In this document: in pieces, positions 1 to 64,000 of the stretch | How the letters are laid out: each line of letters starts with the position of its first letter | How positions within the stretch are numbered: position 1 is the first letter of the stretch | Assembly (NCBI GenBank): GCA_949152475.1 | Contig: OX424561.1 | Coordinates: 9,548,001 to 9,612,000, forward strand | Direction: 5' to 3' | Source of the DNA: Terebella lapidaria | Lineage: Eukaryota > Annelida > Polychaeta > Terebellida > Terebellidae | DNA length: 64,000 bases | Notes under the pieces: generated by a model | Databases searched by the model: none | What the model was told of the DNA's origin: nothing | The model's input: the letters and a program-made list of their open reading frames with translations, nothing else | Position numbers and translations under genes: made by a program

Positions 1-1160
1 GTTGCGCTTGAATCGCTTGAAGTGGGCCATTTTGGGCCCAAACTCGACCCAAATGTGACTTTCCCATGTTAAATTTTCCTATGCTTTATAATGGCACACA
101 TTAAGCCTAATATCTCACTTAATATTGAAATTAGAGACTAGGAATGAATTATGGACATATAGGAAATGATATATGCTGAATATTCTCGTGACCTTGAATT
201 TGACTTTTGACCTCATTTTCAAGGTCACAGGACAAAATGGCTAATATCTCGCTTATTATCGACTTTACAGCTTAGGAATCAATTGTGAACATATAGGAAA
301 TGATATATGCTGAAAATTCTCATGACCTTGAATTTGACCTTTGACCTCATTTTCAAGGTCACATGACAAAATGGCTAATATCTCGCTTATTATCGACTTT
401 ACAGCTTAGGAATCAATTGTGAACATATAGGAAATGATATATGCTGAATATTCTCATGACCTTGAATTGACCTTTGACCTCATTTCCAAGGTCACAGGAC
501 AAAATTGCTAATATCTCGCTTATTATCGACTTTACAGCTTAGGAATCAATTGTGAACATATAGGAAATGATATATGCTGAATATTCTCATGACCTTGAAT
601 TTGACCTTTGACCTCATTTTCAAGGTCACAGGACAAAATGGCCAATATCTTGCTTATTAGCGCCTTTACAGCTTAGAAATCAATTGTGAACATATAGGAA
701 ATGATATATGCTGAATATTCTTAAGTGACCTTGAATTTGACTTTTGACCTCATTTTCAATGTCAACAGGACAAAATGGCTAATATCTCGCTTATTATCGA
801 CTTTACAGCTTAGGAATCAATTGTGAACATATAGGAAATGATATATTCTGAATATTTTAATGATATTGAATTTGACCTTTGACCTAAATTTCAAGGTCAG
901 TCGTTTTGTTCTGAGTCAGATTACAAAATGGCTTATATCTCGCTTATTATCAAATTTACAGCCTTGGGGTCCATAGTGAACATATAGGAAATGATGTATG
1001 CTGAATAGTTTGGTGATCTAGAATTTAACCTTTGATCCCATTTTCAAGGTTAGAGATATGGCGATTTCAGTGGTCACCTTGAATTTGACCTTCAACTTTC
1101 TCGGCTTAACTCTGTATATTTCTCCGGTAACCTTTCTAGCCCATTGGGCTAATTTTTGTT
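1..1160 (+). repeat. ~134-bp satellite array with nuclear-receptor-type half-sites
   Basis: About seven head-to-tail units. The phrase GACCTTGAATT recurs at 190, 324, 458 and 591, giving a period of 133-134 bp. Each unit holds TGACCTTGAATTTGACC, TGACCTTTGACCT, TTTTCAAGGTCA, then an AT-rich stretch with AATATCTCGCTTATTATC and GGAAATGATATATGCTGAA. Flanks are conserved with the copies at 32.5-35.2 kb: a GGGCCATTTTGGGCCC motif near base 26 and AGCCCATTGGGCT near 1138. No coding potential is seen. Confidence 0.9.
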
Positions 1161-1635
1161 TTCTCTCACTTCGTATGCCTGATATATGACTTTCTGTCCC
1201 CGTACTATGAGATTGGATAACGGACTCTGTTTTGTTCGCTCGGAATACTTAATACTGGGTATTGATTCTGTCGCAAAAAATATACATCATATACTATTAT
1301 GACATTTCCAGTAGGTCCGGTAAGCTGATGATTGGTTTACCACAGTTGGCAGACGCCATTTCGTTGCACAGAACTTTATGCAGCACGTGTCATCAGGGGA
1401 CCCATGCACGTGCTACCGTGGTACTCGTGCTGCAAGTGGCCGAGTCAATTGGTTCGTCCGCGAACTTAAAATACATAGATACACAGTGTGTGTGTCGGCA
1501 TCAATATGCATGATATATTCTCTAGCAGTATACTTTCGATGATTCTGCGTGCATGACCGAAGGATTCGTGTGTGTGATGAATTTTAATATCTTTAACATC
1601 TGGATGACTAGGATTACAATGCCAAAGATCCTCTC

Positions 1636-1642
1636 TATAAAA
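1636..1642 (+). promoter_or_regulatory. TATA box of the CUB/mucin gene
   Basis: TATAAAA lies about 30 bp upstream of a plausible start in the TCATCAT stretch near 1664-1670. It is followed by a short leader with a strong splice donor at 1722 (AAAAG|GTAAGT) and then by the signal-peptide exon. The position relative to a spliced leader makes this a convincing core promoter. The exact start site is inferred. Confidence 0.65.
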
Positions 1643-1666
1643 CCGAGCCGGTTCTGGTGTCCATCA

Positions 1667-1721
1667 TCATAATCGCACTACAGTCAACATATGGTGCCAG
1701 TTTGGAAAACACTAACAAAAG
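1667..1721 (+). other. Leader exon of the CUB/mucin gene
   Basis: It runs from the inferred start about 30 bp after the TATA box to the donor AAAAG|GTAAGT. An ATG at 1691 is open to the donor and, through the splice to 1995, is in frame with the ATG at 2000. The exon may therefore code for a 12-residue N-terminal extension instead of being purely untranslated. The ATG at 2000 has the better context (G at -3 and +4). Confidence 0.55.
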
Positions 1722-1999
1722 GTAAGTCCATATTGTCGCGTGTAGGTAGGTAAGATCACTAAAGCAGAGGACAAGTACGTTTGCCTAAATATCGTCTACG
1801 ATCCGGTATGACAGTTGAGACATTCCCTCATCCAATGTGAGCGTTTTCATGGCAAAACTCGAAGTCGAAATGACCTGTCAGGATGTGGAACCACTAACTT
1901 TGATTGTGTAAGAAAACTCCACATACATACATGATGCCTGTGACTTGGTCGTGTATTTGAGTGTTAATTCCCTACCCTGTTGATATTTCATTAGGAGCT

Positions 2000-2064
2000 A
2001 TGGCAGGACGTCTAGCGCTTCTTGCCGCACTTCTGGTGGTCTGTTTAGGCCCCAGTCTCACCGT
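2000..2064 (+). CDS. Exon: signal peptide
   Basis: It reads MAGRLALLAALLVVCLGPSL and ends in phase 2 at ACCGT|GTAAGT. The exon itself opens at 1995 after the acceptor TTTCATTAG. It has a short basic n-region, a Leu/Ala-rich core and a small-residue c-region, which is a classic eukaryotic secretion signal. Confidence 0.85.
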
Positions 2065-5000
2065 GTAAGTATCGGAATATATCTCATCACAAGTTCGGGA
2101 CCAGGCGATTCCACGTCCTAATATCATTCCATCAATGAAAACATACCATATAATAAACCATCTGGTATCATTTCAATCCTATCCGTCTTGGGCCCAAGTT
2201 CTTAACATAACATTCTTAAATCTGAACAGAGGCCTCGTAGCAGCTACACGCTTACGTCCCTACCATTGTGGTGTATGATTGAAAGATTTATTTCACACTA
2301 CATTTTCAAGCAATCACCCTGTTTGTTTCTATTTCAAGTGGAGGCCGACCGAGGGACACTGTACAGCTGCAGGTATGTCAATGTGTAATTAGGATGCATA
2401 TATCAGAGGCACTACTAGCATCCATTTATTCGAAAGCGACTGAAAGATTCATTTTTTCCTGAAAGCAACCCACTTCATTAGTTCCGCTATGCCGAATGGC
2501 AGCGGAGCTTTAGCGATACCGTGTTGTCCGGCGTCCGTCCGTCTGTTGAGTAAAATTTTGCACAAAAATACCTAAAAATATTTCAAGAGGGAGGTATTTT
2601 AATTTTTTTCATTTTAATTTTTTTTTTCCAAAATGGCCATTTTCTCAAAAACTGTCTAATCAGTTTTGAGATTTTCATTTCAAAAGATTCCCGTAATATA
2701 CCTCTGTGCTGTATGCAAGTTTCGATGCCCTCGAATCGCTGGTCTTCGTATGGCGGCCTTTTGAGATTCCGGCGGGTGGACGCAAAAAATGCTTTTGTCC
2801 CAACTCAAGTCACTATTCGTTTTGATCCATTTCCAGCAAAAAATTATTTTTTGGCCTTTGAAAAATAGTTCGGACTCACCAGCTTTGCGGAGTAAACTCA
2901 TAGAACACTTCAATATAGAGCCTAAATATTGGCACATTCAAATGGGAAATAATAATGTTGCGGTTTGAATGGTGACCTTGAATTTGACCTTCAATGACCT
3001 TGGAAGGTCAAAACGACCTTTATTTGTCAAAAGAAACAATGATTTTTGCCATTTTCTCAAAATCTTTTCAGACAATTTTTCTCAAGATAATGCATAAGAT
3101 TCGCCCTATGTACCTGTGTGATGTGTATAAGTTTTGTTGCCGTTGAATCGACGGTCTGCGTGAGGCGGCCATTTTGATTTTTTGACGGGTAGGCGAAAAC
3201 AAAGTTTTGTCCTAAATCAAGTCACTATTCGTTTTGAGCCATTTCCTGGTAAAAAAAATTCTTTTCCTTTGAAAACTTCAGCACTTTTTTCCTTCATAAA
3301 GGGAACTGCCACAACTGTACTCATAGAATACTTGAAGGTAGAGCTTAGATATTGGCACTTTTGAATGGGGAGTCATATGTGAGGATGTGTGTAGTGACCT
3401 CGGATTTGACCTTCGATGACCTCTAAATGGTCAAAACGACTTTTTGACGAAAAACACTCAATTTTGGAAATTGGCAGCCATTTTCTCGAAAACTGTCTTA
3501 TCAGTTTTGAGAATGTTGTTTCAAAAGATGCCCCTTATGTATCTATTTTTGTGATGTTTCCTTGCCCTTCAACTGCCGGTCTCTGTGTGGCGGTCATTTC
3601 GATTTTTCGAAGGCTTGGCGAAATAAGTTTGTTGTCCAAACAAAGCCACTTTTCATTTTGAGCCATTTCCAGCAAAAAAAAAAATGTTTTTTGGAAAAAA
3701 ACACATTTGCATCAAAGATCAAAACGGCCACTTTCTGTCAAAACATTTCGATCAAATTGGGAATTTCAATATTACTACTTTTGAACTTTTGCAGCGGAGC
3801 TCTCAAGGCCGTGCACCTGTCTTTCAGGCACGGTTGCGAATGGGTCTCCGTGGATTGAATTTTCACGGGAGAAAACGTAATTTTATACCTGATGCTTCTT
3901 TTGGGTTATTAGTAAACTTGACTGATCGTCCCTAGTTCTCTAACATCCCCTAACAAATGCTAGTTGTAGGTTACGACCAAGTACTTGTACCTGCTCGTTT
4001 GACATACTTAGAAAAGTCTGAGCAGTCGTAGACATGACCTTTCGCGGCTCAGGCACCATACCGCTTAGTATAAGATTTTGATGGTATCAATAAAAACATG
4101 TCATCAGATATTTTCGGAATAGAATCCGATCCCGACCACTCATTTACATCTGAAACCACACTGGTGTCATTGACAGTGTGTAATATAATTATTGCTTCTG
4201 TACAACAATTATTCTGAGAAAGCTGTGTTCCATGGACTTTGTGGATGCAAACTGAAATCACCGAGAACTTTTCAGGTGAATTCCTGATTGCTTAAAATCA
4301 ATCAGGTCAGCATATAAATTTGGCCGTGAGTCAGCACTTATCAGGGATGTTCCAGGAATAGTTACAGTCAGATAGTTGGCCAGGGCTTCCATAGCTGTAG
4401 CTTGTATATCCCGTCTGACAGGTGCGCGATCTCGAGAGTTTGGTAGAGGGTCTGCTGGCGGAGAGTGACCAGGAATTCGATGAGAATGGTTCCGGGATTG
4501 ACGATGGGAGTGAAGCGGATTCAGATCTAGGTTAGCTTCTGAGTTGTCTCGGCTACCTTCTGAGTTAAATTCGTGGGATATATTATTCCTAGTTCAAATG
4601 TAATTCCTATAGTTAAATTCCGAAATGTCAATAGATTTTGATAGCAAAGTAGAACCAAATACTCTGTATATTTGAAAATATACAGTATGACATAAATGGC
4701 TGCTGATTCGATCTGCTTTGAAGTGTTTTCATCATTGTGTTTCTTTCATAAATTAAAAAAAATTTTTTTCCCTGATTATCACAATGGAAAGGAAATTGCT
4801 TGCGATCGCCCGATGACCGAATATTAGGTTTGGAATATTTTGGCAGATCGGCGTCAGGCAAACACAACCACCACGGCACCACCTCCAACCACTACCACAT
4901 CTACAGCAGGTGGTGAAGGGAGCAGTGGCAGTGTGGACAGCGTCAGTGACAGTGACAGCAGCTTGAGTGACAGCAGCTCCTTCGGTAATCTTCGAGTAAT

Positions 5001-8000
5001 CTGAGTATCTGATTGTCGAAGAAAGTAGAACCGTGGGGCAAATAGAAAATAGAACCTTGTGAGATAGTTCCAGTCCATGTGTTGCATGCTAGTCAATAAT
5101 TGAAGTGTTTTCATCATTGTTTGTCTTTCATAACTAAAAGAAAACAATTTCCCCTGACTATCACAATGGAAAGGAAATGCTTGAGATCTCCCGATCACCG
5201 AATATTAGGTTTGGTATTTTTAGGTTACCGGACCTAGTATGGTCAGGTAGCCTATTGGCATGGCGTTGTGTCCGTTGTCTGTCATCGTCGGCGTCAGCGT
5301 CGTTCGTCCACATTTTTATCCTTGAAGTTTACGGGTGAATCTTCCTGAAGTTTTGCACCAAAATGCCTAAAACATTTTTGAAAAGGGGGTATTTTTTTTT
5401 GTTTTCGCATTGTTTTTTCAAAATGGCAGGCGTTTTTCGATGAAAAACGGTTGATTTATGAATTTGGCGGCCGTTTTCTCAAAAACTGTTGAGACAGTTT
5501 TGAGATTTTTGTTTCAAAAGATTGCCCTCATATAACTCTGTGACGGGTATAAGTTTCGTTGCCCCTGAATCGCCGGTCTGCGTGTAGCGGCCATTTTCAA
5601 TTTTCGGAAGGGTCCCAATGGGACTTTTTCATGTTAAATTCTCCTATGCTTTATAATGGGACACATTATTCCTAATATCTCACTCAATATTGAGATCAGA
5701 GACTAGGAATCAATTGTGGACACATAGGAAATGATATATGCTGATCATTGTCATGACCTTGAATTTGACCATTGACCTCATTTTAAAGGTCAGAGCACAA
5801 AATGGCTAATATCTTGCTTATTATCCACTTTACAGCTTGGGACTAAATTGTGGACGTACAGGAAATGATGTATGCCGAATATTTTCATGACCTTGAATTT
5901 GACCTTTGACCTCATGTTCAAGGTCAGGCAAAAAATGGCTAATATCTCGCTTATTATTGAATATTGTGCTGACCTTGGATTTTACCTTTGACCTCATTTT
6001 CAAGGTCAAAGAACGGAATGGCTAATATCTCGCTTATTATCGACCTTACAACTTGTGAATCAATTGTGGACAAATGGGAAATGATATACATGTATGCTGA
6101 ATATTGTCATGACCTCGAATTTGAACGTTGACCTCATTTTCAAGGTCAGAGCACAGAATGGCTAATATCTCGCTTATTATCAATTTTACAGATAAGGAAT
6201 CAACTTTGGACATATAGGAAATGATATATGCTGAATATTGTCGTGACCTTGAAATGACCTTTGACCTCGTTTTCAATGTCTTACAGGACAACTTGGCTAA
6301 TATCTTGTTTATTATCAAATTAGCAACTTAGGATTCTATTGTGGACATACAGCAGATGATATGTGCTGAATATTCTGGTGACCTTTAATTTGAATTTTGA
6401 TTTCATTTTCAAGGTCATAGGATATAATGACTTATATCTCTCTTATTACAGAATTTACAGCTTAGTAATCAATTGTGAACGTATAGGAAATCATATATGC
6501 TGAATACTCTCGTGACTTTAGATCTGACCGTGACCTTATTTTCAAGGCCACGGGACAAAATAGCTATTATATATTGTCTGTTCACCTATCTTATCCCTTG
6601 GGCCAATTTTTTGGCAGATCGGCGTCAGGCAAACACAACCACAACGGCACCACCTCCAACCACCACCACATCTACAGCAGGTGGGGAAGGGAGCAGTGGC
6701 AGTGTGGACAGCGTCAGTGACAGTGACAGCAGCTTGAGTGACAGCAGCTCCTTCGGTATACTTCTAGTAATCTGAGTATCTGATTGTCAAAGAAAGTAGA
6801 ACCGTGGGGCAATAGAAAATAGAACCTTGTGAGATAGTTCCAGTCCATGTGTTGCATGCTAGTCAATAATTGAAGTGTTTTCATCATTGTGTGTCTTTCA
6901 TAACTAAAAGAAAACAATTTCCCCTGACTATCACAATGGAAAGGAAATGCTTGAGATCTCCCGATCACCGAATATTAGGTTTGGTATTTTTAGGTTACCG
7001 ACCTAGTATGGTCAGGTAACCTATTGGCATTGCGTTGTGTCCGTTGTCTGACATCGTCGGCGTCAGCGTCGTTCGTCCACATTTTTATCCTTGAAGTTTA
7101 CGGGTGAATCTTCCTGAAGTTTTGCACCAAAATGCCTAAATATTTTTTTGAAAAGGGGGGATTTTTTTTGTTTTCGCATTTTTTTTTTCAAAATGGCAGC
7201 GGCTTTTCGATAGAAAACGGTTGATTTATGAATTTGGCGGCCGTTTTCTCAAAAACTGTTGAGACAGTTTTGAGATTTTTGTTTCAAAAGATTGCCCTCA
7301 TATAACTCTGTGTTGGGTATAAGTTTCGTTGCCCCTGAATCGCCGGTCTGCGTGTAGCGGCCATTTTCATTTTCCGGACGGGTCCCAATGGGACTTTTTC
7401 ATGTTAAATTCTCCTATGCTTTATAATGGGACACATTATTCCTAATATCTCACTCAATATTGAGATCAGAGACTAGGAATCAATTGTGGACACATAGGAA
7501 ATGATATATGCTGATCATTGTCATGACCTTGAGTTTGACCATTGACCTCATTTTAAAGGTCAGAGCACAAAATGGCTAATATCTTGCTTATTATCCACTT
7601 TACAGCTTGGGACTAAATTGTGGACGTATGGGAATGATGTATGCCGAATATTTTCATGACCTTGAATTTGACCTTTGACCTCATGTTCAAGCTCAGGCAC
7701 AAAATGGCTAATATCTCGCGTATTATTGACTTTAAAGCTTAGGAATCAATTGTGGACCTATAGGAAATGGAATATGCCGAATATTCTAATGACCTTGAAT
7801 TTGACCTCATTTTCAAGGTCAGAGTACAAAATGGCTAACATCTCGCTCATTGTCGACTTTACAGCTTAGGAATCAATTGTGGACATATAGAAAATGATAT
7901 AGTCTGTATATTGTGCTGACCTTGGATTTTACCTTTGACCTCATTTTCAAGGTCAAAGAACGGAATGGCTAATATCTCGCTTATTATCGACCTTACAACT

Positions 8001-11000
8001 TGTGAATCAATTGTGGACAAATGGGAAATGATATACATGTATGCTGAATATTGTCATGACCTCGAATTTGAACGGTGACCTCATTTTCAAGGTCAGAGCA
8101 CAGAATGGCTAATATCTCGCTTATTATCAATTGTACAGATAAGGAATCAATTTAGGACATATAGGAAATGATATATGCTGAATATTGTCGTGACCTTGAA
8201 ATGACCTTTGACCTCGTTTTCAATGTCTTACAGGACAACTTGGCTAATATCTTGTTTATTATCAAATTAGCAACTTAGGATTCTATTGTGGACATACAGC
8301 AGATGATATGTGCTGAATATTCTGGTGACCTTTAATTTGATTTTTGATTTCATTTTCAAGGTCATAGGATATAATGACTTATATCTCTCTTATTACTGAA
8401 TTTACAGCTTAGTAATCAATTGTGAACGTATGGGAAATCATATATGCTTAATACTCTCGTGACTTTAGATCTGACCGTGACCTTATTTTCAAGGCCACGG
8501 GACAAAATAGCTATTATATATTGTCCGCTCACCTATCTTATCCCTTGGGCTAATTTTTTGGCAGATCGGCGTCAGGCAAACACAACCACCACGGCACCAC
8601 CTCCAACCACCACCACATCTACAGCAGGTGGGGAAGGGAGCAGTGGCAGTGTGGACAGCGTCAGTGACAGTGACAGCAGCTTGAGTGACAGCAGCTCCTT
8701 TGGTATACTTCTAGTAGTCTGAGTATCTGATTGTCAAAGAAAGTAGAACCGTGGGGCAATAGAAAATAGAACCTTGTGAGATAGTTCCAGTCCATGTGTT
8801 GCATGCTAGTCAATAATTGAAGTGTTTTATCATTGTGTGTCTTTCATAACTGAAAAAAAAAACACAATTTCCCTTGATTATCACAATGGAAAGGAAATAC
8901 TTGAGATCTCCCGATCACCGAATATTAGGTTTGGTATTTTTAGGTTACCGGACCTATGGTCCGATAACCTGTTGGCATGGCGTTGAGTCCGTTGTCTGCC
9001 ATCGTCGGCGTCAGCGTCGTCCATCCACATTTTTATCTTTTTTTAAGTTTACGGGTGAATCTTTCTGAAGTTTTGCACAAAAATGCCTAAAAATGTTTAG
9101 AAAAAGGGGTACTTTTTTTTTGTTTTCGCATTTTTTTTTCAGAATGGCAGCCATTTTTCGACGAAAAATGGTTGATTTCTGACTTTGGCGGCCATTTTCT
9201 CGAAGACTGTTCAGACAGTTTTGAGATTTTTGTTTCAAAAGATTGCCCTCATATAACTCTGTGACGGGTATAAGTTTCGTTGCCCCTGAATCGCCGGTCT
9301 GCGTGTAGCGGCCATTTTCATTTTCCGGACGGGTCCCAATGGAACTTTTTAACCATAATGGCCTAATGGCCATTTTTGGGGGTTCATGAGTTTCCCTGTC
9401 ATTTTTTTTTCTCTCACTACGTATGCCTGATATGACTTTCTGTCCCCGGACTATGAGATTGGATAACAGACCCTGTTTTGTTTGCTCGGAATACTTAATA
9501 CTGGGTATTGGTTCCACGTCTACTTTCATGTTAAATTCTCCTATGCTTTATAATGGGACATATTATGCCTAATATCTCACTTAATATTGAGATCAGAGAC
9601 TAGGAATCAATTGTGGACACATAGGAAATAATATGTGCTGATCATTGTCATGACCTTGAATTTGACCTTTGACCTCATTTTCAAGGTCAGAGCACAAAAT
9701 GGCTAATATCTTGCTTATTATTGACTTTACAGCTTAGAGTCAATTGTGCACATATGGGAAATGATACAGTCCGAACATTCTGATGACCGTGAATTTGATC
9801 TTTGACCTCATTCTCAAGGTCAAAGCACAAAATGCCTAATATCTCACTTATTATCCACTTTACAGCTTGGAACTAAATTGTGGATGTATAGAAAATGATG
9901 TATGCCGAATATTTTCATGACCTTGAATTTGACCTTTGACCTCATGTTTAAGGTGAGGCACAAAATGGCTAATATATCGCTTATTATTGACTTCAAAGCT
10001 TTGGAATCAATTGTGGACATATAGGAAATGACATATGCCGAATATTCTGATGACCTTGAATTTGATATTTGACCTCATTTTCAAGGTCAGAGCACAAAAC
10101 GGCTAACATCTCGCTCATCATCGACTATACAGCTTAGAAATCAATTGTGGACATATAGGAGATGATATAGTCGGAATATTGTGCTGACCTTGGATTTTAC
10201 CTTCGACCTCATTTTCAAGGTCAAAGAACGGAATTGCTAATATCTCGTTTATTATCGACTTTACAACTTGTGAATCAATTGTGGACAGATAGAAAATGAT
10301 ATACATGTATGCTGAATATTGTCATGACCTTGAATTTGAACTTTGACTTCATTTTCAAGGTCAGCGCACAGAATGGCTAATATCTCGCTTATTATCAACT
10401 TTACAGATTAGGAATCAATTTTGGACATATAGGAAATGATATATGCTGAATATTGTCGTGACCTTGAATTGACCTTTGACTTCATTTTCAATGTCTTACA
10501 AGACAACTTGGCTAATATCTTGTTTATTATCAAATTAGCAACTTAGGATTCTATTGTGGACATATAGCAGATGATATGTGCTGAATATTCTGGTGACCTT
10601 TAATTTGAATTTTGATTTCATTTTCAAGGTCATAGGATATAATGACTTATATCTCTCTTATTACAGAATTTACAGCTTAGTAATCAATTGTGAACGTATA
10701 GGAAATCATATATGCTGAATACTCTCGTGACTTTAGATCTGACCGTGACCTTATTTTCAAGGCCACGGGACAAAATAGCTATTATATATTGTCTGTTCAC
10801 CTATCTTATCCCTTGGGCTAATTTTTTGGCAGATCGGCGTCAGGCAAACACAACCACAACGGCACCACCTCCAACCACCACCACATCTACAGCAGGTGGG
10901 GAAGGGAGCAGTGGCAGTGTGGACAGCGTCAGTGACAGTGACAGCAGCTTGAGTGACAGCAGCTCCTTCGGTATACTTCTAGTAATCTGAGTATCTGATT

Positions 11001-14000
11001 GTCAAAGAAAGTAGAACCGTGGGGCAATAGAAAATAGAACCTTGTGAGATAGTTCCAGTCCATGTGTTGCATGCTAGTCAATAATTGAAGTGTTTTCATC
11101 ATTGTGTGTCTTTCATAACTAAAAGAAAACAATTTCCCCTGACTATCACAATGGAAAGGAAATGCTTGAGATCTCCCGATCACCGAATATTAGGTTTGGT
11201 ATTTTTAGGTTACCGACCTAGTATGGTCAGGTAACCTATTGGCATTGCGTTGTGTCCGTTGTCTGACATCGTCGGCGTCAGCGTCGTTCGTCCACATTTT
11301 TATCCTTGAAGTTTACGGGTGAATCTTCCTGAAGTTTTGCACCAAAATGCCTAAATATTTTTTGAAAAGGGGGGATTTTTTTTGTTTTCGCATTTTTTTT
11401 TTTCAAAATGACAGCCGTTTTTCGATAGAAAACGGTTGATTTATGAATTTGGCGGCCGTTTTCTCAAAAACTGTTGAGACAGTTTTGAGATTTTTGTTTC
11501 AAAAGATTGCCCTCATATAACTCTGTGTTGGGTATAAGTTTCGTTGCCCCTGAATCGCCGGTCTGCGTGTAGCGGCCATTTTCATTTTCCGGACGGGTCC
11601 CAATGGGACTTTTTCATGTTAAATTCTCCTATGCTTTATAATGGGACACATTATTCCTAATATCTCACTCAATATTGAGATCAGAGACTAGGAATCAATT
11701 GTGGACACATAGGAAATGATATATGCTGATCATTGTCATGACCTTGAGTTTGACCATTGACCTCATTTTAAAGGTCAGAGCACAAAATGGCTAATATCTT
11801 GCTTATTATCCACTTTACAGCTTGGGACTAAATTGTGGACGTATGGGAATGATGTATACCGAATATTTTCATGACCTTGAATTTGACCTTTGACCTCATG
11901 TTCAAGCTCAGGCACAAAATGGCTAATATCTCGCGTATTATTGACTTTAAAGCTTAGGAATCAATTGTGGACCTATAGGAAATGGAATATGCCGAATATT
12001 CTAATGACCTTGAATTTGACCTCATTTTCAAGGTCAGAGTACAAAATGGCTAACATCTCGCTCATTGTCGACTTTACAGCTTAGGAATCAATTGTGGACA
12101 TATAGAAAATGATATAGTCTGTATATTGTGCTGACCTTGGATTTTACCTTTGACCTCATTTTCAAGGTCAAAGAACGGAATGGCTAATATCTCGCTTATT
12201 ATCGACCTTACAACTTGTGAATCAATTGTGGACAAATGGGAAATGATATATATGTATGCTGAATATTGTCATGACCTCGAATTTGAACGGTGACCTCATT
12301 TTCAAGGTCAGAGCACAGAATGGCTAATATCTCGCTTATTATCAATTTTACAGATAAGGAATCAATTTAGGACATATAGGAAATGATATATGCTGAATAT
12401 TGTCGTGACCTTGAAATGACCTTTGACCTCGTTTTCAATGTCTTACAGGACAACTTGGCTAATATCTTGTTTATTATCAAATTAGCAACTTAGGATTCTA
12501 TTGTGGACATACAGCAGATGATATGTGCTGAATATTCTGGTGACCTTTAATTTGACTTTTGATTTCATTTTCAAGGTCATAGGATATAATGACTTATATC
12601 TCTCTTATTACTGAATTTACAGCTTAGTAATCAATTGTGAACGTATGGGAAATCATATATGCTTAATACTCTCGTGACTTTAGATCTGACCGTGACCTTA
12701 TTTTCAAGGCCACGGGACAAAATAGCTATTATATATTGTCCGTTCACCTATCTTATCCCTTGGGCTAATTTTTTGGCAGATCGGCGTCAGGCAAACACAA
12801 CCACCACGGCACCACCTCCAACCACCACCACATCTACAGCAGGTGGGGAAGGGAGCAGTGGCAGTGTGGACAGCGTCAGTGACAGTGACAGCAGCTTGAG
12901 TGACAGCAGCTCCTTCGGTATACTTCTAGTAGTCTGAGTATCTGATTGTCAAAGAAAGTAGAACCGTGGGGCAATAGAAAATAGAACCTTGTGAGATAGT
13001 TCCAGTCCATGTGTTGCATGCTAGTCAATAATTGAAGTGTTTTATCATTGTGTGTCTTTCATAACTGAAAAAAAAAACACAATTTCCCTTGATTATCACA
13101 ATGGAAAGGAAATACTTGAGATCTCCCGATCACCGAATATTAGGTTTGGTATTTTTAGGTTACCGGACCTATGGTCCGATAACCTGTTGGCATGGCGTTG
13201 AGTCCGTTGTCTGCCATCGTCGGCGTCAGCGTCGTCCATCCACATTTTTATCTTTGAAGTTTACGGGTGAATCTTTCTGAAGTTTTGCACAAAAATGCCT
13301 AAAAATGTTTAGAAAAAGGGGTACTTTTTTTTTGTTTTCGCATTTTTTTTTCAGAATGGCAGCCATTTTTCGACGAAAAATGGTTGATTTCTGACTTTGG
13401 CGGCCATTTTCTCGAAGACTGTTCAGACAGTTTTGAGATTTTTGTTTCAAAACATTGCCCTCATATAACTCTGTGACGGGTATAAGTTTCGTTGCCCCTG
13501 AATCGCCGGTCTGCGTGTAGCGGCCATTTTCATTTTCCGGACGGGTCCCAATGGAACTTTTTAACCATAATGGCCTAATGGCCATTTTTGGGGGTTCATG
13601 AGTTTCCCTGTCATTTTTTTTTTCTCTCACTACGTATGCCTGATATGACTTTCTGTCCCCGGACTATGAGATTGGATAACAGACCCTGTTTTGTTTGCTC
13701 GGAATACTTAATACTTGGTATTGGTTCCACGTCTACTTTCATGTTAAATTCTCCTATGCTTTATAATGGGACATATTATGCCTAATATCTCACTTAATAT
13801 TGAGATCAGAGACTAGGAATCAATTGTGGACACATAGGAAATAATATGTGCTGATCATTGTCATGACCTTGAATTTGACCTTTGACCTCATTTTCAAGGT
13901 CAGAGCACAAAATGGCTAATATCTTGCTTATTATTGACTTTTCGCATTTTTTTTAGCACGAAATGGCTAATATCTCGCTTATTATCCACTTTACAGCTTG

Positions 14001-17000
14001 GGACTAAATTGTGGACGTATAGGAAATGATGTATGCCGAATCTTTTCATGACCTTGAATTTGACCTTTGACCTCATGTTCAAGGTCAGGCACAAAATGGC
14101 TAATATCTCGCTTATTATTGACTTTAAAGCTTAGGAATCAATTGTCGACATATAGGAAATGGCATATGCCGAATATTCTGATGACCTTGAATTTGATATT
14201 TGACCTCATTTTCAAGGTCAGAGCACAAAACGGCTAACATCTCGCTCATCATCGACTATACAGCTTAGAAATCAATTGTGGACATATAGGAGATGATATA
14301 GTCGGAATATTGTGCTGACCTTGGATTTTACCTTTGACCTCATTTTCAAGGTCAAAGAACGGAATTGCTAATATCTCGTTTATTATCGACTTTACAACTT
14401 GTGAATCAATTGTGGACAGATAGAAAATGATATACATGTATGCTGAATATTGTCATGACCTTGAATTTGAACTTTGACCTCATTTTCAAGGTCAGCGCAC
14501 AGAATGGCTAATATCTCGCTTATTATCAACTTTACAGATTAGGAATCAATTTTGGACATATAGGAAATGATATATGCTGAATATTGTCGTGACCTTGAAT
14601 TGACCTTTGACTTCATTTTCAATGTCTTACAAGACAACTTGGCTAATATCTTGTTTATTATCAAATTTGCAACTTAGGATTCTATTGTGGACATACAGCA
14701 AATGATATGTGCTGAATATTCTGGTGACCTTTAATTTGACTTTTGATTTCATTTTCAAGGTCATAGGATATAATGACTTATATATCTCCTATCACTGAAC
14801 TTACAGCTTAGTAATCAATTGTGAACGTATAGGAAATCATATATGCTGAATACTCTCCTGACTTTAGATCTGACCGTGACCTTATTTTCAAGGCCACGGG
14901 ACAAAATAGCTATTATATATTGTCCGTTCACCTATCTTATCCCTTGGGCTAATTTTTTGGCAGATCGGCGTCAGGCAAACACAACCACCACGGCACCACC
15001 TCCAACCACCACCACATCTACAGCAGGTGGTGAAGGGAGCAGTGGCAGTGTGGACAGCGTCAGTGACAGTGACAGCAGCTTGAGTGACAGCAGCTCCTTC
15101 GGTAAACTTCTAGTAATCTGAGTATCTGATTGTCGAAGAAAGTAGAACCGTGGGGCAAATAGAAAATAGAACCTTGTGAGATAGTTCCAGTCCATGTGTT
15201 GCATGCTAGTCAATAATTGAAGTGTTTTCATCATTGTGTGTCTTTCATAACTAAAAGAAAACAATTTCCCCTGACTATCACAATGGAAATGAAATGCTTG
15301 AGATCTCCCGATCACCGAATATTAGGTTTGGTATTTTTAGGTTACCGGACCTATGGTCCGGTAACCTATTGGCATGGCATTGTGTCCGTTGTCTGTAATC
15401 GTCGGCGTCAGCGTCGTTCGTCCACATTTTTATCCTTGAAGTTTACGGGTGAATCTTTCTGAAGTTTTGCACAAAAAATGCCTAAAAATGTTTTTGAAAA
15501 GGGGTATTTTTTTTCTGTTTTCGCATTTTTTTTCAAAATGGCAGCCATTTTTCGATGAAAAACGGTTGATTTCTGACTTTGGCGGCCATTTTCTCAAATA
15601 CAATTCAGACAGATTTGAAATCTTTGTTTAAAAAAATTGCCCTCATATAACTCTGTGACGGGTATAAGTTTCATTGCCCCTGAATCGCCGGTCTGCGTGT
15701 AGCGGCCATTTTCATTTTCCGAACGGGTCCCAATGGGACTTTTTCATGTTAAATTCTCCTATGCTTTATAATGGCTCACATTAATACCAATATGTCACTC
15801 AATATTGAGATCAGAGACTAGGAATCAATTGTGGACACATAGGAAATGATATATGCTGATCATTGTCATGACCTTGAATTTGACCATTGACCTCATTTTC
15901 AAGGTCAGAGTACAAAATGGCTAATATCTTGCTTATTATTGACTTTACAGCTTAGGAATCAATCGTTTACATATAGGAAATGATATAGTCGAACATTCTG
16001 ATGACCGTGAATTTGACCTTTGACCTCATTCTCAAGGTCAAAGCACGAAATGGCTAATATCTCGCTTATTATCCACTTTACAGCTTGGGACTAAATTGTG
16101 GACGTATAGGAAATGATGTATGCCGAATATTTTCATGACCTTGAATTTGACCTTTGACCTCATGTTCAAGGTCAGGCACAAAATGGCTAATATCTCGCTT
16201 ATTATTGACTTTGAAGCTTAGGAATCAATTGTCGACATATAGGAAATGGCATATGCCGAATATTCTGATGACCTTGAATTTGATATTTGACCTCATTTTC
16301 AAGGTCAGAGCACCAAAATGGCTAACATCTCGCTCATTATCGACTTTACAGCTTAGGAATCAATTGTGGACATATAGGAAATGATATAGTCCGAATATTG
16401 TGCTGACCTTGGATTTGACCTTTGACCTCATTTTCAAGGTCAAAGAACGGAATGGCTAATATCTCGCTTATTATCGACCTTACAACTTGTGAATCAATTG
16501 TGGACAGATAGGAAATGATATACATGTATGCTGAATATTGTCATGACCTCGAATTTAAACTTTGACCTCATTTTCAAGGTCAGAGCACAGAATGGCTAAT
16601 ATCTCGCTTATTATCAACTTTGCAGATAAGGAATCAATTTTGGACCTATAGGAAATGACATATGCTGAATGTTGTCGTGACCTTGAATTGACCTTTGAGC
16701 TCATTTTCAATGTCTTACAGGACAACTTGGCTAATATCTTGCTTATTATCAAATTTGCAACTTAGGATTCTATTGTGGACATACAGCAAATGATATGTGC
16801 TGGATATTCTGGTGACCTTCAATTTGACTTTTGATTTCATTTTCAAGGTCATAGGATATAATGAAATATATCTCTCTTATTACTGAATTTACAGCTTAGT
16901 AATCAATTGTGAACGTATAGGAAATCATATATGCTGAATACTCTCGTGACTTCAGATCTGACCGTGACCTTATTTTCGAGGCCACGGGACAAAATAGCTA

Positions 17001-20000
17001 TTATATATTGTCCGTTCACCTATCTTATCCCTTGGGCTAATTTTTTGGCAGATCGGCGTCAGGCAAACACAACCACCACGGCACCACCTCCAACCACCAC
17101 CACATCTACAGCAGGTGGTGAAGGGAGCAGTGGCAGTGTGGACAGCGTCAGTGACAGTGACAGCAGCTTGAGTGACAGCAGCTTGAGTGACAGCAGCTCC
17201 TTCTGTAAACTTATAGTAATCTGAGTATCTGATTGTCAAAGAAAGTAGAACTGTTGGGCAAATAGAAAATAGAACCCTGTCAGATAGTTCCAGTCCATGT
17301 GTCTAGTCCATGTGTCGCAGTCCATGCTAGTCAATAATTCATTACAAAAATATGTCAACAGGCAATAATTGGTTTCATTCACTGGGATACCGTGGTATTG
17401 AATATTTTGAAGAGTATTCTTGTTATTATGTTGAACTGATCAGCTGTCCGTTTGTTCTATTCTGGCAGACCGACGTCAGGTCAACACAACAACGACACCC
17501 CCGACAACCACCACCACCACCACCGCCAACCCCAATGATACGACAACGACACCCCCGACAACCGCCACCACCACCACCAACCCCAATGATACGACAACGA
17601 CACCCCCGACAACCACGACCACCACAACCAACCCCAACGATACCACTACTACAACCAGCACTATTGCTCCCCCGGTGGACGGTAAGCTAAGAACACTACC
17701 AAACCACCACTTCCCCAGCCTATAGCAAACAACACAACAAGTGCCACTTTGTCGTGTTATCCATCTCGACATCTCCAGCCTGTAGCAACAAATACAAGAA
17801 CAGGAACTTAGTCCAGGCCTTATATGGCCCTAATGGGGTTAGATAGGGAAAAAAAGCAACACTACATATCATTTGTGATTTGATTACAGAAATATATGCT
17901 GAGCAACATATCAAAAGTCTAAAGTTCTCAAAATATGGAAAGTTAGACAAAATCGCAATTTTTTGGACCCCCCGTTTGAGTCATTTTCCGCCCCATTTCG
18001 CCATGTCAGAATTTAGTCTACTGTAAGGATTTGGGGTAGACATTTGGATGCCAAAGCTGAATTTGTGCACAGTGACTCTGGAGATCATATCTCTATCCCA
18101 CAAAAAGTCCCCATCCAATCCCATGAGGGGTTTTCCCAAAAATCCAAGAGAGCCGCCATTCATATGCAAAATACCTTAAAGTTGAACTAGCAGGTTATCT
18201 ACTGCATCTACTTTGGTGATTTTAGTGTCTATTCCCATGTTTTCTGACCCAAGGAATCTGATGGTGATATTGCTGAGTTTCTGTGGCTGTTGGTTGTTTC
18301 AAAATCCGGAATTGCTGCTAGAAAAACCTGGAAAATTCGAAAAAAAAACACGTTTCTAGCCATATGTCAGCTTCTATATCAGATGAAAGCAAAATGCTGG
18401 TGTCTACCCCTATATTATCTGACCCAAGATTTACAGTGGTGATAAACGCCATGTCTCTGTAACTGTTGGTTGCCTCAGAAATAAATATGGCAATAATTTT
18501 ACAATAATTTTTTATTCACAAAGAGGCTTCGTTCAATCACAGCTGTGTGAATGGTGCTTGCTCAACACAGCAAAGAGCTTTGATAATCCCTTGTCACATT
18601 CACAAACAGGAAGAGTAGCTTATCCAGTTGTTGTGACCAGAGAGATGTTGATGCTAATTTATGCGTGGCAAAGCATGTCAAAAATTTTGGTGGAGCACTT
18701 CTAAAGCAGAAAATTGCATGACAGGAACTCTGCCACAACGGATCCGAGCTCATCCACATCCACAACTCTCGCCCACAATGAAACCATAGGGCCTAAACAA
18801 GTGATTCTGTTGAGATCCCTTCAACAACCCGCGTTTTCCTGTTTTGGCATGGCATATATTTTGAGTCCAATGATGTCGGAGGGGAACTACGAGCTTGAAA
18901 TTTTCTAAATGTCGGCTCGGATCGTGCTGCTGTTCCAAACGGACTGTTCAAATTACTACATATGATTGACAACATGACGTGATATTTAAAAAAACCAGTT
19001 TGTTGTGAAAGGTAACATGACAAGACGTGAAGGAATAACATGTTAGGTGGATGATGAATGTACTTGGGTATTGGTTCCCTGTTTTTTTAGCACAGGATGC
19101 CAGCATGAGGCAGTGGCAATGTTTGTCCAGTGGGTGTCGGGGGCATTGAAATGGAGCGACTTGTCGCCACTGTTGAGTAGAAGAGGTTCAAAAAGAGGCT
19201 TGGTGAAGGCATTCTCTGATCATGAAGCCCAAACTGTTAAGGAGCCCAACTGCCAAAGGCAGTATTTCCTCCAAGATCTCAGAAAAGCTGGTCGAGCATA
19301 TATATTGTAGCAGCTGCCAGGCAATCCAGGGTAGAATCTATCAAGACTACAGACTGTAGGGGCGTTGGTCTTCCCCTGGCTGAGGCATGGCCACAGACAC
19401 CGAGTAAAGGGAGGATGAGTGATGCAACACCTCCTTGGGAGGGCCAAAACGACTTGGCAAGAAAGTCCTTCTGGGAAGGTTCAAAGAGCTTGGAAAGCTT
19501 CGACCGCTTGGCATTGTCTCCCTTGTTCTTGAGAGCTCACTGCCAACGGCGCTTAAAAGCTTGGTGAACACTCCGGCTCAGAGGCAACGCTGATGAGCTC
19601 CAACTGGAGGTATGAGAAGGCCGCAGGCAACCTGGTCCACCTGGTCCTGGTCATACCAACGAGGAAAGCAGATAGGGTGGAGCCAGCGACAGCTTGATCG
19701 GTCGCTGAGGCTGGCCTGGTGTAACCAAGCACAGGAAAGGCAATTGACACGTAAAAAATACTCTGTACCAGCGTAGCCGCGAGGAACTGCTCCCTTGGGA
19801 CGAGCCCGGGCTGGAGAGCCTGGCAGTGTCAAAGCGGGGATGACAGCCAGCTGCACGTGGCGTCCTGTTTTAAACACGCGGGAAGCAGGAAGATACCAGG
19901 CGGGGATGACAGCCAGCTGCACGTGGCGTCCTGTTTTAAACCTGCGGGAAGCAGGAAGATACCAGGCGGAGACAGCTCTTGTGTACGCTGACATGCAATA

Positions 20001-22452
20001 ATCGATGGGTCATTTGAGTTTTCATCTACTGCCTCATAGAATTGAACATCTTCTGGGGCTGGAACGTTAGACAAGCGCCGAGGCTCAGATCCAGCTGCCT
20101 GAGATCTTTGGGGTAGAACCTGTACCTGTAAGGGTATTGTCGTACCTGACGGAAATCCCACAGAAATGGCCTTAGTAGCGAGTCACACGAACATGGAAGG
20201 GAGCGTTCCTGAAGCCAAGGAGGTCCCAAAGGAGAGGCCTAAATCCCACGTTGCAATGGCGGCAGCGAAAACAAGCCTCGAGGTTGACACATCGTCTGGA
20301 AGAGCGGACATTCGACTCAAAGGTACAAGAATGCAGTAGAAGATATGGAGAATCACCGCTGACTGCATCGGCATTGATTGTCCCAATGGAAACCAGGTTC
20401 CTATCAGGACCCAGCCCCGGGTCCGGACCCAGACAGGGCTGGCCAACCGGCATGAAAAAAATTCCGACTCGGTGTTCGAGTTCTCATTGGAGGCCGTGCC
20501 CCAAAAGGGATGATCCTGGTGATTGCAACATTCCCTGATGGTAAAACGCAGCCAGAAAGACACGGATTACAAGAATACTAGTATGTTATAAGGAGTGCTG
20601 TTCCAATGAGTAGGAGAATGGGAGAAGTTGACACTGTTCTGCCATTTGGTGACTTTGTTGGGGGATTAGAATGGATAGCGACAAATAGATAAATTTATAT
20701 TCCTAGACTAAATCCATGGATGAATTTTACAAAATAAGTGTACGTGGGCAAATCCTAGTGATACTAAAGTATCAAAGTCAAAGCCATGTGAACATCACAG
20801 ACACTTATCCAGCTCAGTGTGAGATCGGGTGCTCCGTAAGAGTGAGGTCATTCCTTAATCTTTCGCATGCGGGGTTTCGCTATGTGGGACGCATATTTTA
20901 AGTAGGCTGTATGGGTACCGTCTAATATGGAAGTAATGTATAGTGGATACATATGGAGTGAAATCGAGATAAACACAATGTCCTATTGCAACAAACATAC
21001 GTGATCGTGGCGTTTCGGGAGTGAAAAACTAGAAAAGCTTCACCCCATGTTTAGAAATGTTATCTCTTTAGACTTTTATTATGTTATTTAGATGCCTTTA
21101 AGGTAAACAATTCCACATGATTTGTTAGTGTTGCAATTTTTTCCCCGTGAAACACTATATACCCTAGACTAACCCTGTCGTGCCAGTTTCCACTGGAAGT
21201 GTCATACCGAGAGATACCATCTAATGAAACATCCAAAGAAACGTATAGTCAAACAGCCCTCTGCATATCTTCTGCATGTACATTCCCGGAATGCTGTATA
21301 TGTCCATTTGCACGCACACCACACGGAGACCCATATCTGTCCAGAATGTTCAAGACGCATATAGTCAAACAGCCCTCTGCATATCTCCTGCATGTACACC
21401 TCACGATGTGCCATATATATCCAGAGTGTGGAACCTACCATGATCCCGTCAAAATCGATGGGGACACTGTGCTGACATACCCCAGCACTGGCAACTATCC
21501 CGACAACACCCACTGTGTCTGGTTCTTCCACGATGAACGCCCTGAAGTAGGTTCCATGTTTACATCGTGTATTAGACTTGCTACTTGTTTATATTACGAC
21601 GGTAACCTATCCAAGTAACCCATCATTCCATATAAAATAAACAATTACATTCGTTCTGTGTATGAGGCGATTCATAAGAATTATCACTAACCGCCTATGA
21701 CTCACAGTACGCCGGAGGAGTGAGAATCGTCCTGGAGAGTATTGATCTCGAGTTATCCACTCTTTGCTACCATGATTACCTGTTCCTGATCAATGGCAGA
21801 TGTCTGTCCTATCTCCACTATAGACATAGCTCCCGCAGATGGAGCAGCCGCCGGAGGTAGGCATGGCCAGTTTGTCACACCTTTGACCAAAGCAACAGTC
21901 AAACACCCATACTCAGGCCCCAATCGGTGGCTCACACGAGAAGCATGCTTAACCAGAATTCTAAATTCCCAGAAATCATGATTAGAACAAATTGATAGTT
22001 AATACTTGGACTAGTTGCAGTACCAATGAATGAATAGACGCAGTTTGTGGAGTATTAAAACACATTTCATATGAACTACGGGCCTTTAATATTTGAGAAT
22101 GTACATAATATAGATTGGAGTTACATGCCAATTGAGAGGTCTTCATAGGACTGGTGTGACTGGCGAAATATATCTCCAACTCTTGTAAAAGGCTCTTACG
22201 AAACGCTGAACATACATCCATGTGTTTTCCGTTTTCCGGATTGAATGGTTTTTTTTGGTCTAATTCCCAAGGAATGGGCGAAGGCGTCGCAATCGAGTGC
22301 GTGTGTTCAATGAATCCCCGAAGCTTGCCAAGTTTTGTGGGACAAGTGCTGACAAGACCTTCGAGAGTGACAACAACAACATGCTGATTGTTTTCCGGTC
22401 TGACTCTTCCGGGACTGGAACTGGCTTCACGGCTAGATTTGAGCCCAAGTGA
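2000..22452 (+). CDS. Secreted CUB-domain protein with amplified Ser/Thr-rich repeat exons
   Basis: Fourteen coding exons join without a phase conflict: 2000-2064, 2339-2372, 4422-4530, 4847-4984, 6618-6755, 8565-8702, 10833-10970, 12780-12917, 14964-15101, 17052-17204, 17469-17681, 21425-21546, 21708-21856, 22272-22452. They total 1,854 nt, or 617 residues. Order: signal peptide (1 to ~20, hydrophobic LALLAALLVVCL), acidic linker (34-69), seven repeats starting RRQANTTTT (71-396), Thr/Pro/Asn mucin segment with NPNDTTTT repeats (398-467), one CUB domain (469-617). The CUB has the canonical cysteines at 469, 498, 528 and 580. There is no membrane anchor, so it should be secreted and heavily O-glycosylated. 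I do not recognise a named orthologue. The exon joins are my prediction; splice sites, phases and the CUB motif support each other. Number of repeats spliced in may vary. Confidence 0.85.
2339..2372 (+). CDS. Exon: 34-nt mini-exon (GGRPRDTVQLQ)
   Basis: It has acceptor TATTTCAAG and donor CAG|GTATGT. It enters in phase 2 and leaves in phase 0. The phase match on both sides and the good donor support it despite its size. Confidence 0.65.
2486..3830 (+). repeat. Modular repeat, about three ~415-bp units, in intron 2
   Basis: The block opens with a small hairpin (TCCGCT...AGCGGA). The phrase GCCCTTGAATCG...CGGTCT...GCGGCCATTTT recurs near 2733, 3143 and 3563. Each module also holds AAAACTGTCTxATCAGTTTTGAGA, CCATTTCCAGCAAAAAA and a GACCTTGAATTTGACCTTC stretch. 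Similar modules lie at 31.2-31.9 kb (inverted) and 57.3-58.4 kb. Open frames inside are fortuitous. Confidence 0.75.
4422..4530 (+). CDS. Exon: acidic linker
   Basis: It has acceptor CGTCTGACAG and donor CTAG|GTTAGC, phase 0 in and phase 1 out. The reading is VRDLESLVEGLLAESDQEFD followed by a Gly/Ser/Asp tail. It is strongly acidic and low in complexity. It supplies the phase change needed between the mini-exon and the phase 1-1 repeat exons. Confidence 0.75.
4847..4984 (+). CDS. Repeat exon copy 1
   Basis: The exon is 138 nt, phase 1-1, with acceptor TATTTTGGCAG and donor TTCG|GTAATC. It encodes RRQANTTTTAPPPTTTTSTA, then GGEGSSGSVDSVSDSDSSLS, then DSSSF. It holds an NTT N-glycosylation sequon and a Ser/Asp-rich acidic tail. 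It is preceded by a shorter, different intron from the other copies, so it is likely the oldest border of the array. Confidence 0.85.
5211..5640 (+). repeat. GGTTACC hairpin-capped module, first of six in the array
   Basis: The hairpin lies at 5223-5252 and the module follows: GTCATCGTCGGCGTCAGCGT, TTTTGCACCAAAATGCCTAAA, a T-rich run, then GTTGCCCCTGAATCGCCGGT and GCGGCCATTTT. Equivalent hairpins lie at 6993, 8943, 11208, 13158 and 15339. Confidence 0.75.
6618..6755 (+). CDS. Repeat exon copy 2
   Basis: The exon is 138 nt, phase 1-1, with acceptor TTTTTTGGCAG and donor TTCG|GTATAC. The protein is identical to copy 1. It is identical at DNA level to copy 4, exactly 4,215 bp downstream. Confidence 0.85.
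8565..8702 (+). CDS. Repeat exon copy 3
   Basis: The exon is 138 nt, phase 1-1, with donor TTTG|GTATAC. The penultimate codon is TTT where the others have TTC, a silent change. Its counterpart in the duplicated block is copy 5, 4,215 bp away. Confidence 0.85.
10833..10970 (+). CDS. Repeat exon copy 4
   Basis: The exon is 138 nt, phase 1-1, with acceptor TTTTTTGGCAG and donor TTCG|GTATAC. Its sequence equals copy 2, including the silent ACA codon in the Thr run. The two copies belong to one recently duplicated block. Confidence 0.85.
12780..12917 (+). CDS. Repeat exon copy 5
   Basis: The exon is 138 nt, phase 1-1, with donor TTCG|GTATAC. It differs from copy 3 only at the silent TTC/TTT codon. 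The protein is unchanged. Confidence 0.85.
14964..15101 (+). CDS. Repeat exon copy 6
   Basis: The exon is 138 nt, phase 1-1, with donor TTCG|GTAAAC. It carries the silent GGT GGT pair seen in copies 1 and 7 but not in copies 2-5, so copies 1, 6 and 7 form a second sequence class. Confidence 0.85.
15339..15367. repeat. Perfect 29-nt hairpin terminus
   Basis: Two 13-nt arms (AGGTTACCGGACC) flank a 3-nt loop. This is the best-preserved copy in the gene 1 array. Near-perfect copies also lie at 35775, 35958 and 36093 on the opposite side of inverted arrays. Confidence 0.85.
17052..17204 (+). CDS. Repeat exon copy 7, with a 15-nt internal duplication
   Basis: The exon is 153 nt, phase 1-1. The SLSDS coding segment is repeated once in frame, lengthening the acidic Ser/Asp tail by five residues. 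The last base is T instead of G (TTCT|GTAAAC), so the codon across the junction to the mucin exon becomes Tyr instead of Asp. It is the last copy before the mucin exon. Confidence 0.85.
17469..17681 (+). CDS. Exon: Thr-rich mucin segment
   Basis: The exon is 213 nt, phase 1-1, with acceptor TTCTGGCAG and donor GGACG|GTAAGC. It starts RRQVNTTTTPP, clearly homologous to the start of the repeat exons (RRQANTTTTAPP). It then expands into three NPNDTTTT units separated by Pro/Thr runs and ends STIAPPVD. The NDT triplets are N-glycosylation sequons and the Thr runs are typical O-glycosylation substrate. It is probably a diverged older relative of the amplified exon. Confidence 0.85.
19834..19965. 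repeat. 66-bp tandem duplication
   Basis: Two adjacent copies of a 66-bp unit start GCGGGGATGACAGCC. They differ at only a few bases. Confidence 0.85.
21245..21424. repeat. ~116-bp tandem duplication ending at the CUB acceptor
   Basis: ATAGTCAAACAGCCCTCTGC at 21245 recurs at 21361, followed in both by CATGTACA and a pyrimidine/TATA-rich tail. The second copy ends in the splice acceptor used for the first CUB exon. The first copy carries a related but weaker tail. Confidence 0.7.
21425..21546 (+). CDS. Exon: CUB domain, first part
   Basis: It has acceptor TATATCCAG and donor CTGAA|GTAGGT, phase 1 in and 0 out. It opens with ECGTYHDP and holds YPSTGNYPDNTHCVWFF, the hallmark Pro-x-Asn-Tyr-Pro...Cys-x-Trp segment of CUB domains. 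Cys469 and Cys498 should form the first disulfide. Confidence 0.9.
21708..21856 (+). CDS. Exon: CUB domain, middle part with basic insert
   Basis: It has acceptor GACTCACAG and donor CGGAG|GTAGGC, phase 0 in and 2 out. It starts YAGGVRIVLESIDLELSTLC and continues YHDYLFLING, the conserved beta strands and Cys528. It then departs from the usual CUB pattern into an Arg/Ser-rich stretch that continues into the next exon. Confidence 0.8.
22272..22452 (+). CDS. Exon: CUB domain, last part and stop
   Basis: It has acceptor TTCCCAAG, enters in phase 2 and ends at TGA. After an Arg-rich start it reads VFNESPKLAKFCGTSADK, then SDNNNMLIVFRSDSSGTGTG and FTARFEPK, a textbook CUB C-terminus with Cys580 and the final GF-x-A-x-F strand. 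No clear AATAAA signal lies just downstream. Confidence 0.88.
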
Positions 22453-22598
22453 TCACTACAGATCATAGGTAACCATGGTAACGGGCCGCTAGCTGCATGC
22501 TCACTGAGCAATGTGTGGAATAAGTAACAACAGTTCAGCAACTACAGTAGATATCACTCCGTGAGCAATATTTGCTTTAACCAAGCTCAATATCAAAG

Positions 22599-22855
22599 TA
22601 TAAACCCCTAGGGGGTGATATCAGATTAAAGACGGCGTTGATATCACTACTAAATTTGCAGAAATGTTCACGGGATTTATGGCAGATAATACACTGATGA
22701 TACTCGGTGTGATATCACCATCAGATCTCGGCTGCGCCTGACAGTGATATCACACCTCTCTCATCAGTGCATTATAATCCCGTGAACATTTCTGCAAATT
22801 TAGTAGTGATATCAACGCCGTCTTCAAATCTGATATCACCCCCTAGGGGTTTATA
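22599..22855. mobile_element. Palindromic MITE with long TIRs
   Basis: It has ~80-bp inverted arms starting TATAAACCCCTAGGGGGTGA and holding GTGATATCA motifs and GCAGAAATGTTCACGGGA. The right arm is the reverse complement. Flanking TA suggests a TA target duplication. It has no coding capacity. Confidence 0.85.
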
Positions 22856-24200
22856 TTTTGTTATACCTAATCATAACTCAGCTATATGACATAATGTATT
22901 TTGGCGAGAATATATTGAGTACATGTAGGTGACTTTACAGGTGACTGTATTGAACAGGTGTTATCATTGTTCTTATTTATTTACAGCGGCCCGAGTATTA
23001 GTAACGAAGAAATCCGATGTTTTGGATGGACAGAACTGTGTATGAAGACTCGTTCTGTATCCCAAAATAAAATAACGCATGCATCATTCAATTTGTGTCT
23101 GTGTTTTGTGCCCGAAATAACGCTCGTTATAGACCCAGACCTGGTACTTGAGAGATATATTCCATTTTCTATCCTTATAAATGTATACCATAATGAACCT
23201 TTGAATGTGATTAGGTATAAGATTTTTTGCTGGATTTGCCGTCTCATAAGGCCCCTACATATTTCCAATTGGACTGCATGTCCTCCGGACAACTTTGGGG
23301 ACTCCGAGAATGTTTTATATGCAAACTAATACCAACATTTCCGAAACAAGAAAATGCATCATAGATGCCCAAAAACCAACATCGCCTGGTGGAAAAAAAA
23401 GATTCTATGTTGGTTTAGGCACTTCCTATTTAACTGCATATATCACTATCCTCTCTACACGGAATATACGTTGTTGGAAACTTCACGAATTCGTTTAAAA
23501 TTGTGGCCAATTTTTTCTTTGCTCTATATTATACACTAACTTTACTTTTGCATTCCAATACTAGTATTACCTGGAAATCCACCACAAATAGAAGTCAGCT
23601 TATTTATACCGATGACATATCCAAAAATTCAGATAACCCTATGATGGTGTCCTAAATTCATTCAAAACATATATGTGTATATTCAAATGCAGCAACAATC
23701 TAGACATGGTATTACATATTTATTTGCCACTGCCTAGCAGTTCATGCATACTATGACATTTGATCTGTGGTGCCAAAGTCATACCAACAACATGGAAACA
23801 GAATACTAGTAGCAGTACTATGTTTACTGCAATGCCTTACTGTGACCAGAATTTTCCAGCAACAATGGATCATGATTAAAATCCCATATATTAACATTTA
23901 CTACTGTAAATGTACTGTACTGTACTTTGTTATTCATTGCCATCCAGGCTGTACGAAACCTTCATCACAAATATATTACCATAGTCTATGAGTTTCTTAA
24001 ATGCAAATAAATGATGGATAGTATGTTGCGCACACTATACATGAACTTTTGACAAAACGTCATGATCAACCTATGATGATCAATAATAATATTGATAAGA
24101 TAAGATGAACTTTATTTTACCTCGGTATAGCATGAAACAATAAACACTAGCCACAAGGTTATTAACCGACAATGAATCATAGATGATGCATGGCATCAAA
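22856..24200. other. No gene seen
   Basis: AT-rich unique-looking sequence downstream of gene 1. The open frame at 22958-23329 (+) shows no motif, no good splice context and no family resemblance. Confidence 0.5.
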
Positions 24201-24204
24201 GATT

Positions 24205-24320
24205 TCCTATACCAAGATAGCCAACTCACGTTATAACGTATTGCGACATAATGACGTAAACGCCATCTAGCGGGGTCTCTGTAACGGACACTGAATGGAA
24301 TCTAAATTGGTATCTCATTA
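24205..24320. repeat. Inverted-terminus copy, left (pairs with 27640-27772)
   Basis: It holds ATCAAAGATTTCCTATACCA, AGATAGCCAACTCACG and, further in, GGGGTCTCTGTAA. The reverse complement of 27640-27772 carries the same three blocks in the same order. The outer GATTTTCTATACCAAGATAG is shared with the MITE at 45516. Confidence 0.7.
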
Positions 24321-24385
24321 CCCAACAATAGGTGTACGTATGAGTATCTGAACTATTTTATTTACCGGATGGGAATATTCTACAG

Positions 24386-24484
24386 GCAAATGTGGCGTGC
24401 CAGGACTATCTGTGTTTTGACGGTTCCACGATCAGGCGAATATATCACGGAAAATCGCAACAGAACTTGACGCTACACTCGAAA
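24386..24484 (+). pseudogene. Possible CUB exon fragment
   Basis: After an acceptor-like CTACAG the frame reads ANVACQDYLCFDGSTI, resembling the Cys...Asp-Tyr-Leu...Asp-Gly segment of a CUB domain. No partner exons are found nearby. It could be a decayed duplicate of the neighbouring gene or chance. Confidence 0.25.
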
Positions 24485-25176
24485 ATTGTCATTATAATAA
24501 TAGCAGACATGTACAGTCAATGCTCTGCTTGTTCATACCTAATGTTATCACCCGATGTAGGCTTCTTGCAATACAACATGCCAAAATTGTCTGCAACCGC
24601 TGGTTCATTTCCGATATCAAATGGGAACTTTCGAGTTGTGTTCAATGTGCCTACGAATAGGCTACAACTCCGTTTCAATTCCAATAAAATGACACTCTGA
24701 AATATTCACTATATCCATATTTGGTATTTCTAAACTATCGGAACGATAATTTCATATTATCAAATGCAGTTATGTCACCTGGAATGTAATTTATAGGGTT
24801 TTTGTGAGCATTACCGATTTATAAATTGTTTTACCATTTTTTAAATACCAGTAGGCCTAGGCCTATGTGAAAAGAAGTGAATTGCATGTTACAATTTACT
24901 GAGTAACACAATGAACTTAATTATTTCAATAGAATTATCATCGCTGTGAAAATATGGAACGGGATATATCATGACTGTACATCACTTGAACACGTTCATT
25001 CATTCATATAGTAGGCCTACCATTCGACATAACTATGAAGTCAAGTCAAGCCAGATTCCAGGCTATATATTACTTATAAATAAGATTATCGCACTAATAT
25101 CTTTTGGTTAGCACATGTGCACGCTCCTATTCACACACGCACGCTCATGCACTTACAAATATGAATAAAATAGTGT

Positions 25177-25682
25177 TACTGTAAAAGTACTAATTTTCGC
25201 GCGGTACTTATTTCGCGTATTTCGCGGTAAGGGTAGATCCGCGAAATTAAATACCTCGCTAAAATAAGTCTCCCGCGAAAATTAATTTTGAGGTTTGTGG
25301 CCGTCCATAGCACAAAACGCTGTTGCTAATCATAACGCGCAGAATTACGTTAGTTACAGTGCCCAGATACCGGTCGCTAGCGTCTGCATGGCACGTGCTT
25401 GAACTTGGTGCCGATGACATCTGCACCAAGTTCAAGCTTTTGCAGACTAAGCATGACTTGTTTGACGTTTGTGTTTAAAATTTCAAATAAAATCTGATTT
25501 GATTTCCTGTGACTTTCCATTTCTCACACCAATTGCATTGATATACTGTGATGTCCATCAACTGCAAATTCTTTACGCGATTACTGGCAATCACTGAACC
25601 GCGAAATTAAATCCCCGCGAAATTGCCTGGGGGTAAAAACCGCGAAATTTAATACCCGCGAAAAAAAAGTGTTTTTACAGTA
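25177..25682. mobile_element. MITE with TACTGTAAAA termini
   Basis: It begins TACTGTAAAAGTACTAATTT and ends TTTTTACAGTA, with subterminal TTCGCG/CGCGAAA motifs repeated at both ends (several CGCGAAATTAAAT copies). About 506 bp, no coding frame. The CGCGAAA subterminal blocks and palindromic ends are typical of short non-autonomous DNA transposons. Confidence 0.8.
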
Positions 25683-25689
25683 TATCATT

Positions 25690-27640
25690 AAATTTGCATT
25701 CATACACTATAGGCCTATGCTGTCTCTTATATTCATTTAGCCAGTCAGCATGCTACTCAGTATATTCAAACCATATTCAAAAAGCAATGATGTAATGATG
25801 CAGATTTAGGTTGGCAATTAGGCGTGCAGGTTTAGGTTGGCAAATAGGCGACTTTTGTTCTGAATGTTCAGGGCAAGCAACTGCTGGGATGCCGTCACTA
25901 GGCCTATTTCGGACTAACTCATAGGGAAGGGTTTTTTTCTCATGATAGGCCTACGCCCGCCATGTTCGATTCGCTCCTTCACGTTTCCGAATCTTCTTTC
26001 CATCAATCCATGTGTTCAGTCAAAGCCACGACAGACTCACTCACTTAAAACCTTCTTGACGACACTGTACTGTTTGTTATCAATGAACATAAAATCATTT
26101 CGTTTCCAGTTTTCACCGATCTAGTGTGCGTGAATTGCATGCTTCATAGTTGGAGGATTCACAGTCGGATGATGCCGTGATTTGTCAAGTATCCATGCAG
26201 CGACATAGAAGATATAGGTCTGCTTATTATCACTAAATTCAGCCATGGACTGAATGCGAGCAAGGTCAGAGCTTTCTCGTCTGATATTGGACTGTTGAGG
26301 AGGTTGAGGAGTAAGCTTTTCCTGTATCACCGTGTACATGTCACCGACTTTCAAGACGAACTTGTCAACATCTTGGACGCAGTTCGTGTATGTCCGATGC
26401 GAAAAAGGGTCTCGACTAACGTGACCGACGATCTGGACGCGGCACAAAACTGCGTTGCAATAGGTTTTGCGATTTTATACCTAAATGTTGATATGTTATT
26501 CTGGGCACTTTTTGTATTAATTTTAGAGTGAAAAAAAAAAAAAGAAAACAGAAAGCCGCCGTGGATCTTGAGGAAATGTTGGGAATTTTCTTTCTCCGCC
26601 ACCCCAACAAAATGCTTCAAGACAAACGAAAACTTAGTACCAGTATAGGATAACAGTAGCACCGCCATATCACTGCTTCACTTGAAAAACCAACAATATC
26701 CGAATACACCCGTGTGCTAATCTACATTTATTTTTGTCATACATACAGTATTGAAAACGTGTTCCATCCAACAATTTGTCAGAAATATATCTACAAGTTT
26801 CAGGCACAAGATACTGAATACCAACGAAATATGACGTTTCACTTCTGACTTTCGATGTAAGTACAAAAGGTACTTTGCCACATTTCTAACCCATAGAATT
26901 TAATAATATTTCACAAATTATTATTTATTCTCATCCTTGTTAACAAAATCAAATAAAAAGTGGGGGTCGTCGCGTTGGTTTTGTCACAATCATGGACTGA
27001 AACAAGTACGTTCGGGCATCGGTTTCATAGTTTTTCGTTGACATTGCCGCGACATTTTGAAACGAAGTCTCACGATGAGAGGACACAAACAAATGTTTGC
27101 AACACGCCCATTCCTGGACGAACTGACTTGAAAATTTGCAAGCTTGTTCAGGAGAGTATATAGATGACACTGTTATAATAAAATATATGGTTGAGTTGAA
27201 AAATTCTGCACAACCCATGCCCTCACATTGACGCTAATCCGTCACGCTGGATTTATCATGCAATAATCGTATAATATTTCCAGATGGTTGATGAATCATC
27301 ACCCACCGGTAAAAATGTGTTCATCAGATTTCTTTCCAAATTTGTCTGATTATCACGTAATATGTGTAGATTGAAATCGTTGATTAAAAAATGAGGATCG
27401 TCGAGTTGGATTTGTTGCAAAACACTTCTGAACGAAATTTAGCTAGCCTTCGAGATCCGCGATATTATTCACTTCAAAATGAATTAACAGCCCCAGAAAA
27501 AAATCCATACGGTAGAAACTTCCAAAATTTAGTCTACATGTCTACTGGACTGTACACATGTAATAAATGAAATAAAATGTGGGGGTCACTGCGGTAGAAT
27601 TTTCGCAATCTGCATTTGAATGCTGAATGTCGGGCTAGAA
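25690..27640. other. No gene seen; weak internal repeats
   Basis: Two overlapping frames at 26121-26668 (-) show no recognisable domain. Three diverged blocks of the type GTGGGGGTCGTCGCGTTGG recur near 26960, 27390 and 27580, so part of the stretch is itself repetitive. It lies between the inverted termini at 24205 and 27772 and may be the interior of a decayed DNA transposon. Confidence 0.4.
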
Positions 27641-27772
27641 ATCGTTCGCCCATTTGCCGCCAAAACGTCATTTTTACAGAGACTCCGCCGTGTGGCGCCA
27701 CTGTTCAATTGGTCGCACGTAATGACGTGAGTTGGCTATCTTGGTATAGAAAATCTTTGATGGCATATACAA
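27640..27772. repeat. Inverted-terminus copy, right
   Basis: Partner of 24205-24320. It ends GGCTATCTTGGTATAGAAAATCTTTGAT. Both ends are bordered by a GGCATC-like word in inverted order. Confidence 0.7.
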
Positions 27773-27999
27773 ATGCTGATGAACATTGGGCAACAAAAAC
27801 AAATTATCATTATCATGCCATTTTCAGTTATTTCATATATTGTACATATTACATGATAATACGCAAACATTACAACTACTTATCGGTCCTGACCATCCAG
27901 ACAGCTTATGTTTAAATGCCTGGAGTTTATTTTAGCACTTTTCATATTTTGAGGTAAACATTGCCATATTCCTTCATGACTGACACTATTCAAGCCATA

Positions 28000-28900
28000 T
28001 CTTGTAGTTTTGCACTTTGACGTACATATTGAAACATTTCGGAGTGCGTAACAATTTTCTTTGACATTTAATAAATCATGGTCAATAGTGCCTGTAATTT
28101 GTTACTCAGGACATGACAACATTGTAGATCTATTAGCCACTTGATGATGTTTGATTTGGTTTGTCTTGAGCCTCTCATCTTTCCTTCGGTGGGGTTTGTC
28201 AGTAGATTTGTTTCCTTCTATGACATATCGTTCATGTTAACATGTAGATCTAGAACCTGAAAATACAATTACATGTCAGATTGAGTTGTTGAGTAAACTA
28301 TTCACAATATTCAGTTTCGTGCCATTATTACGTTGACAGTCAGGACTGGTATTCTGGGGATCTGTAGAATATCTGACAGATGATGACAGCGCGGTATTAG
28401 CACACTATTCTAAATGTACATTAATTTATACACATATAATAAACTGTTATTCTTGATCCTTGCAGGTGGCTGCTCTGTACTACGCACAAGTACAGTTTCT
28501 TTCAGGCTTAGATATGTGGTTTTTGCTGTGTGCTGACTCGCCTGACTGGCTACCTCAACATGTCTGTAGTGTAGCCGCAGCCTGAGCGACGCAGAGCTGT
28601 AAGCCTACTGTCTGTAGTAGATCTAGTATGCAAGTTGAAGTTGCTCTTGCAGTCATGCTTTGCCTTGGCTTTGGACGTTTGGTTTGTGGCAAATGCTGAA
28701 ATGACAAAATGATTCCAAGTGTGATTGTGATATTCACAGCTAGATATATACTGCATACAGTTGCAAAGTCGATAAAATAAATATCTCATCATAACTGAGA
28801 TCCGCCGTTGCATCTAGATCCGCCTCAATTGTGACAGAGAGTACGTGCGACTTTTTGCACTCATTGAACCTGAGTGAGGCTAGGCTAAGGCTGGCAACGT
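28000..28900. other. No gene seen
   Basis: AT-rich sequence with only short frames. Nothing repeats clearly within the window. Confidence 0.4.
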
Positions 28901-29480
28901 AACCACGGCACGGGTGGTGTATTCTAGCATCATCATGTTTCATACATTGGGAGTAAAGCCCCCAAGCCCCCTAAACTAGAAAACTATATCGAAATGTTCC
29001 ACTTACCTTCAATTTTCCACCATCGTAACAAACGGAGCTGGAAAATCACACGCTTCTGAAAATCAAAACAAAACCAGCGCCAAGTGACGCACGTGACTAG
29101 ATCTACCTTGACCTTTGTTGTTGCTAGGGGCGTGGTGCAATGACGTGATATGATTGGTTCCTATGCAAAAGCTATATACGCATAAAGATGACGTCATTCA
29201 ATACGGTGCACAATACATTTATAGCAATGCAAAAGCGACATTGTAATGAAAGACATATTGAAAAATAAATTGAATGAGCTGTTGCGACCATATTATCGCA
29301 ACCAAAAGTAGGTGTATGAATCACACTATAAAAATTTAGGTGAATATGGTTCGTAGATTGGGGGGTAAACCCCCAAACCCCCCCTAACCTACACAACTAT
29401 CCAGACCGCTTCAGCCAAAATGGAGTATTAGCTGCGCCATATTAGGGTCCTCCATGGCTCCATGGATTTGTGAATACTCT

Positions 29481-29522
29481 ACCAACATGGCACCTAGCCG
29501 CTTCGCGGCTAGCGATGTTGGT
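29481..29522. repeat. 42-nt imperfect hairpin
   Basis: ACCAACAT...CTAGCCG, a CTTCG loop, then CGGCTAG...ATGTTGGT. The stem is broken only by a small asymmetric bulge. Confidence 0.75.
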
Positions 29523-29913
29523 AAAAAAAACTATTAATTTGTTGAATATCTCAATACCTGTTTATGATATTGTCTTAATAATCGTGACGTTTATACCGAT
29601 GTTGTAATGGTCAGGAGTGATAAGATAAAGTAGCCTAAAAAGTTCTTCCATCAATATATTTTGGCATTTTGTAAGATAGTTCCGCCATTGAATATTTTCC
29701 AGAATTCAATTGCACTGAATGGTGATATAGTTTCAAATGATGTATCTACCCATGATATCATGGTCAATGATGAAGTTGAATGTAGGTTGATCTGAAATAT
29801 AAATTGGACACAAACCATTTTAATATCACTACTCAGACCATGTCCGAGAGATTGTACGATATGTGCGTCCAAAATATTGCATGACAATCATATACAAAGT
29901 ATTCATTTCTATG

Positions 29914-30510
29914 TACCGGGGACCCCCGTATTTAAGCCCTGGGCTTATAATTGGGGAAAACTGGTCGTGTCGAATGAAATTTAACTCCATATATAGGCCC
30001 ATGGGCTTATATTTGGGGAATGATTATTTTACGATTTTTATTTTGCACGCTTGAATTTACAATGGATTAGACAGGAAAGCACTTCTTATATGCGTAATAA
30101 GTATATTTACAAACATTTTATTCTATAGTTCCATAAAGATATTAATGTTATAATAAACGCACGCATGACGAATAAAAATGTACACATATACATGCCTATG
30201 CATGCATGTACCGGATAAAATCCAGCTGGTCACGTGTATACGTACTATAGTAGCCCTAGGCAAGGCATATACGTAGTATTTTATCAATTTCATTTCAGTA
30301 GCTTATTCTAGGTACCAACACTTACCAACGTCTCCTCATCAACGAAAAACAAAACGTCAACTACGTTTTCCCAAAATAAAGCCCCGTTCCTGATGCGAAA
30401 CAAAATTTTATTCCGTTTATAAGCCCATGGGCTTATACAAGAGTAGTACTCCCCTTGTATTAGCCCATGGGCTTATCCAAGGAGGGGCTTAAATACGGGG
30501 ATCCCCGGTA
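29914..30510. mobile_element. TIR element with TACCGGGGA termini
   Basis: The left end is TACCGGGGACCCCCGTATTT plus AAGCCC. The right end is the inverse, GGGCTTAAATACGGGG ATCCCCGGTA. Internal GCCCATGGGCTTATA motifs recur near both ends in inverted order. 597 bp, non-coding; TA at both borders may be the target duplication. Confidence 0.8.
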
Positions 30511-30766
30511 GTGTTTTATGTTCCAACTCATCCACATCATCACCCTTCTCATCACAATCGACACCATCCTTACCGTCGTGCTACACCCCATTCCTCAATA
30601 CGAACCGTTTCAAGAGACACTGCACCTGCAAACACATAATATGGTGATCATAATCGCCCACCGTATCTTGCATGTGCTCCAATCAACTTTACTAAGTCAT
30701 TCTGTACCAATGGTTTTTGCTCGAGTTGTATCTTATTCGTAGTAATGCAAGGTATCCTAAAAAAAA

Positions 30767-31126
30767 ACATAGCACCAAGGGTGTTGTAGCTTACCGGCAA
30801 TCATGAGAATTGCTAGAATACTGAATACATATAAATTGTTACACTGATGTTAAAATCTATATGTTAAAACATGTTCGTGAATGTTGATAGAAACACATTT
30901 TCTGCATGGACTACCGTATATGCCATAGTAGACGCACCGGTCCTAATAAACGCGCCCCCCTCTTTTTCTGACAAACATAGCACCAAGGGTGCTGTAGCTT
31001 ACCGGCAACCGTGATAATTGCACAGAGTATTGATTTTCCAACATATAAATTGTTACACTGATCTTAAACTCTATTGTCAAAACATGTTCGTAAATGTTGC
31101 CGGGAATACATTTTCTGAATGAACTA
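30767..31126. repeat. 208-bp tandem pair with TAGCTTACCGGC motif
   Basis: ACATAGCACCAAGGGTG...GTAGCTTACCGGCAA starts at 30767 and again at 30975. Both continue with ATATAAATTGTTACACTGAT and AACATGTTCGT. A further end of this type, inverted, lies at 58497-58537. Confidence 0.8.
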
Positions 31127-31189
31127 TAATAAGAAATCAAGTTACATCTCGGAAGATTGTTTTTCGTTTATATTCACAGACTGTCGATT

Positions 31190-31985
31190 CAAAGGCAACA
31201 AAACTTTTACACATCACAAAGGTACATGGGGAGAATCTTATGCATTTGAGGAAAATTGTCTGAATACATTTGAGAAAAGGGCAACCAAAGACAAAATTCA
31301 TCGTTTTTCTTTGACAAAAAAGGTCGTTCTGACCTTTCAAGGTCATTGAAGATCAAATTCTAGCTCATCCCTCAAACTATAATATATGATTTCCCATTTG
31401 AATGTGCCAATACTTAGGCTCTATCTGAAAGTGTTCTATGAGTTTACTCTGCACAGCTCCCATTATGAAGGAAAAATTGAGTCCAAAAAAATGTTCAATG
31501 AGCAAAAAAAAAAGTTTTTTCTTTTTTTGCTGGAAATGGCTCAAAACGAATAGTGACTCGAGTTGGGACAAAAAAATTTTTTTTGTCGACCCGTCAAAAA
31601 AAATCAAAATGGCCGCCACACGCGAACCGGCGATTCAAGGGCAACGAAACTTATACACGTCATAGAGGTACATGAGAGGAATGTTTTGAAACAAAAATCT
31701 CAAAACTGATCAGACAGTTTTTGAGAAAATGACCACCAAAGTTCAAAATTGGCAATTTTTCGTCAAAAATGGCCGCCGAATCGGCAAAAACGATTCAATC
31801 AAAAAAATTGAAAAAACGTCTTTAGATACTGGCCCAAGGTATGTTCTCACACATTTATGGGGAAATTCATCTTGTCAAAAAAAAGTTACAGACCCGGACG
31901 AACGACGGACGGACGACAGACGGACGGACGACGGACGAAAAACCACGACAATAGCTTATCGGCCCAAAGGGCCGGTAAGCTAAAG
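31190..31985 (-). repeat. Hairpin-capped modular repeat (TAGCTTA family), inverted
   Basis: It is the reverse complement of the modules at 2.5-3.9 and 57.3-58.4 kb: GGCCGCCA, GGCGATTCAAGGGCAACGAA, GATCAGACAGTTTTTGAGAA. After a GACGGACGAC run it ends in a 31-nt hairpin at 31952-31982 (TAGCTTATCGGCCC AAA GGGCCGGTAAGCTA). Confidence 0.75.
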
Positions 31986-31991
31986 AAAAAC

Positions 31992-32065
31992 CACGCTGGG
32001 AAAGGCGATCTCCAGAATCTGAGGTTGAACGCCGGAATTGGAGGTTGAACGCCCGAATCAGAGGA
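31992..32065. repeat. 74-bp inverted repeat, left arm
   Basis: CACGCTGGGAAAGGCGATCT ... GGTTGAACGCC ... is the near-perfect reverse complement of 37799-37871. The unit holds GGTTGAACGCC twice. Confidence 0.85.
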
Positions 32066-32469
32066 AATTGCGAAAAGAAACAAAAACATTGTGAGGATGA
32101 TTGAGGGAAAAGCCATCAAAAGGTACGTAAAATCGTCCGTGTCATCGACATAACAGTGTGCATCAGTTATGCAAATGATCATTGTCCCTCGCTAGAACAA
32201 AAACTCCTTAGTATATCACACAGTTATCTGATAAATCGCGGCACAGTTTTAGGAACTGAAACAGCATCTAGGCGACAACACGCATCGAATGAATAAACCA
32301 GTTTAATTCACTGAATAACTGAATATAGCACTTGAGATTGTGCAGAATGGTTGTTTAGGTGCAAAAGACTTTATATCTGACCATATTTCTTGAATGTTTG
32401 GCGAAATTATTGAGTATTCAACGTGAAATGAAACTAGGCTGCAACTCCACGAGTGTGAGGGCTCATAAA

Positions 32470-35235
32470 AAAATAGCCCAATGGGCTAGAAAGGTTACCG
32501 GAGAAATATACAGAGTTAAGCCAAGAAAGTTGAAGGTTGAAGGTCAAGTTCAAGGTGACCACTGAAATCGTCATATCTCTAACCTTGAAAATGGGATCAA
32601 AGGTTAAATTCTAGATCACCAAACTATTCAGCATACATCATTTACTATATGTTCACTATGGACCCCTAAGCTGTAAATTTGATAATAAGCGAGATATAAG
32701 CCATTTTTTAATCTGACTTTGAAAATAAAATGACTGACCTTGAAATTATGTCAAAGGTCAAATTCAATATCATTAAAATATTCAGAATATATCATTTCCT
32801 ATATGTTCACAATTGATTCCTAAGCTGTAAAGTCGATAATAAGCAAGACATTAGCCATTTTGTCCTGTTGACCTTGAAAATGAGGTCAAAGGTCAAATTC
32901 AAGGTCACGAGAATATTCAGCATATATCACTTCCTATATGTTCACAAATAATTCCTAAGCTGTAAAGTCGATAATAAGTGAGATATTAGCAATTTTGTCC
33001 TGTGACCTTGGAGATGAGGTCAAAGGTCAAATTCAAGGTCATGAGAATATTCAGCATATATCATTTCCTATATGTTCACAATTGATTCCTAAGCTGTAAA
33101 GTCGATAATAAGCAAGATATTAGCCATTTTGTCATGTGACCTTGAAAATGAGGTCAAAGGTCAAATTCAGGGTCATGAGAATTTTCAGCATAAATCATTT
33201 CCTATATGTTCACAATTGATTCCTATGCTGTAAAGTCGTTAATAAGCAAGATATTGGACTTTTGTCCTGTGACCTTGAAAATGAGGTCAAAAGTCAAATT
33301 CAAGGTCACGAGAATATTCAGCATATATCATTTCCTATATGTCCACAATTGATTCCTAGTCTCTAATCTCAATATTAAGTGAGATATTAGGCTTTAATGT
33401 GTCCCATTATAAAGCATAGGAAAATTTAACATGGGAAAGTCCCATTTGGGCCGAGTTTGGGCCCAAAATGGCCCACTTCGAGCGATTCAAGGGCAACGAA
33501 ATTTATACATGTCACAGAGTAACATATGAGGAGTGTTTATGCATCAATAAGAAAAAAAGTTACTGAACAGATTTTGAGAAAACGACAGCCAAAGTCCAAA
33601 ATTGGCCATTTTTCGACGAGAAGGGCGGCCATTTTGAAAAAAAATGCGAAAATCAAAAATCTAAAAAATTAGCCCAATGGGCTAGAAAGGTTACCGGAGA
33701 AATATACAGAGTTAAGCCGAGAAAGTTGAAGGTCAAATTCAAGGTGACCACTGAAATCGCCATATCTCTAACCTTGAAAATGGGATCAAAGGTTAAATTC
33801 TAGATCACCAAACTATTCAGCATACATCATTTCCTATATGTTCACTATGGACCCCTAAGCTGTAAATTTGATAATAAGCGAGATATAAGCCATTTTGTAA
33901 TCTGACTTTGAAAATAAAATGACTGACCTTGAAATTTAGGTCAAAGGTCAAATTCAATATCATTAAAATATTCAGAATATATCATTTCCTATATGTTCAC
34001 AATTGATTCCTAAGCTGTAAAGTCGATAATAAGCGAGATATTAGCCATTTTGTCCTGTGACCTTGAAAATGAGGTCAAAGGTCAAATTCAAGGTCATGAG
34101 AATATTCAGCATATATCATTTCCTATATGTTCACAATTGATTCCTAAGCTGTAAAGTCGATAGTAAGCGAGATATTAGCAATTTTGTCCTGTGACCTTGG
34201 AAATGAGGCCAAAGGTCAAATTCAAGGTCATGAGAATATTCAGCATATATCATTTCCTATATGTTCACAATTGATTCCTAAGCTGTAAAGTCGATAATAA
34301 GCGAGATATTAGCCATTTTGTCATGTGACCTTGAAAATGAGGTCAAAGGTCAAATTCATGGTCATGAGAATTTTCAGCATATATCATTTCCTATATGTTC
34401 ACAATTGATTCCTAAGCTGTAAAGTCGCTAATAAGCAATATATTGGCCGTATTGTCCTGTGACCTTGAAAATGAGGTCAAAGGTCAAATTCAAGGTCACG
34501 AGAATTTTCAGCATATATCATTTCCTATATGTTCACAATCGATTCCTAAGCTGTAAAGTCGCTAATAAGCAAGATATTGGCCATTTTGTCCTGTGACCTT
34601 GAAAATGAGGTCAAAGCTCATATTCAAGGCCACGAGAATATTCAGCATATATCATTTCCTATATGTTCACAATTGATTCCTAAGCTGTAAAGTCGATAAT
34701 AAGCGAGATATTAGCAATTTTGTCCTGCAACCCTGGAAATGAGGTCAAAGGTCAAATTCAAGGTCACGAAAATATTCAGCATATATCATTTCCTATATGT
34801 TCACAATTGATTCCTAAACTGTAAAGTCGATAATAAGCGAGATATTAGCCATTTTGTCATGTGACCTTGAAAATGACTTCAAAGGTCAAATTCAAGGTCA
34901 CAAGAATATTCAGCATATATCATTTCCTATATGTTCACAACTGATTCCTAAGCTGTAAAGTCGATAATAAGCGAGATATTAGCCATTTTGTCCTGTGACC
35001 TTGAAAATGAGGTCAAAAGTCAAACTCAAGGTCACGAGAATATTCAGCATATATCATTTCCTATATGTCCACAATTCATTCCTAGTCTCTTATTTCAATA
35101 TTAAGTGAGATATTAGGCTTGATGTGTGCCATTATAAAGCATAGGAAAATTTAACATGGGAAAGTCACATTTGGGCCGAGTTTGGGCCCAAAATGGCCCA
35201 CTTCAAGCGATTCAAGCGCAACGAAAATTATACAT
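32470..35235 (-). repeat. Inverted satellite arrays, two complete blocks
   Basis: Block one is 32470-33500 and block two 33670-35235. Each starts AGCCCAATGGGCTAGAAAGG and TTACCGG. Each continues with reverse-complement ~134-bp satellite units (AGGTCAAAGGTCAAATTCAA, GGTCA) and ends at GGGCCCAAAATGGCCCACTT. Both match 1-1160 in inverse orientation. Block two has more units than block one. Confidence 0.9.
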
Positions 35236-36125
35236 GTCACAGGGGTACATATGAGGAGTGTTTTTCATCAATAAGAAAAAAAAGTTACTGAACAGATTTT
35301 GAGGAAACGACCGTCGAAGTCCAAAATTGGCCATTTTCCGACGAAAACGGCCGCTCTGACCTTGAAACCAAGGTCAGAGGTCAAATTCAAGGTCACGACA
35401 ATATTCAGCATATATCATTTCCTATATGTCCACAATTGATTCAAGCGCAACGAAATTTATACATGTCACAGGGGTACATATGAGGAGTGTTATGCATCAA
35501 TAAAAAAAAAAAGTTACTGAACAGATTTTGAGAAAATGGCCGCCAAAATCCAAAATTGACCGTTTTTCGACGAAAACGGCTGCCATTTTGAAAAAAAATG
35601 CGAAAATCAAAAAACTAAAAAATACCTCCCTCTCGAAATATTTTTAGGCATTTTTGTGCAAAATTTCAGAAAAATTCGATCGTAAACTTTAAAAATAAAA
35701 TTGTTGACGGACGACGACGACGACGACGGACGACGGACGACGACGACGACGCCGGACGCATCGCCATGCCAATAGGTTACGGACCATAGGTCCGGTAACC
35801 TTAAAATACCTCCCTCTCGAAATATTTTTAGACATTTTTGTGCAAAATTTCAGAAAGATTCGATCGTAAACTTCAAAGATAAAAATGTAGACGGACGACG
35901 ACGACGACGACGACGGACGACGACGGACGACGGACGCCACGCCACGCCACGGCAATAGTTTATCGGACCAAAGGTCCGGTAACCTAAAAATACCTCCTTC
36001 TTGAAAATATTTTTGTGCATTTTTGTGCAAAATTTCAGAAAATGTGGACGCCGACGCCGACGCCGGACGCTGGACGCAACGCCATGCCAATAGGTTATCG
36101 GACCATAGGTCCGGTAACCTAAAAA
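35236..36125 (-). repeat. GAC-rich hairpin modules, three in a row
   Basis: A run of GACGACGACGG ends in hairpins at 35775-35800, 35958-35984 and 36093-36119 (GGTTA..GGACC...GGTCCGGTAACC). Each is preceded by GCCATGCCAATAGGTTA or a close variant. The module start CAAAATTTCAGAAA...CGATCGTAAACTT repeats before each GAC run. Confidence 0.8.
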
Positions 36126-36299
36126 CGGCAACACCGGAATTTACGGAACAGAGTGACGAGTGCTACCAAGAACACATCGCTCTCAGAGTTTGGTGGCGTC
36201 TCTGCTTTGGTGATATGGGGTTCATGACACACGAAATATACAGCCATGGGGTCTTATTCATCGTACATGCACCCAAATTCAAGATCCGTTAGATTTTGC

Positions 36300-37790
36300 A
36301 GACAAGAAGCAGATAATACGTGAAGCCATTGAAAGAAAGTGTCTTCATTCTACCGTGATATAGATCCATTGTAGGACATTTTAAATAGGTTTAAATTTTG
36401 TAATGAATCTGGTTAGTATCTTCCAGGGCACTACGAAAGGATTGAAAGCACTAGAAATGGTTTTAAAAGAACAAAAGTTTGCAACAGGAATATGCATATT
36501 GATATTTTATGCGCAAATTTTGATATATAAATATGTCAGTGAAAATTTCTACACACACAACATACCACGATATTCAGTAAGTAAATAACATCCTGTCATA
36601 ATTCGTAGGTACCCTGCAGATATATTTGAAATTTTAAAACAAAAATTGACCATATTAGTGAGTCTGAAATTTACGAGCACTGCATTGCACTGAATTACAT
36701 GTGTTGCAAAGTAGCAGCCATGTCCATAAAAAATTTAATGAAAAACTACAGCTGATATAGCAACATGAAATTATATATATATATTTTGGATACCTTCTCC
36801 AAAGCAACGGTCACATTGCACATGATAATATATGTGCGAAGTTCAAATTCCATAATATACCGGAATAATTTAGGCACGAACATGTTGTAGGTTGACAAGA
36901 ACATTTTTTTATCTAAATAAATTTCCCACGTCTGCTACAAGTTTTCATGCCTAAATAAAGTATTACACCCTGCCAATTAGCGCTCAAATTGGACCATAAG
37001 AATGGATTCATATACACCTGTATTTTGTCAATCCCCAAGTCTGTCCTCATCGAGGTAAACCTGCATGGGGGGGGGGGGGGGGGGTATGTAGGTGTCAACC
37101 AGAGAAAAGTATACTAGTAGGCAGATACGATTTATTGATGAACATATTTGTCTCAACCTCTATCAATACAACAAGCAAAATGATGAGGGCATGAGGTAAT
37201 AGTATTGCGCAGTAAATTCTGAATAAACACATGCGTTCAACCAAATAATACCAGAATAGGTACCTAGATCTATCAAACTGTTGCGGAAGGCAAACCTAAA
37301 ATCAACATTTTTTTTCAACTGTTGACAAACTAGCAAACACGTTGCTCTTTCAGGGCCACCCAATTCTACCTCATTATTGGAAATCATGGGGTTGCCGTCC
37401 TCAATACACATGGAGTTGCAGCTGTCAAATCGAAATGTGCTCATAAATCGTGTTTTATCAGATGATGTGTACATACTAATGTCTCTGTTGTAGTAATGGG
37501 TTAACTGCTAACTATTTCTGTGCGTGAAACATGTGTAGTTTGCCACATATCCCTTCGAAATGTCAAATTTGGTTGCAACTTCGCACTTCGTTTGCATACG
37601 GATATTGACGCGCTATTTTGTGTCCCAGATTACTGCCTGGTCTGTGCATTCTCACACCAATCTTGCTTATTCCTGAAAGCCATATATGTTCGCATGCTCT
37701 ATGGACACACTCTTTTATGCCAATAATCGTTAGGAAATACAGTATTCACCAAAAATCATAGGAGCTACTCACAATGTTTTTCTTTCTTTG
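36300..37790. other. No gene seen; 18-G run
   Basis: AT-rich sequence. An 18-base G run lies at 37067-37084. The frame at 37163-37474 (-) has several Cys but no domain I recognise. Confidence 0.4.
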
Positions 37791-37798
37791 CGCCAATT

Positions 37799-37871
37799 CC
37801 TCAGATTCGGGCGTTCAACCTCCAATTCCGGCGTTCAACCTCAGATTCTGGAGATCGCCTTTCCCAGCGTG
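37799..37871. repeat. 74-bp inverted repeat, right arm
   Basis: CCTCAGATTCGGGCGTTCAA ... CCCAGCGTG, reverse complement of 31992-32065, 5.7 kb away. Flanks diverge quickly on both sides. Confidence 0.85.
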
Positions 37872-38870
37872 AAAACAGCACGAAATTTAATTTCGATGTA
37901 CATGCAGAAAAACTTATCACACCTGCATCAGAATTGCATTATTGAGTATCCATATAAAGAGGACAGGTCGGTATACAGTAACAGCTTCAATTAAATATAG
38001 ACAGCTTTAATTAAGTAATTGGACAACTGTAATTAAATATGGTACCAAGAGCAACAGGTTAAGTACTGCAAACATCCTGGCAAGCTAATACATTTAGGCG
38101 AACAGAGTGAACGGTTGATCACTGCTTCATTCAGGTTAAATTTCGGGTTGGAGAATGTTTCACTATAACATTACACAAAGTCGTGATTCCCAAGCTAGCC
38201 AAAAGCTTATTAACACAAATAAAAATAATTTAACCACGGTTGTCCACAACATACCCTTGGAACCATACTGAGATACTACATGCGAACGAAACATTCGTAT
38301 CTCTAAATGTCACACAATCTAGTAGAATGTAAGTCTCAACCTTTTAACACCAACACAACCAGACTCTCATGATGACATTGACAAAATTAAAATACAATTT
38401 CGGATAAAACAGAGCCCGACCAAATAGTTACAGCCTAATCCGAACTGCCATATCAAGGGCAGACAGTGTGTGAAATATATGCGTTTCTATTGTACACTTG
38501 ATGGAATTAGTATACTTGTAAGTACCCAACAATGTATTATCTAGAAATGCTACATTGCTATTTCGATTGGGAACAAAGCGTCAGTACAATTTCCTGAAAA
38601 AAAGTTATCATATTCCTTCTTCCAAGCTTTCCTCAGTCGGTTCAGTCAAGCTGTGGGCTGGTATGCGTTCGCCAGATCGGGAAAACGAGTCTTTGGTGTC
38701 CTCTCGCGTGACTGACCATTCTGCACCCAGGCCCGAGTCAAATGAAATTCCCTTTCAACAAGGGTTCATCGGTCTGATATACTCATATGGTTGTACTTGC
38801 TCGTTCTGTCATCTGCGTAATAGAATGGAGTTCTAGAACCCTGCTACCGTTACTGTATCTATTTCCATGT

Positions 38871-39061
38871 TTACGTCTGCCTGATTGTATCATTATGTCG
38901 GGACTTGAGTATTTTGACGGCCTGCACCATCTCCGTAAGCCTGTGCACTGCAGTATCGTACAATTTGTAGTCCAGTGTCAGTTTAGTTTTGAGCAATTTG
39001 TACTCCTCTGGATTGAGTTGAAACTTGTACTTCTGCTGTGTCTGAGAGTGATAGGAGTCCC
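38871..39061 (-). CDS. Sulfotransferase exon 7 and stop
   Basis: 191 nt, acceptor TTCTTCAG. It reads DSYHSQTQQKYKFQLNPEEY then KLLKTKLTLDYKLYDTAVHR, and ends at TAA. The helix with L-x-x-D-x-x-LY is common at the C-termini of Golgi sulfotransferases. Confidence 0.78.
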
Positions 39062-41806
39062 CTGAAGAAAAAAAAACAAGCTATCAGAAAAATCATACAA
39101 CTAAAACACAAATCGATCAATTTAACATCCAATCGTACGCACGAAATATTCTGTAGATTCGTGGAGCCTTTGAAAATAGGTGGGGCAGCAAGTATGCAAG
39201 AACTTCGAAGTATTGTTCTAGTTTCTCCATGGTGCCCACCACAAGGTAGTCCTCAAGCAGGTGCTTGTGAGCCAGGCGATAACTGGCTTCAGAGTGAGTT
39301 CTATAAGTAATATGTAACATTACTGTAGCATCGATATTAAGCTATTGTCATCACTTTATTGATGATTGTATCTTCACTCGAGCAAACATTCTTTAAGTTG
39401 TACACTTTGTGGAAAGAAGCGACTGACCTGCACACCTCGTCATGGCCGCAGAGAAAGTGCAAAGCACTGCGGTTGTACTGTTGCCAACACTTACTCGACG
39501 TAATACATGCTGATATATTCTTCTGTGGGCAAGGCACAAGATATTGATGTTTTAATGCTATTTTTTGCAATTGATGGAAAAGTGAAGAACACTCATCATA
39601 CAGAATGAGTAAGCAAAATTCGGTATATCCCTCAATTTGTTCACGTGCTTCACATGATCATTGTACATATCAGTACAGACTGCTAATTAACCGTTAAAAA
39701 GATAATGGGTTGAATAAATCTTACGATGAAGCCAGCGTCCTCTTGTGTCTCGTCAACCGCATTCTTTGCCTCTCTCTCCTGTACACGGTAGAAAGCGGAC
39801 GTGAAGGCGGAGACAAACCAGTCGGCCGGCTCCCGTAGTACATTAATGTACATAATCTTCTCTCTGTAACCCCTAGGTGTACACAACAGTTTCTTGATTT
39901 TATTTGGAAACACAAGTACACTACAACAACAAACTCGACAAGGATATCAACAATAATCCACAGTTTGATATATGTTGAATGAGATCACAGAACTCACTTT
40001 AAGAAATCGTAGAAATATATGTGACTTGTCAGCATAACTTTGGAGCCAGGAGTCTGCAGGTATCTCATGAACTTGCGCTGAAACACAAAAGACCTACCAT
40101 GTCATGGCTGAGCAAATAGATTCTCGTTATATCCCCACATGATAACTGCTGAATCAATAGATACGCAGAGGGACAAAGAGCCAATGTGTGCTACATGTAT
40201 TTTGTTATTGACTGACCAGTATTAGAGGTTTAAGCCGAAAGCCCAGGTTGGTTCTCTGGTCTGTGAGGGCGTGGTGAACATGGTGGAGGCTGGCGGCCCT
40301 GCCAAGGACGTGTAGTGTGGCGCGGCTAGCCGTAGTGGGCACACGGTTATTGAGGACGTGAGTACATCCCGCCAGCAGTTCTACGGGAAGCACTGGGGCC
40401 ACAGGGTCTAAACTCATCCTCTCACGGAATGCCGTCAAGTTGCAGAGTGGTTTGAGAGGCTCCGGGATCTGTTTAAATGTCATTACTGACATCAAGTTGC
40501 TTACAATCTTTAGAACACATCTGAAGGTCATCACGATTTTATGGCAACACATTATGATTTAACCCACCACTGTGGACCCATATTGTTAAACCACGACAAG
40601 ATTTCTCACGTATTCGTAATAACAACCCAAGGTCCATCTTCAATCTGAATTTCAACAGGTACTACCACGAATTGCAAAACGTATTAGGCAATTGGAACAA
40701 ATACTTCACCCAAACCCAAAACTCCGAAATTGTGTTGTGTTTTTAACCATGATAACAAAACTTCCTGTATAATCGAGACGACAAAAAAATTGACCCCAAG
40801 AACTTATACTTATAATATATAAGTATATATATACTTATAATACACGCTAAAAATGTATATAACTACATCATATTCTGGAAGGTATCCATATGGAATATAA
40901 CTACATCTGTTATGTAAGTTATCCATATCGATCAAGATAATCAAAGAAAATCATATGAGACTTCGCAGTCCAAAGATATACCCCAAGCGTTTCATCTACA
41001 CATTCATAAACATACTCCAAACATGTCAAACCACATTTCCTAGGAAACAAAGCCTAGTCATTCAATATTCAAAGCGTCAAAAATTAAGTACAACGTCACC
41101 ACGAAAATCCCACAAAAATCCCGGAACCCCATAACATGCACCACATATGTTATGCTTTACGTTCATCCTGGTCTCGAACTCCAAATGTTTTGTCTTTCAT
41201 TTGGAGTTCTGGTCACGAACTCCAAATGTTTTGTCTTTCATTTGGCGTTCTGGTCTCGAACTCCAAATGTTTTGTCTTTCATTTGGAGTTCTGGTCTCGA
41301 ACTCCAAATGTTTTGTCTTTGAAAACCAAATTACACATCCTCATGAGGTTCTGCGTTTAGGCACTCAAGGTCATCTGATATCAAGTTCAAGGTCTAAAAA
41401 GGTGAGCCTGATTCAGTTCAGGCTGTATATGTGACAAGATATATGTAAAAAAATGTCGTTATTTCCGAGAATCAGCCCATGGTCTTATTTTTGGAGCATT
41501 TAATGAAGGATGGGAATTACCGGTAATGACTGTGACACACCATCTCCGTGCCATTCATCTGTTCAGAAATTTACAGCCCGAAAATAGAAAACCACTGCCA
41601 TCGATTCGTGCAACTTGGTACTCGCAAACCAGAATCTTTAAAAAATAAAAAAAAGTCACTCTCTGACGTGAATCATATTGGCTACTTGCCTGTGAATACG
41701 TTAAGCTTCCCCACGAAGTCAACATACTGATATATATTCCACATGATGCAATTCCGATTATCAGAATGATTTTATATCCGCAACAAGCGTCTGGCGGGAT
41801 GTACAT
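38871..41806 (-). CDS. Golgi-type sulfotransferase, heparan-sulfate 2-O-sulfotransferase-like
   Basis: Seven coding exons on the minus strand: 41806-41690, 40468-40217, 40077-39998, 39863-39725, 39522-39428, 39300-39143, 39061-38871. They join in phase to 343 residues (HS2ST is ~356). A short tail, then one membrane helix (13-29, IILIIGIASCGIYISML), gives a type II Golgi topology. The 5' PAPS loop region is NNRVPTTAS (79-87), the 3' phosphate motif is YINVLREPADWFVSAF (155-170, Arg160, Ser168). FLCGHDEVC, DYLVVGTMEKLEQYF and LPHLFSKA follow in family order. Four N-glycosylation sequons are present (49, 198, 213, 337). It would transfer sulfate from PAPS to a glycan; the acceptor is unknown. 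Odd: Thr84 replaces the loop Lys and TSH (140-142) replaces the HGH of HS2ST. An alternative in-frame start lies at 41854. Confidence 0.82.
39143..39300 (-). CDS. Sulfotransferase exon 6
   Basis: 158 nt, acceptor ACTTATAG, donor TTTC|GTGCGT (weak but the one giving the right phase). It contains AHKHLLEDYLVVGTMEKLEQ and LPHLFSKAPRIY, matching the Y..VG.TE.L..F...LP.FFKGA block of the family. Confidence 0.82.
39428..39522 (-). CDS. Sulfotransferase exon 5: Cys-rich loop
   Basis: 95 nt, acceptor GCCCACAG, donor GCAG|GTCAGT. It holds four Cys and ALHFLCGHDEVC, like PFFCGH..C in HS2ST. Confidence 0.82.
39725..39863 (-). CDS. Sulfotransferase exon 4: 3' phosphate-binding motif
   Basis: 139 nt, acceptor GGGTTACAG, donor CATC|GTAAGA. 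It contains KIMYINVLREPADWFVSAF, then an acidic helix. Confidence 0.88.
39998..40077 (-). CDS. Sulfotransferase exon 3: catalytic His segment
   Basis: 80 nt, acceptor GTTTCAG, donor TTAAA|GTGAGT. It reads RKFMRYLQTPGSKVM then LTSHIYFYDFL, aligning with HGHVSYLDF of HS2ST. His142 is kept. Confidence 0.82.
40217..40468 (-). CDS. Sulfotransferase exon 2: stem and PAPS loop
   Basis: 84 codons, phase 0-0, acceptor TTTAAACAG, donor ATACTG|GTCAGT. It begins IPEPLKPLCN and holds CTHVLNNRVPTTASRATLHV, the strand-loop-helix that binds the 5' phosphosulfate end of PAPS. Confidence 0.82.
41168..41325. repeat. 41-bp minisatellite, four copies, in sulfotransferase intron 1
   Basis: Units start at 41168, 41209, 41250 and 41291. 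Each is itself an inverted repeat: AACTCCAAATG, a TTTTGTCTTT spacer, CATTTGGAGTT. The last unit is incomplete. Confidence 0.9.
41690..41806 (-). CDS. Sulfotransferase exon 1: tail and membrane anchor
   Basis: 39 codons, MYIPPDACCGYKIILIIGIA then SCGIYISMLTSWGSLTYSQ. It ends in phase 0 at CACAG|GCAAGT, a consensus GC donor. The only good continuation in phase is the exon at 40468. Confidence 0.7.
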
Positions 41807-41999
41807 GCTGGTGTTGGATATAGAGATTGCAAACCGTCTATTGTGTTTGTTCAATGGTCAAACTGTCCTGGCCTCGAAAAATCGGACTGTCCTGGCCTCG
41901 AAAATCATATTTTATCTGATACCGCTGTAAAAACAAAATCAATAAATTTCTACTTGGCTTCAAAATTCATCGACTTGTCTTCATCGACCAAATACTGTA

Positions 42000-43050
42000 G
42001 TAGCGAGGCGGAGTTTTTGTACAGAACAGAAGCAGCCGAGCACACTGTCGGTCAATTAATATATTCATATATGTGAAACTATTATTTATATGATATCGAT
42101 GCAACAGGTCTTGTATAAACATAGGTACACCCCGGGCTAGATATTTTATGCAAGTTTTCGCGTTAGAGACGTGTAACATCGTGTATTCGAGTGTTTATTA
42201 TTCTTTCAATAGTATTTTATGAGAATCGCGCAATTATGTATTTGCATTAAAGTTTAGAGAACACTGTATAGGCATTTGTCATCAACATAGCTTGTGGTCT
42301 CATATTCACGCATATAAATATTGTAAAGCGTTTTCCATTGAAAAAAGTATATGATAGATGAGAGTCGTCTGAATCAAAGTTGTATACAGTATTGTTCTGC
42401 TTTTTGGTCATGTAAAAATCATGTCTGGCTGTTTGCTACTAATTGAATATCTGGAAACCCAGCCAATTATATAAACTATAATTTTCCTTCTTGCAAATTT
42501 GAAGTTGGAAACAACATTTCCAGAGAGATTGTCCCCACTCGGTTTTGTGAAACTGAGTAAATGAATATTATTTGGTATATTTTAGCATTTTTCATTTGAG
42601 TTCATCTTGTTACACTTTCAATTTAGTACCACCAAGGGAACCAGATTCAGTTTGATGGCGCCAATAATAATGTTCTATTGGCATTACTGAATCATATACC
42701 ACAAAGATTGTCAAAGTTTGTCAAGTCAAAAATCAGAATTAAGTATCAGAACAAAACAAGACAATTAATAAATGGGAAGGCGATGATAGATCTGGATTAT
42801 GGTACCAAGTTGTTTATTCCACATGTTTCAAAATAGTGTTACGTAAAGCAATACAAGCAAAATTTATACCTTCAAACATAATATTTTTCTCCTTCACAGC
42901 ACTACATCATCCATCGCAGAAATTTGATTTTTGTACAACCAGCTACACGTTGCTCTATTCCCTATAAGGTACGTTTCATGCAAGCTAAATCAATTTAAAC
43001 AAACACTACATAATATGCTGACTATGCTTTTACATATATTACGACTTGGA
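42000..43050. other. Intergenic, no gene seen
   Basis: AT-rich sequence between the sulfotransferase start and the methyltransferase stop. These two minus-strand genes are about 1.2 kb apart. ATTAAA at 43057-43062 (-) could serve as the poly(A) signal of the methyltransferase. Confidence 0.4.
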
Positions 43051-43069
43051 ATGTCCTTTAATAATGCGT

Positions 43070-43647
43070 TCAGTGTTTAGTACATTTGATGTGTACATTA
43101 ATTCCGGAACCAATCACGTCCATCTTATCATCCACATCAAAGCCAGCCTCCTTCAGGATACGGGCGAGATTTTCACGACCAGAAGAGTTGCCCAGTCCTG
43201 CACTTCCGGGATGATAGAGCGACTGTGACAGACAGTAGTAGAGGCTAATTACCAGGAGCATTTGGCCCAGGGTCTTCTCTCTCGGTATACTGTTGCATAC
43301 GTATATGTTTTCGGACGTGTTGATGTCGATGACAGACAACTGAGTGCCTGCCTTCATACTGCAGTAGATGCCGGACAAAGCCAGTCCAGGCTGAGCCAAG
43401 TCGTGCAGGACGTCTGACATCAAGACGTAGTCAAACCTGTCCACCCACTCCTCTGGTAGTCGAGTCACGTCCACCTGGTGAAACTCCACATTCTTCAACG
43501 CTCTTTCCTTTGCCAATTTCTTAGCCTTTTCAATCGAACTCTCGGAAATATCAAACCCCACGAATATACTGTTAGGGAACTTCTGGGCGAACAGAACGAT
43601 CAATTCGCCACCCCCAGAACCTATGTCAGCCATGCGGATTCCGTCAT
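43070..43647 (-). CDS. Methyltransferase exon 4 and stop
   Basis: 578 nt, acceptor CCATTACAG. It codes for the whole Rossmann domain from DGIRMADIGSGGG to the C-terminal INVHIKCTKH. Confidence 0.92.
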
Positions 43648-46600
43648 CTGTAATGGACCAATTTCAAAGTGAATGCTCCAAAATGGAACCAAATCAAAGT
43701 AAACCTGCGTAATGTCACTGGTGGACTTGTTTTGTTGGAACCAATTCACTACATCCAAGCCCACAAGCGAAATCAAATATGTAAAAGGAATGGAGTAAAC
43801 TTGTGTCATGGGACTGATTACAGTTTTTGAAGTCTTCCCGTTCTCGCGAACTTAAATTTGAACACAGCATATCCATCAAACTCCACATGTGCCTCCTTTG
43901 CTTTCAAAGAATATACCGCATATACTCATGAAGAATTACATCGGCTTTTGAAGGAGCAGCGTTGTGAGACATGTTTCGGAGGTATATTCACATCCGAGTT
44001 TGATGGATATAGTTTATGAATGCAAACCACAATATAAGGTAACATATGAATTGGATTGGGGCTCGTCTTCGATACTGGTGTTAACATATTGTTTTCTGAT
44101 ACGTATTTGACATCTTTATGTTGAAATATACTTATATAAAATATGACTATAGTTTTGTAACATTGGAAGCTTGATGTTTTCTAAAATATGGGTGCCGATA
44201 AATATATGGTATTCGCCAGTGAATAATTATGTTTTCACTCCATCTTTTCCTTCCTCACTCACAACATCAGACATCCACCCGTAAAAGTGAATGCAGAAGA
44301 TTTCCTAGGAATATGAGAGACCCTTTCACTTGCATCTGGATTTTTCTGCATTTGAGTTCAGGTACGTTCACTTTACCTATAACTGCAAAGGTATGGATGT
44401 ACCTAGCTTTGCTGTCAGACCCGGTACACTCTCCAACACGTATGCCATCGTTTTCTCGTACTCGTCTTTGAAGCATTCGAAAAACTGGGTAATGAACGGA
44501 CTGACTGTTTCTGACGGCACACCTGTGATGGAAAATCTCGCTATATACATAACCCACTTCGATGTTTGCGCTCTTAATGGAAATATAAAGATACAATTTA
44601 ACAATACCATTATGTAATTTATGCCCTATAATCAAATAGATAGATCTATAATTCAAAGACGTACCTGAAAAAAATTGAACTAGACGTCAAGGCCTAAAGA
44701 TACCTCGGAGGCATTTCGGTGTTAAGACTAATTCATAATATTGATAACATACGGTGTAATTGCCCCAGGCTCCACGACGCACCGTTTCCAAGATATCGAC
44801 GAAAGTGAAAAATGTCGACTCAGCAAAAAAAGAATTAAGTCAACGTCAAAGTTCATCTACTATACCACTTAGACATGTTTTTTAGGTCAAGGTTAAGTTT
44901 CATCCATAATATGCCTTGGTCTTAGGCGACGAGTCCGAAAATAATGTCTGTTTTGCTATAGGATGCTTCGTTTCTGAGATATCGATGAAAACAAAAAATG
45001 CCGAATCGGCAAAAAAAAAATATTATGTCATGTTCAAAGTTCATCCATAATACCAGAGGGAAAAATGCCAGATCGGCATAAAAACTTAAGATCAAGGGCA
45101 AAATTCATCTGTAATAACCCTTAAACATGTTTGTCTAGGGCGACGAGTCTGAAAATAACGTCCGTTTCACTCTAGGACACATCGTTTCTGAGATATCAAC
45201 GAAAACGAAAAAATGCTGACTCAGCGAAAAAATTTGAGGTCGACGTTAAAGTTCACCCATAATATCACTTAGACACGTTTGCCTGGGTTGACAAGTCAGA
45301 AAATAACGTCCGTGTCGCTTTAAGACGCACCGTTCCCGAGATATCGACGAAAATAAAAAAAAATGTCTACTCGGTAAAAAAACTTCGAGATCAACGTCAA
45401 AGCAGAGGGTATAGAAGAGATACATGTAGGTGTCACTCCACTGGCTCCATTTGTATATTGAACTGGTGGCACTCCTGGCGGATGAAGGCGCCTTATCTGC
45501 GTTTACTACCATCGAAGATTTTCTATACCAAGATAGCCCACTCAGGCCAGAACGGAAGCGAACATTTAAACAGTGTCGATCCTGGCGGTTTTCATTCATA
45601 AAATGACGTTTTGGTCAGAGATATTCATTCATAAAAACGCAAATGTAGTAATTCCTCAGTTTGACCGTTAGGGAGATTTTTTCGCTTCCGTTTTGGCCTG
45701 AGTGGGCTATCTTGGTATAGAAAATCTCTGCTACTATCACTACGACACGAATTTATGAATGAAAGAATAGGTTAGCAAAACGAAATGATGAAACACACAA
45801 TCGTTTCTTTGGACGACAAACTACAACAGCGCATTCAGCCGTCAGGATTACAGTGCTCCATGAGACAAAATGGTAGACAATGGAAATTTACAGAGTGACA
45901 CCTCTCTGTTGTATACTCTCTGGTCAAAAATGCAAATAGCCCTGAGACATGTTGCCAGGGCTACGAGTCGGAAAATAACGTTTGTTTCACGCTACGATGC
46001 ACGGCTTCCAAAGTATGCAGCAAACCTCAAAAATGACTCGGTGAAAAATCTTCCGACATCTAGGTCCTTGAATAGTTTTTGAGTTTTTGCGCGGAAATAA
46101 AGTCCAAAAAATGACATCGATTTCATCCTCCCGGACGTCGGATCCGGCTTCAAAACTATACAACACATCTACATAAAAGCCCAGTCCCACAGTTGCGAAT
46201 TCCGGCGAATTAATGCGAATCAGTGAGGCTGAAATCGCAAGCGAACGGTATAATTTTTGTAGCTCAAAACAGAGCTAATGAGATGCATTACGATGATAAG
46301 CGCAAATTACTAATAATCAGTGAGACATGACCACGAACATATAACACACAATAAAGTCTAATACGAAACAGTGAGGTAATGATGGGGAATCAATACGGAT
46401 GCGCTATGAAACGAAACGAACGTCATGAGAACTAGTGCGAACCAATAGGAAATGATACGAATCAATGGGAATCATTACGTCATAGTACGATTGGCCAAGG
46501 TAGAATAAGTACCGTAGAAATTCGTGGTACAAATTAGACCCTCAAAATTAAACATGCCAAAAGCTTCGAAACGGGACAGTCTGAAGGAAGGCAGCGCCCT

Positions 46601-49600
46601 ATCCGGCAACTTCTCCACTCCAACCAGAGGGCTTAACTCTTCCTCTTCTGACTAACTCTGAGAACGAACGAGAAGAGCCACAACTGTCATATCAGGAACA
46701 TATACATATGTGCACCTTTCATACTGTATCAGCTACCGCAGATTCCTGTAATTAAGCTCCGGGCTTATGATCGAGAAAAATGTGTATGCCAATGGACGTA
46801 TATTCAGGAGATAACAATTTCAGTGGCCACTCAATTGTACATATAGTATTTTATATTTACTAGTTGCATATAGATATAATGAATCTGCAACCAATGCGAA
46901 TTCGAGGCGATCTGATAGGAATGTAAAACGACACAAACGAACAGGAATTGACACGAAATTCAACGACAAAGCGCGAATTAGTGCGAACGATTTTCAGGAA
47001 CATTCAGTTCGCAGGACCAATACGAATTTTTTCAACAGTTAAAAAAATTCGTAGTGGTCTGCGATTGATTTGCGTTTCTGTGCGAACGATGCCGATGTGA
47101 TACGAATGTGTCAACGAATTGATAAGACGTACTGAGAGCCAATACGATGATGCGCGATGTGCGACGAATATTCGGTCGTATTAATTCGTAGCCCCGATTC
47201 GCAACAGTGGGACTGGGCTTTAATATGTCTGAATAGTGGTGAAGATTTCAAGTCAATCGCGCGGAAACGAAAACGGGGGAAGCAAAAGAAGAAAAAAGAA
47301 AAATTCTGACAAATCCATAAGACATTTAGGATCATCACACAAAAATGTACAAATATATAATCTCCATGCATTTATAAACGCAAAATAAAAGATATGGAAA
47401 GAGCCTGACCACTCGGTCCATCTCGTGTGAAGCAGGACAGAATCTCTTGGTGTGCGACCAGAGCATAAGGCAAAAGTGTCCCGAAGACATCGGCCAGACA
47501 GCCGGGGTCGAGGAGCACGTCTCTCCTGTGTGCAGGCAGAGAGAACTTCTTGCCTGTCTCGTCCACGTCCACGATGTCACACAGAACCATGTGATGCAGC
47601 CACTCACGGACATATCTGGGGAGGGGGGGGGGGGGAGGGGAGGAGGAGGGGGTGAACAGGGGAAGCACATTTTAATACATACGCATTGCTCCTTTTAACA
47701 CTGTGGTGAGACTGGATGGTATCTCCTGAATATACGTCCATATACGTCCATCCCGCAATGGCGAACCCACCCGCGGTTCGTTTGAATTTTCTTCATTTTC
47801 CCGATAATTACGATTGTGATCGATACACACATACATCTGCTGAATCTTATGCGCACGAAACAACCGTTCGTTGCAAACACATGACGATTTATGTTGGTTT
47901 GAGCATGAAAAACTCGTCTGAAATACAAAGCCGAAAGATTCCCTAACGATTGTTTTTGTAAAATCGAAGATTCCCTAACGAACATGTGAAGATTCCGTAA
48001 CGATCTTTTCTTTATTAATTCAAATCTACGTTATCTAAATTTTAAACGTGAAATAAAGTACCAATTGACATGTATTGATGTGTACAGATGATCTTCTAGT
48101 ACAGATTTCCTATTTTTGATGTGATATTCGCTTATTTATGTCGCATAAATCAACGAATTCACAATGGTGTGTGATATGGACCTATACACGTATTAGGCCT
48201 GTATCGTTAGGGAATATCACTTTTGTCGTTGGTGAATCTTATCGCTAATTCTTTTCCTCAACATATCTGAACAAAGAAGCGTGATCTGCTTGAAATAACT
48301 ACGCATGTCTTTGACCAAAACACTAAGCTACCTTCAGAGTATCCATTTATCACAAATGGACCTGTCATTTGACAAAATACGGTTAAAAACCAAACTGACC
48401 GTGTTTACTGTCCGCCATTGCGGGATGCACTGACGATCGTTAGTGCATCCAGTATCGCCACAGTGATTAAGGATTGATTGCATGTAACGATCATGAACCT
48501 GGAATCGACCAGCTGTCCATTCATTTATAATGTAAATATAAAGGTAACAAATTCATGAATCTACACACTACCAATAAACGTGAAACTTCGCCTTTTCGGG
48601 TTGTTAGCCATCAAGGATTACTAACCGGGACTCCGTTTCTTACTAAACAATGTTAAATTCGTTTAATTCATCGTTTTCATATGTCATTTTTCCGACCTAT
48701 TTCTCAGTATACACAATACGGCCCAAGTATCATATCCTGCGCCTTCCTCTATATTCAATAAGGATTAAAAAGGTGCGAGACGGATTAAATGGTATGATTT
48801 TAGTGGACGAGTAGTATTAAGGAGCAGTGTACGGTACTTGGGCCCAAAATACACTCACAACAGGGCGAGCGAAAGGATTATGCTGTACAGTAAATAGCTA
48901 GTGAGCCCAGTAAAACTCACATGTGATATGCACTCGAATGCACCGAGGTGTTTGGGATTATGAATGTTCAGCTCATTGTACTCATCTCACAGAAAGTATA
49001 GCCCTAGATATTCTCATTATTTTGACCACCACAAATATATAGACAGTTTGTCAAGCGTAACACACGAATGTTCGTTTTGGTGAAACGTAGAAAATGATTT
49101 ATCTAATCATCAAATTGCCTAGCTTCTGAGATATCATTCATGAAACCATGCCTCGGTTCATCATCCAAGAGTATATGTGTGTGTGCTAGCCCACTTCGGC
49201 CCAAGTAGCGCACCTTACTCTGTAAATACTACTCATCCACTGAATGTATACCATATTTAATCCGTCTGGCACATTTTTAATCTTCATTGAATTTAGAAGA
49301 TATAGTAAGCTGCGCTACATGGGCCCCGACTTCTAGGTCAGGGGATTGTTTAGTCTTGGTGATTTTGTTACCTTTATTTTCACATTATAAGTCAATGGAA
49401 AAGTGCATGAATGCAGTCACCGGTATGTTTCGTGCAATCAGTCCTTAAGTGTACTATGCGCTGTGGGGAGATCTGTGCAAAACCACCATGCGCTCAATTG
49501 ACCTTTCGTTTGATCACCTTTCCTGTGAAACGTAGGCCTACACATCTGACAAATATTGCCGAACAATTGCAATCTCAACGAGACAATCAGAGATTGCAGA

Positions 49601-52600
49601 CCCTCGCCCTTCAGATTTAGTCACTAAAATTAGGCGATAATTGAGAGTTTTGATCTTAAGACCACCGCTTGTACGCCATACGATTGGGAATTGGCCAAAG
49701 AAAAATACAAAAATAGATTGAACATTTAATATTGATTAGAACCAGAGTTATAGCCAATAATGTGATTTTCTTTTTTCCGTTGCCATGGCAACCGTTTTCA
49801 CCCGATTTTGGCAAAATTTGAAAGGGACTGAGTCACTACCATAGCATTCCAGCCCTATAAATTTCAAATCGATCGGACCGTATGCCATTGAGTTATGAGC
49901 ACAGACATTTGCACTGAAATGTCGCTGGCCAAAAATAACGGAAATCGTGACCCCCAATTTTTCGACATCGGGCGATAATGGAGAGTTTCGTCGTACGACC
50001 ATCGGTCATACACCAAACGATCGGGAAATTGGCCGAAGAAAAATACAAAAATAGTTCAAAATATTAATATCAAGTAAAACCGGAGTTAGAGCCAATTATG
50101 TGATTTTCTTTTTTTCCGTTGCCATGGCAACCGTTTTTATCCGATTTTGACAAAATTTTGAAGGGACTGAGCCACCACCATAGCACTCTTGCCCTATAAA
50201 TTTCAAATTGATCGGACCGTTTGCCTTTGAGTTATGAGCGCAGACATTTGCACTGAAACGTCGCTGGCCAAAAATAACCGAAATCGTGACCCCCAATTTT
50301 TCGACATCGGGCGATAATGGAGAGTTTTCGTCGTACGACCATCGGTTATACACCAAACGATCGGGAATTGGCCGGAAAAAAATACAAAAATAGTTGGAAA
50401 AATTAATATCAAATAGAACGGGAGTTAGAGCCAATTATGTGAATTTCTTTTTTTCCGTTGCCATGGCAACCGTTTTCATCCGATTTTGGCAAAATTTTGA
50501 AGGGACTGAGCCACCACCATAGCACTCTTGCCCTATAAATTTCAAATTGATAGGACCGTTTGCCTTTGAGTTATGAGCGCAGACATTTGGACTGAAACGT
50601 CGCTGGCCAAAAATAACCGAAATCGTGACCCCCAATTTTTCGACATCGGGCGATAATGGAGAGTTTTCGTCGTACGAGGATCGGTCGTACACCAAACGAT
50701 CGGGAATTGGCCAAAGAACAATACAAAAATAGTTGGAAAAATTAATATCAGGTAGAACCGGAGTTAGAGCCAATTATGTGATTTTCTATTTTTTCCGTTG
50801 CCATGGCAACCGTTTTCATCCGATTTTGGCAAAAATTTGAAGGGACTGAGCCAGCACCATAGCACTTTTGCCCTATAAATTTCAAATCGATCGGGCCGTT
50901 TGCCTTTGAGTTATGAGCGCAGACATTTGCACTGAAACGTCGCTGGCCAAAAAAAAATCGAAACGGTGACCCCCAATTTTTCGACATCGGGCGATAATGG
51001 AGAGTTTTGGTCGTACGACCACGGGCCATATAACAGATGATCAGGAATTGGCCATAGAAAAATACAAAATTAGTTAGAAAAATTTATCTTGAATAGAACC
51101 GGAGTTATGGTCAATTATTGATTTTTACATTTTCCGTTGCCATGGCAACAGCTTTTGTCCGATTTTGACCAGATTCGAGGAGGACCGAGCCACTGAGATA
51201 CCGCTTCATCCCTATAAGTTTCATGTTGATCGGACCATTCTCCTTTGAGATATGCGCGCGGACAGACAAACATACAAACAAACAAACAAACAAACATACA
51301 AACGGACAGACCCAATTGCAATACCCTCTGCCCCTATCGGGGCGAGGGTAAAGATACCTGTAGCTTTATCGGTTAAAATCGGTTACAAAACAAACTATGG
51401 TTGGTCAGACGGATGGACATTGGACCATTACTCAAGCACAAGGTATTTCGAGCGAATAAAACCAAGTCTGTTATGGACCTGGTTTTGTTCTCCAAAACTG
51501 TTGAGACCTATATTTCAGGAATGTGTAGAATCCTTAAATCAACAGAAATCTCGCATGTGACAGTAGCAAGCCCTTGTTTTGCTTTGTGCGCCACTCAGGT
51601 TACCTCTGATCTGACCTAGTTTATGCTCGATGATAGTAACAGAGAGTATAATATTGTAACGGTTTTGGGGCGTACTCAAAAGTTTCCCCTAGGTAATCCT
51701 GTATTATGGTTAAATAACCGTTTATTAAAATATATATGTATTTAAAGGTTCATACGGTTCCGTATTGTTAATGTTTAAAAGGTTTTCCGTCTCGGAACTT
51801 GGTATATTTGTGATGTTGGTAAAGCCGGAGACGGAGACGGAACCGGAGACGGAGACGGAACAATGGAGTACAAAAACGTAATGACGTTATTTCCGGAAGG
51901 TCATGTGATCAGCCTCGTTTTCGGTTTAAAAGGTGACGTGTCAGCCACTGATTGGTTCTAGAGTGTTTTTAGAAATCCGGAAAATATCAGTGTTTTGGCG
52001 GACTATGACGTCACAATAGGTTGGTCATGTGACGTGGGTCTCAGGTCTATAAAAGCCCCCGCTTCACAGCGGACGGCGGAGTTGGTGTCCTGACGTCGAC
52101 CTGTGCTAGACCCCTTCTCCCATAGCAGAGTACTCCCTTGTTCCGGATAGAGTCATCCAGATGATAGCAGTTAAGTCTTCTGACTGTGCACTTGGAGAAT
52201 AAACATGAAAACTTCAACCGAGTTGTTTTTCCGTGTTCGTTAGGAAACTGGAATTTATAATAAAGTTAGTTCACCGGAAAAGAAAGTAATACGGAAAGAA
52301 GGGAGATAAGACCACAGTCGGTTAAGACCAAGTTGTAACGACGTCTTAGGGTGATCCAAGAACCCAGATCACCAAGGAAGGAGACGGAGACGGAGGTGCA
52401 ATTCAACGGAGCAACTACGGAGGCGGTACCGGACGGAGCAGTTGCAGAGACGGGAACGACGAAACAGTTGCAGAGGCGGTACCGGACGACGGAGTAGCAG
52501 AGGCAGTGCCTGACGGAGCGGTTGCGGTGACCGGAAGTGAGAACACTTCCGGGATTCTCCATTTCAGGTGCAGTCGCAGGTTGCGGTGAGGCGGAGCCAA

Positions 52601-53778
52601 CCGGAGCAGTTTGCAGTGCGGCGGAACCTGGCAGAGCGGTTGCAGTATTCGGAAACGGCAACGTTCCCGGATTCTCTATTCCAGGTGCAGTCGCAGTTGC
52701 AGTAGGCGGAAAACGACGGAGCTGTTGCAGTAAAGCTGTATCCCGACGGAGCAGTTGCAGTACCCGGAGACGGAAACGCCTCCGGATTCTTACTTTACAG
52801 GTGCAGTTGCAGATTGGCAGTCGGACAACGGTTAAGAGGTCCATTCCAGACCACGCTACCAACCTTCAGAGACTTCTAGCCGGAGTTCAACCGTACAGCA
52901 GTAGCAGTTTCCCGGAGTTTTACCGTTTCAGCTCCGGTTAAATAACAACTCACCCACCTCCCTAGAAAACCGGTTTATCAAGACGTCACAGAAGGGTGAA
53001 GAACCCGTTACAATATCAATGAGAGTCCGCGCTCCCACAAAAATGCGTGCTCGAGAAACTGAGGGTAACTTCAATGCTATGAGGCCGCTCCCTCGCCTGC
53101 GAAGGTCTTATTGTTTGCCACTCCCTCGCCTGCGAAGGAGTTCGGAAATGTTTTTAGGTCAGGTCAAGTGGTATAAACAAAGCCACCTCGTGTTTTCACG
53201 TTACCATTGTCGAGTCTCTGTCACTGACACTCTACTCGATTCCGCCTGTACGATACTAAGAAGATTTGTTCACTTCGAGTTTAATGTGTGAGTCGTAACT
53301 CTCGTTGTGCGTACAAACGATCTGTTTATACCACTTGACCTGACCTAGAAACATTTCCGAACTGGCTTATTGTTCTTGCTTGCACATAGGAACATATAGA
53401 GAGTTCCGCCTCTTGTTGTATTAAACTCTTTGATAGGACCCTGAGCGCAATCGGCAGTGCTCTATGCATGACTATTTACAACGAGCAACCGCAACTACAC
53501 CTAGTATTTTATGAGCCATACCATAACATTCCTCATGCAAAATTAGGAAGGGTTAATTACATTACACAGTACAAAAAATAACGAACACTACATAACCACG
53601 TGACTTCTCACCTCTCTTTGCAATTCGCTCGGTCTGCCACCTCTGTTGACGTCATGGATCCTGGACCAAAGGCCTCGAAGAGACCCAACTTCTTACCGAG
53701 GGCCACGCCGATAGCCTCATAGCCGCCCAGCACCGACCGGTTTATCTTCGCCAGAAACACACCTTTCTCGTCAGCCAT
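43070..53778 (-). CDS. SAM-dependent methyltransferase, winged-helix plus Rossmann (Rv2258c-like)
   Basis: Four coding exons on the minus strand join in phase: 53778-53612, 47615-47410, 44522-44403, 43647-43070. They give 356 residues, a usual length for the family. Residues 1 to ~125 are the winged-helix/dimerisation part (GYEAIGVALGKKLGLFEAFG, TSTEVADRA, YVREWLHHMV, FSLP). The Rossmann part has motif I ADIGSGGG (171-178), acidic Asp197 ending FVGFD for the ribose, QVDVT (Asp224) for the adenine, and FDYVLMSDVLHDLAQP. It ends GLGNSSGRENLARILKEAGF. No signal peptide or membrane helix, so probably cytosolic. The substrate is unknown. Introns 1 (6.0 kb) and 2 (2.9 kb) carry most of the local transposable elements. 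Confidence 0.87.
44403..44522 (-). CDS. Methyltransferase exon 3
   Basis: 120 nt, phase 1-1, acceptor CCATCACAG, donor GCTAG|GTACAT. It reads VPSETVSPFITQFFECFKDE then YEKTMAYVLESVPGLTAKL, the family's linker helices before motif I. Its phase and content fill exactly the gap between exons 2 and 4. Confidence 0.8.
44740..45420. repeat. Diverged tandem repeat in methyltransferase intron 2
   Basis: About four units carry GACGCACCGTTTCCAAGATA, TCGACGAAAA, CTCAGCAAAAAA, TCAACGTCAAAGTTCATC and CACTTAGACATGTTT. Spacing is roughly 120-180 bp. A further relic lies near 45940-46060. Confidence 0.75.
45516..45727. mobile_element. 212-bp MITE with ~47-bp TIRs
   Basis: The left arm begins AGATTTTCTATACCAAGATA then GCCCACTCAGGCCAGAACGG AAGCGAA. 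The right arm is its inverse. The outer 23 bp match the termini at 24205 and 27772, so all belong to one family. Confidence 0.88.
46176..47222. mobile_element. ~1.05-kb TIR element with CGAAT-rich interior
   Basis: Ends are AAAGCCCAGTCCCACAGTTG CGAAT and the inverse ATTCGCAACAGTGGGACTGG GCTTT. The interior repeats GCGAA, ACGAAT and CAATRGGAAT words densely on one strand. It has no transposase. It sits in intron 2 of the methyltransferase. Confidence 0.82.
47410..47615 (-). CDS. Methyltransferase exon 2
   Basis: 206 nt, phase 2 in, 1 out, donor GAGTG|GTCAGG. It reads YVREWLHHMVLCDIVDVDET, then GKKFSLPAHRRDVLLDPGCL and ADVFGTLLPY. The acceptor CCCCAG has an unusually pure C/T tract, which is a C microsatellite on this strand. 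Confidence 0.88.
47619..47654. repeat. G-rich microsatellite at a splice acceptor
   Basis: GGGGAGGGGGGGGGGGGAGG on the plus strand forms the C/T tract just upstream of methyltransferase exon 2. Confidence 0.85.
47749..48427. mobile_element. Foldback element with CATCCCGCAATGGCG ends
   Basis: CATCCCGCAATGGCG at 47749 and its exact reverse complement at 48413-48427. GATTCCCTAACGA recurs inside at 47936, 47970 and 47986, and its inverse near 48208. Non-coding. Confidence 0.65.
48720..49325. mobile_element. Inverted-repeat element with ~125-bp arms
   Basis: Arms 48720-48844 and 49196-49325 are reverse complements with scattered differences. They share GACGGATTAAAT, GATGAGTAGTATT and GGCCCAAGTA. 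Each arm itself starts GGCCCAAGTA and ends TACTTGGGCC, so arms are mini-palindromes at their ends. No coding frame. Confidence 0.78.
49565..51350 (-). repeat. TACCCTC hairpin-capped modular repeat, four ~339-bp units
   Basis: The phrase TTTCCGTTGCCATGGCAACC recurs with a period near 339 bp (for example 50116, 50455). Each unit also has GACCCCCAATTTTTCGACAT, CGGGCGATAATGGAGAG and GGGAATTGGCC. The array closes with CAAACAAACAAAC (51256-51305) and a 29-nt hairpin at 51322-51350. The far end is AGAGATTGCAGACCCTCGCC near 49589. Confidence 0.85.
51655..53012. mobile_element. Solo LTR of an LTR retrotransposon (fossil)
   Basis: It begins TGTAACGG and ends CCGTTACA, an 8-bp inverted terminus with the TG...CA ends of LTRs. 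It is flanked by ATAT on both sides (51651-51654, 53013-53016), a 4-bp target duplication. Read on the plus strand it has a TATA box near 52050 and an AATAAA near 52198. GGAGACGGAGACGGA and CGGAGCAGTTGCAG words repeat inside. No internal or second LTR is seen, so it is a lone LTR left by recombination. Gypsy-like by its ends; that assignment is inference. The intact borders suggest moderate age. Confidence 0.75.
53139..53363. mobile_element. 225-bp MITE with ~45-bp TIRs
   Basis: The left end AGTTCGGAAATGTTTTTAGG then TCAGGTCAAGTGGTATAAACA is matched in inverse at the right end (TGTTTATACCACTTGACCTG). A GCTCCCTCGCCTGCGAAGG word repeats twice just to the left. It lies next to the solo LTR in methyltransferase intron 1. 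Confidence 0.88.
53612..53778 (-). CDS. Methyltransferase exon 1
   Basis: 167 nt, donor GAGAG|GTGAGA, phase 2 out. Start chosen at MADEKGVFLAKINRSV because the family begins near this helix. An in-frame ATG 12 codons upstream is possible. The helix-turn-helix part TSTEVADRANCKER is split by the intron right before YVREWL. Confidence 0.85.
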
Positions 53779-54048
53779 CGCGACCCAAAATGACTGAGAC
53801 CGACAGTGTAGCAATGTTTGATAACTGCCGCTTTGTTACTTTGACCCGATGTCCAGGGTCCGCGCTGGTCACATCGCGGTATGTTTTTACAAGTAGGTTC
53901 CGTACCAATAGTCATTTGTATAGTGACACGTTCTTCCACATTTTCATTCATAATGTTTATGGTCGAATCTTTGCACAAATATTCCTATTTTAAGCTTACC
54001 GGCCCTTTGGGGGCTAAAAACAGTTTTTAAAAGTTTGTAAATACGTTT

Positions 54049-54512
54049 GTTGAACCGGTAAATGTGAAATCAACGCTAAATGTGAAACCTAACGGTAAAT
54101 GTAAAAAACACTAACGGTAAATGTGAAACCTAAGGGTAAATTTAAAAAACACTAACGGTAAATGTAACTTTATTCAGGAAATCATACTTAACGGTAAATG
54201 TGAAAAGAAATCACGACGGTAAATGTGAAAAATCGGCATTTACTCGGCATTTATTATCTTGTGACATGTAATTAACTGCCGACGAATAGGCCTAGGCTAC
54301 GGAGGCGTAGAAGGGCCACCGAGGAAAATTATATATTTGAAATTCCCGACTTAGTATATCGATAATATCGACTTAGTATCTCGATAATATCGAGTTAGTG
54401 ATAATATCGGGTTTTTACATTTACCGTTAGGTTTCACATTTAGCGTTAGTGTGTTTTCACATTTACCGTTAGGTTTCACATTTAGCGTTGATTTCACATT
54501 TACTGGTTCAAC
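54049..54512. mobile_element. MITE with GTTGAACC termini, hAT-like
   Basis: Both ends carry GTTGAACC(G/A)GTAAATGTGAAATC then arrays of ACGGTAAATGTGAAACCTA, inverted. Flanks ATACGTTT and ATGCGTTT look like an 8-bp target duplication with one change, which would fit the hAT superfamily. The centre holds TATCGATAATATCGA repeats. Confidence 0.82.
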
Positions 54513-54894
54513 ATGCGTTTGTGTTTATAATTCCTATACATGTACGTTCCCAGCTACACACCCTACGCTTGAGCCACCGTTTGGTCGGAGTTCGCGTAGT
54601 AACGGTAGATAGAGAGAATTGCCGTATTGATCGATGTGGGAGACTGGCTACGCTTAGAATAATTCAAGACACAACATAGATATGGGACCATTCGAATGGA
54701 AAGTCGTATAGCATAGCGATTCCAGTGGTGTCTTAACACTACATTTCTCCGGTAATTTTTCCTAGACCTTTGGTCAATTTTCGGTATGACCATTGAAATA
54801 CATGTATACCGAAGCGTACTGCAAGGTCATTTCGTGGGGTCATTTTGGAGGATGTATAAAAACTCTGATTTTTCTAACTCGTTTACACCGTTTT

Positions 54895-55420
54895 TACCCT
54901 CGCCCCGATAGGGGGAGAGGGTATTGCATTTGGGTCTGTTTGTCTGTCTATTCTTCCGCACGCATAACTCAACACCATATGGTTCTATAAATGGTTCTAT
55001 AACTAATAGGGATGAAGCGGTATGGCAGTGGCTCGGTCCTCCTCAGATTTTGTTGGAATCGGATAAATATGGTTGCCATGGCAACGGAAAACGTGAAAAT
55101 TCACGAAAATGGCCATAACTGGCCATTCTACTCAATTATTAATTTTTCCAACAATTTTTGTATATTTCTTTGGCCAATTCCCGATCGTATGGTGTACGAC
55201 CGATGGTCGTACGACGAAAACTCTTCATTATCGCCCGATGTTGAAAAATTGGGGGTCACGATTTCGGTTATTTTTTGCCAGCGACTTTTCAGTACTAATG
55301 TCTGCGCTCATACTTCAAAGACAAACCCTCCGATCAATCTGAAATTTACAGGGCAGAAGGGTTATCGCAGTGGCTCAGTTCGCCTCAAATATTGTCGGAA
55401 TCGGATAACAAGAAAATACA
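54895..55420 (+). repeat. TACCCTC hairpin-capped repeat, short copy
   Basis: A 29-nt hairpin at 54895-54923, TGTTTGTCTGTC, then one and a half modules with GGTTGCCATGGCAACGG and GGGGGTCACGATTTCGGTTA. Opposite in orientation to the array at 49.6-51.35 kb. Confidence 0.8.
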
Positions 55421-55494
55421 GCTAACTGTGAGAGTCGACATTAGAGCTGGAGCACACCATCAGCACCCTAGACAGCGGAATGTATTCTACTCTA

Positions 55495-56300
55495 CCCCCC
55501 CCCCCCCCTCCAAATAAAAATGCTACCATCATGATATCCTCCCTTAAATGATTCCAATTCATTCCCGTATACATGGTATATTATGATGAAAGCAAAGGCC
55601 TACTTCATTCATATTTTTCTAATAAGTAAACATTCATTTTGAACTCAATGAAACGGATACTCCTGCTAAAATGGTATTAAACCTTAATGAAATATCCTTA
55701 AAAATATTTTAAACTATGAGGAATATCTGCATCTGATATCATGATAATTAACATATATGCCCACTGGGCTAATGAAAAGACCAGTTTAAAATATAAAGGA
55801 TTTTCTGAAGGCTTCGCAAACCCAACACCTTGACATATAAAATACGTCAAATTATGGTGAATGTAGCCGTAGCATCGCAGACGAATCATTGTGTTCGCTT
55901 CATAAGACCGAGGAATGCCACACGGCACACGCAAGCTTACATGGATGCTGCACAGGAGATTGTGTGCTCCAAAATACGCGTCATTGCGGTAAAATTTGCT
56001 TTGCATTCTGGGAACGTCAATTTCCATCGGCTCCGCCATTTTGACGTTTTCCAAACAATCTCAGCATTTTGCGTAATTTTCTCAAACCTAACACATCGAT
56101 TTATGCATTATACATGTGTGGAATATTCAAAGTTTACCATCAATTCGAGAGATTTCATGTCAAGGACGAAGAAAATTCTCATTTGAAGTAGGTTTCTAAA
56201 CGTTTACATGCCAAAACGGGCGTCGATAGGTTGGCATGAAACCTCCATGAAAAAGTCAGCACATAGACATGTAGAGGGTTGGGGGCTTCGCCCCCAACGC
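55495..56300. other. No gene seen; C-run and small hairpin
   Basis: A 14-base C run lies at 55495-55508. A 21-nt hairpin lies at 56278-56298 (GTTGGGGG CTTCG CCCCCAAC). Overlapping frames of 118 codons on opposite strands (55698-56186) show no motif. Confidence 0.45.
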
Positions 56301-56304
56301 TCTA

Positions 56305-57285
56305 ATGTCAAAAACGGTTGTCATGGCAATGGAAAACGTGAAAATCACATAATCGGCTATAACTCCAGTTCTACTTAATATCAATTTTTCCAACTATTTT
56401 TTTTATTCTTCTTTGGTCAATTCCCAATCGTGTGGTGTACGACCGATGATCGTAGGATGAAAACTCTCCATTATCGCCGGATGTCGAAAAATTGGGGTCA
56501 TGACATTGGCTCGGTCTCCTACAAATTTTGTCAAAATCGAATGAAAAAAGTTGCCATGGTAAAGGAAAAAGTGAAAATCACATAATTGGCTATAACTCCG
56601 GTTCTACTTGATATTATTTTGTCGAACTATTTTTGTATTTAACTTTGACCAATTCCCGATCGTATGGTGTACGGCCGATGGTAGTACGGCGAAAACTCTC
56701 CATTATCGCCCAATGTCGAAAAATTGGGGGTCACGATTTTATGACTTTAGGTGTTCTGAGATTCAAGACCATGACATGTTGTGGAGCCATTTTCAATCTT
56801 TTCAGACCGTTTTCATTCAGGAGACGTGTCTTGATAATAGAAACAGCATTGCGAAATTTTACAGCACAATATTGAGCGACAAGGTCAAGGTCACAGAATA
56901 GGTCAAAATCGAAAAGTCGCAATAGATCTGCTTATACTCATTAATATTAATTTCCCTCATTAATTTTGTATTTTGTCTATAGTCAATTCCATATCATTTC
57001 CTATATCATCGATGGTCGTACGATCCAAATTCCTTTTTTTATCGCCCAAGGTCAAACAAATAAGGGTCATCAGCTTTGATTTTAGTAACTAAATCTGAAG
57101 GGGCCCGGGTCTGCAATCTCTGATTGTCTCGTTGCCTTTGTTTCAGTCAATTTACTTCAAGCAAACTATTTAACTGAATATTACATGTCTATGATGAAAA
57201 CGGCAATAGATTTTCACAAACATGGCTTCTGAAAAGCTACATCTTTCTTTCAAAACACAAAATTTCGATTTTCACTCTGTAACTT
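56305..57285 (+). repeat. Further TACCCTC-family modules
   Basis: Diverged modules with GTCATGGCAATGG, CTCCATTATCGCC and GAAAAATTGGGG. 56890-57285 (AAAAGTCGCAATAGATCTGC) is directly repeated at 59232-59625. Confidence 0.75.
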
Positions 57286-57289
57286 TTTT

Positions 57290-58400
57290 TGACATGATGA
57301 ATTTCCCCATAAACAAAGACGTTTTTTAAATGTTTTTGATTGAATCGTTTTTGCCCATTTGGCGGCCATTTTTGACGAAAAATTGCCAATTTTGGACTTT
57401 GGAGGCCATAAACTGTTTGATCAGTTTTGAGATTTTTGTTTCAAAACATTCCTCTCATGTACCTTTATGACTTGTAAAAGTTTCGTTGCCCTTGAATCGT
57501 CGGTCTGCGTGTGGCGGCCATTTTGATTTTTTGACGGATCAGCGAAAAAAAATTTTTTTTGTCCCGAATCAAGTCACTATTCATTTTAAGCCATTTCCAG
57601 CAAAAAAAAAAATTTGTCTGGCCATTAAAAATTTTTTTGGACTTAGAAAATTTCACCAATTTTCCTTCATAATCCCTAATGGGAGCTGTGCGGAGTAAAC
57701 TCATGGAACACTTGAAGATAGAGCCTAAGTATTGGCACATTCAAATGGGAAATCATATATTGCGGTTTGAGTGATGACCTTGAATTTGACCTTCAATTAC
57801 CTTGGAAGGTCAAAACGACCTTTTTTGTCGAAAAATGGCCAATTTTGGATTTTTGATGTCCATTTTCTCAAAAACTGTCTGATCAGTTTTGAGATTTTCA
57901 TTTTAAAACATTCCCCTCATGTACCTCTATGATGTGTACAAGTTTCGTTGCCCTTGAATCGCCGGTCTGCGGGTGGCGGCCATTTTGATTTTTCGACGGG
58001 TCGGCAAAAAAAAATCTGTTTTTGTCCAAAATCAAGTCACTATTCGTTCTGAGCCATTTCCAGCAAAAAAGACTTTTTTTTTTGGCCATTGAACAATTTT
58101 TTGGACTTAGTAAATTTCACCAATTTTTCCTTCATAATGGGAGCTGTGCGGAGTAAACTCATTGAAGACTTCAAAATAGAGCCTAAGTATTGGCACATTC
58201 AAATGGGAAATCATATATTGCGGTTTGAGTGATGACCTTGAATTTGACCTTCAATGACCTTGGAAGGTCAAAAACGATGAATTTTGTCTTTGGTGGCCAT
58301 TTTGTCTGAATCTATTCAGACAGTTTTTCTCAAAATCATGTATAAGATTCTCTTTATGTACCTTTGTGATGTGTAATTTGATTTCGTATTATAGTCCATA
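57290..58400 (+). repeat. Modular repeat, ~2.5 units, same type as 2.5-3.9 kb
   Basis: GTTTCGTTGCCCTTGAATCG recurs at 57480 and 57943. GGGAGCTGTGCGGAGTAAACTCAT and TTGAATTTGACCTTCAA recur too. Period about 460 bp. Confidence 0.8.
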
Positions 58401-58539
58401 AAGAAAATGTGTTTCCAGCAACATTTACGGACATGTCTTGACAATTAGAGTTCAAGATCAGTGTAACAATTTATATGTTGGAAAATCAATACTCTGCGTT
58501 TCTCATGATTGCCGGTAAGCTACAGCACCCTTGGTGCTA

Positions 58540-59807
58540 TTATTATACCAGTTCTTTTGTACCCGCCCTCGTCTATGGACAATGGATGTTTTTGCTTACT
58601 TTCTACGGATGTAGCCGAGCGTTGCGCCCTTGACCGTGATCACCAGCCAAACGTGCACATGCACATTCGGTAGACTGTGGTTGGTAACGCGCGTTACCAA
58701 AAAATGGCAGCGAATGCTCAGCTTCGAAAGTTTGTTTCCAATTTTCATCATAGCTCCAGTGGATATGTGTCCAGTTACTCTTTAAATTTACATACTGTGT
58801 ATTACTGAATAATATTATGGGCCGCACAATTAGATTTGATGGGACCTTATTTGAAATACAATCACGTTGTCAAAATTCTGAGTCTGTAGGCGGTAACTTT
58901 TTTGAGGTGTTGGAGGCAACAGTTCTTCCTGAATGTGAAAAGTGGATGGTAACAAAAAAGATTTATTTTTCAGTTTTTAAATTATGAATTGTCACATATT
59001 CCTGCTTAATTTAGTCCAGCATGACCAATGGTGCTTTTGTTTTCCTACCATTCACAACAAAATAAGCCAACAACTGTTCTCAATGCGTTTTTTTCCAATG
59101 ACTGAAATATTCAACAAAAATATGTGTAAACATTTACAGATGTTTACAACAATTTCAATTCACGAATTAGACTTGCGACCTGAGGCCTAATAGTTCGCGC
59201 CCTCTCCCTCATCCCCTGGAGGTCCTGGTCACAGAAAAGGTCAAACTCAAAAAGTCGCAATAGATCTGCTTATACTCATTATAAGTTTCCCTCATTAATT
59301 TTGTATTTTTCTATAGCCAATTCCACATCATTTTCTATATCATCGATGGTCGTACGATCCAAATTCCGTTTTTATCGCCCAAGGTCGACAAATAAGGGTC
59401 ATCAGCTTTGATTTTGGTAACTAAATCTGAAGAGGCGAGGGTCTGCAATCTCTGATTGTCTCGTTTGCCTTTGTTTCAGTCAAATTACTTCAAGCAAACT
59501 ATTTAACTGAATATAACATTTCTATGATGAAAACGGCAATAGATTTCCACAAACATAGCTTCCGAAAAAGCTACATTTTACTTTCAAAACACAAAATTTC
59601 GATTTAAGCGAGGATTTTCACTTCTTTAGGGCGCTCGGGGTTTGTTATGAGCGGTTTTTATACCAGTTCTTTTGTACCCGCCCTCGTCTATGTACAATGG
59701 ATGTTTTTGCTTACTTTCAACGGATGTAGCCAAGCGTTGCGCCCTTGACCGTGATCACCAGCCAAACGTGCACATGCACATTCGGTAGACTGTGGGTGGT
59801 AACGCGT
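58540..59807. repeat. ~155-bp direct repeats 1.1 kb apart
   Basis: TATACCAGTTCTTTTGTACC ... GTAGACTGTGG at 58540-58697 recurs at 59658-59807 with few changes. The second copy is cut at GTAACGCGT by the MITE copy that starts at 59808. Confidence 0.8.
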
Positions 59808-60211
59808 GTTGAACCGGTAAATGTAAAATCAACGCTAAATGTGAAACCTAACGGTAAATGTAAAAAACATTAACAGTAAATGTGAAACCTAACGGTAAAT
59901 GTAAAAAAAACAGTAACGGTAAATGTGAAACCTAACGCTAAATGTGAAAATTAAGGAAATTAACCTTAACGGTAAATGTGAAAAGAAATCACGACCAAGA
60001 AAAAATCAGCCAAGGGCAAAACTAGGTTATTAGGCGTACTCGGCATTTATTATCTTGTGACATGAAAATAACTGCCGACGTATAGGCTTAGGCTACGGAA
60101 GCGTAGAAGGGCCACCCAGGAAAATTATATTTTTGAAATTCCCGACTTAGTAACACGAAAATATCGACTTAGTATATCGATAATATCGACTTAGTATCTC
60201 GATAATATGTC
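59808..60211. mobile_element. Second GTTGAACC MITE copy, right end missing
   Basis: It starts GTTGAACCGGTAAATG and follows the copy at 54049 through the TATCGATAATATCGACTTAG centre. It then breaks off into satellite at about 60211, without its right terminus. Confidence 0.8.
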
Positions 60212-60648
60212 TAGCATATATCACTTCCTATATGTCCACAATTGATTCCTAAGCTGAAAAGTCGATATTAAATGAGATATTGGCCATTTTGTGCTCTGAC
60301 CTTGAAGATGAGGTCAAAGGTCAAATACAAGGTCATCAGAATATTCAGCATATATCATTTCCTATATGTGCAAAATTGATTTCTAAGCTATAAAGTCGAT
60401 AATAAGCGAGATATTAGCCATCTTGTGCTTTAACCTTGAAAATGAGGTCAGAGGTCAAATTCAAAGCCACGAAAATATCCAGCATATATCACTTCCTATA
60501 TGTACACAATTGATTCCTAAGCTGAAAAGTCGATATTATATGATATATTAGCCATTTTGTGCTTTGACCTTGGAGAAGAGGTCAAAGATCAAATTCAAGG
60601 TCATCAGAATATTCAGCATATATCGTTTCCTATATGTCCACAATTGAT
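60212..60648 (-). repeat. Satellite units (inverted), interrupted by the LINE
   Basis: Three ~134-bp units with GAGGTCAAAGGTCAAAT and CATATATCACTTCCTATATG. The array stops in mid-unit at CCACAATTGAT and resumes at about 63800. Confidence 0.88.
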
Positions 60649-61129
60649 AAGGTTCAACGTTAATTTATTCAACAGCATGTACACAGTATACATAAAAAAA
60701 TGATTAATCAAAGTATGTTGCATGCTGTCCAGGTATTGCATAGCTTGCTTAGCTGTCTTCCTGCAATACCTGTAAATAAGTAAATAATATAATAAAACGT
60801 ACGGTGAGCAAGTAAGAGGAAAAGAACATACAAGTGGCGGAGATCTAACGATCATGATGTGACACCGGGACGGACGGAAGATGAGGTCAGGTCGGTAATC
60901 AGGACCGGACCGAAGGAGGTATAGTATCGTGTCGAAAGTAAAATTATATAACTTCAAATTAATTTATTTGAGTATCGAAGCAGTCTCTGCAACGGATATT
61001 ATCACAAAATATTTGAGTTACGTATTGCTCGAGAAACCAATATTTCAGTTTAGTTTTTAATGCGTATTTCGATCTGCATGACATAATATTCAGGGTTGAA
61101 ATCCGAGCATATTTGTTCCATATATTTGG

Positions 61130-61627
61130 TTATGTGTAGTTCGGTAGCTTGAGTGTGAAATTGGTTCTAGATCTTCTTATATAGTATAAATCGTTCTGTC
61201 GTGTTATTCGAGTAGTTGTGTGTACACCATGGAATATATTCTGAAATGATCGCGGAAGTTTATTTTCCTTATAATCAAGCATAAATAATAGTATTTGCAT
61301 CTCGTAGAGATCAGTTAGCTTCAATATTTCGTGATGTTTAATATGAGATCTATACGACTTTTTACTTATTATTCGAAGAGCACGTTTTTGTAAAGTTATC
61401 AGTTTATTGATATATGTGGAATTTCCCCATGCCAGTATGCCATATGAAAGGTAAGATTCAACTAACGTGTGATATATAGATTTAAGAATGTTTTTCACAC
61501 GATTTATCATATATAGAGATTTTGAAACCTTTTTGCATATATAATTAATATGCGATTTCCAAGTTAAGTTTGGGTCAAGGCAAATACCAAGAAATTTATT
61601 GGAGTCTTCAGAGGTATGTTTTTGCAT
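61130..61627 (-). pseudogene. LINE transcriptase C-terminal part
   Basis: It holds FLGICLDPNLTWKSHINYIC and then the helical block SYGILAWGNSTYINKLITLQ KRALRII. This is the usual C-terminal extension of CR1/Jockey-type ORF2, in a different frame from the preceding piece. Confidence 0.85.
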
Positions 61628-61721
61628 TTTATGTGAGTCGATTATAATATGACTATCATCTAGTTTTTTTGGTTATTGTGAAGGGCAAACAGTGAATATT
61701 TGTTTTTTTCAGTATTCAGCT

Positions 61722-62738
61722 TTAGTTTGTGTGCTCTGATAACCAATGAGATATTTTTACTAATTCTTCATAAACAAAAGTTGATAATTCTTCAACGTTA
61801 TTGCTAGATGTAAATAGTGTAGTGTCGTCCGCAAATGACAATAAGTTTAATTTAGTACATGTATGTATATCATTAATATAGATTAAAAATAGAATAGGAC
61901 CCAATATCGAACCTTGTGGTACACCATATGCTATTTGTTTCAGACTTGATTTTATATTATTCATATCACAATATTGTTGTCTATTTTCTAAATAGCTTCT
62001 AAGCCAATCGTTACATTTTACCCTGATACCATACATATGCAATTTATTTAGGAGAATATTGTGATTAACAGTGTCAAATGCTTTAGATAGATCGATGAAT
62101 ATGGATAAATTATTTGGCCTGTCATACGCTTCCGAAACATGTTTAAGTAATTGTACTAAAGGGTGTATCGTTGAGTGGTGTTTTCTGAAGCCATACTGAT
62201 GTTCATAAAGGAGGTTCAAATTGTCGAGGAATTTAATTAGCCTTATACACATGATTTTTTCAAGGATTTTAGAAACACTGGGCAATAAACTGATAGGTCT
62301 GTAGTTGTTAAGCTGCTGCTGATCACCTGATTTAAAAATTGGAACTACTCTGGCAAGTTTTAAATTATCGGGAACAACACCATGTTCTAATGACTTAATG
62401 AATATGTGTGTGAGTGGTATCAGTATTTCAGGTATAGAGGATTTCATTATTTTATTAGATATTTCATCATAACCTGTACTTGTTTTATTTTTCAATTTAT
62501 TGCATATCACTATTATTTTAATCGGAGTGGTTGGTGTTCCGAACATTGTCTGGGTGTTAAATACTTTTAGATAATCCGAGTAGTTCTTGTTTGGTGATTG
62601 TATGGATGCGTTTAAGTTTTGACCTACGTTCACAAAATAATTATTAAAATATTCAGATAATAAGTTAGTAGAGTTAATTTCATTACCATTTGTTTTCAAA
62701 CTGTTTGGCAATATTGATGTTTTCTTATTTTTCTGCAA
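61722..62738 (-). pseudogene. LINE reverse transcriptase
   Basis: 338 open codons with the family blocks in order: ARVVPIFKSGDQQQLNNYRP, ISLLPSVSKILEKIM, QYGFRKHHST, FIDLSKAFDTVNH, GVPQGSILGPILFLIYINDI and the catalytic LSFADDTTLF. All catalytic Asp are intact in this piece. Confidence 0.9.
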
Positions 62739-62837
62739 GACATTGTTGATGATTTCCCAAGTTTTCCTGATGTTATTTTTGTTTTCCGTAAATAGATCTT
62801 CATAATAAGTATTTTTGCGTATTCGAGTTAGTTTGTT

Positions 62838-63692
62838 CTATAAAGAAGAATATCTTTTGAATTTCATTATGATGTATTCTGTTGGCTTCTTCAATTTCTT
62901 TTTCAATAGTTTATTTTTATTTAGCGAAGAAATTAAAAGACCATGTGTCATCCAGGGTTGTCGTTTGATATATTTGTTTGATAATTTTACTCTTTGCAGG
63001 GGGAAAATTCTTTCAAAAATAGATTTGTATTTACCTAAAAATTGATTATAAGCCTCATTAGGGTCATTTGTTTGGAGAACGTCATCAAAATCATTTTCAG
63101 CTAATATTGATCTGAATTGTTGCATTTTGTTTTCATTTATAAATCTAGAATACATATAGTCCTTAGAAAGTTTGCCGACGTGTTCCGATGAAATGTGGAA
63201 AACACCAAAGTGATCAGCTACCTCATCCGTTATGATAATTCCCGAAACAGTGTTTGTATCTGTGTTATTCGTGTAGATATGATCAATTGGTGTTGCAGAA
63301 TGATTAGTAATTCTAGTTGGTTTTGTTATTAAAGGCCTAAATCCCTGAGAGAACATCGTATCAACAAATGAGGTGATCCTATTATTTGAACGATACTTTA
63401 GTAAATCAATATTAAAATCACCAATTAAATATGCGAACTTATTTTCATCATTAATAACGTTAATAATGTCATGTATATTACTCGTGCATATGTCTAGATC
63501 AGCTTTAGGAGCAGTATTTGGTCTATAAGGCTTTCTCTTGGTACTTGTGGTTATTTCAACGAAAATTGTTTCAATTATATGTGGTATAAATACAGACAGG
63601 TCTTTTCTAATGTTGTATTTTAAATGTTCTTTTATATATATTCCTACCCCTCCCCTGCCATCTTCTTGTTTATCGCGAGTAGCATAATTCAT
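62838..63692 (-). pseudogene. LINE endonuclease part
   Basis: 284 open codons. It holds GGVGIYIKEHL, YLIGDFNIDLLKY (the conserved GDFN), PTRITNHSATPIDHIYTN (the T-R...S-x-T-x-ID-I-T block) and a DEVADHFGVF word in place of the usual SDH. It then runs into the linker toward the transcriptase. Confidence 0.85.
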
Positions 63693-63799
63693 GGTAACCG
63701 GGTAAAGTATATTTAATATTCTGAGGAATACTCTTTGAATACTTCTTTTAACCCAATAATATCAAAATCCGAGTCAGTCGATTGTAGAGTAGCTAGTAA

Positions 63800-64000
63800 T
63801 ATATCTAAGCTATAAAGTCGATAATAAGCGAGATATTATCCATTTTGTCAGGTAACCTAAAAACATGTCACCCGAACATATTGTTACGCATTCTATTCCT
63901 TGTATGCTGTGGCTTGTTAGATCAAAGATATGGTAACCTAAAAAGACAGATCAGTGATGGAAACACCTGCTTTCCTGCAGAACCGATTTGAACTAGGGTG
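63800..64000. repeat. Satellite remnant and window end
   Basis: CTAAGCTATAAAGTCGATAA TAAGCGAGATATTA continues the unit cut at 60648 and passes into CAGGTAACCTAAAAAC, a remnant of a GGTTACC hairpin end. Nothing else is seen. Confidence 0.7.

What the first reader, a model, noticed from the sequence alone, without database searches (positions are those of the whole stretch)
4847..17204. One phase 1-1 exon amplified seven times inside a secreted CUB protein gene
The sequence shows seven copies of a 138-153-nt exon with intact acceptors and donors. Each can be added or lost without a frame change, spliced between an acidic linker and a mucin/CUB C-terminus. The predicted 617-residue protein grows by 46 residues per copy. 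I do not know a described family with this layout.
Basis: partly seen in the sequence, partly recalled or inferred. Interest (0 to 1): 0.85.

Follow-up and report, generated by a model that had tools for sequence, protein, structure and literature searches.

The report
Worm mucin-CUB gene with seven-exon array
In a marine worm, a gene for what looks like a secreted, sugar-coatable protein carries one small exon copied seven times in a row, so the protein could lengthen or shorten in fixed steps; the arrangement is real, but a similar one is already known from a parasitic flatworm.

Summary
Seven exons (six of 138 nt, one of 153 nt), all phase 1-1, lie in one complete gene model: signal peptide, acidic exon, array, Thr-rich exon, three-exon CUB domain. 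Six copies encode identical 46-residue peptides. The genome matches Terebella lapidaria, chromosome 7.

The array arose by tandem duplication of an exon plus a 1.6-2.1 kb intron carrying a dispersed repeat. Units 2/4 and 3/5 are near-twins and the edges are more diverged, as unequal crossing-over predicts; gene conversion may contribute.

At least two paralogues exist here, each with one mucin exon where this gene has array plus Thr exon. The Thr exon is a diverged eighth relative.

'Intact donors' needs qualifying. Terminal donors are canonical but weak, and every copy has a better-scoring in-frame internal donor at +63, so 21-residue modules are possible.

The layout is not unprecedented: Schistosoma SmPoMuc mucins amplify exon 2 in ~1 kb units, and Argiope silk genes show alternating introns. 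New member of a known kind. No transcript was available to me.

The parts
1636..1642 (+). TATAAAA, promoter-like element upstream of the first exon
   Evidence: sequence; promoter function inferred
1660..1721 (+). first exon (start approximate, inferred), with an in-frame upstream ATG at 1691; donor GTAAGT
1995..2064 (+). signal-peptide exon, ATG at 2000 (MAGRLALLAALLVVCLGPSLT...)
2339..2372 (+). short exon, phase 2 to 0
4422..4530 (+). acidic linker exon, phase 0 to 1 (VRDLESLVEGLLAESDQEFDENGSGIDDGSEADSDL); both paralogues show an acidic exon that reads with the same phases
   Evidence: paralogues read by eye from the sequence
4847..4984 (+). repeat exon copy 1; the only copy without the dispersed repeat directly upstream (empty site)
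6618..6755 (+). repeat exon copy 2 (unit near-identical to copy 4's unit)
8565..8702 (+). repeat exon copy 3 (unit close to copy 5's unit)
10833..10970 (+). repeat exon copy 4
12780..12917 (+). repeat exon copy 5
14964..15101 (+). repeat exon copy 6
17052..17204 (+). repeat exon copy 7, with in-frame 15-nt duplication and split codon G to T (Asp to Tyr)
6681..6686 (+). example of the internal in-frame donor GTGGGG after exon base 63 (copy 2); same place in all copies (GTGGGG in 2-5, GTGGTG in 1, 6, 7)
   Evidence: use not shown
5222..6608 (+). dispersed repeat inserted just before the acceptor of copy 2 (borders approximate, in a T-run on the right); related insertions at the same place before copies 3-7
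17469..17681 (+). Thr-rich mucin exon, phase 1-1, three 51-nt repeats; diverged relative of the repeat exon
21425..21546 (+). CUB exon 1
21708..21856 (+). CUB exon 2, ending in an Arg-rich insert
22272..22452 (+). CUB exon 3 to stop TGA
23066..23071 (+). AATAAA, possible poly(A) signal of a 3' untranslated exon from about 22987
   Evidence: inferred

Best explanation
This is a complete annelid gene for a secreted mucin-like protein capped by a C-terminal CUB domain. Its central bottlebrush grew by tandem duplication of one symmetric (1-1) exon together with its intron. Shown from sequence: the gene model; at least two paralogues that lack the array; a dispersed repeat just before the acceptor of copies 2-7 but not copy 1, so it was inserted early and amplified with the exon; and similar copies with near-twin alternating units and more diverged edges. 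Inferred: unequal crossing-over (perhaps with gene conversion) between the ~2 kb units adds or removes 46-residue modules without harming the frame. Each module adds one N-glycosylation sequon, a Thr/Pro stretch for O-glycans and an acidic Ser/Asp stretch (possible phosphoserine or glycosaminoglycan sites). The product is then a negatively charged mucus or tube-lining glycoprotein whose CUB domain, carrying an Arg-rich insert, anchors it. Splicing of each copy may choose between the weak terminal donor (46 residues) and an in-frame internal donor (21 residues, mucin part only).
For: Gene model, phases, six identical peptides. Pfam CUB on the window protein and on both paralogue CUBs. Paralogues: acidic exon 0-1, about 110-120 nt of intron, one Thr-rich exon 1-1, then CUB (hits; exons and phases read by eye). 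CUB searches returned these genes plus weaker hits on C16 and C14. The Thr exon aligns with copy 7 across the acceptor, score 55 against a maximum of 31 in 500 mononucleotide shuffles; ungapped, 34 of 55 bases agree, the next best place outside the copies 28. Over the 6 units, in columns without gaps, the exon varies at 4/138 against 157/1625 in the introns, Fisher one-sided P 0.0028. All 4 of those changes are third-position and synonymous (P 0.003 with equal rates, 0.014 if all were transitions). Unit pairs over 1763 shared columns: 2-4 differ at 8, 3-5 at 24, the other 13 pairs at 51-96. Edges: left flank (126-130 nt) 84.6-87.3% and right flank (98 nt) 91.8-93.9% identical to the internal introns, whose own pairs are 93.9-99.6%. 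Empty site before copy 1, filled before copies 2-7. Dispersed repeat: 3084 first-look candidates genome-wide, 40 scored. GC falls from 0.57-0.60 in both exon halves to 0.33-0.39 just after the terminal donor.
Against: No transcript, proteome or second individual was examined. The terminal donors are weak and the internal donors score better, so 138 nt may not be the main exon; a GT at +211/212, beyond an in-frame stop, also scores above the terminal donor in copies 1-6 (1.32), which also shows the limits of the matrix. The intron columns just after the exon vary at 6 of 136, not clearly more than the exon's 4 of 138, so the low exon variation may be partly regional. With copy 7 included a fifth change, in the split codon, is non-synonymous (P for 4 or more of 5 is 0.013-0.050). 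The near-twin units (8 and 24 of 1763 columns) could in principle be two alleles joined by the assembler. Homogenisation by gene conversion is not separated from unequal crossing-over; the SmPoMuc authors favoured conversion for their genes. Secretion, glycosylation, phosphorylation and a mucus or tube role are inference only.
Confidence: 0.72

Rival explanations
1. The functional repeat exon is only 63 nt (DRRQANTTTTAPPPTTTTSTA): the internal donor is the normal one, the acidic half is intron or rarely used, and the protein is 437 residues.
For: Internal donor CAG|GTGGGG scores 4.77 in copies 2-5 against -3.40 to -3.19 for their terminal donors, and 0.70 against -0.68, -0.42 and -3.95 in copies 1, 6, 7. 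63 nt keeps phase 1-1. The C9 paralogue's mucin exon and this gene's own Thr exon end shortly after a comparable TTTTTST stretch.
Against: GC stays at 0.57-0.60 through the acidic half and drops only after the terminal donor. In copy 2, the one tested, the acidic half is open only in the gene's frame. Copy 7's 15-nt duplication keeps the frame, and the two changes in this half among copies 1-6 are synonymous. The C7 paralogue's mucin exon ends TTTG|GTGAGT, like TT(C/T)G|GT here, and its acidic exon has a similarly weak GTATAT donor (read by eye).
Confidence: 0.2
2. Only some copies are spliced in: the array is a set of skippable cassette exons, and transcripts vary in length without DNA copy change.
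For: All copies are symmetric, and their terminal donors rank below the 6 other donors scored correctly. [quoted passage not shown]
Against: No transcript data here; splice scores alone do not show skipping.
Confidence: 0.35
3. Assembly artefact: part of the array (units 4-5) is the second allele of units 2-3 joined in tandem, so the true number is five copies.
For: Units 2-4 differ at 8 and 3-5 at 24 of 1763 columns, within a range that alleles could show.
Against: Assembly QV 60, PacBio reads, curation that removed 13 haplotypic duplications. Divergence between the two ~4.2-kb segments is uneven: 0-3 mismatches per 250 columns up to column 3000 and 2-12 beyond. Even then five copies remain.
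Confidence: 0.08
4. Non-functional segmental duplication: the array sits in a pseudogene or is never spliced in.
For: No expression evidence; the best frame of the neighbouring C7 paralogue's mucin exon shifts twice.
Against: The frame is open over all 14 coding exons of the model; six copies are identical in protein; 4 of 5 changes are synonymous.
Confidence: 0.05

Closest known systems
SmPoMuc polymorphic mucins, Schistosoma mansoni (PMC2576457, passages read)
   Same: Signal peptide, mucin-type repeats each encoded by one short exon, exon + ~1 kb units repeated in tandem (up to about 20), introns more than 93-94% identical, concerted evolution, multigene family
   Different: 27-bp exon and 9-residue repeat; 15 exons; the passages seen mention no CUB domain. 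Here: 138-nt exon, CUB end, introns of 1.6-2.1 kb with a dispersed repeat, and two paralogues without the array. Homology between the proteins was not tested.
Argiope MaSp2 dragline silk genes (PMC9779670, passages read)
   Same: Iterated highly similar introns between repeat exons; in some genes an alternating pattern with a two-exon two-intron unit, like units 2-3 / 4-5 here
   Different: Silk proteins, not a mucin/CUB layout
Coccidioides SOWgp (described within PMC2576457, passage read)
   Same: Repeated exons with associated introns nearly identical; higher conservation in the centre of the array, attributed to unequal crossing-over
   Different: Fungal surface protein; no similarity tested
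Human LPA kringle IV-2 array (recalled, not looked up)
   Same: In-frame exon + intron units repeated in tandem, protein length set by copy number
   Different: Folded kringle domains, two exons per unit, known population variation
Sabellariid cement proteins such as Pc-3 (PMC12621633, passages read)
   Same: Annelid tube-building secretion; Ser-rich acidic protein with phosphoserine
   Different: 'CUB' and 'mucin' occur 0 times in that paper's main text; only an analogy

Membership tests
CUB domain proteins (PF00431) | Score above the curated Pfam cut-off | tested here: met
   45.2 bits (full protein) and 50.9 bits (CUB region) against 21.4; paralogues 35.3 and 45.3. The best stretch covers only part of the profile, probably because of the insert.
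CUB domain proteins (PF00431) | Core cysteines and motifs (CG at the start, YP..NYPDN, C.W, KFC, GFT..FEP) | tested here: met
   Invariant columns in the three-way alignment, with a long charged insert before KFC in all three; best PDB sequence match procollagen C-endopeptidase enhancer 1, E 2.4e-11. Motif choice recalled.
Secreted mucins | Pro/Thr/Ser-rich tandem repeats behind a signal peptide | tested here: met
   Array of 327 residues: 94 S, 63 T, 21 P; Thr exon follows; hydrophobic N-terminus by eye, no signal-peptide program run
Secreted mucins | Dense O-glycosylation | not testable with these tools
   needs protein
Exon-array (SmPoMuc-like) mucin genes | One exon plus intron repeated in tandem, homogenised | tested here: met
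Exon-array (SmPoMuc-like) mucin genes | Variable repeat number between individuals or transcripts | not testable with these tools
   one assembly, no reads
SmPoMuc family by descent | Sequence homology of the proteins | not tested
   no eukaryotic protein collection searched; not claimed
Sabellariid-type cement proteins | Expression in cement glands, phosphoserine | not testable with these tools
   analogy only

The most novel reading that the evidence does not exclude
The array is a two-way length and charge dial. Genomic copy number sets how many modules exist, and in every module a pair of competing in-frame donors (+63 stronger inside, weak one at the end) lets splicing keep or drop the acidic Ser/Asp half. 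One gene would then make a near-neutral glycosylated brush or a highly acidic one opposite an Arg-rich CUB head, tuning the stickiness of worm mucus or tube lining. Copies 2-5 (strong internal donors, weak terminal ones) and copies 1, 6, 7 (weaker internal donors) would behave differently.
Probability: 0.22. Interest if true: 0.65.

Novelty: new member of a known kind. Interest (0 to 1): 0.42.

Why it matters
It is an exon-array mucin in an annelid, beside the flatworm-parasite (SmPoMuc) and silk (Argiope) examples found here. It comes with two paralogues lacking the array, so likely steps of its origin (mucin exon duplicated, dispersed repeat inserted, unit amplified) can be read from one genome. 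It gives a ready test of whether phase-symmetric exon arrays and nested in-frame donors let animals tune the length and charge of secreted mucus.

Tried and rejected
Chance or a simple minisatellite: rejected, since the exon starts are spaced 1.77-2.27 kb with splice frames kept in 7 of 7 copies and the exon DNA matched nowhere else. RNA families in 1-24000: none at gathering thresholds. Literature: 'Terebellidae, mucus, tube, glycoprotein' gave 0 papers; 'CUB domain, mucin, tube, polychaete' gave 3, of which only the tubeworm paper was opened (passages): its genes highly expressed only in the collar include mucin-like proteins and CUB domains, a lead only. Structure prediction was not run, because the CUB is spliced and the tool asks for proteins the DNA gives letter for letter. 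Ages of duplications were not given because I had no annelid rate. A globin search meant for species placement did not complete and was not repeated, since the genome paper settled the species.

In one search the first-exon donor was placed one base off and its score was dropped from the comparison; the right site is. One search (short peptides against the paralogue stretches at a very lax threshold) gave only noise and a cut output; nothing rests on it.
Full report
WHERE IT IS. The window is contig C7:9548001-9612000 of a 761.6-Mb assembly held in 438 contigs. C7 is 43,950,887 bases, C9 41,542,525, and C438 is a 15,973-base mitochondrial genome with the 22 tRNA genes found all on one strand, two adjacent trnM genes and an annelid-type order (the annelid ground pattern is recalled). 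The genome note for Terebella lapidaria (passages read, PMC11364976) gives chromosome 7 = 43.95 Mb, chromosome 9 = 41.54 Mb, mitochondrion = 15.97 kb and a total of 765.20 Mb in 576 scaffolds; the held copy is slightly smaller and has fewer pieces. Doubled trnM is reported in the terebellids Neoamphitrite affinis and Pista cristata but not Thelepus plagiostoma (passages read, PMC9629097). I therefore take the species as Terebella lapidaria, a terebellid worm (its tube or crevice life is recalled).

THE OBSERVATION. reproduces the model. Coding exons are 2000-2064, 2339-2372, 4422-4530, seven repeat exons (4847, 6618, 8565, 10833, 12780, 14964: 138 nt each; 17052: 153 nt), 17469-17681, 21425-21546, 21708-21856 and 22272-22452. 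All joints keep the frame, and the protein has 617 residues. Every repeat exon is 1-1, so any number of copies is tolerated. Six of seven encode the same 46 residues (DRRQANTTTTAPPPTTTTSTAGGEGSSGSVDSVSDSDSSLSDSSSF); copy 7 has five more. A first exon ending at 1721 follows a TATA-like element and has an in-frame ATG at 1691, which would add 12 residues. The exon DNA has 7 matches in the assembly, all in this array.

WHAT THE PROTEIN IS. Pfam finds CUB. By sequence the nearest solved chains are procollagen C-endopeptidase enhancer 1, cubilin, neuropilin-2, C1r and the MASP proteases (13 distinct sequences at E up to 0.001). The array is 327 residues with 94 Ser, 63 Thr, 36 Asp and 7 Glu against 14 Arg. 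Each module holds one N-glycosylation sequon and one Ser-Gly in an acidic context (GGEGSSGSVDS). Roles for these sites are inferred.

FAMILY. CUB searches of the genome find two clear relatives: a gene 2-4 kb upstream of the window on C7 and one on C9. One search also lists weaker matches on C16 (two) and C14; only the best candidates are scored, so the family size is a lower bound. Both relatives show an acidic exon (phase 0 to 1), about 110-120 nt of intron, one Thr-rich 1-1 exon with internal repeats, then CUB (hits, exons and phases read by eye); their signal-peptide exons were not located. The C9 mucin exon starts FGRQIEPNNTTTTPPTT; this gene's Thr exon starts YRRQVNTTTTPPTT and the repeat exon DRRQANTTTT. 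C9's mucin exon and this gene's Thr exon share a 51-nt internal period. The Thr exon and copy 7 align across the acceptor with score 55 against a shuffle maximum of 31 in 500; ungapped, 34 of 55 bases agree, against 28 for the next best place outside the copies. So the amplified exon most likely began as a duplicate of the family's mucin exon. All three CUB domains carry a long unalike charged insert before the KFC motif: Arg-rich in both C7 genes, Asp/His/Ser-rich on C9.

HOW THE ARRAY GREW. Introns between copies are 1633, 1809, 2130, 1809, 2046 and 1950 nt and 93.9-99.6% identical in pairs. Over 1763 columns shared by all six units, units 2 and 4 differ at 8 and units 3 and 5 at 24; the other 13 pairs differ at 51-96. 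So a two-unit block of about 4.2 kb was probably duplicated recently. Its first 3 kb show 0-3 mismatches per 250 columns and its last part 2-12, so later exchange or conversion is likely. Each of the six introns holds a dispersed repeat, with a 134-nt tandem inside, ending in the T-run just before the splice acceptor. A 200-nt piece of it has 3084 first-look candidates genome-wide, of which 40 were scored. Before copy 1 the site is empty (AATATTAGGTTTGGAATATTTTGGCAG); before copies 2-7 it is filled, and the repeat's T-rich end appears to supply the tract before the acceptor. The simplest order of events is an early exon duplication, insertion, then amplification of the filled unit. The array edges are more diverged: 84.6-87.3% on the left, 91.8-93.9% on the right. 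That gradient is what unequal crossing-over predicts (stated for SOWgp in PMC2576457); the same paper found no gradient in SmPoMuc and favoured gene conversion there.

IS THE EXON UNDER SELECTION? In the six units, over columns without gaps, 4 of 138 exon columns vary against 157 of 1625 intron columns (one-sided Fisher P 0.0028). All four are synonymous; the chance is 0.003 with equal rates and 0.014 if all changes were transitions. Against this, the 136 columns just after the exon vary at only 6, and copy 7 adds one non-synonymous change in the split codon, giving 4 of 5 synonymous, P 0.013-0.050. Columns within a homogenised array are not fully independent.

SPLICING DOUBT. By an approximate matrix the terminal donors (TCG|GTATAC and similar) rank at the 59th-89th percentile of 3542 GTs scored in the window, while the six other donors scored correctly rank at 95.6-99.9. 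At +63 every copy has CAG|GTGG(G/T)G, also in frame, scoring 4.77 in copies 2-5 and 0.70 in copies 1, 6, 7. Using it would give 21-residue modules and a 437-residue protein. A GT at +211/212, beyond an in-frame stop, also scores above the terminal donor in copies 1-6 (1.32), so the matrix alone cannot pick the true site. Arguments for the long exon: GC stays at 0.57-0.60 to the terminal donor and then falls to 0.33-0.39; the acidic half of copy 2 is open only in the gene's frame; the insertion in copy 7 is in frame; the C7 paralogue has a comparably weak GTATAT donor (by eye). Read-through of the terminal donor meets a stop after six further codons in 7 of 7 copies. The pairing of strong internal with weak terminal donors in copies 2-5 reflects shared descent and counts once.

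COMPARISON. SmPoMuc genes (passages read): exon 2 of 27 bp with flanking introns, ~1 kb units, introns more than 94% identical, up to about 20 copies, transcripts with 1-100 repeats. Argiope MaSp2 (passages read): iterated introns, some alternating, mean similarity 97.6%. The present gene works like these. It is not shown to be related to either by descent; its CUB cap and module are its own. Four searches that could have listed a described CUB-mucin exon array (all 3, 6 and 9 papers listed; 10 of 55 listed) showed none by title and abstract start, but the library holds only part of the literature.

VERDICT.

Noticed in passing
G000:C7 about 9543630-9546120 (just upstream of the window; locus L027): Paralogous mucin-CUB gene with one ~1.26-kb Thr/Pro mucin exon whose best reading frame changes twice (between about 9544170-9544260 and 9544350-9544440): sequence error, hidden intron or pseudogene.
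   Followed up: partly
G000:C9 about 14037400-14039710, minus strand (loci L028, L029): Second paralogue; its CUB insert is Asp/His/Ser-rich where the C7 genes are Arg-rich, a charge reversal at the same place.
   Followed up: partly
107-899, 32735-33390, 33924-35116, 60204-60648: Further 134-nt tandem arrays that look like the intron repeat, on both strands of the window (consensus compared by eye).
   Followed up: no
61722-63761, minus strand: Two adjacent frames of a non-LTR-type retrotransposon: endonuclease and reverse transcriptase (Pfam Exo_endo_phos and RVT_1).
   Followed up: no
43070-43663, minus strand: Reading frame of a methyltransferase-like gene (Methyltransf_31 E 4.2e-24).
   Followed up: no
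49633-51264: Tandem array of a 339-nt unit, 4.8 copies, 88% matches.
   Followed up: no
22590-22860: Long inverted repeat just downstream of the stop codon (read by eye), inside the presumed 3' untranslated intron.
   Followed up: no
G000:C417:44633-46450: A second COX1-like match in a 703-codon open stretch with TGA inside, outside the mitochondrial contig: nuclear copy or another organism's mitochondrial DNA.
   Followed up: no
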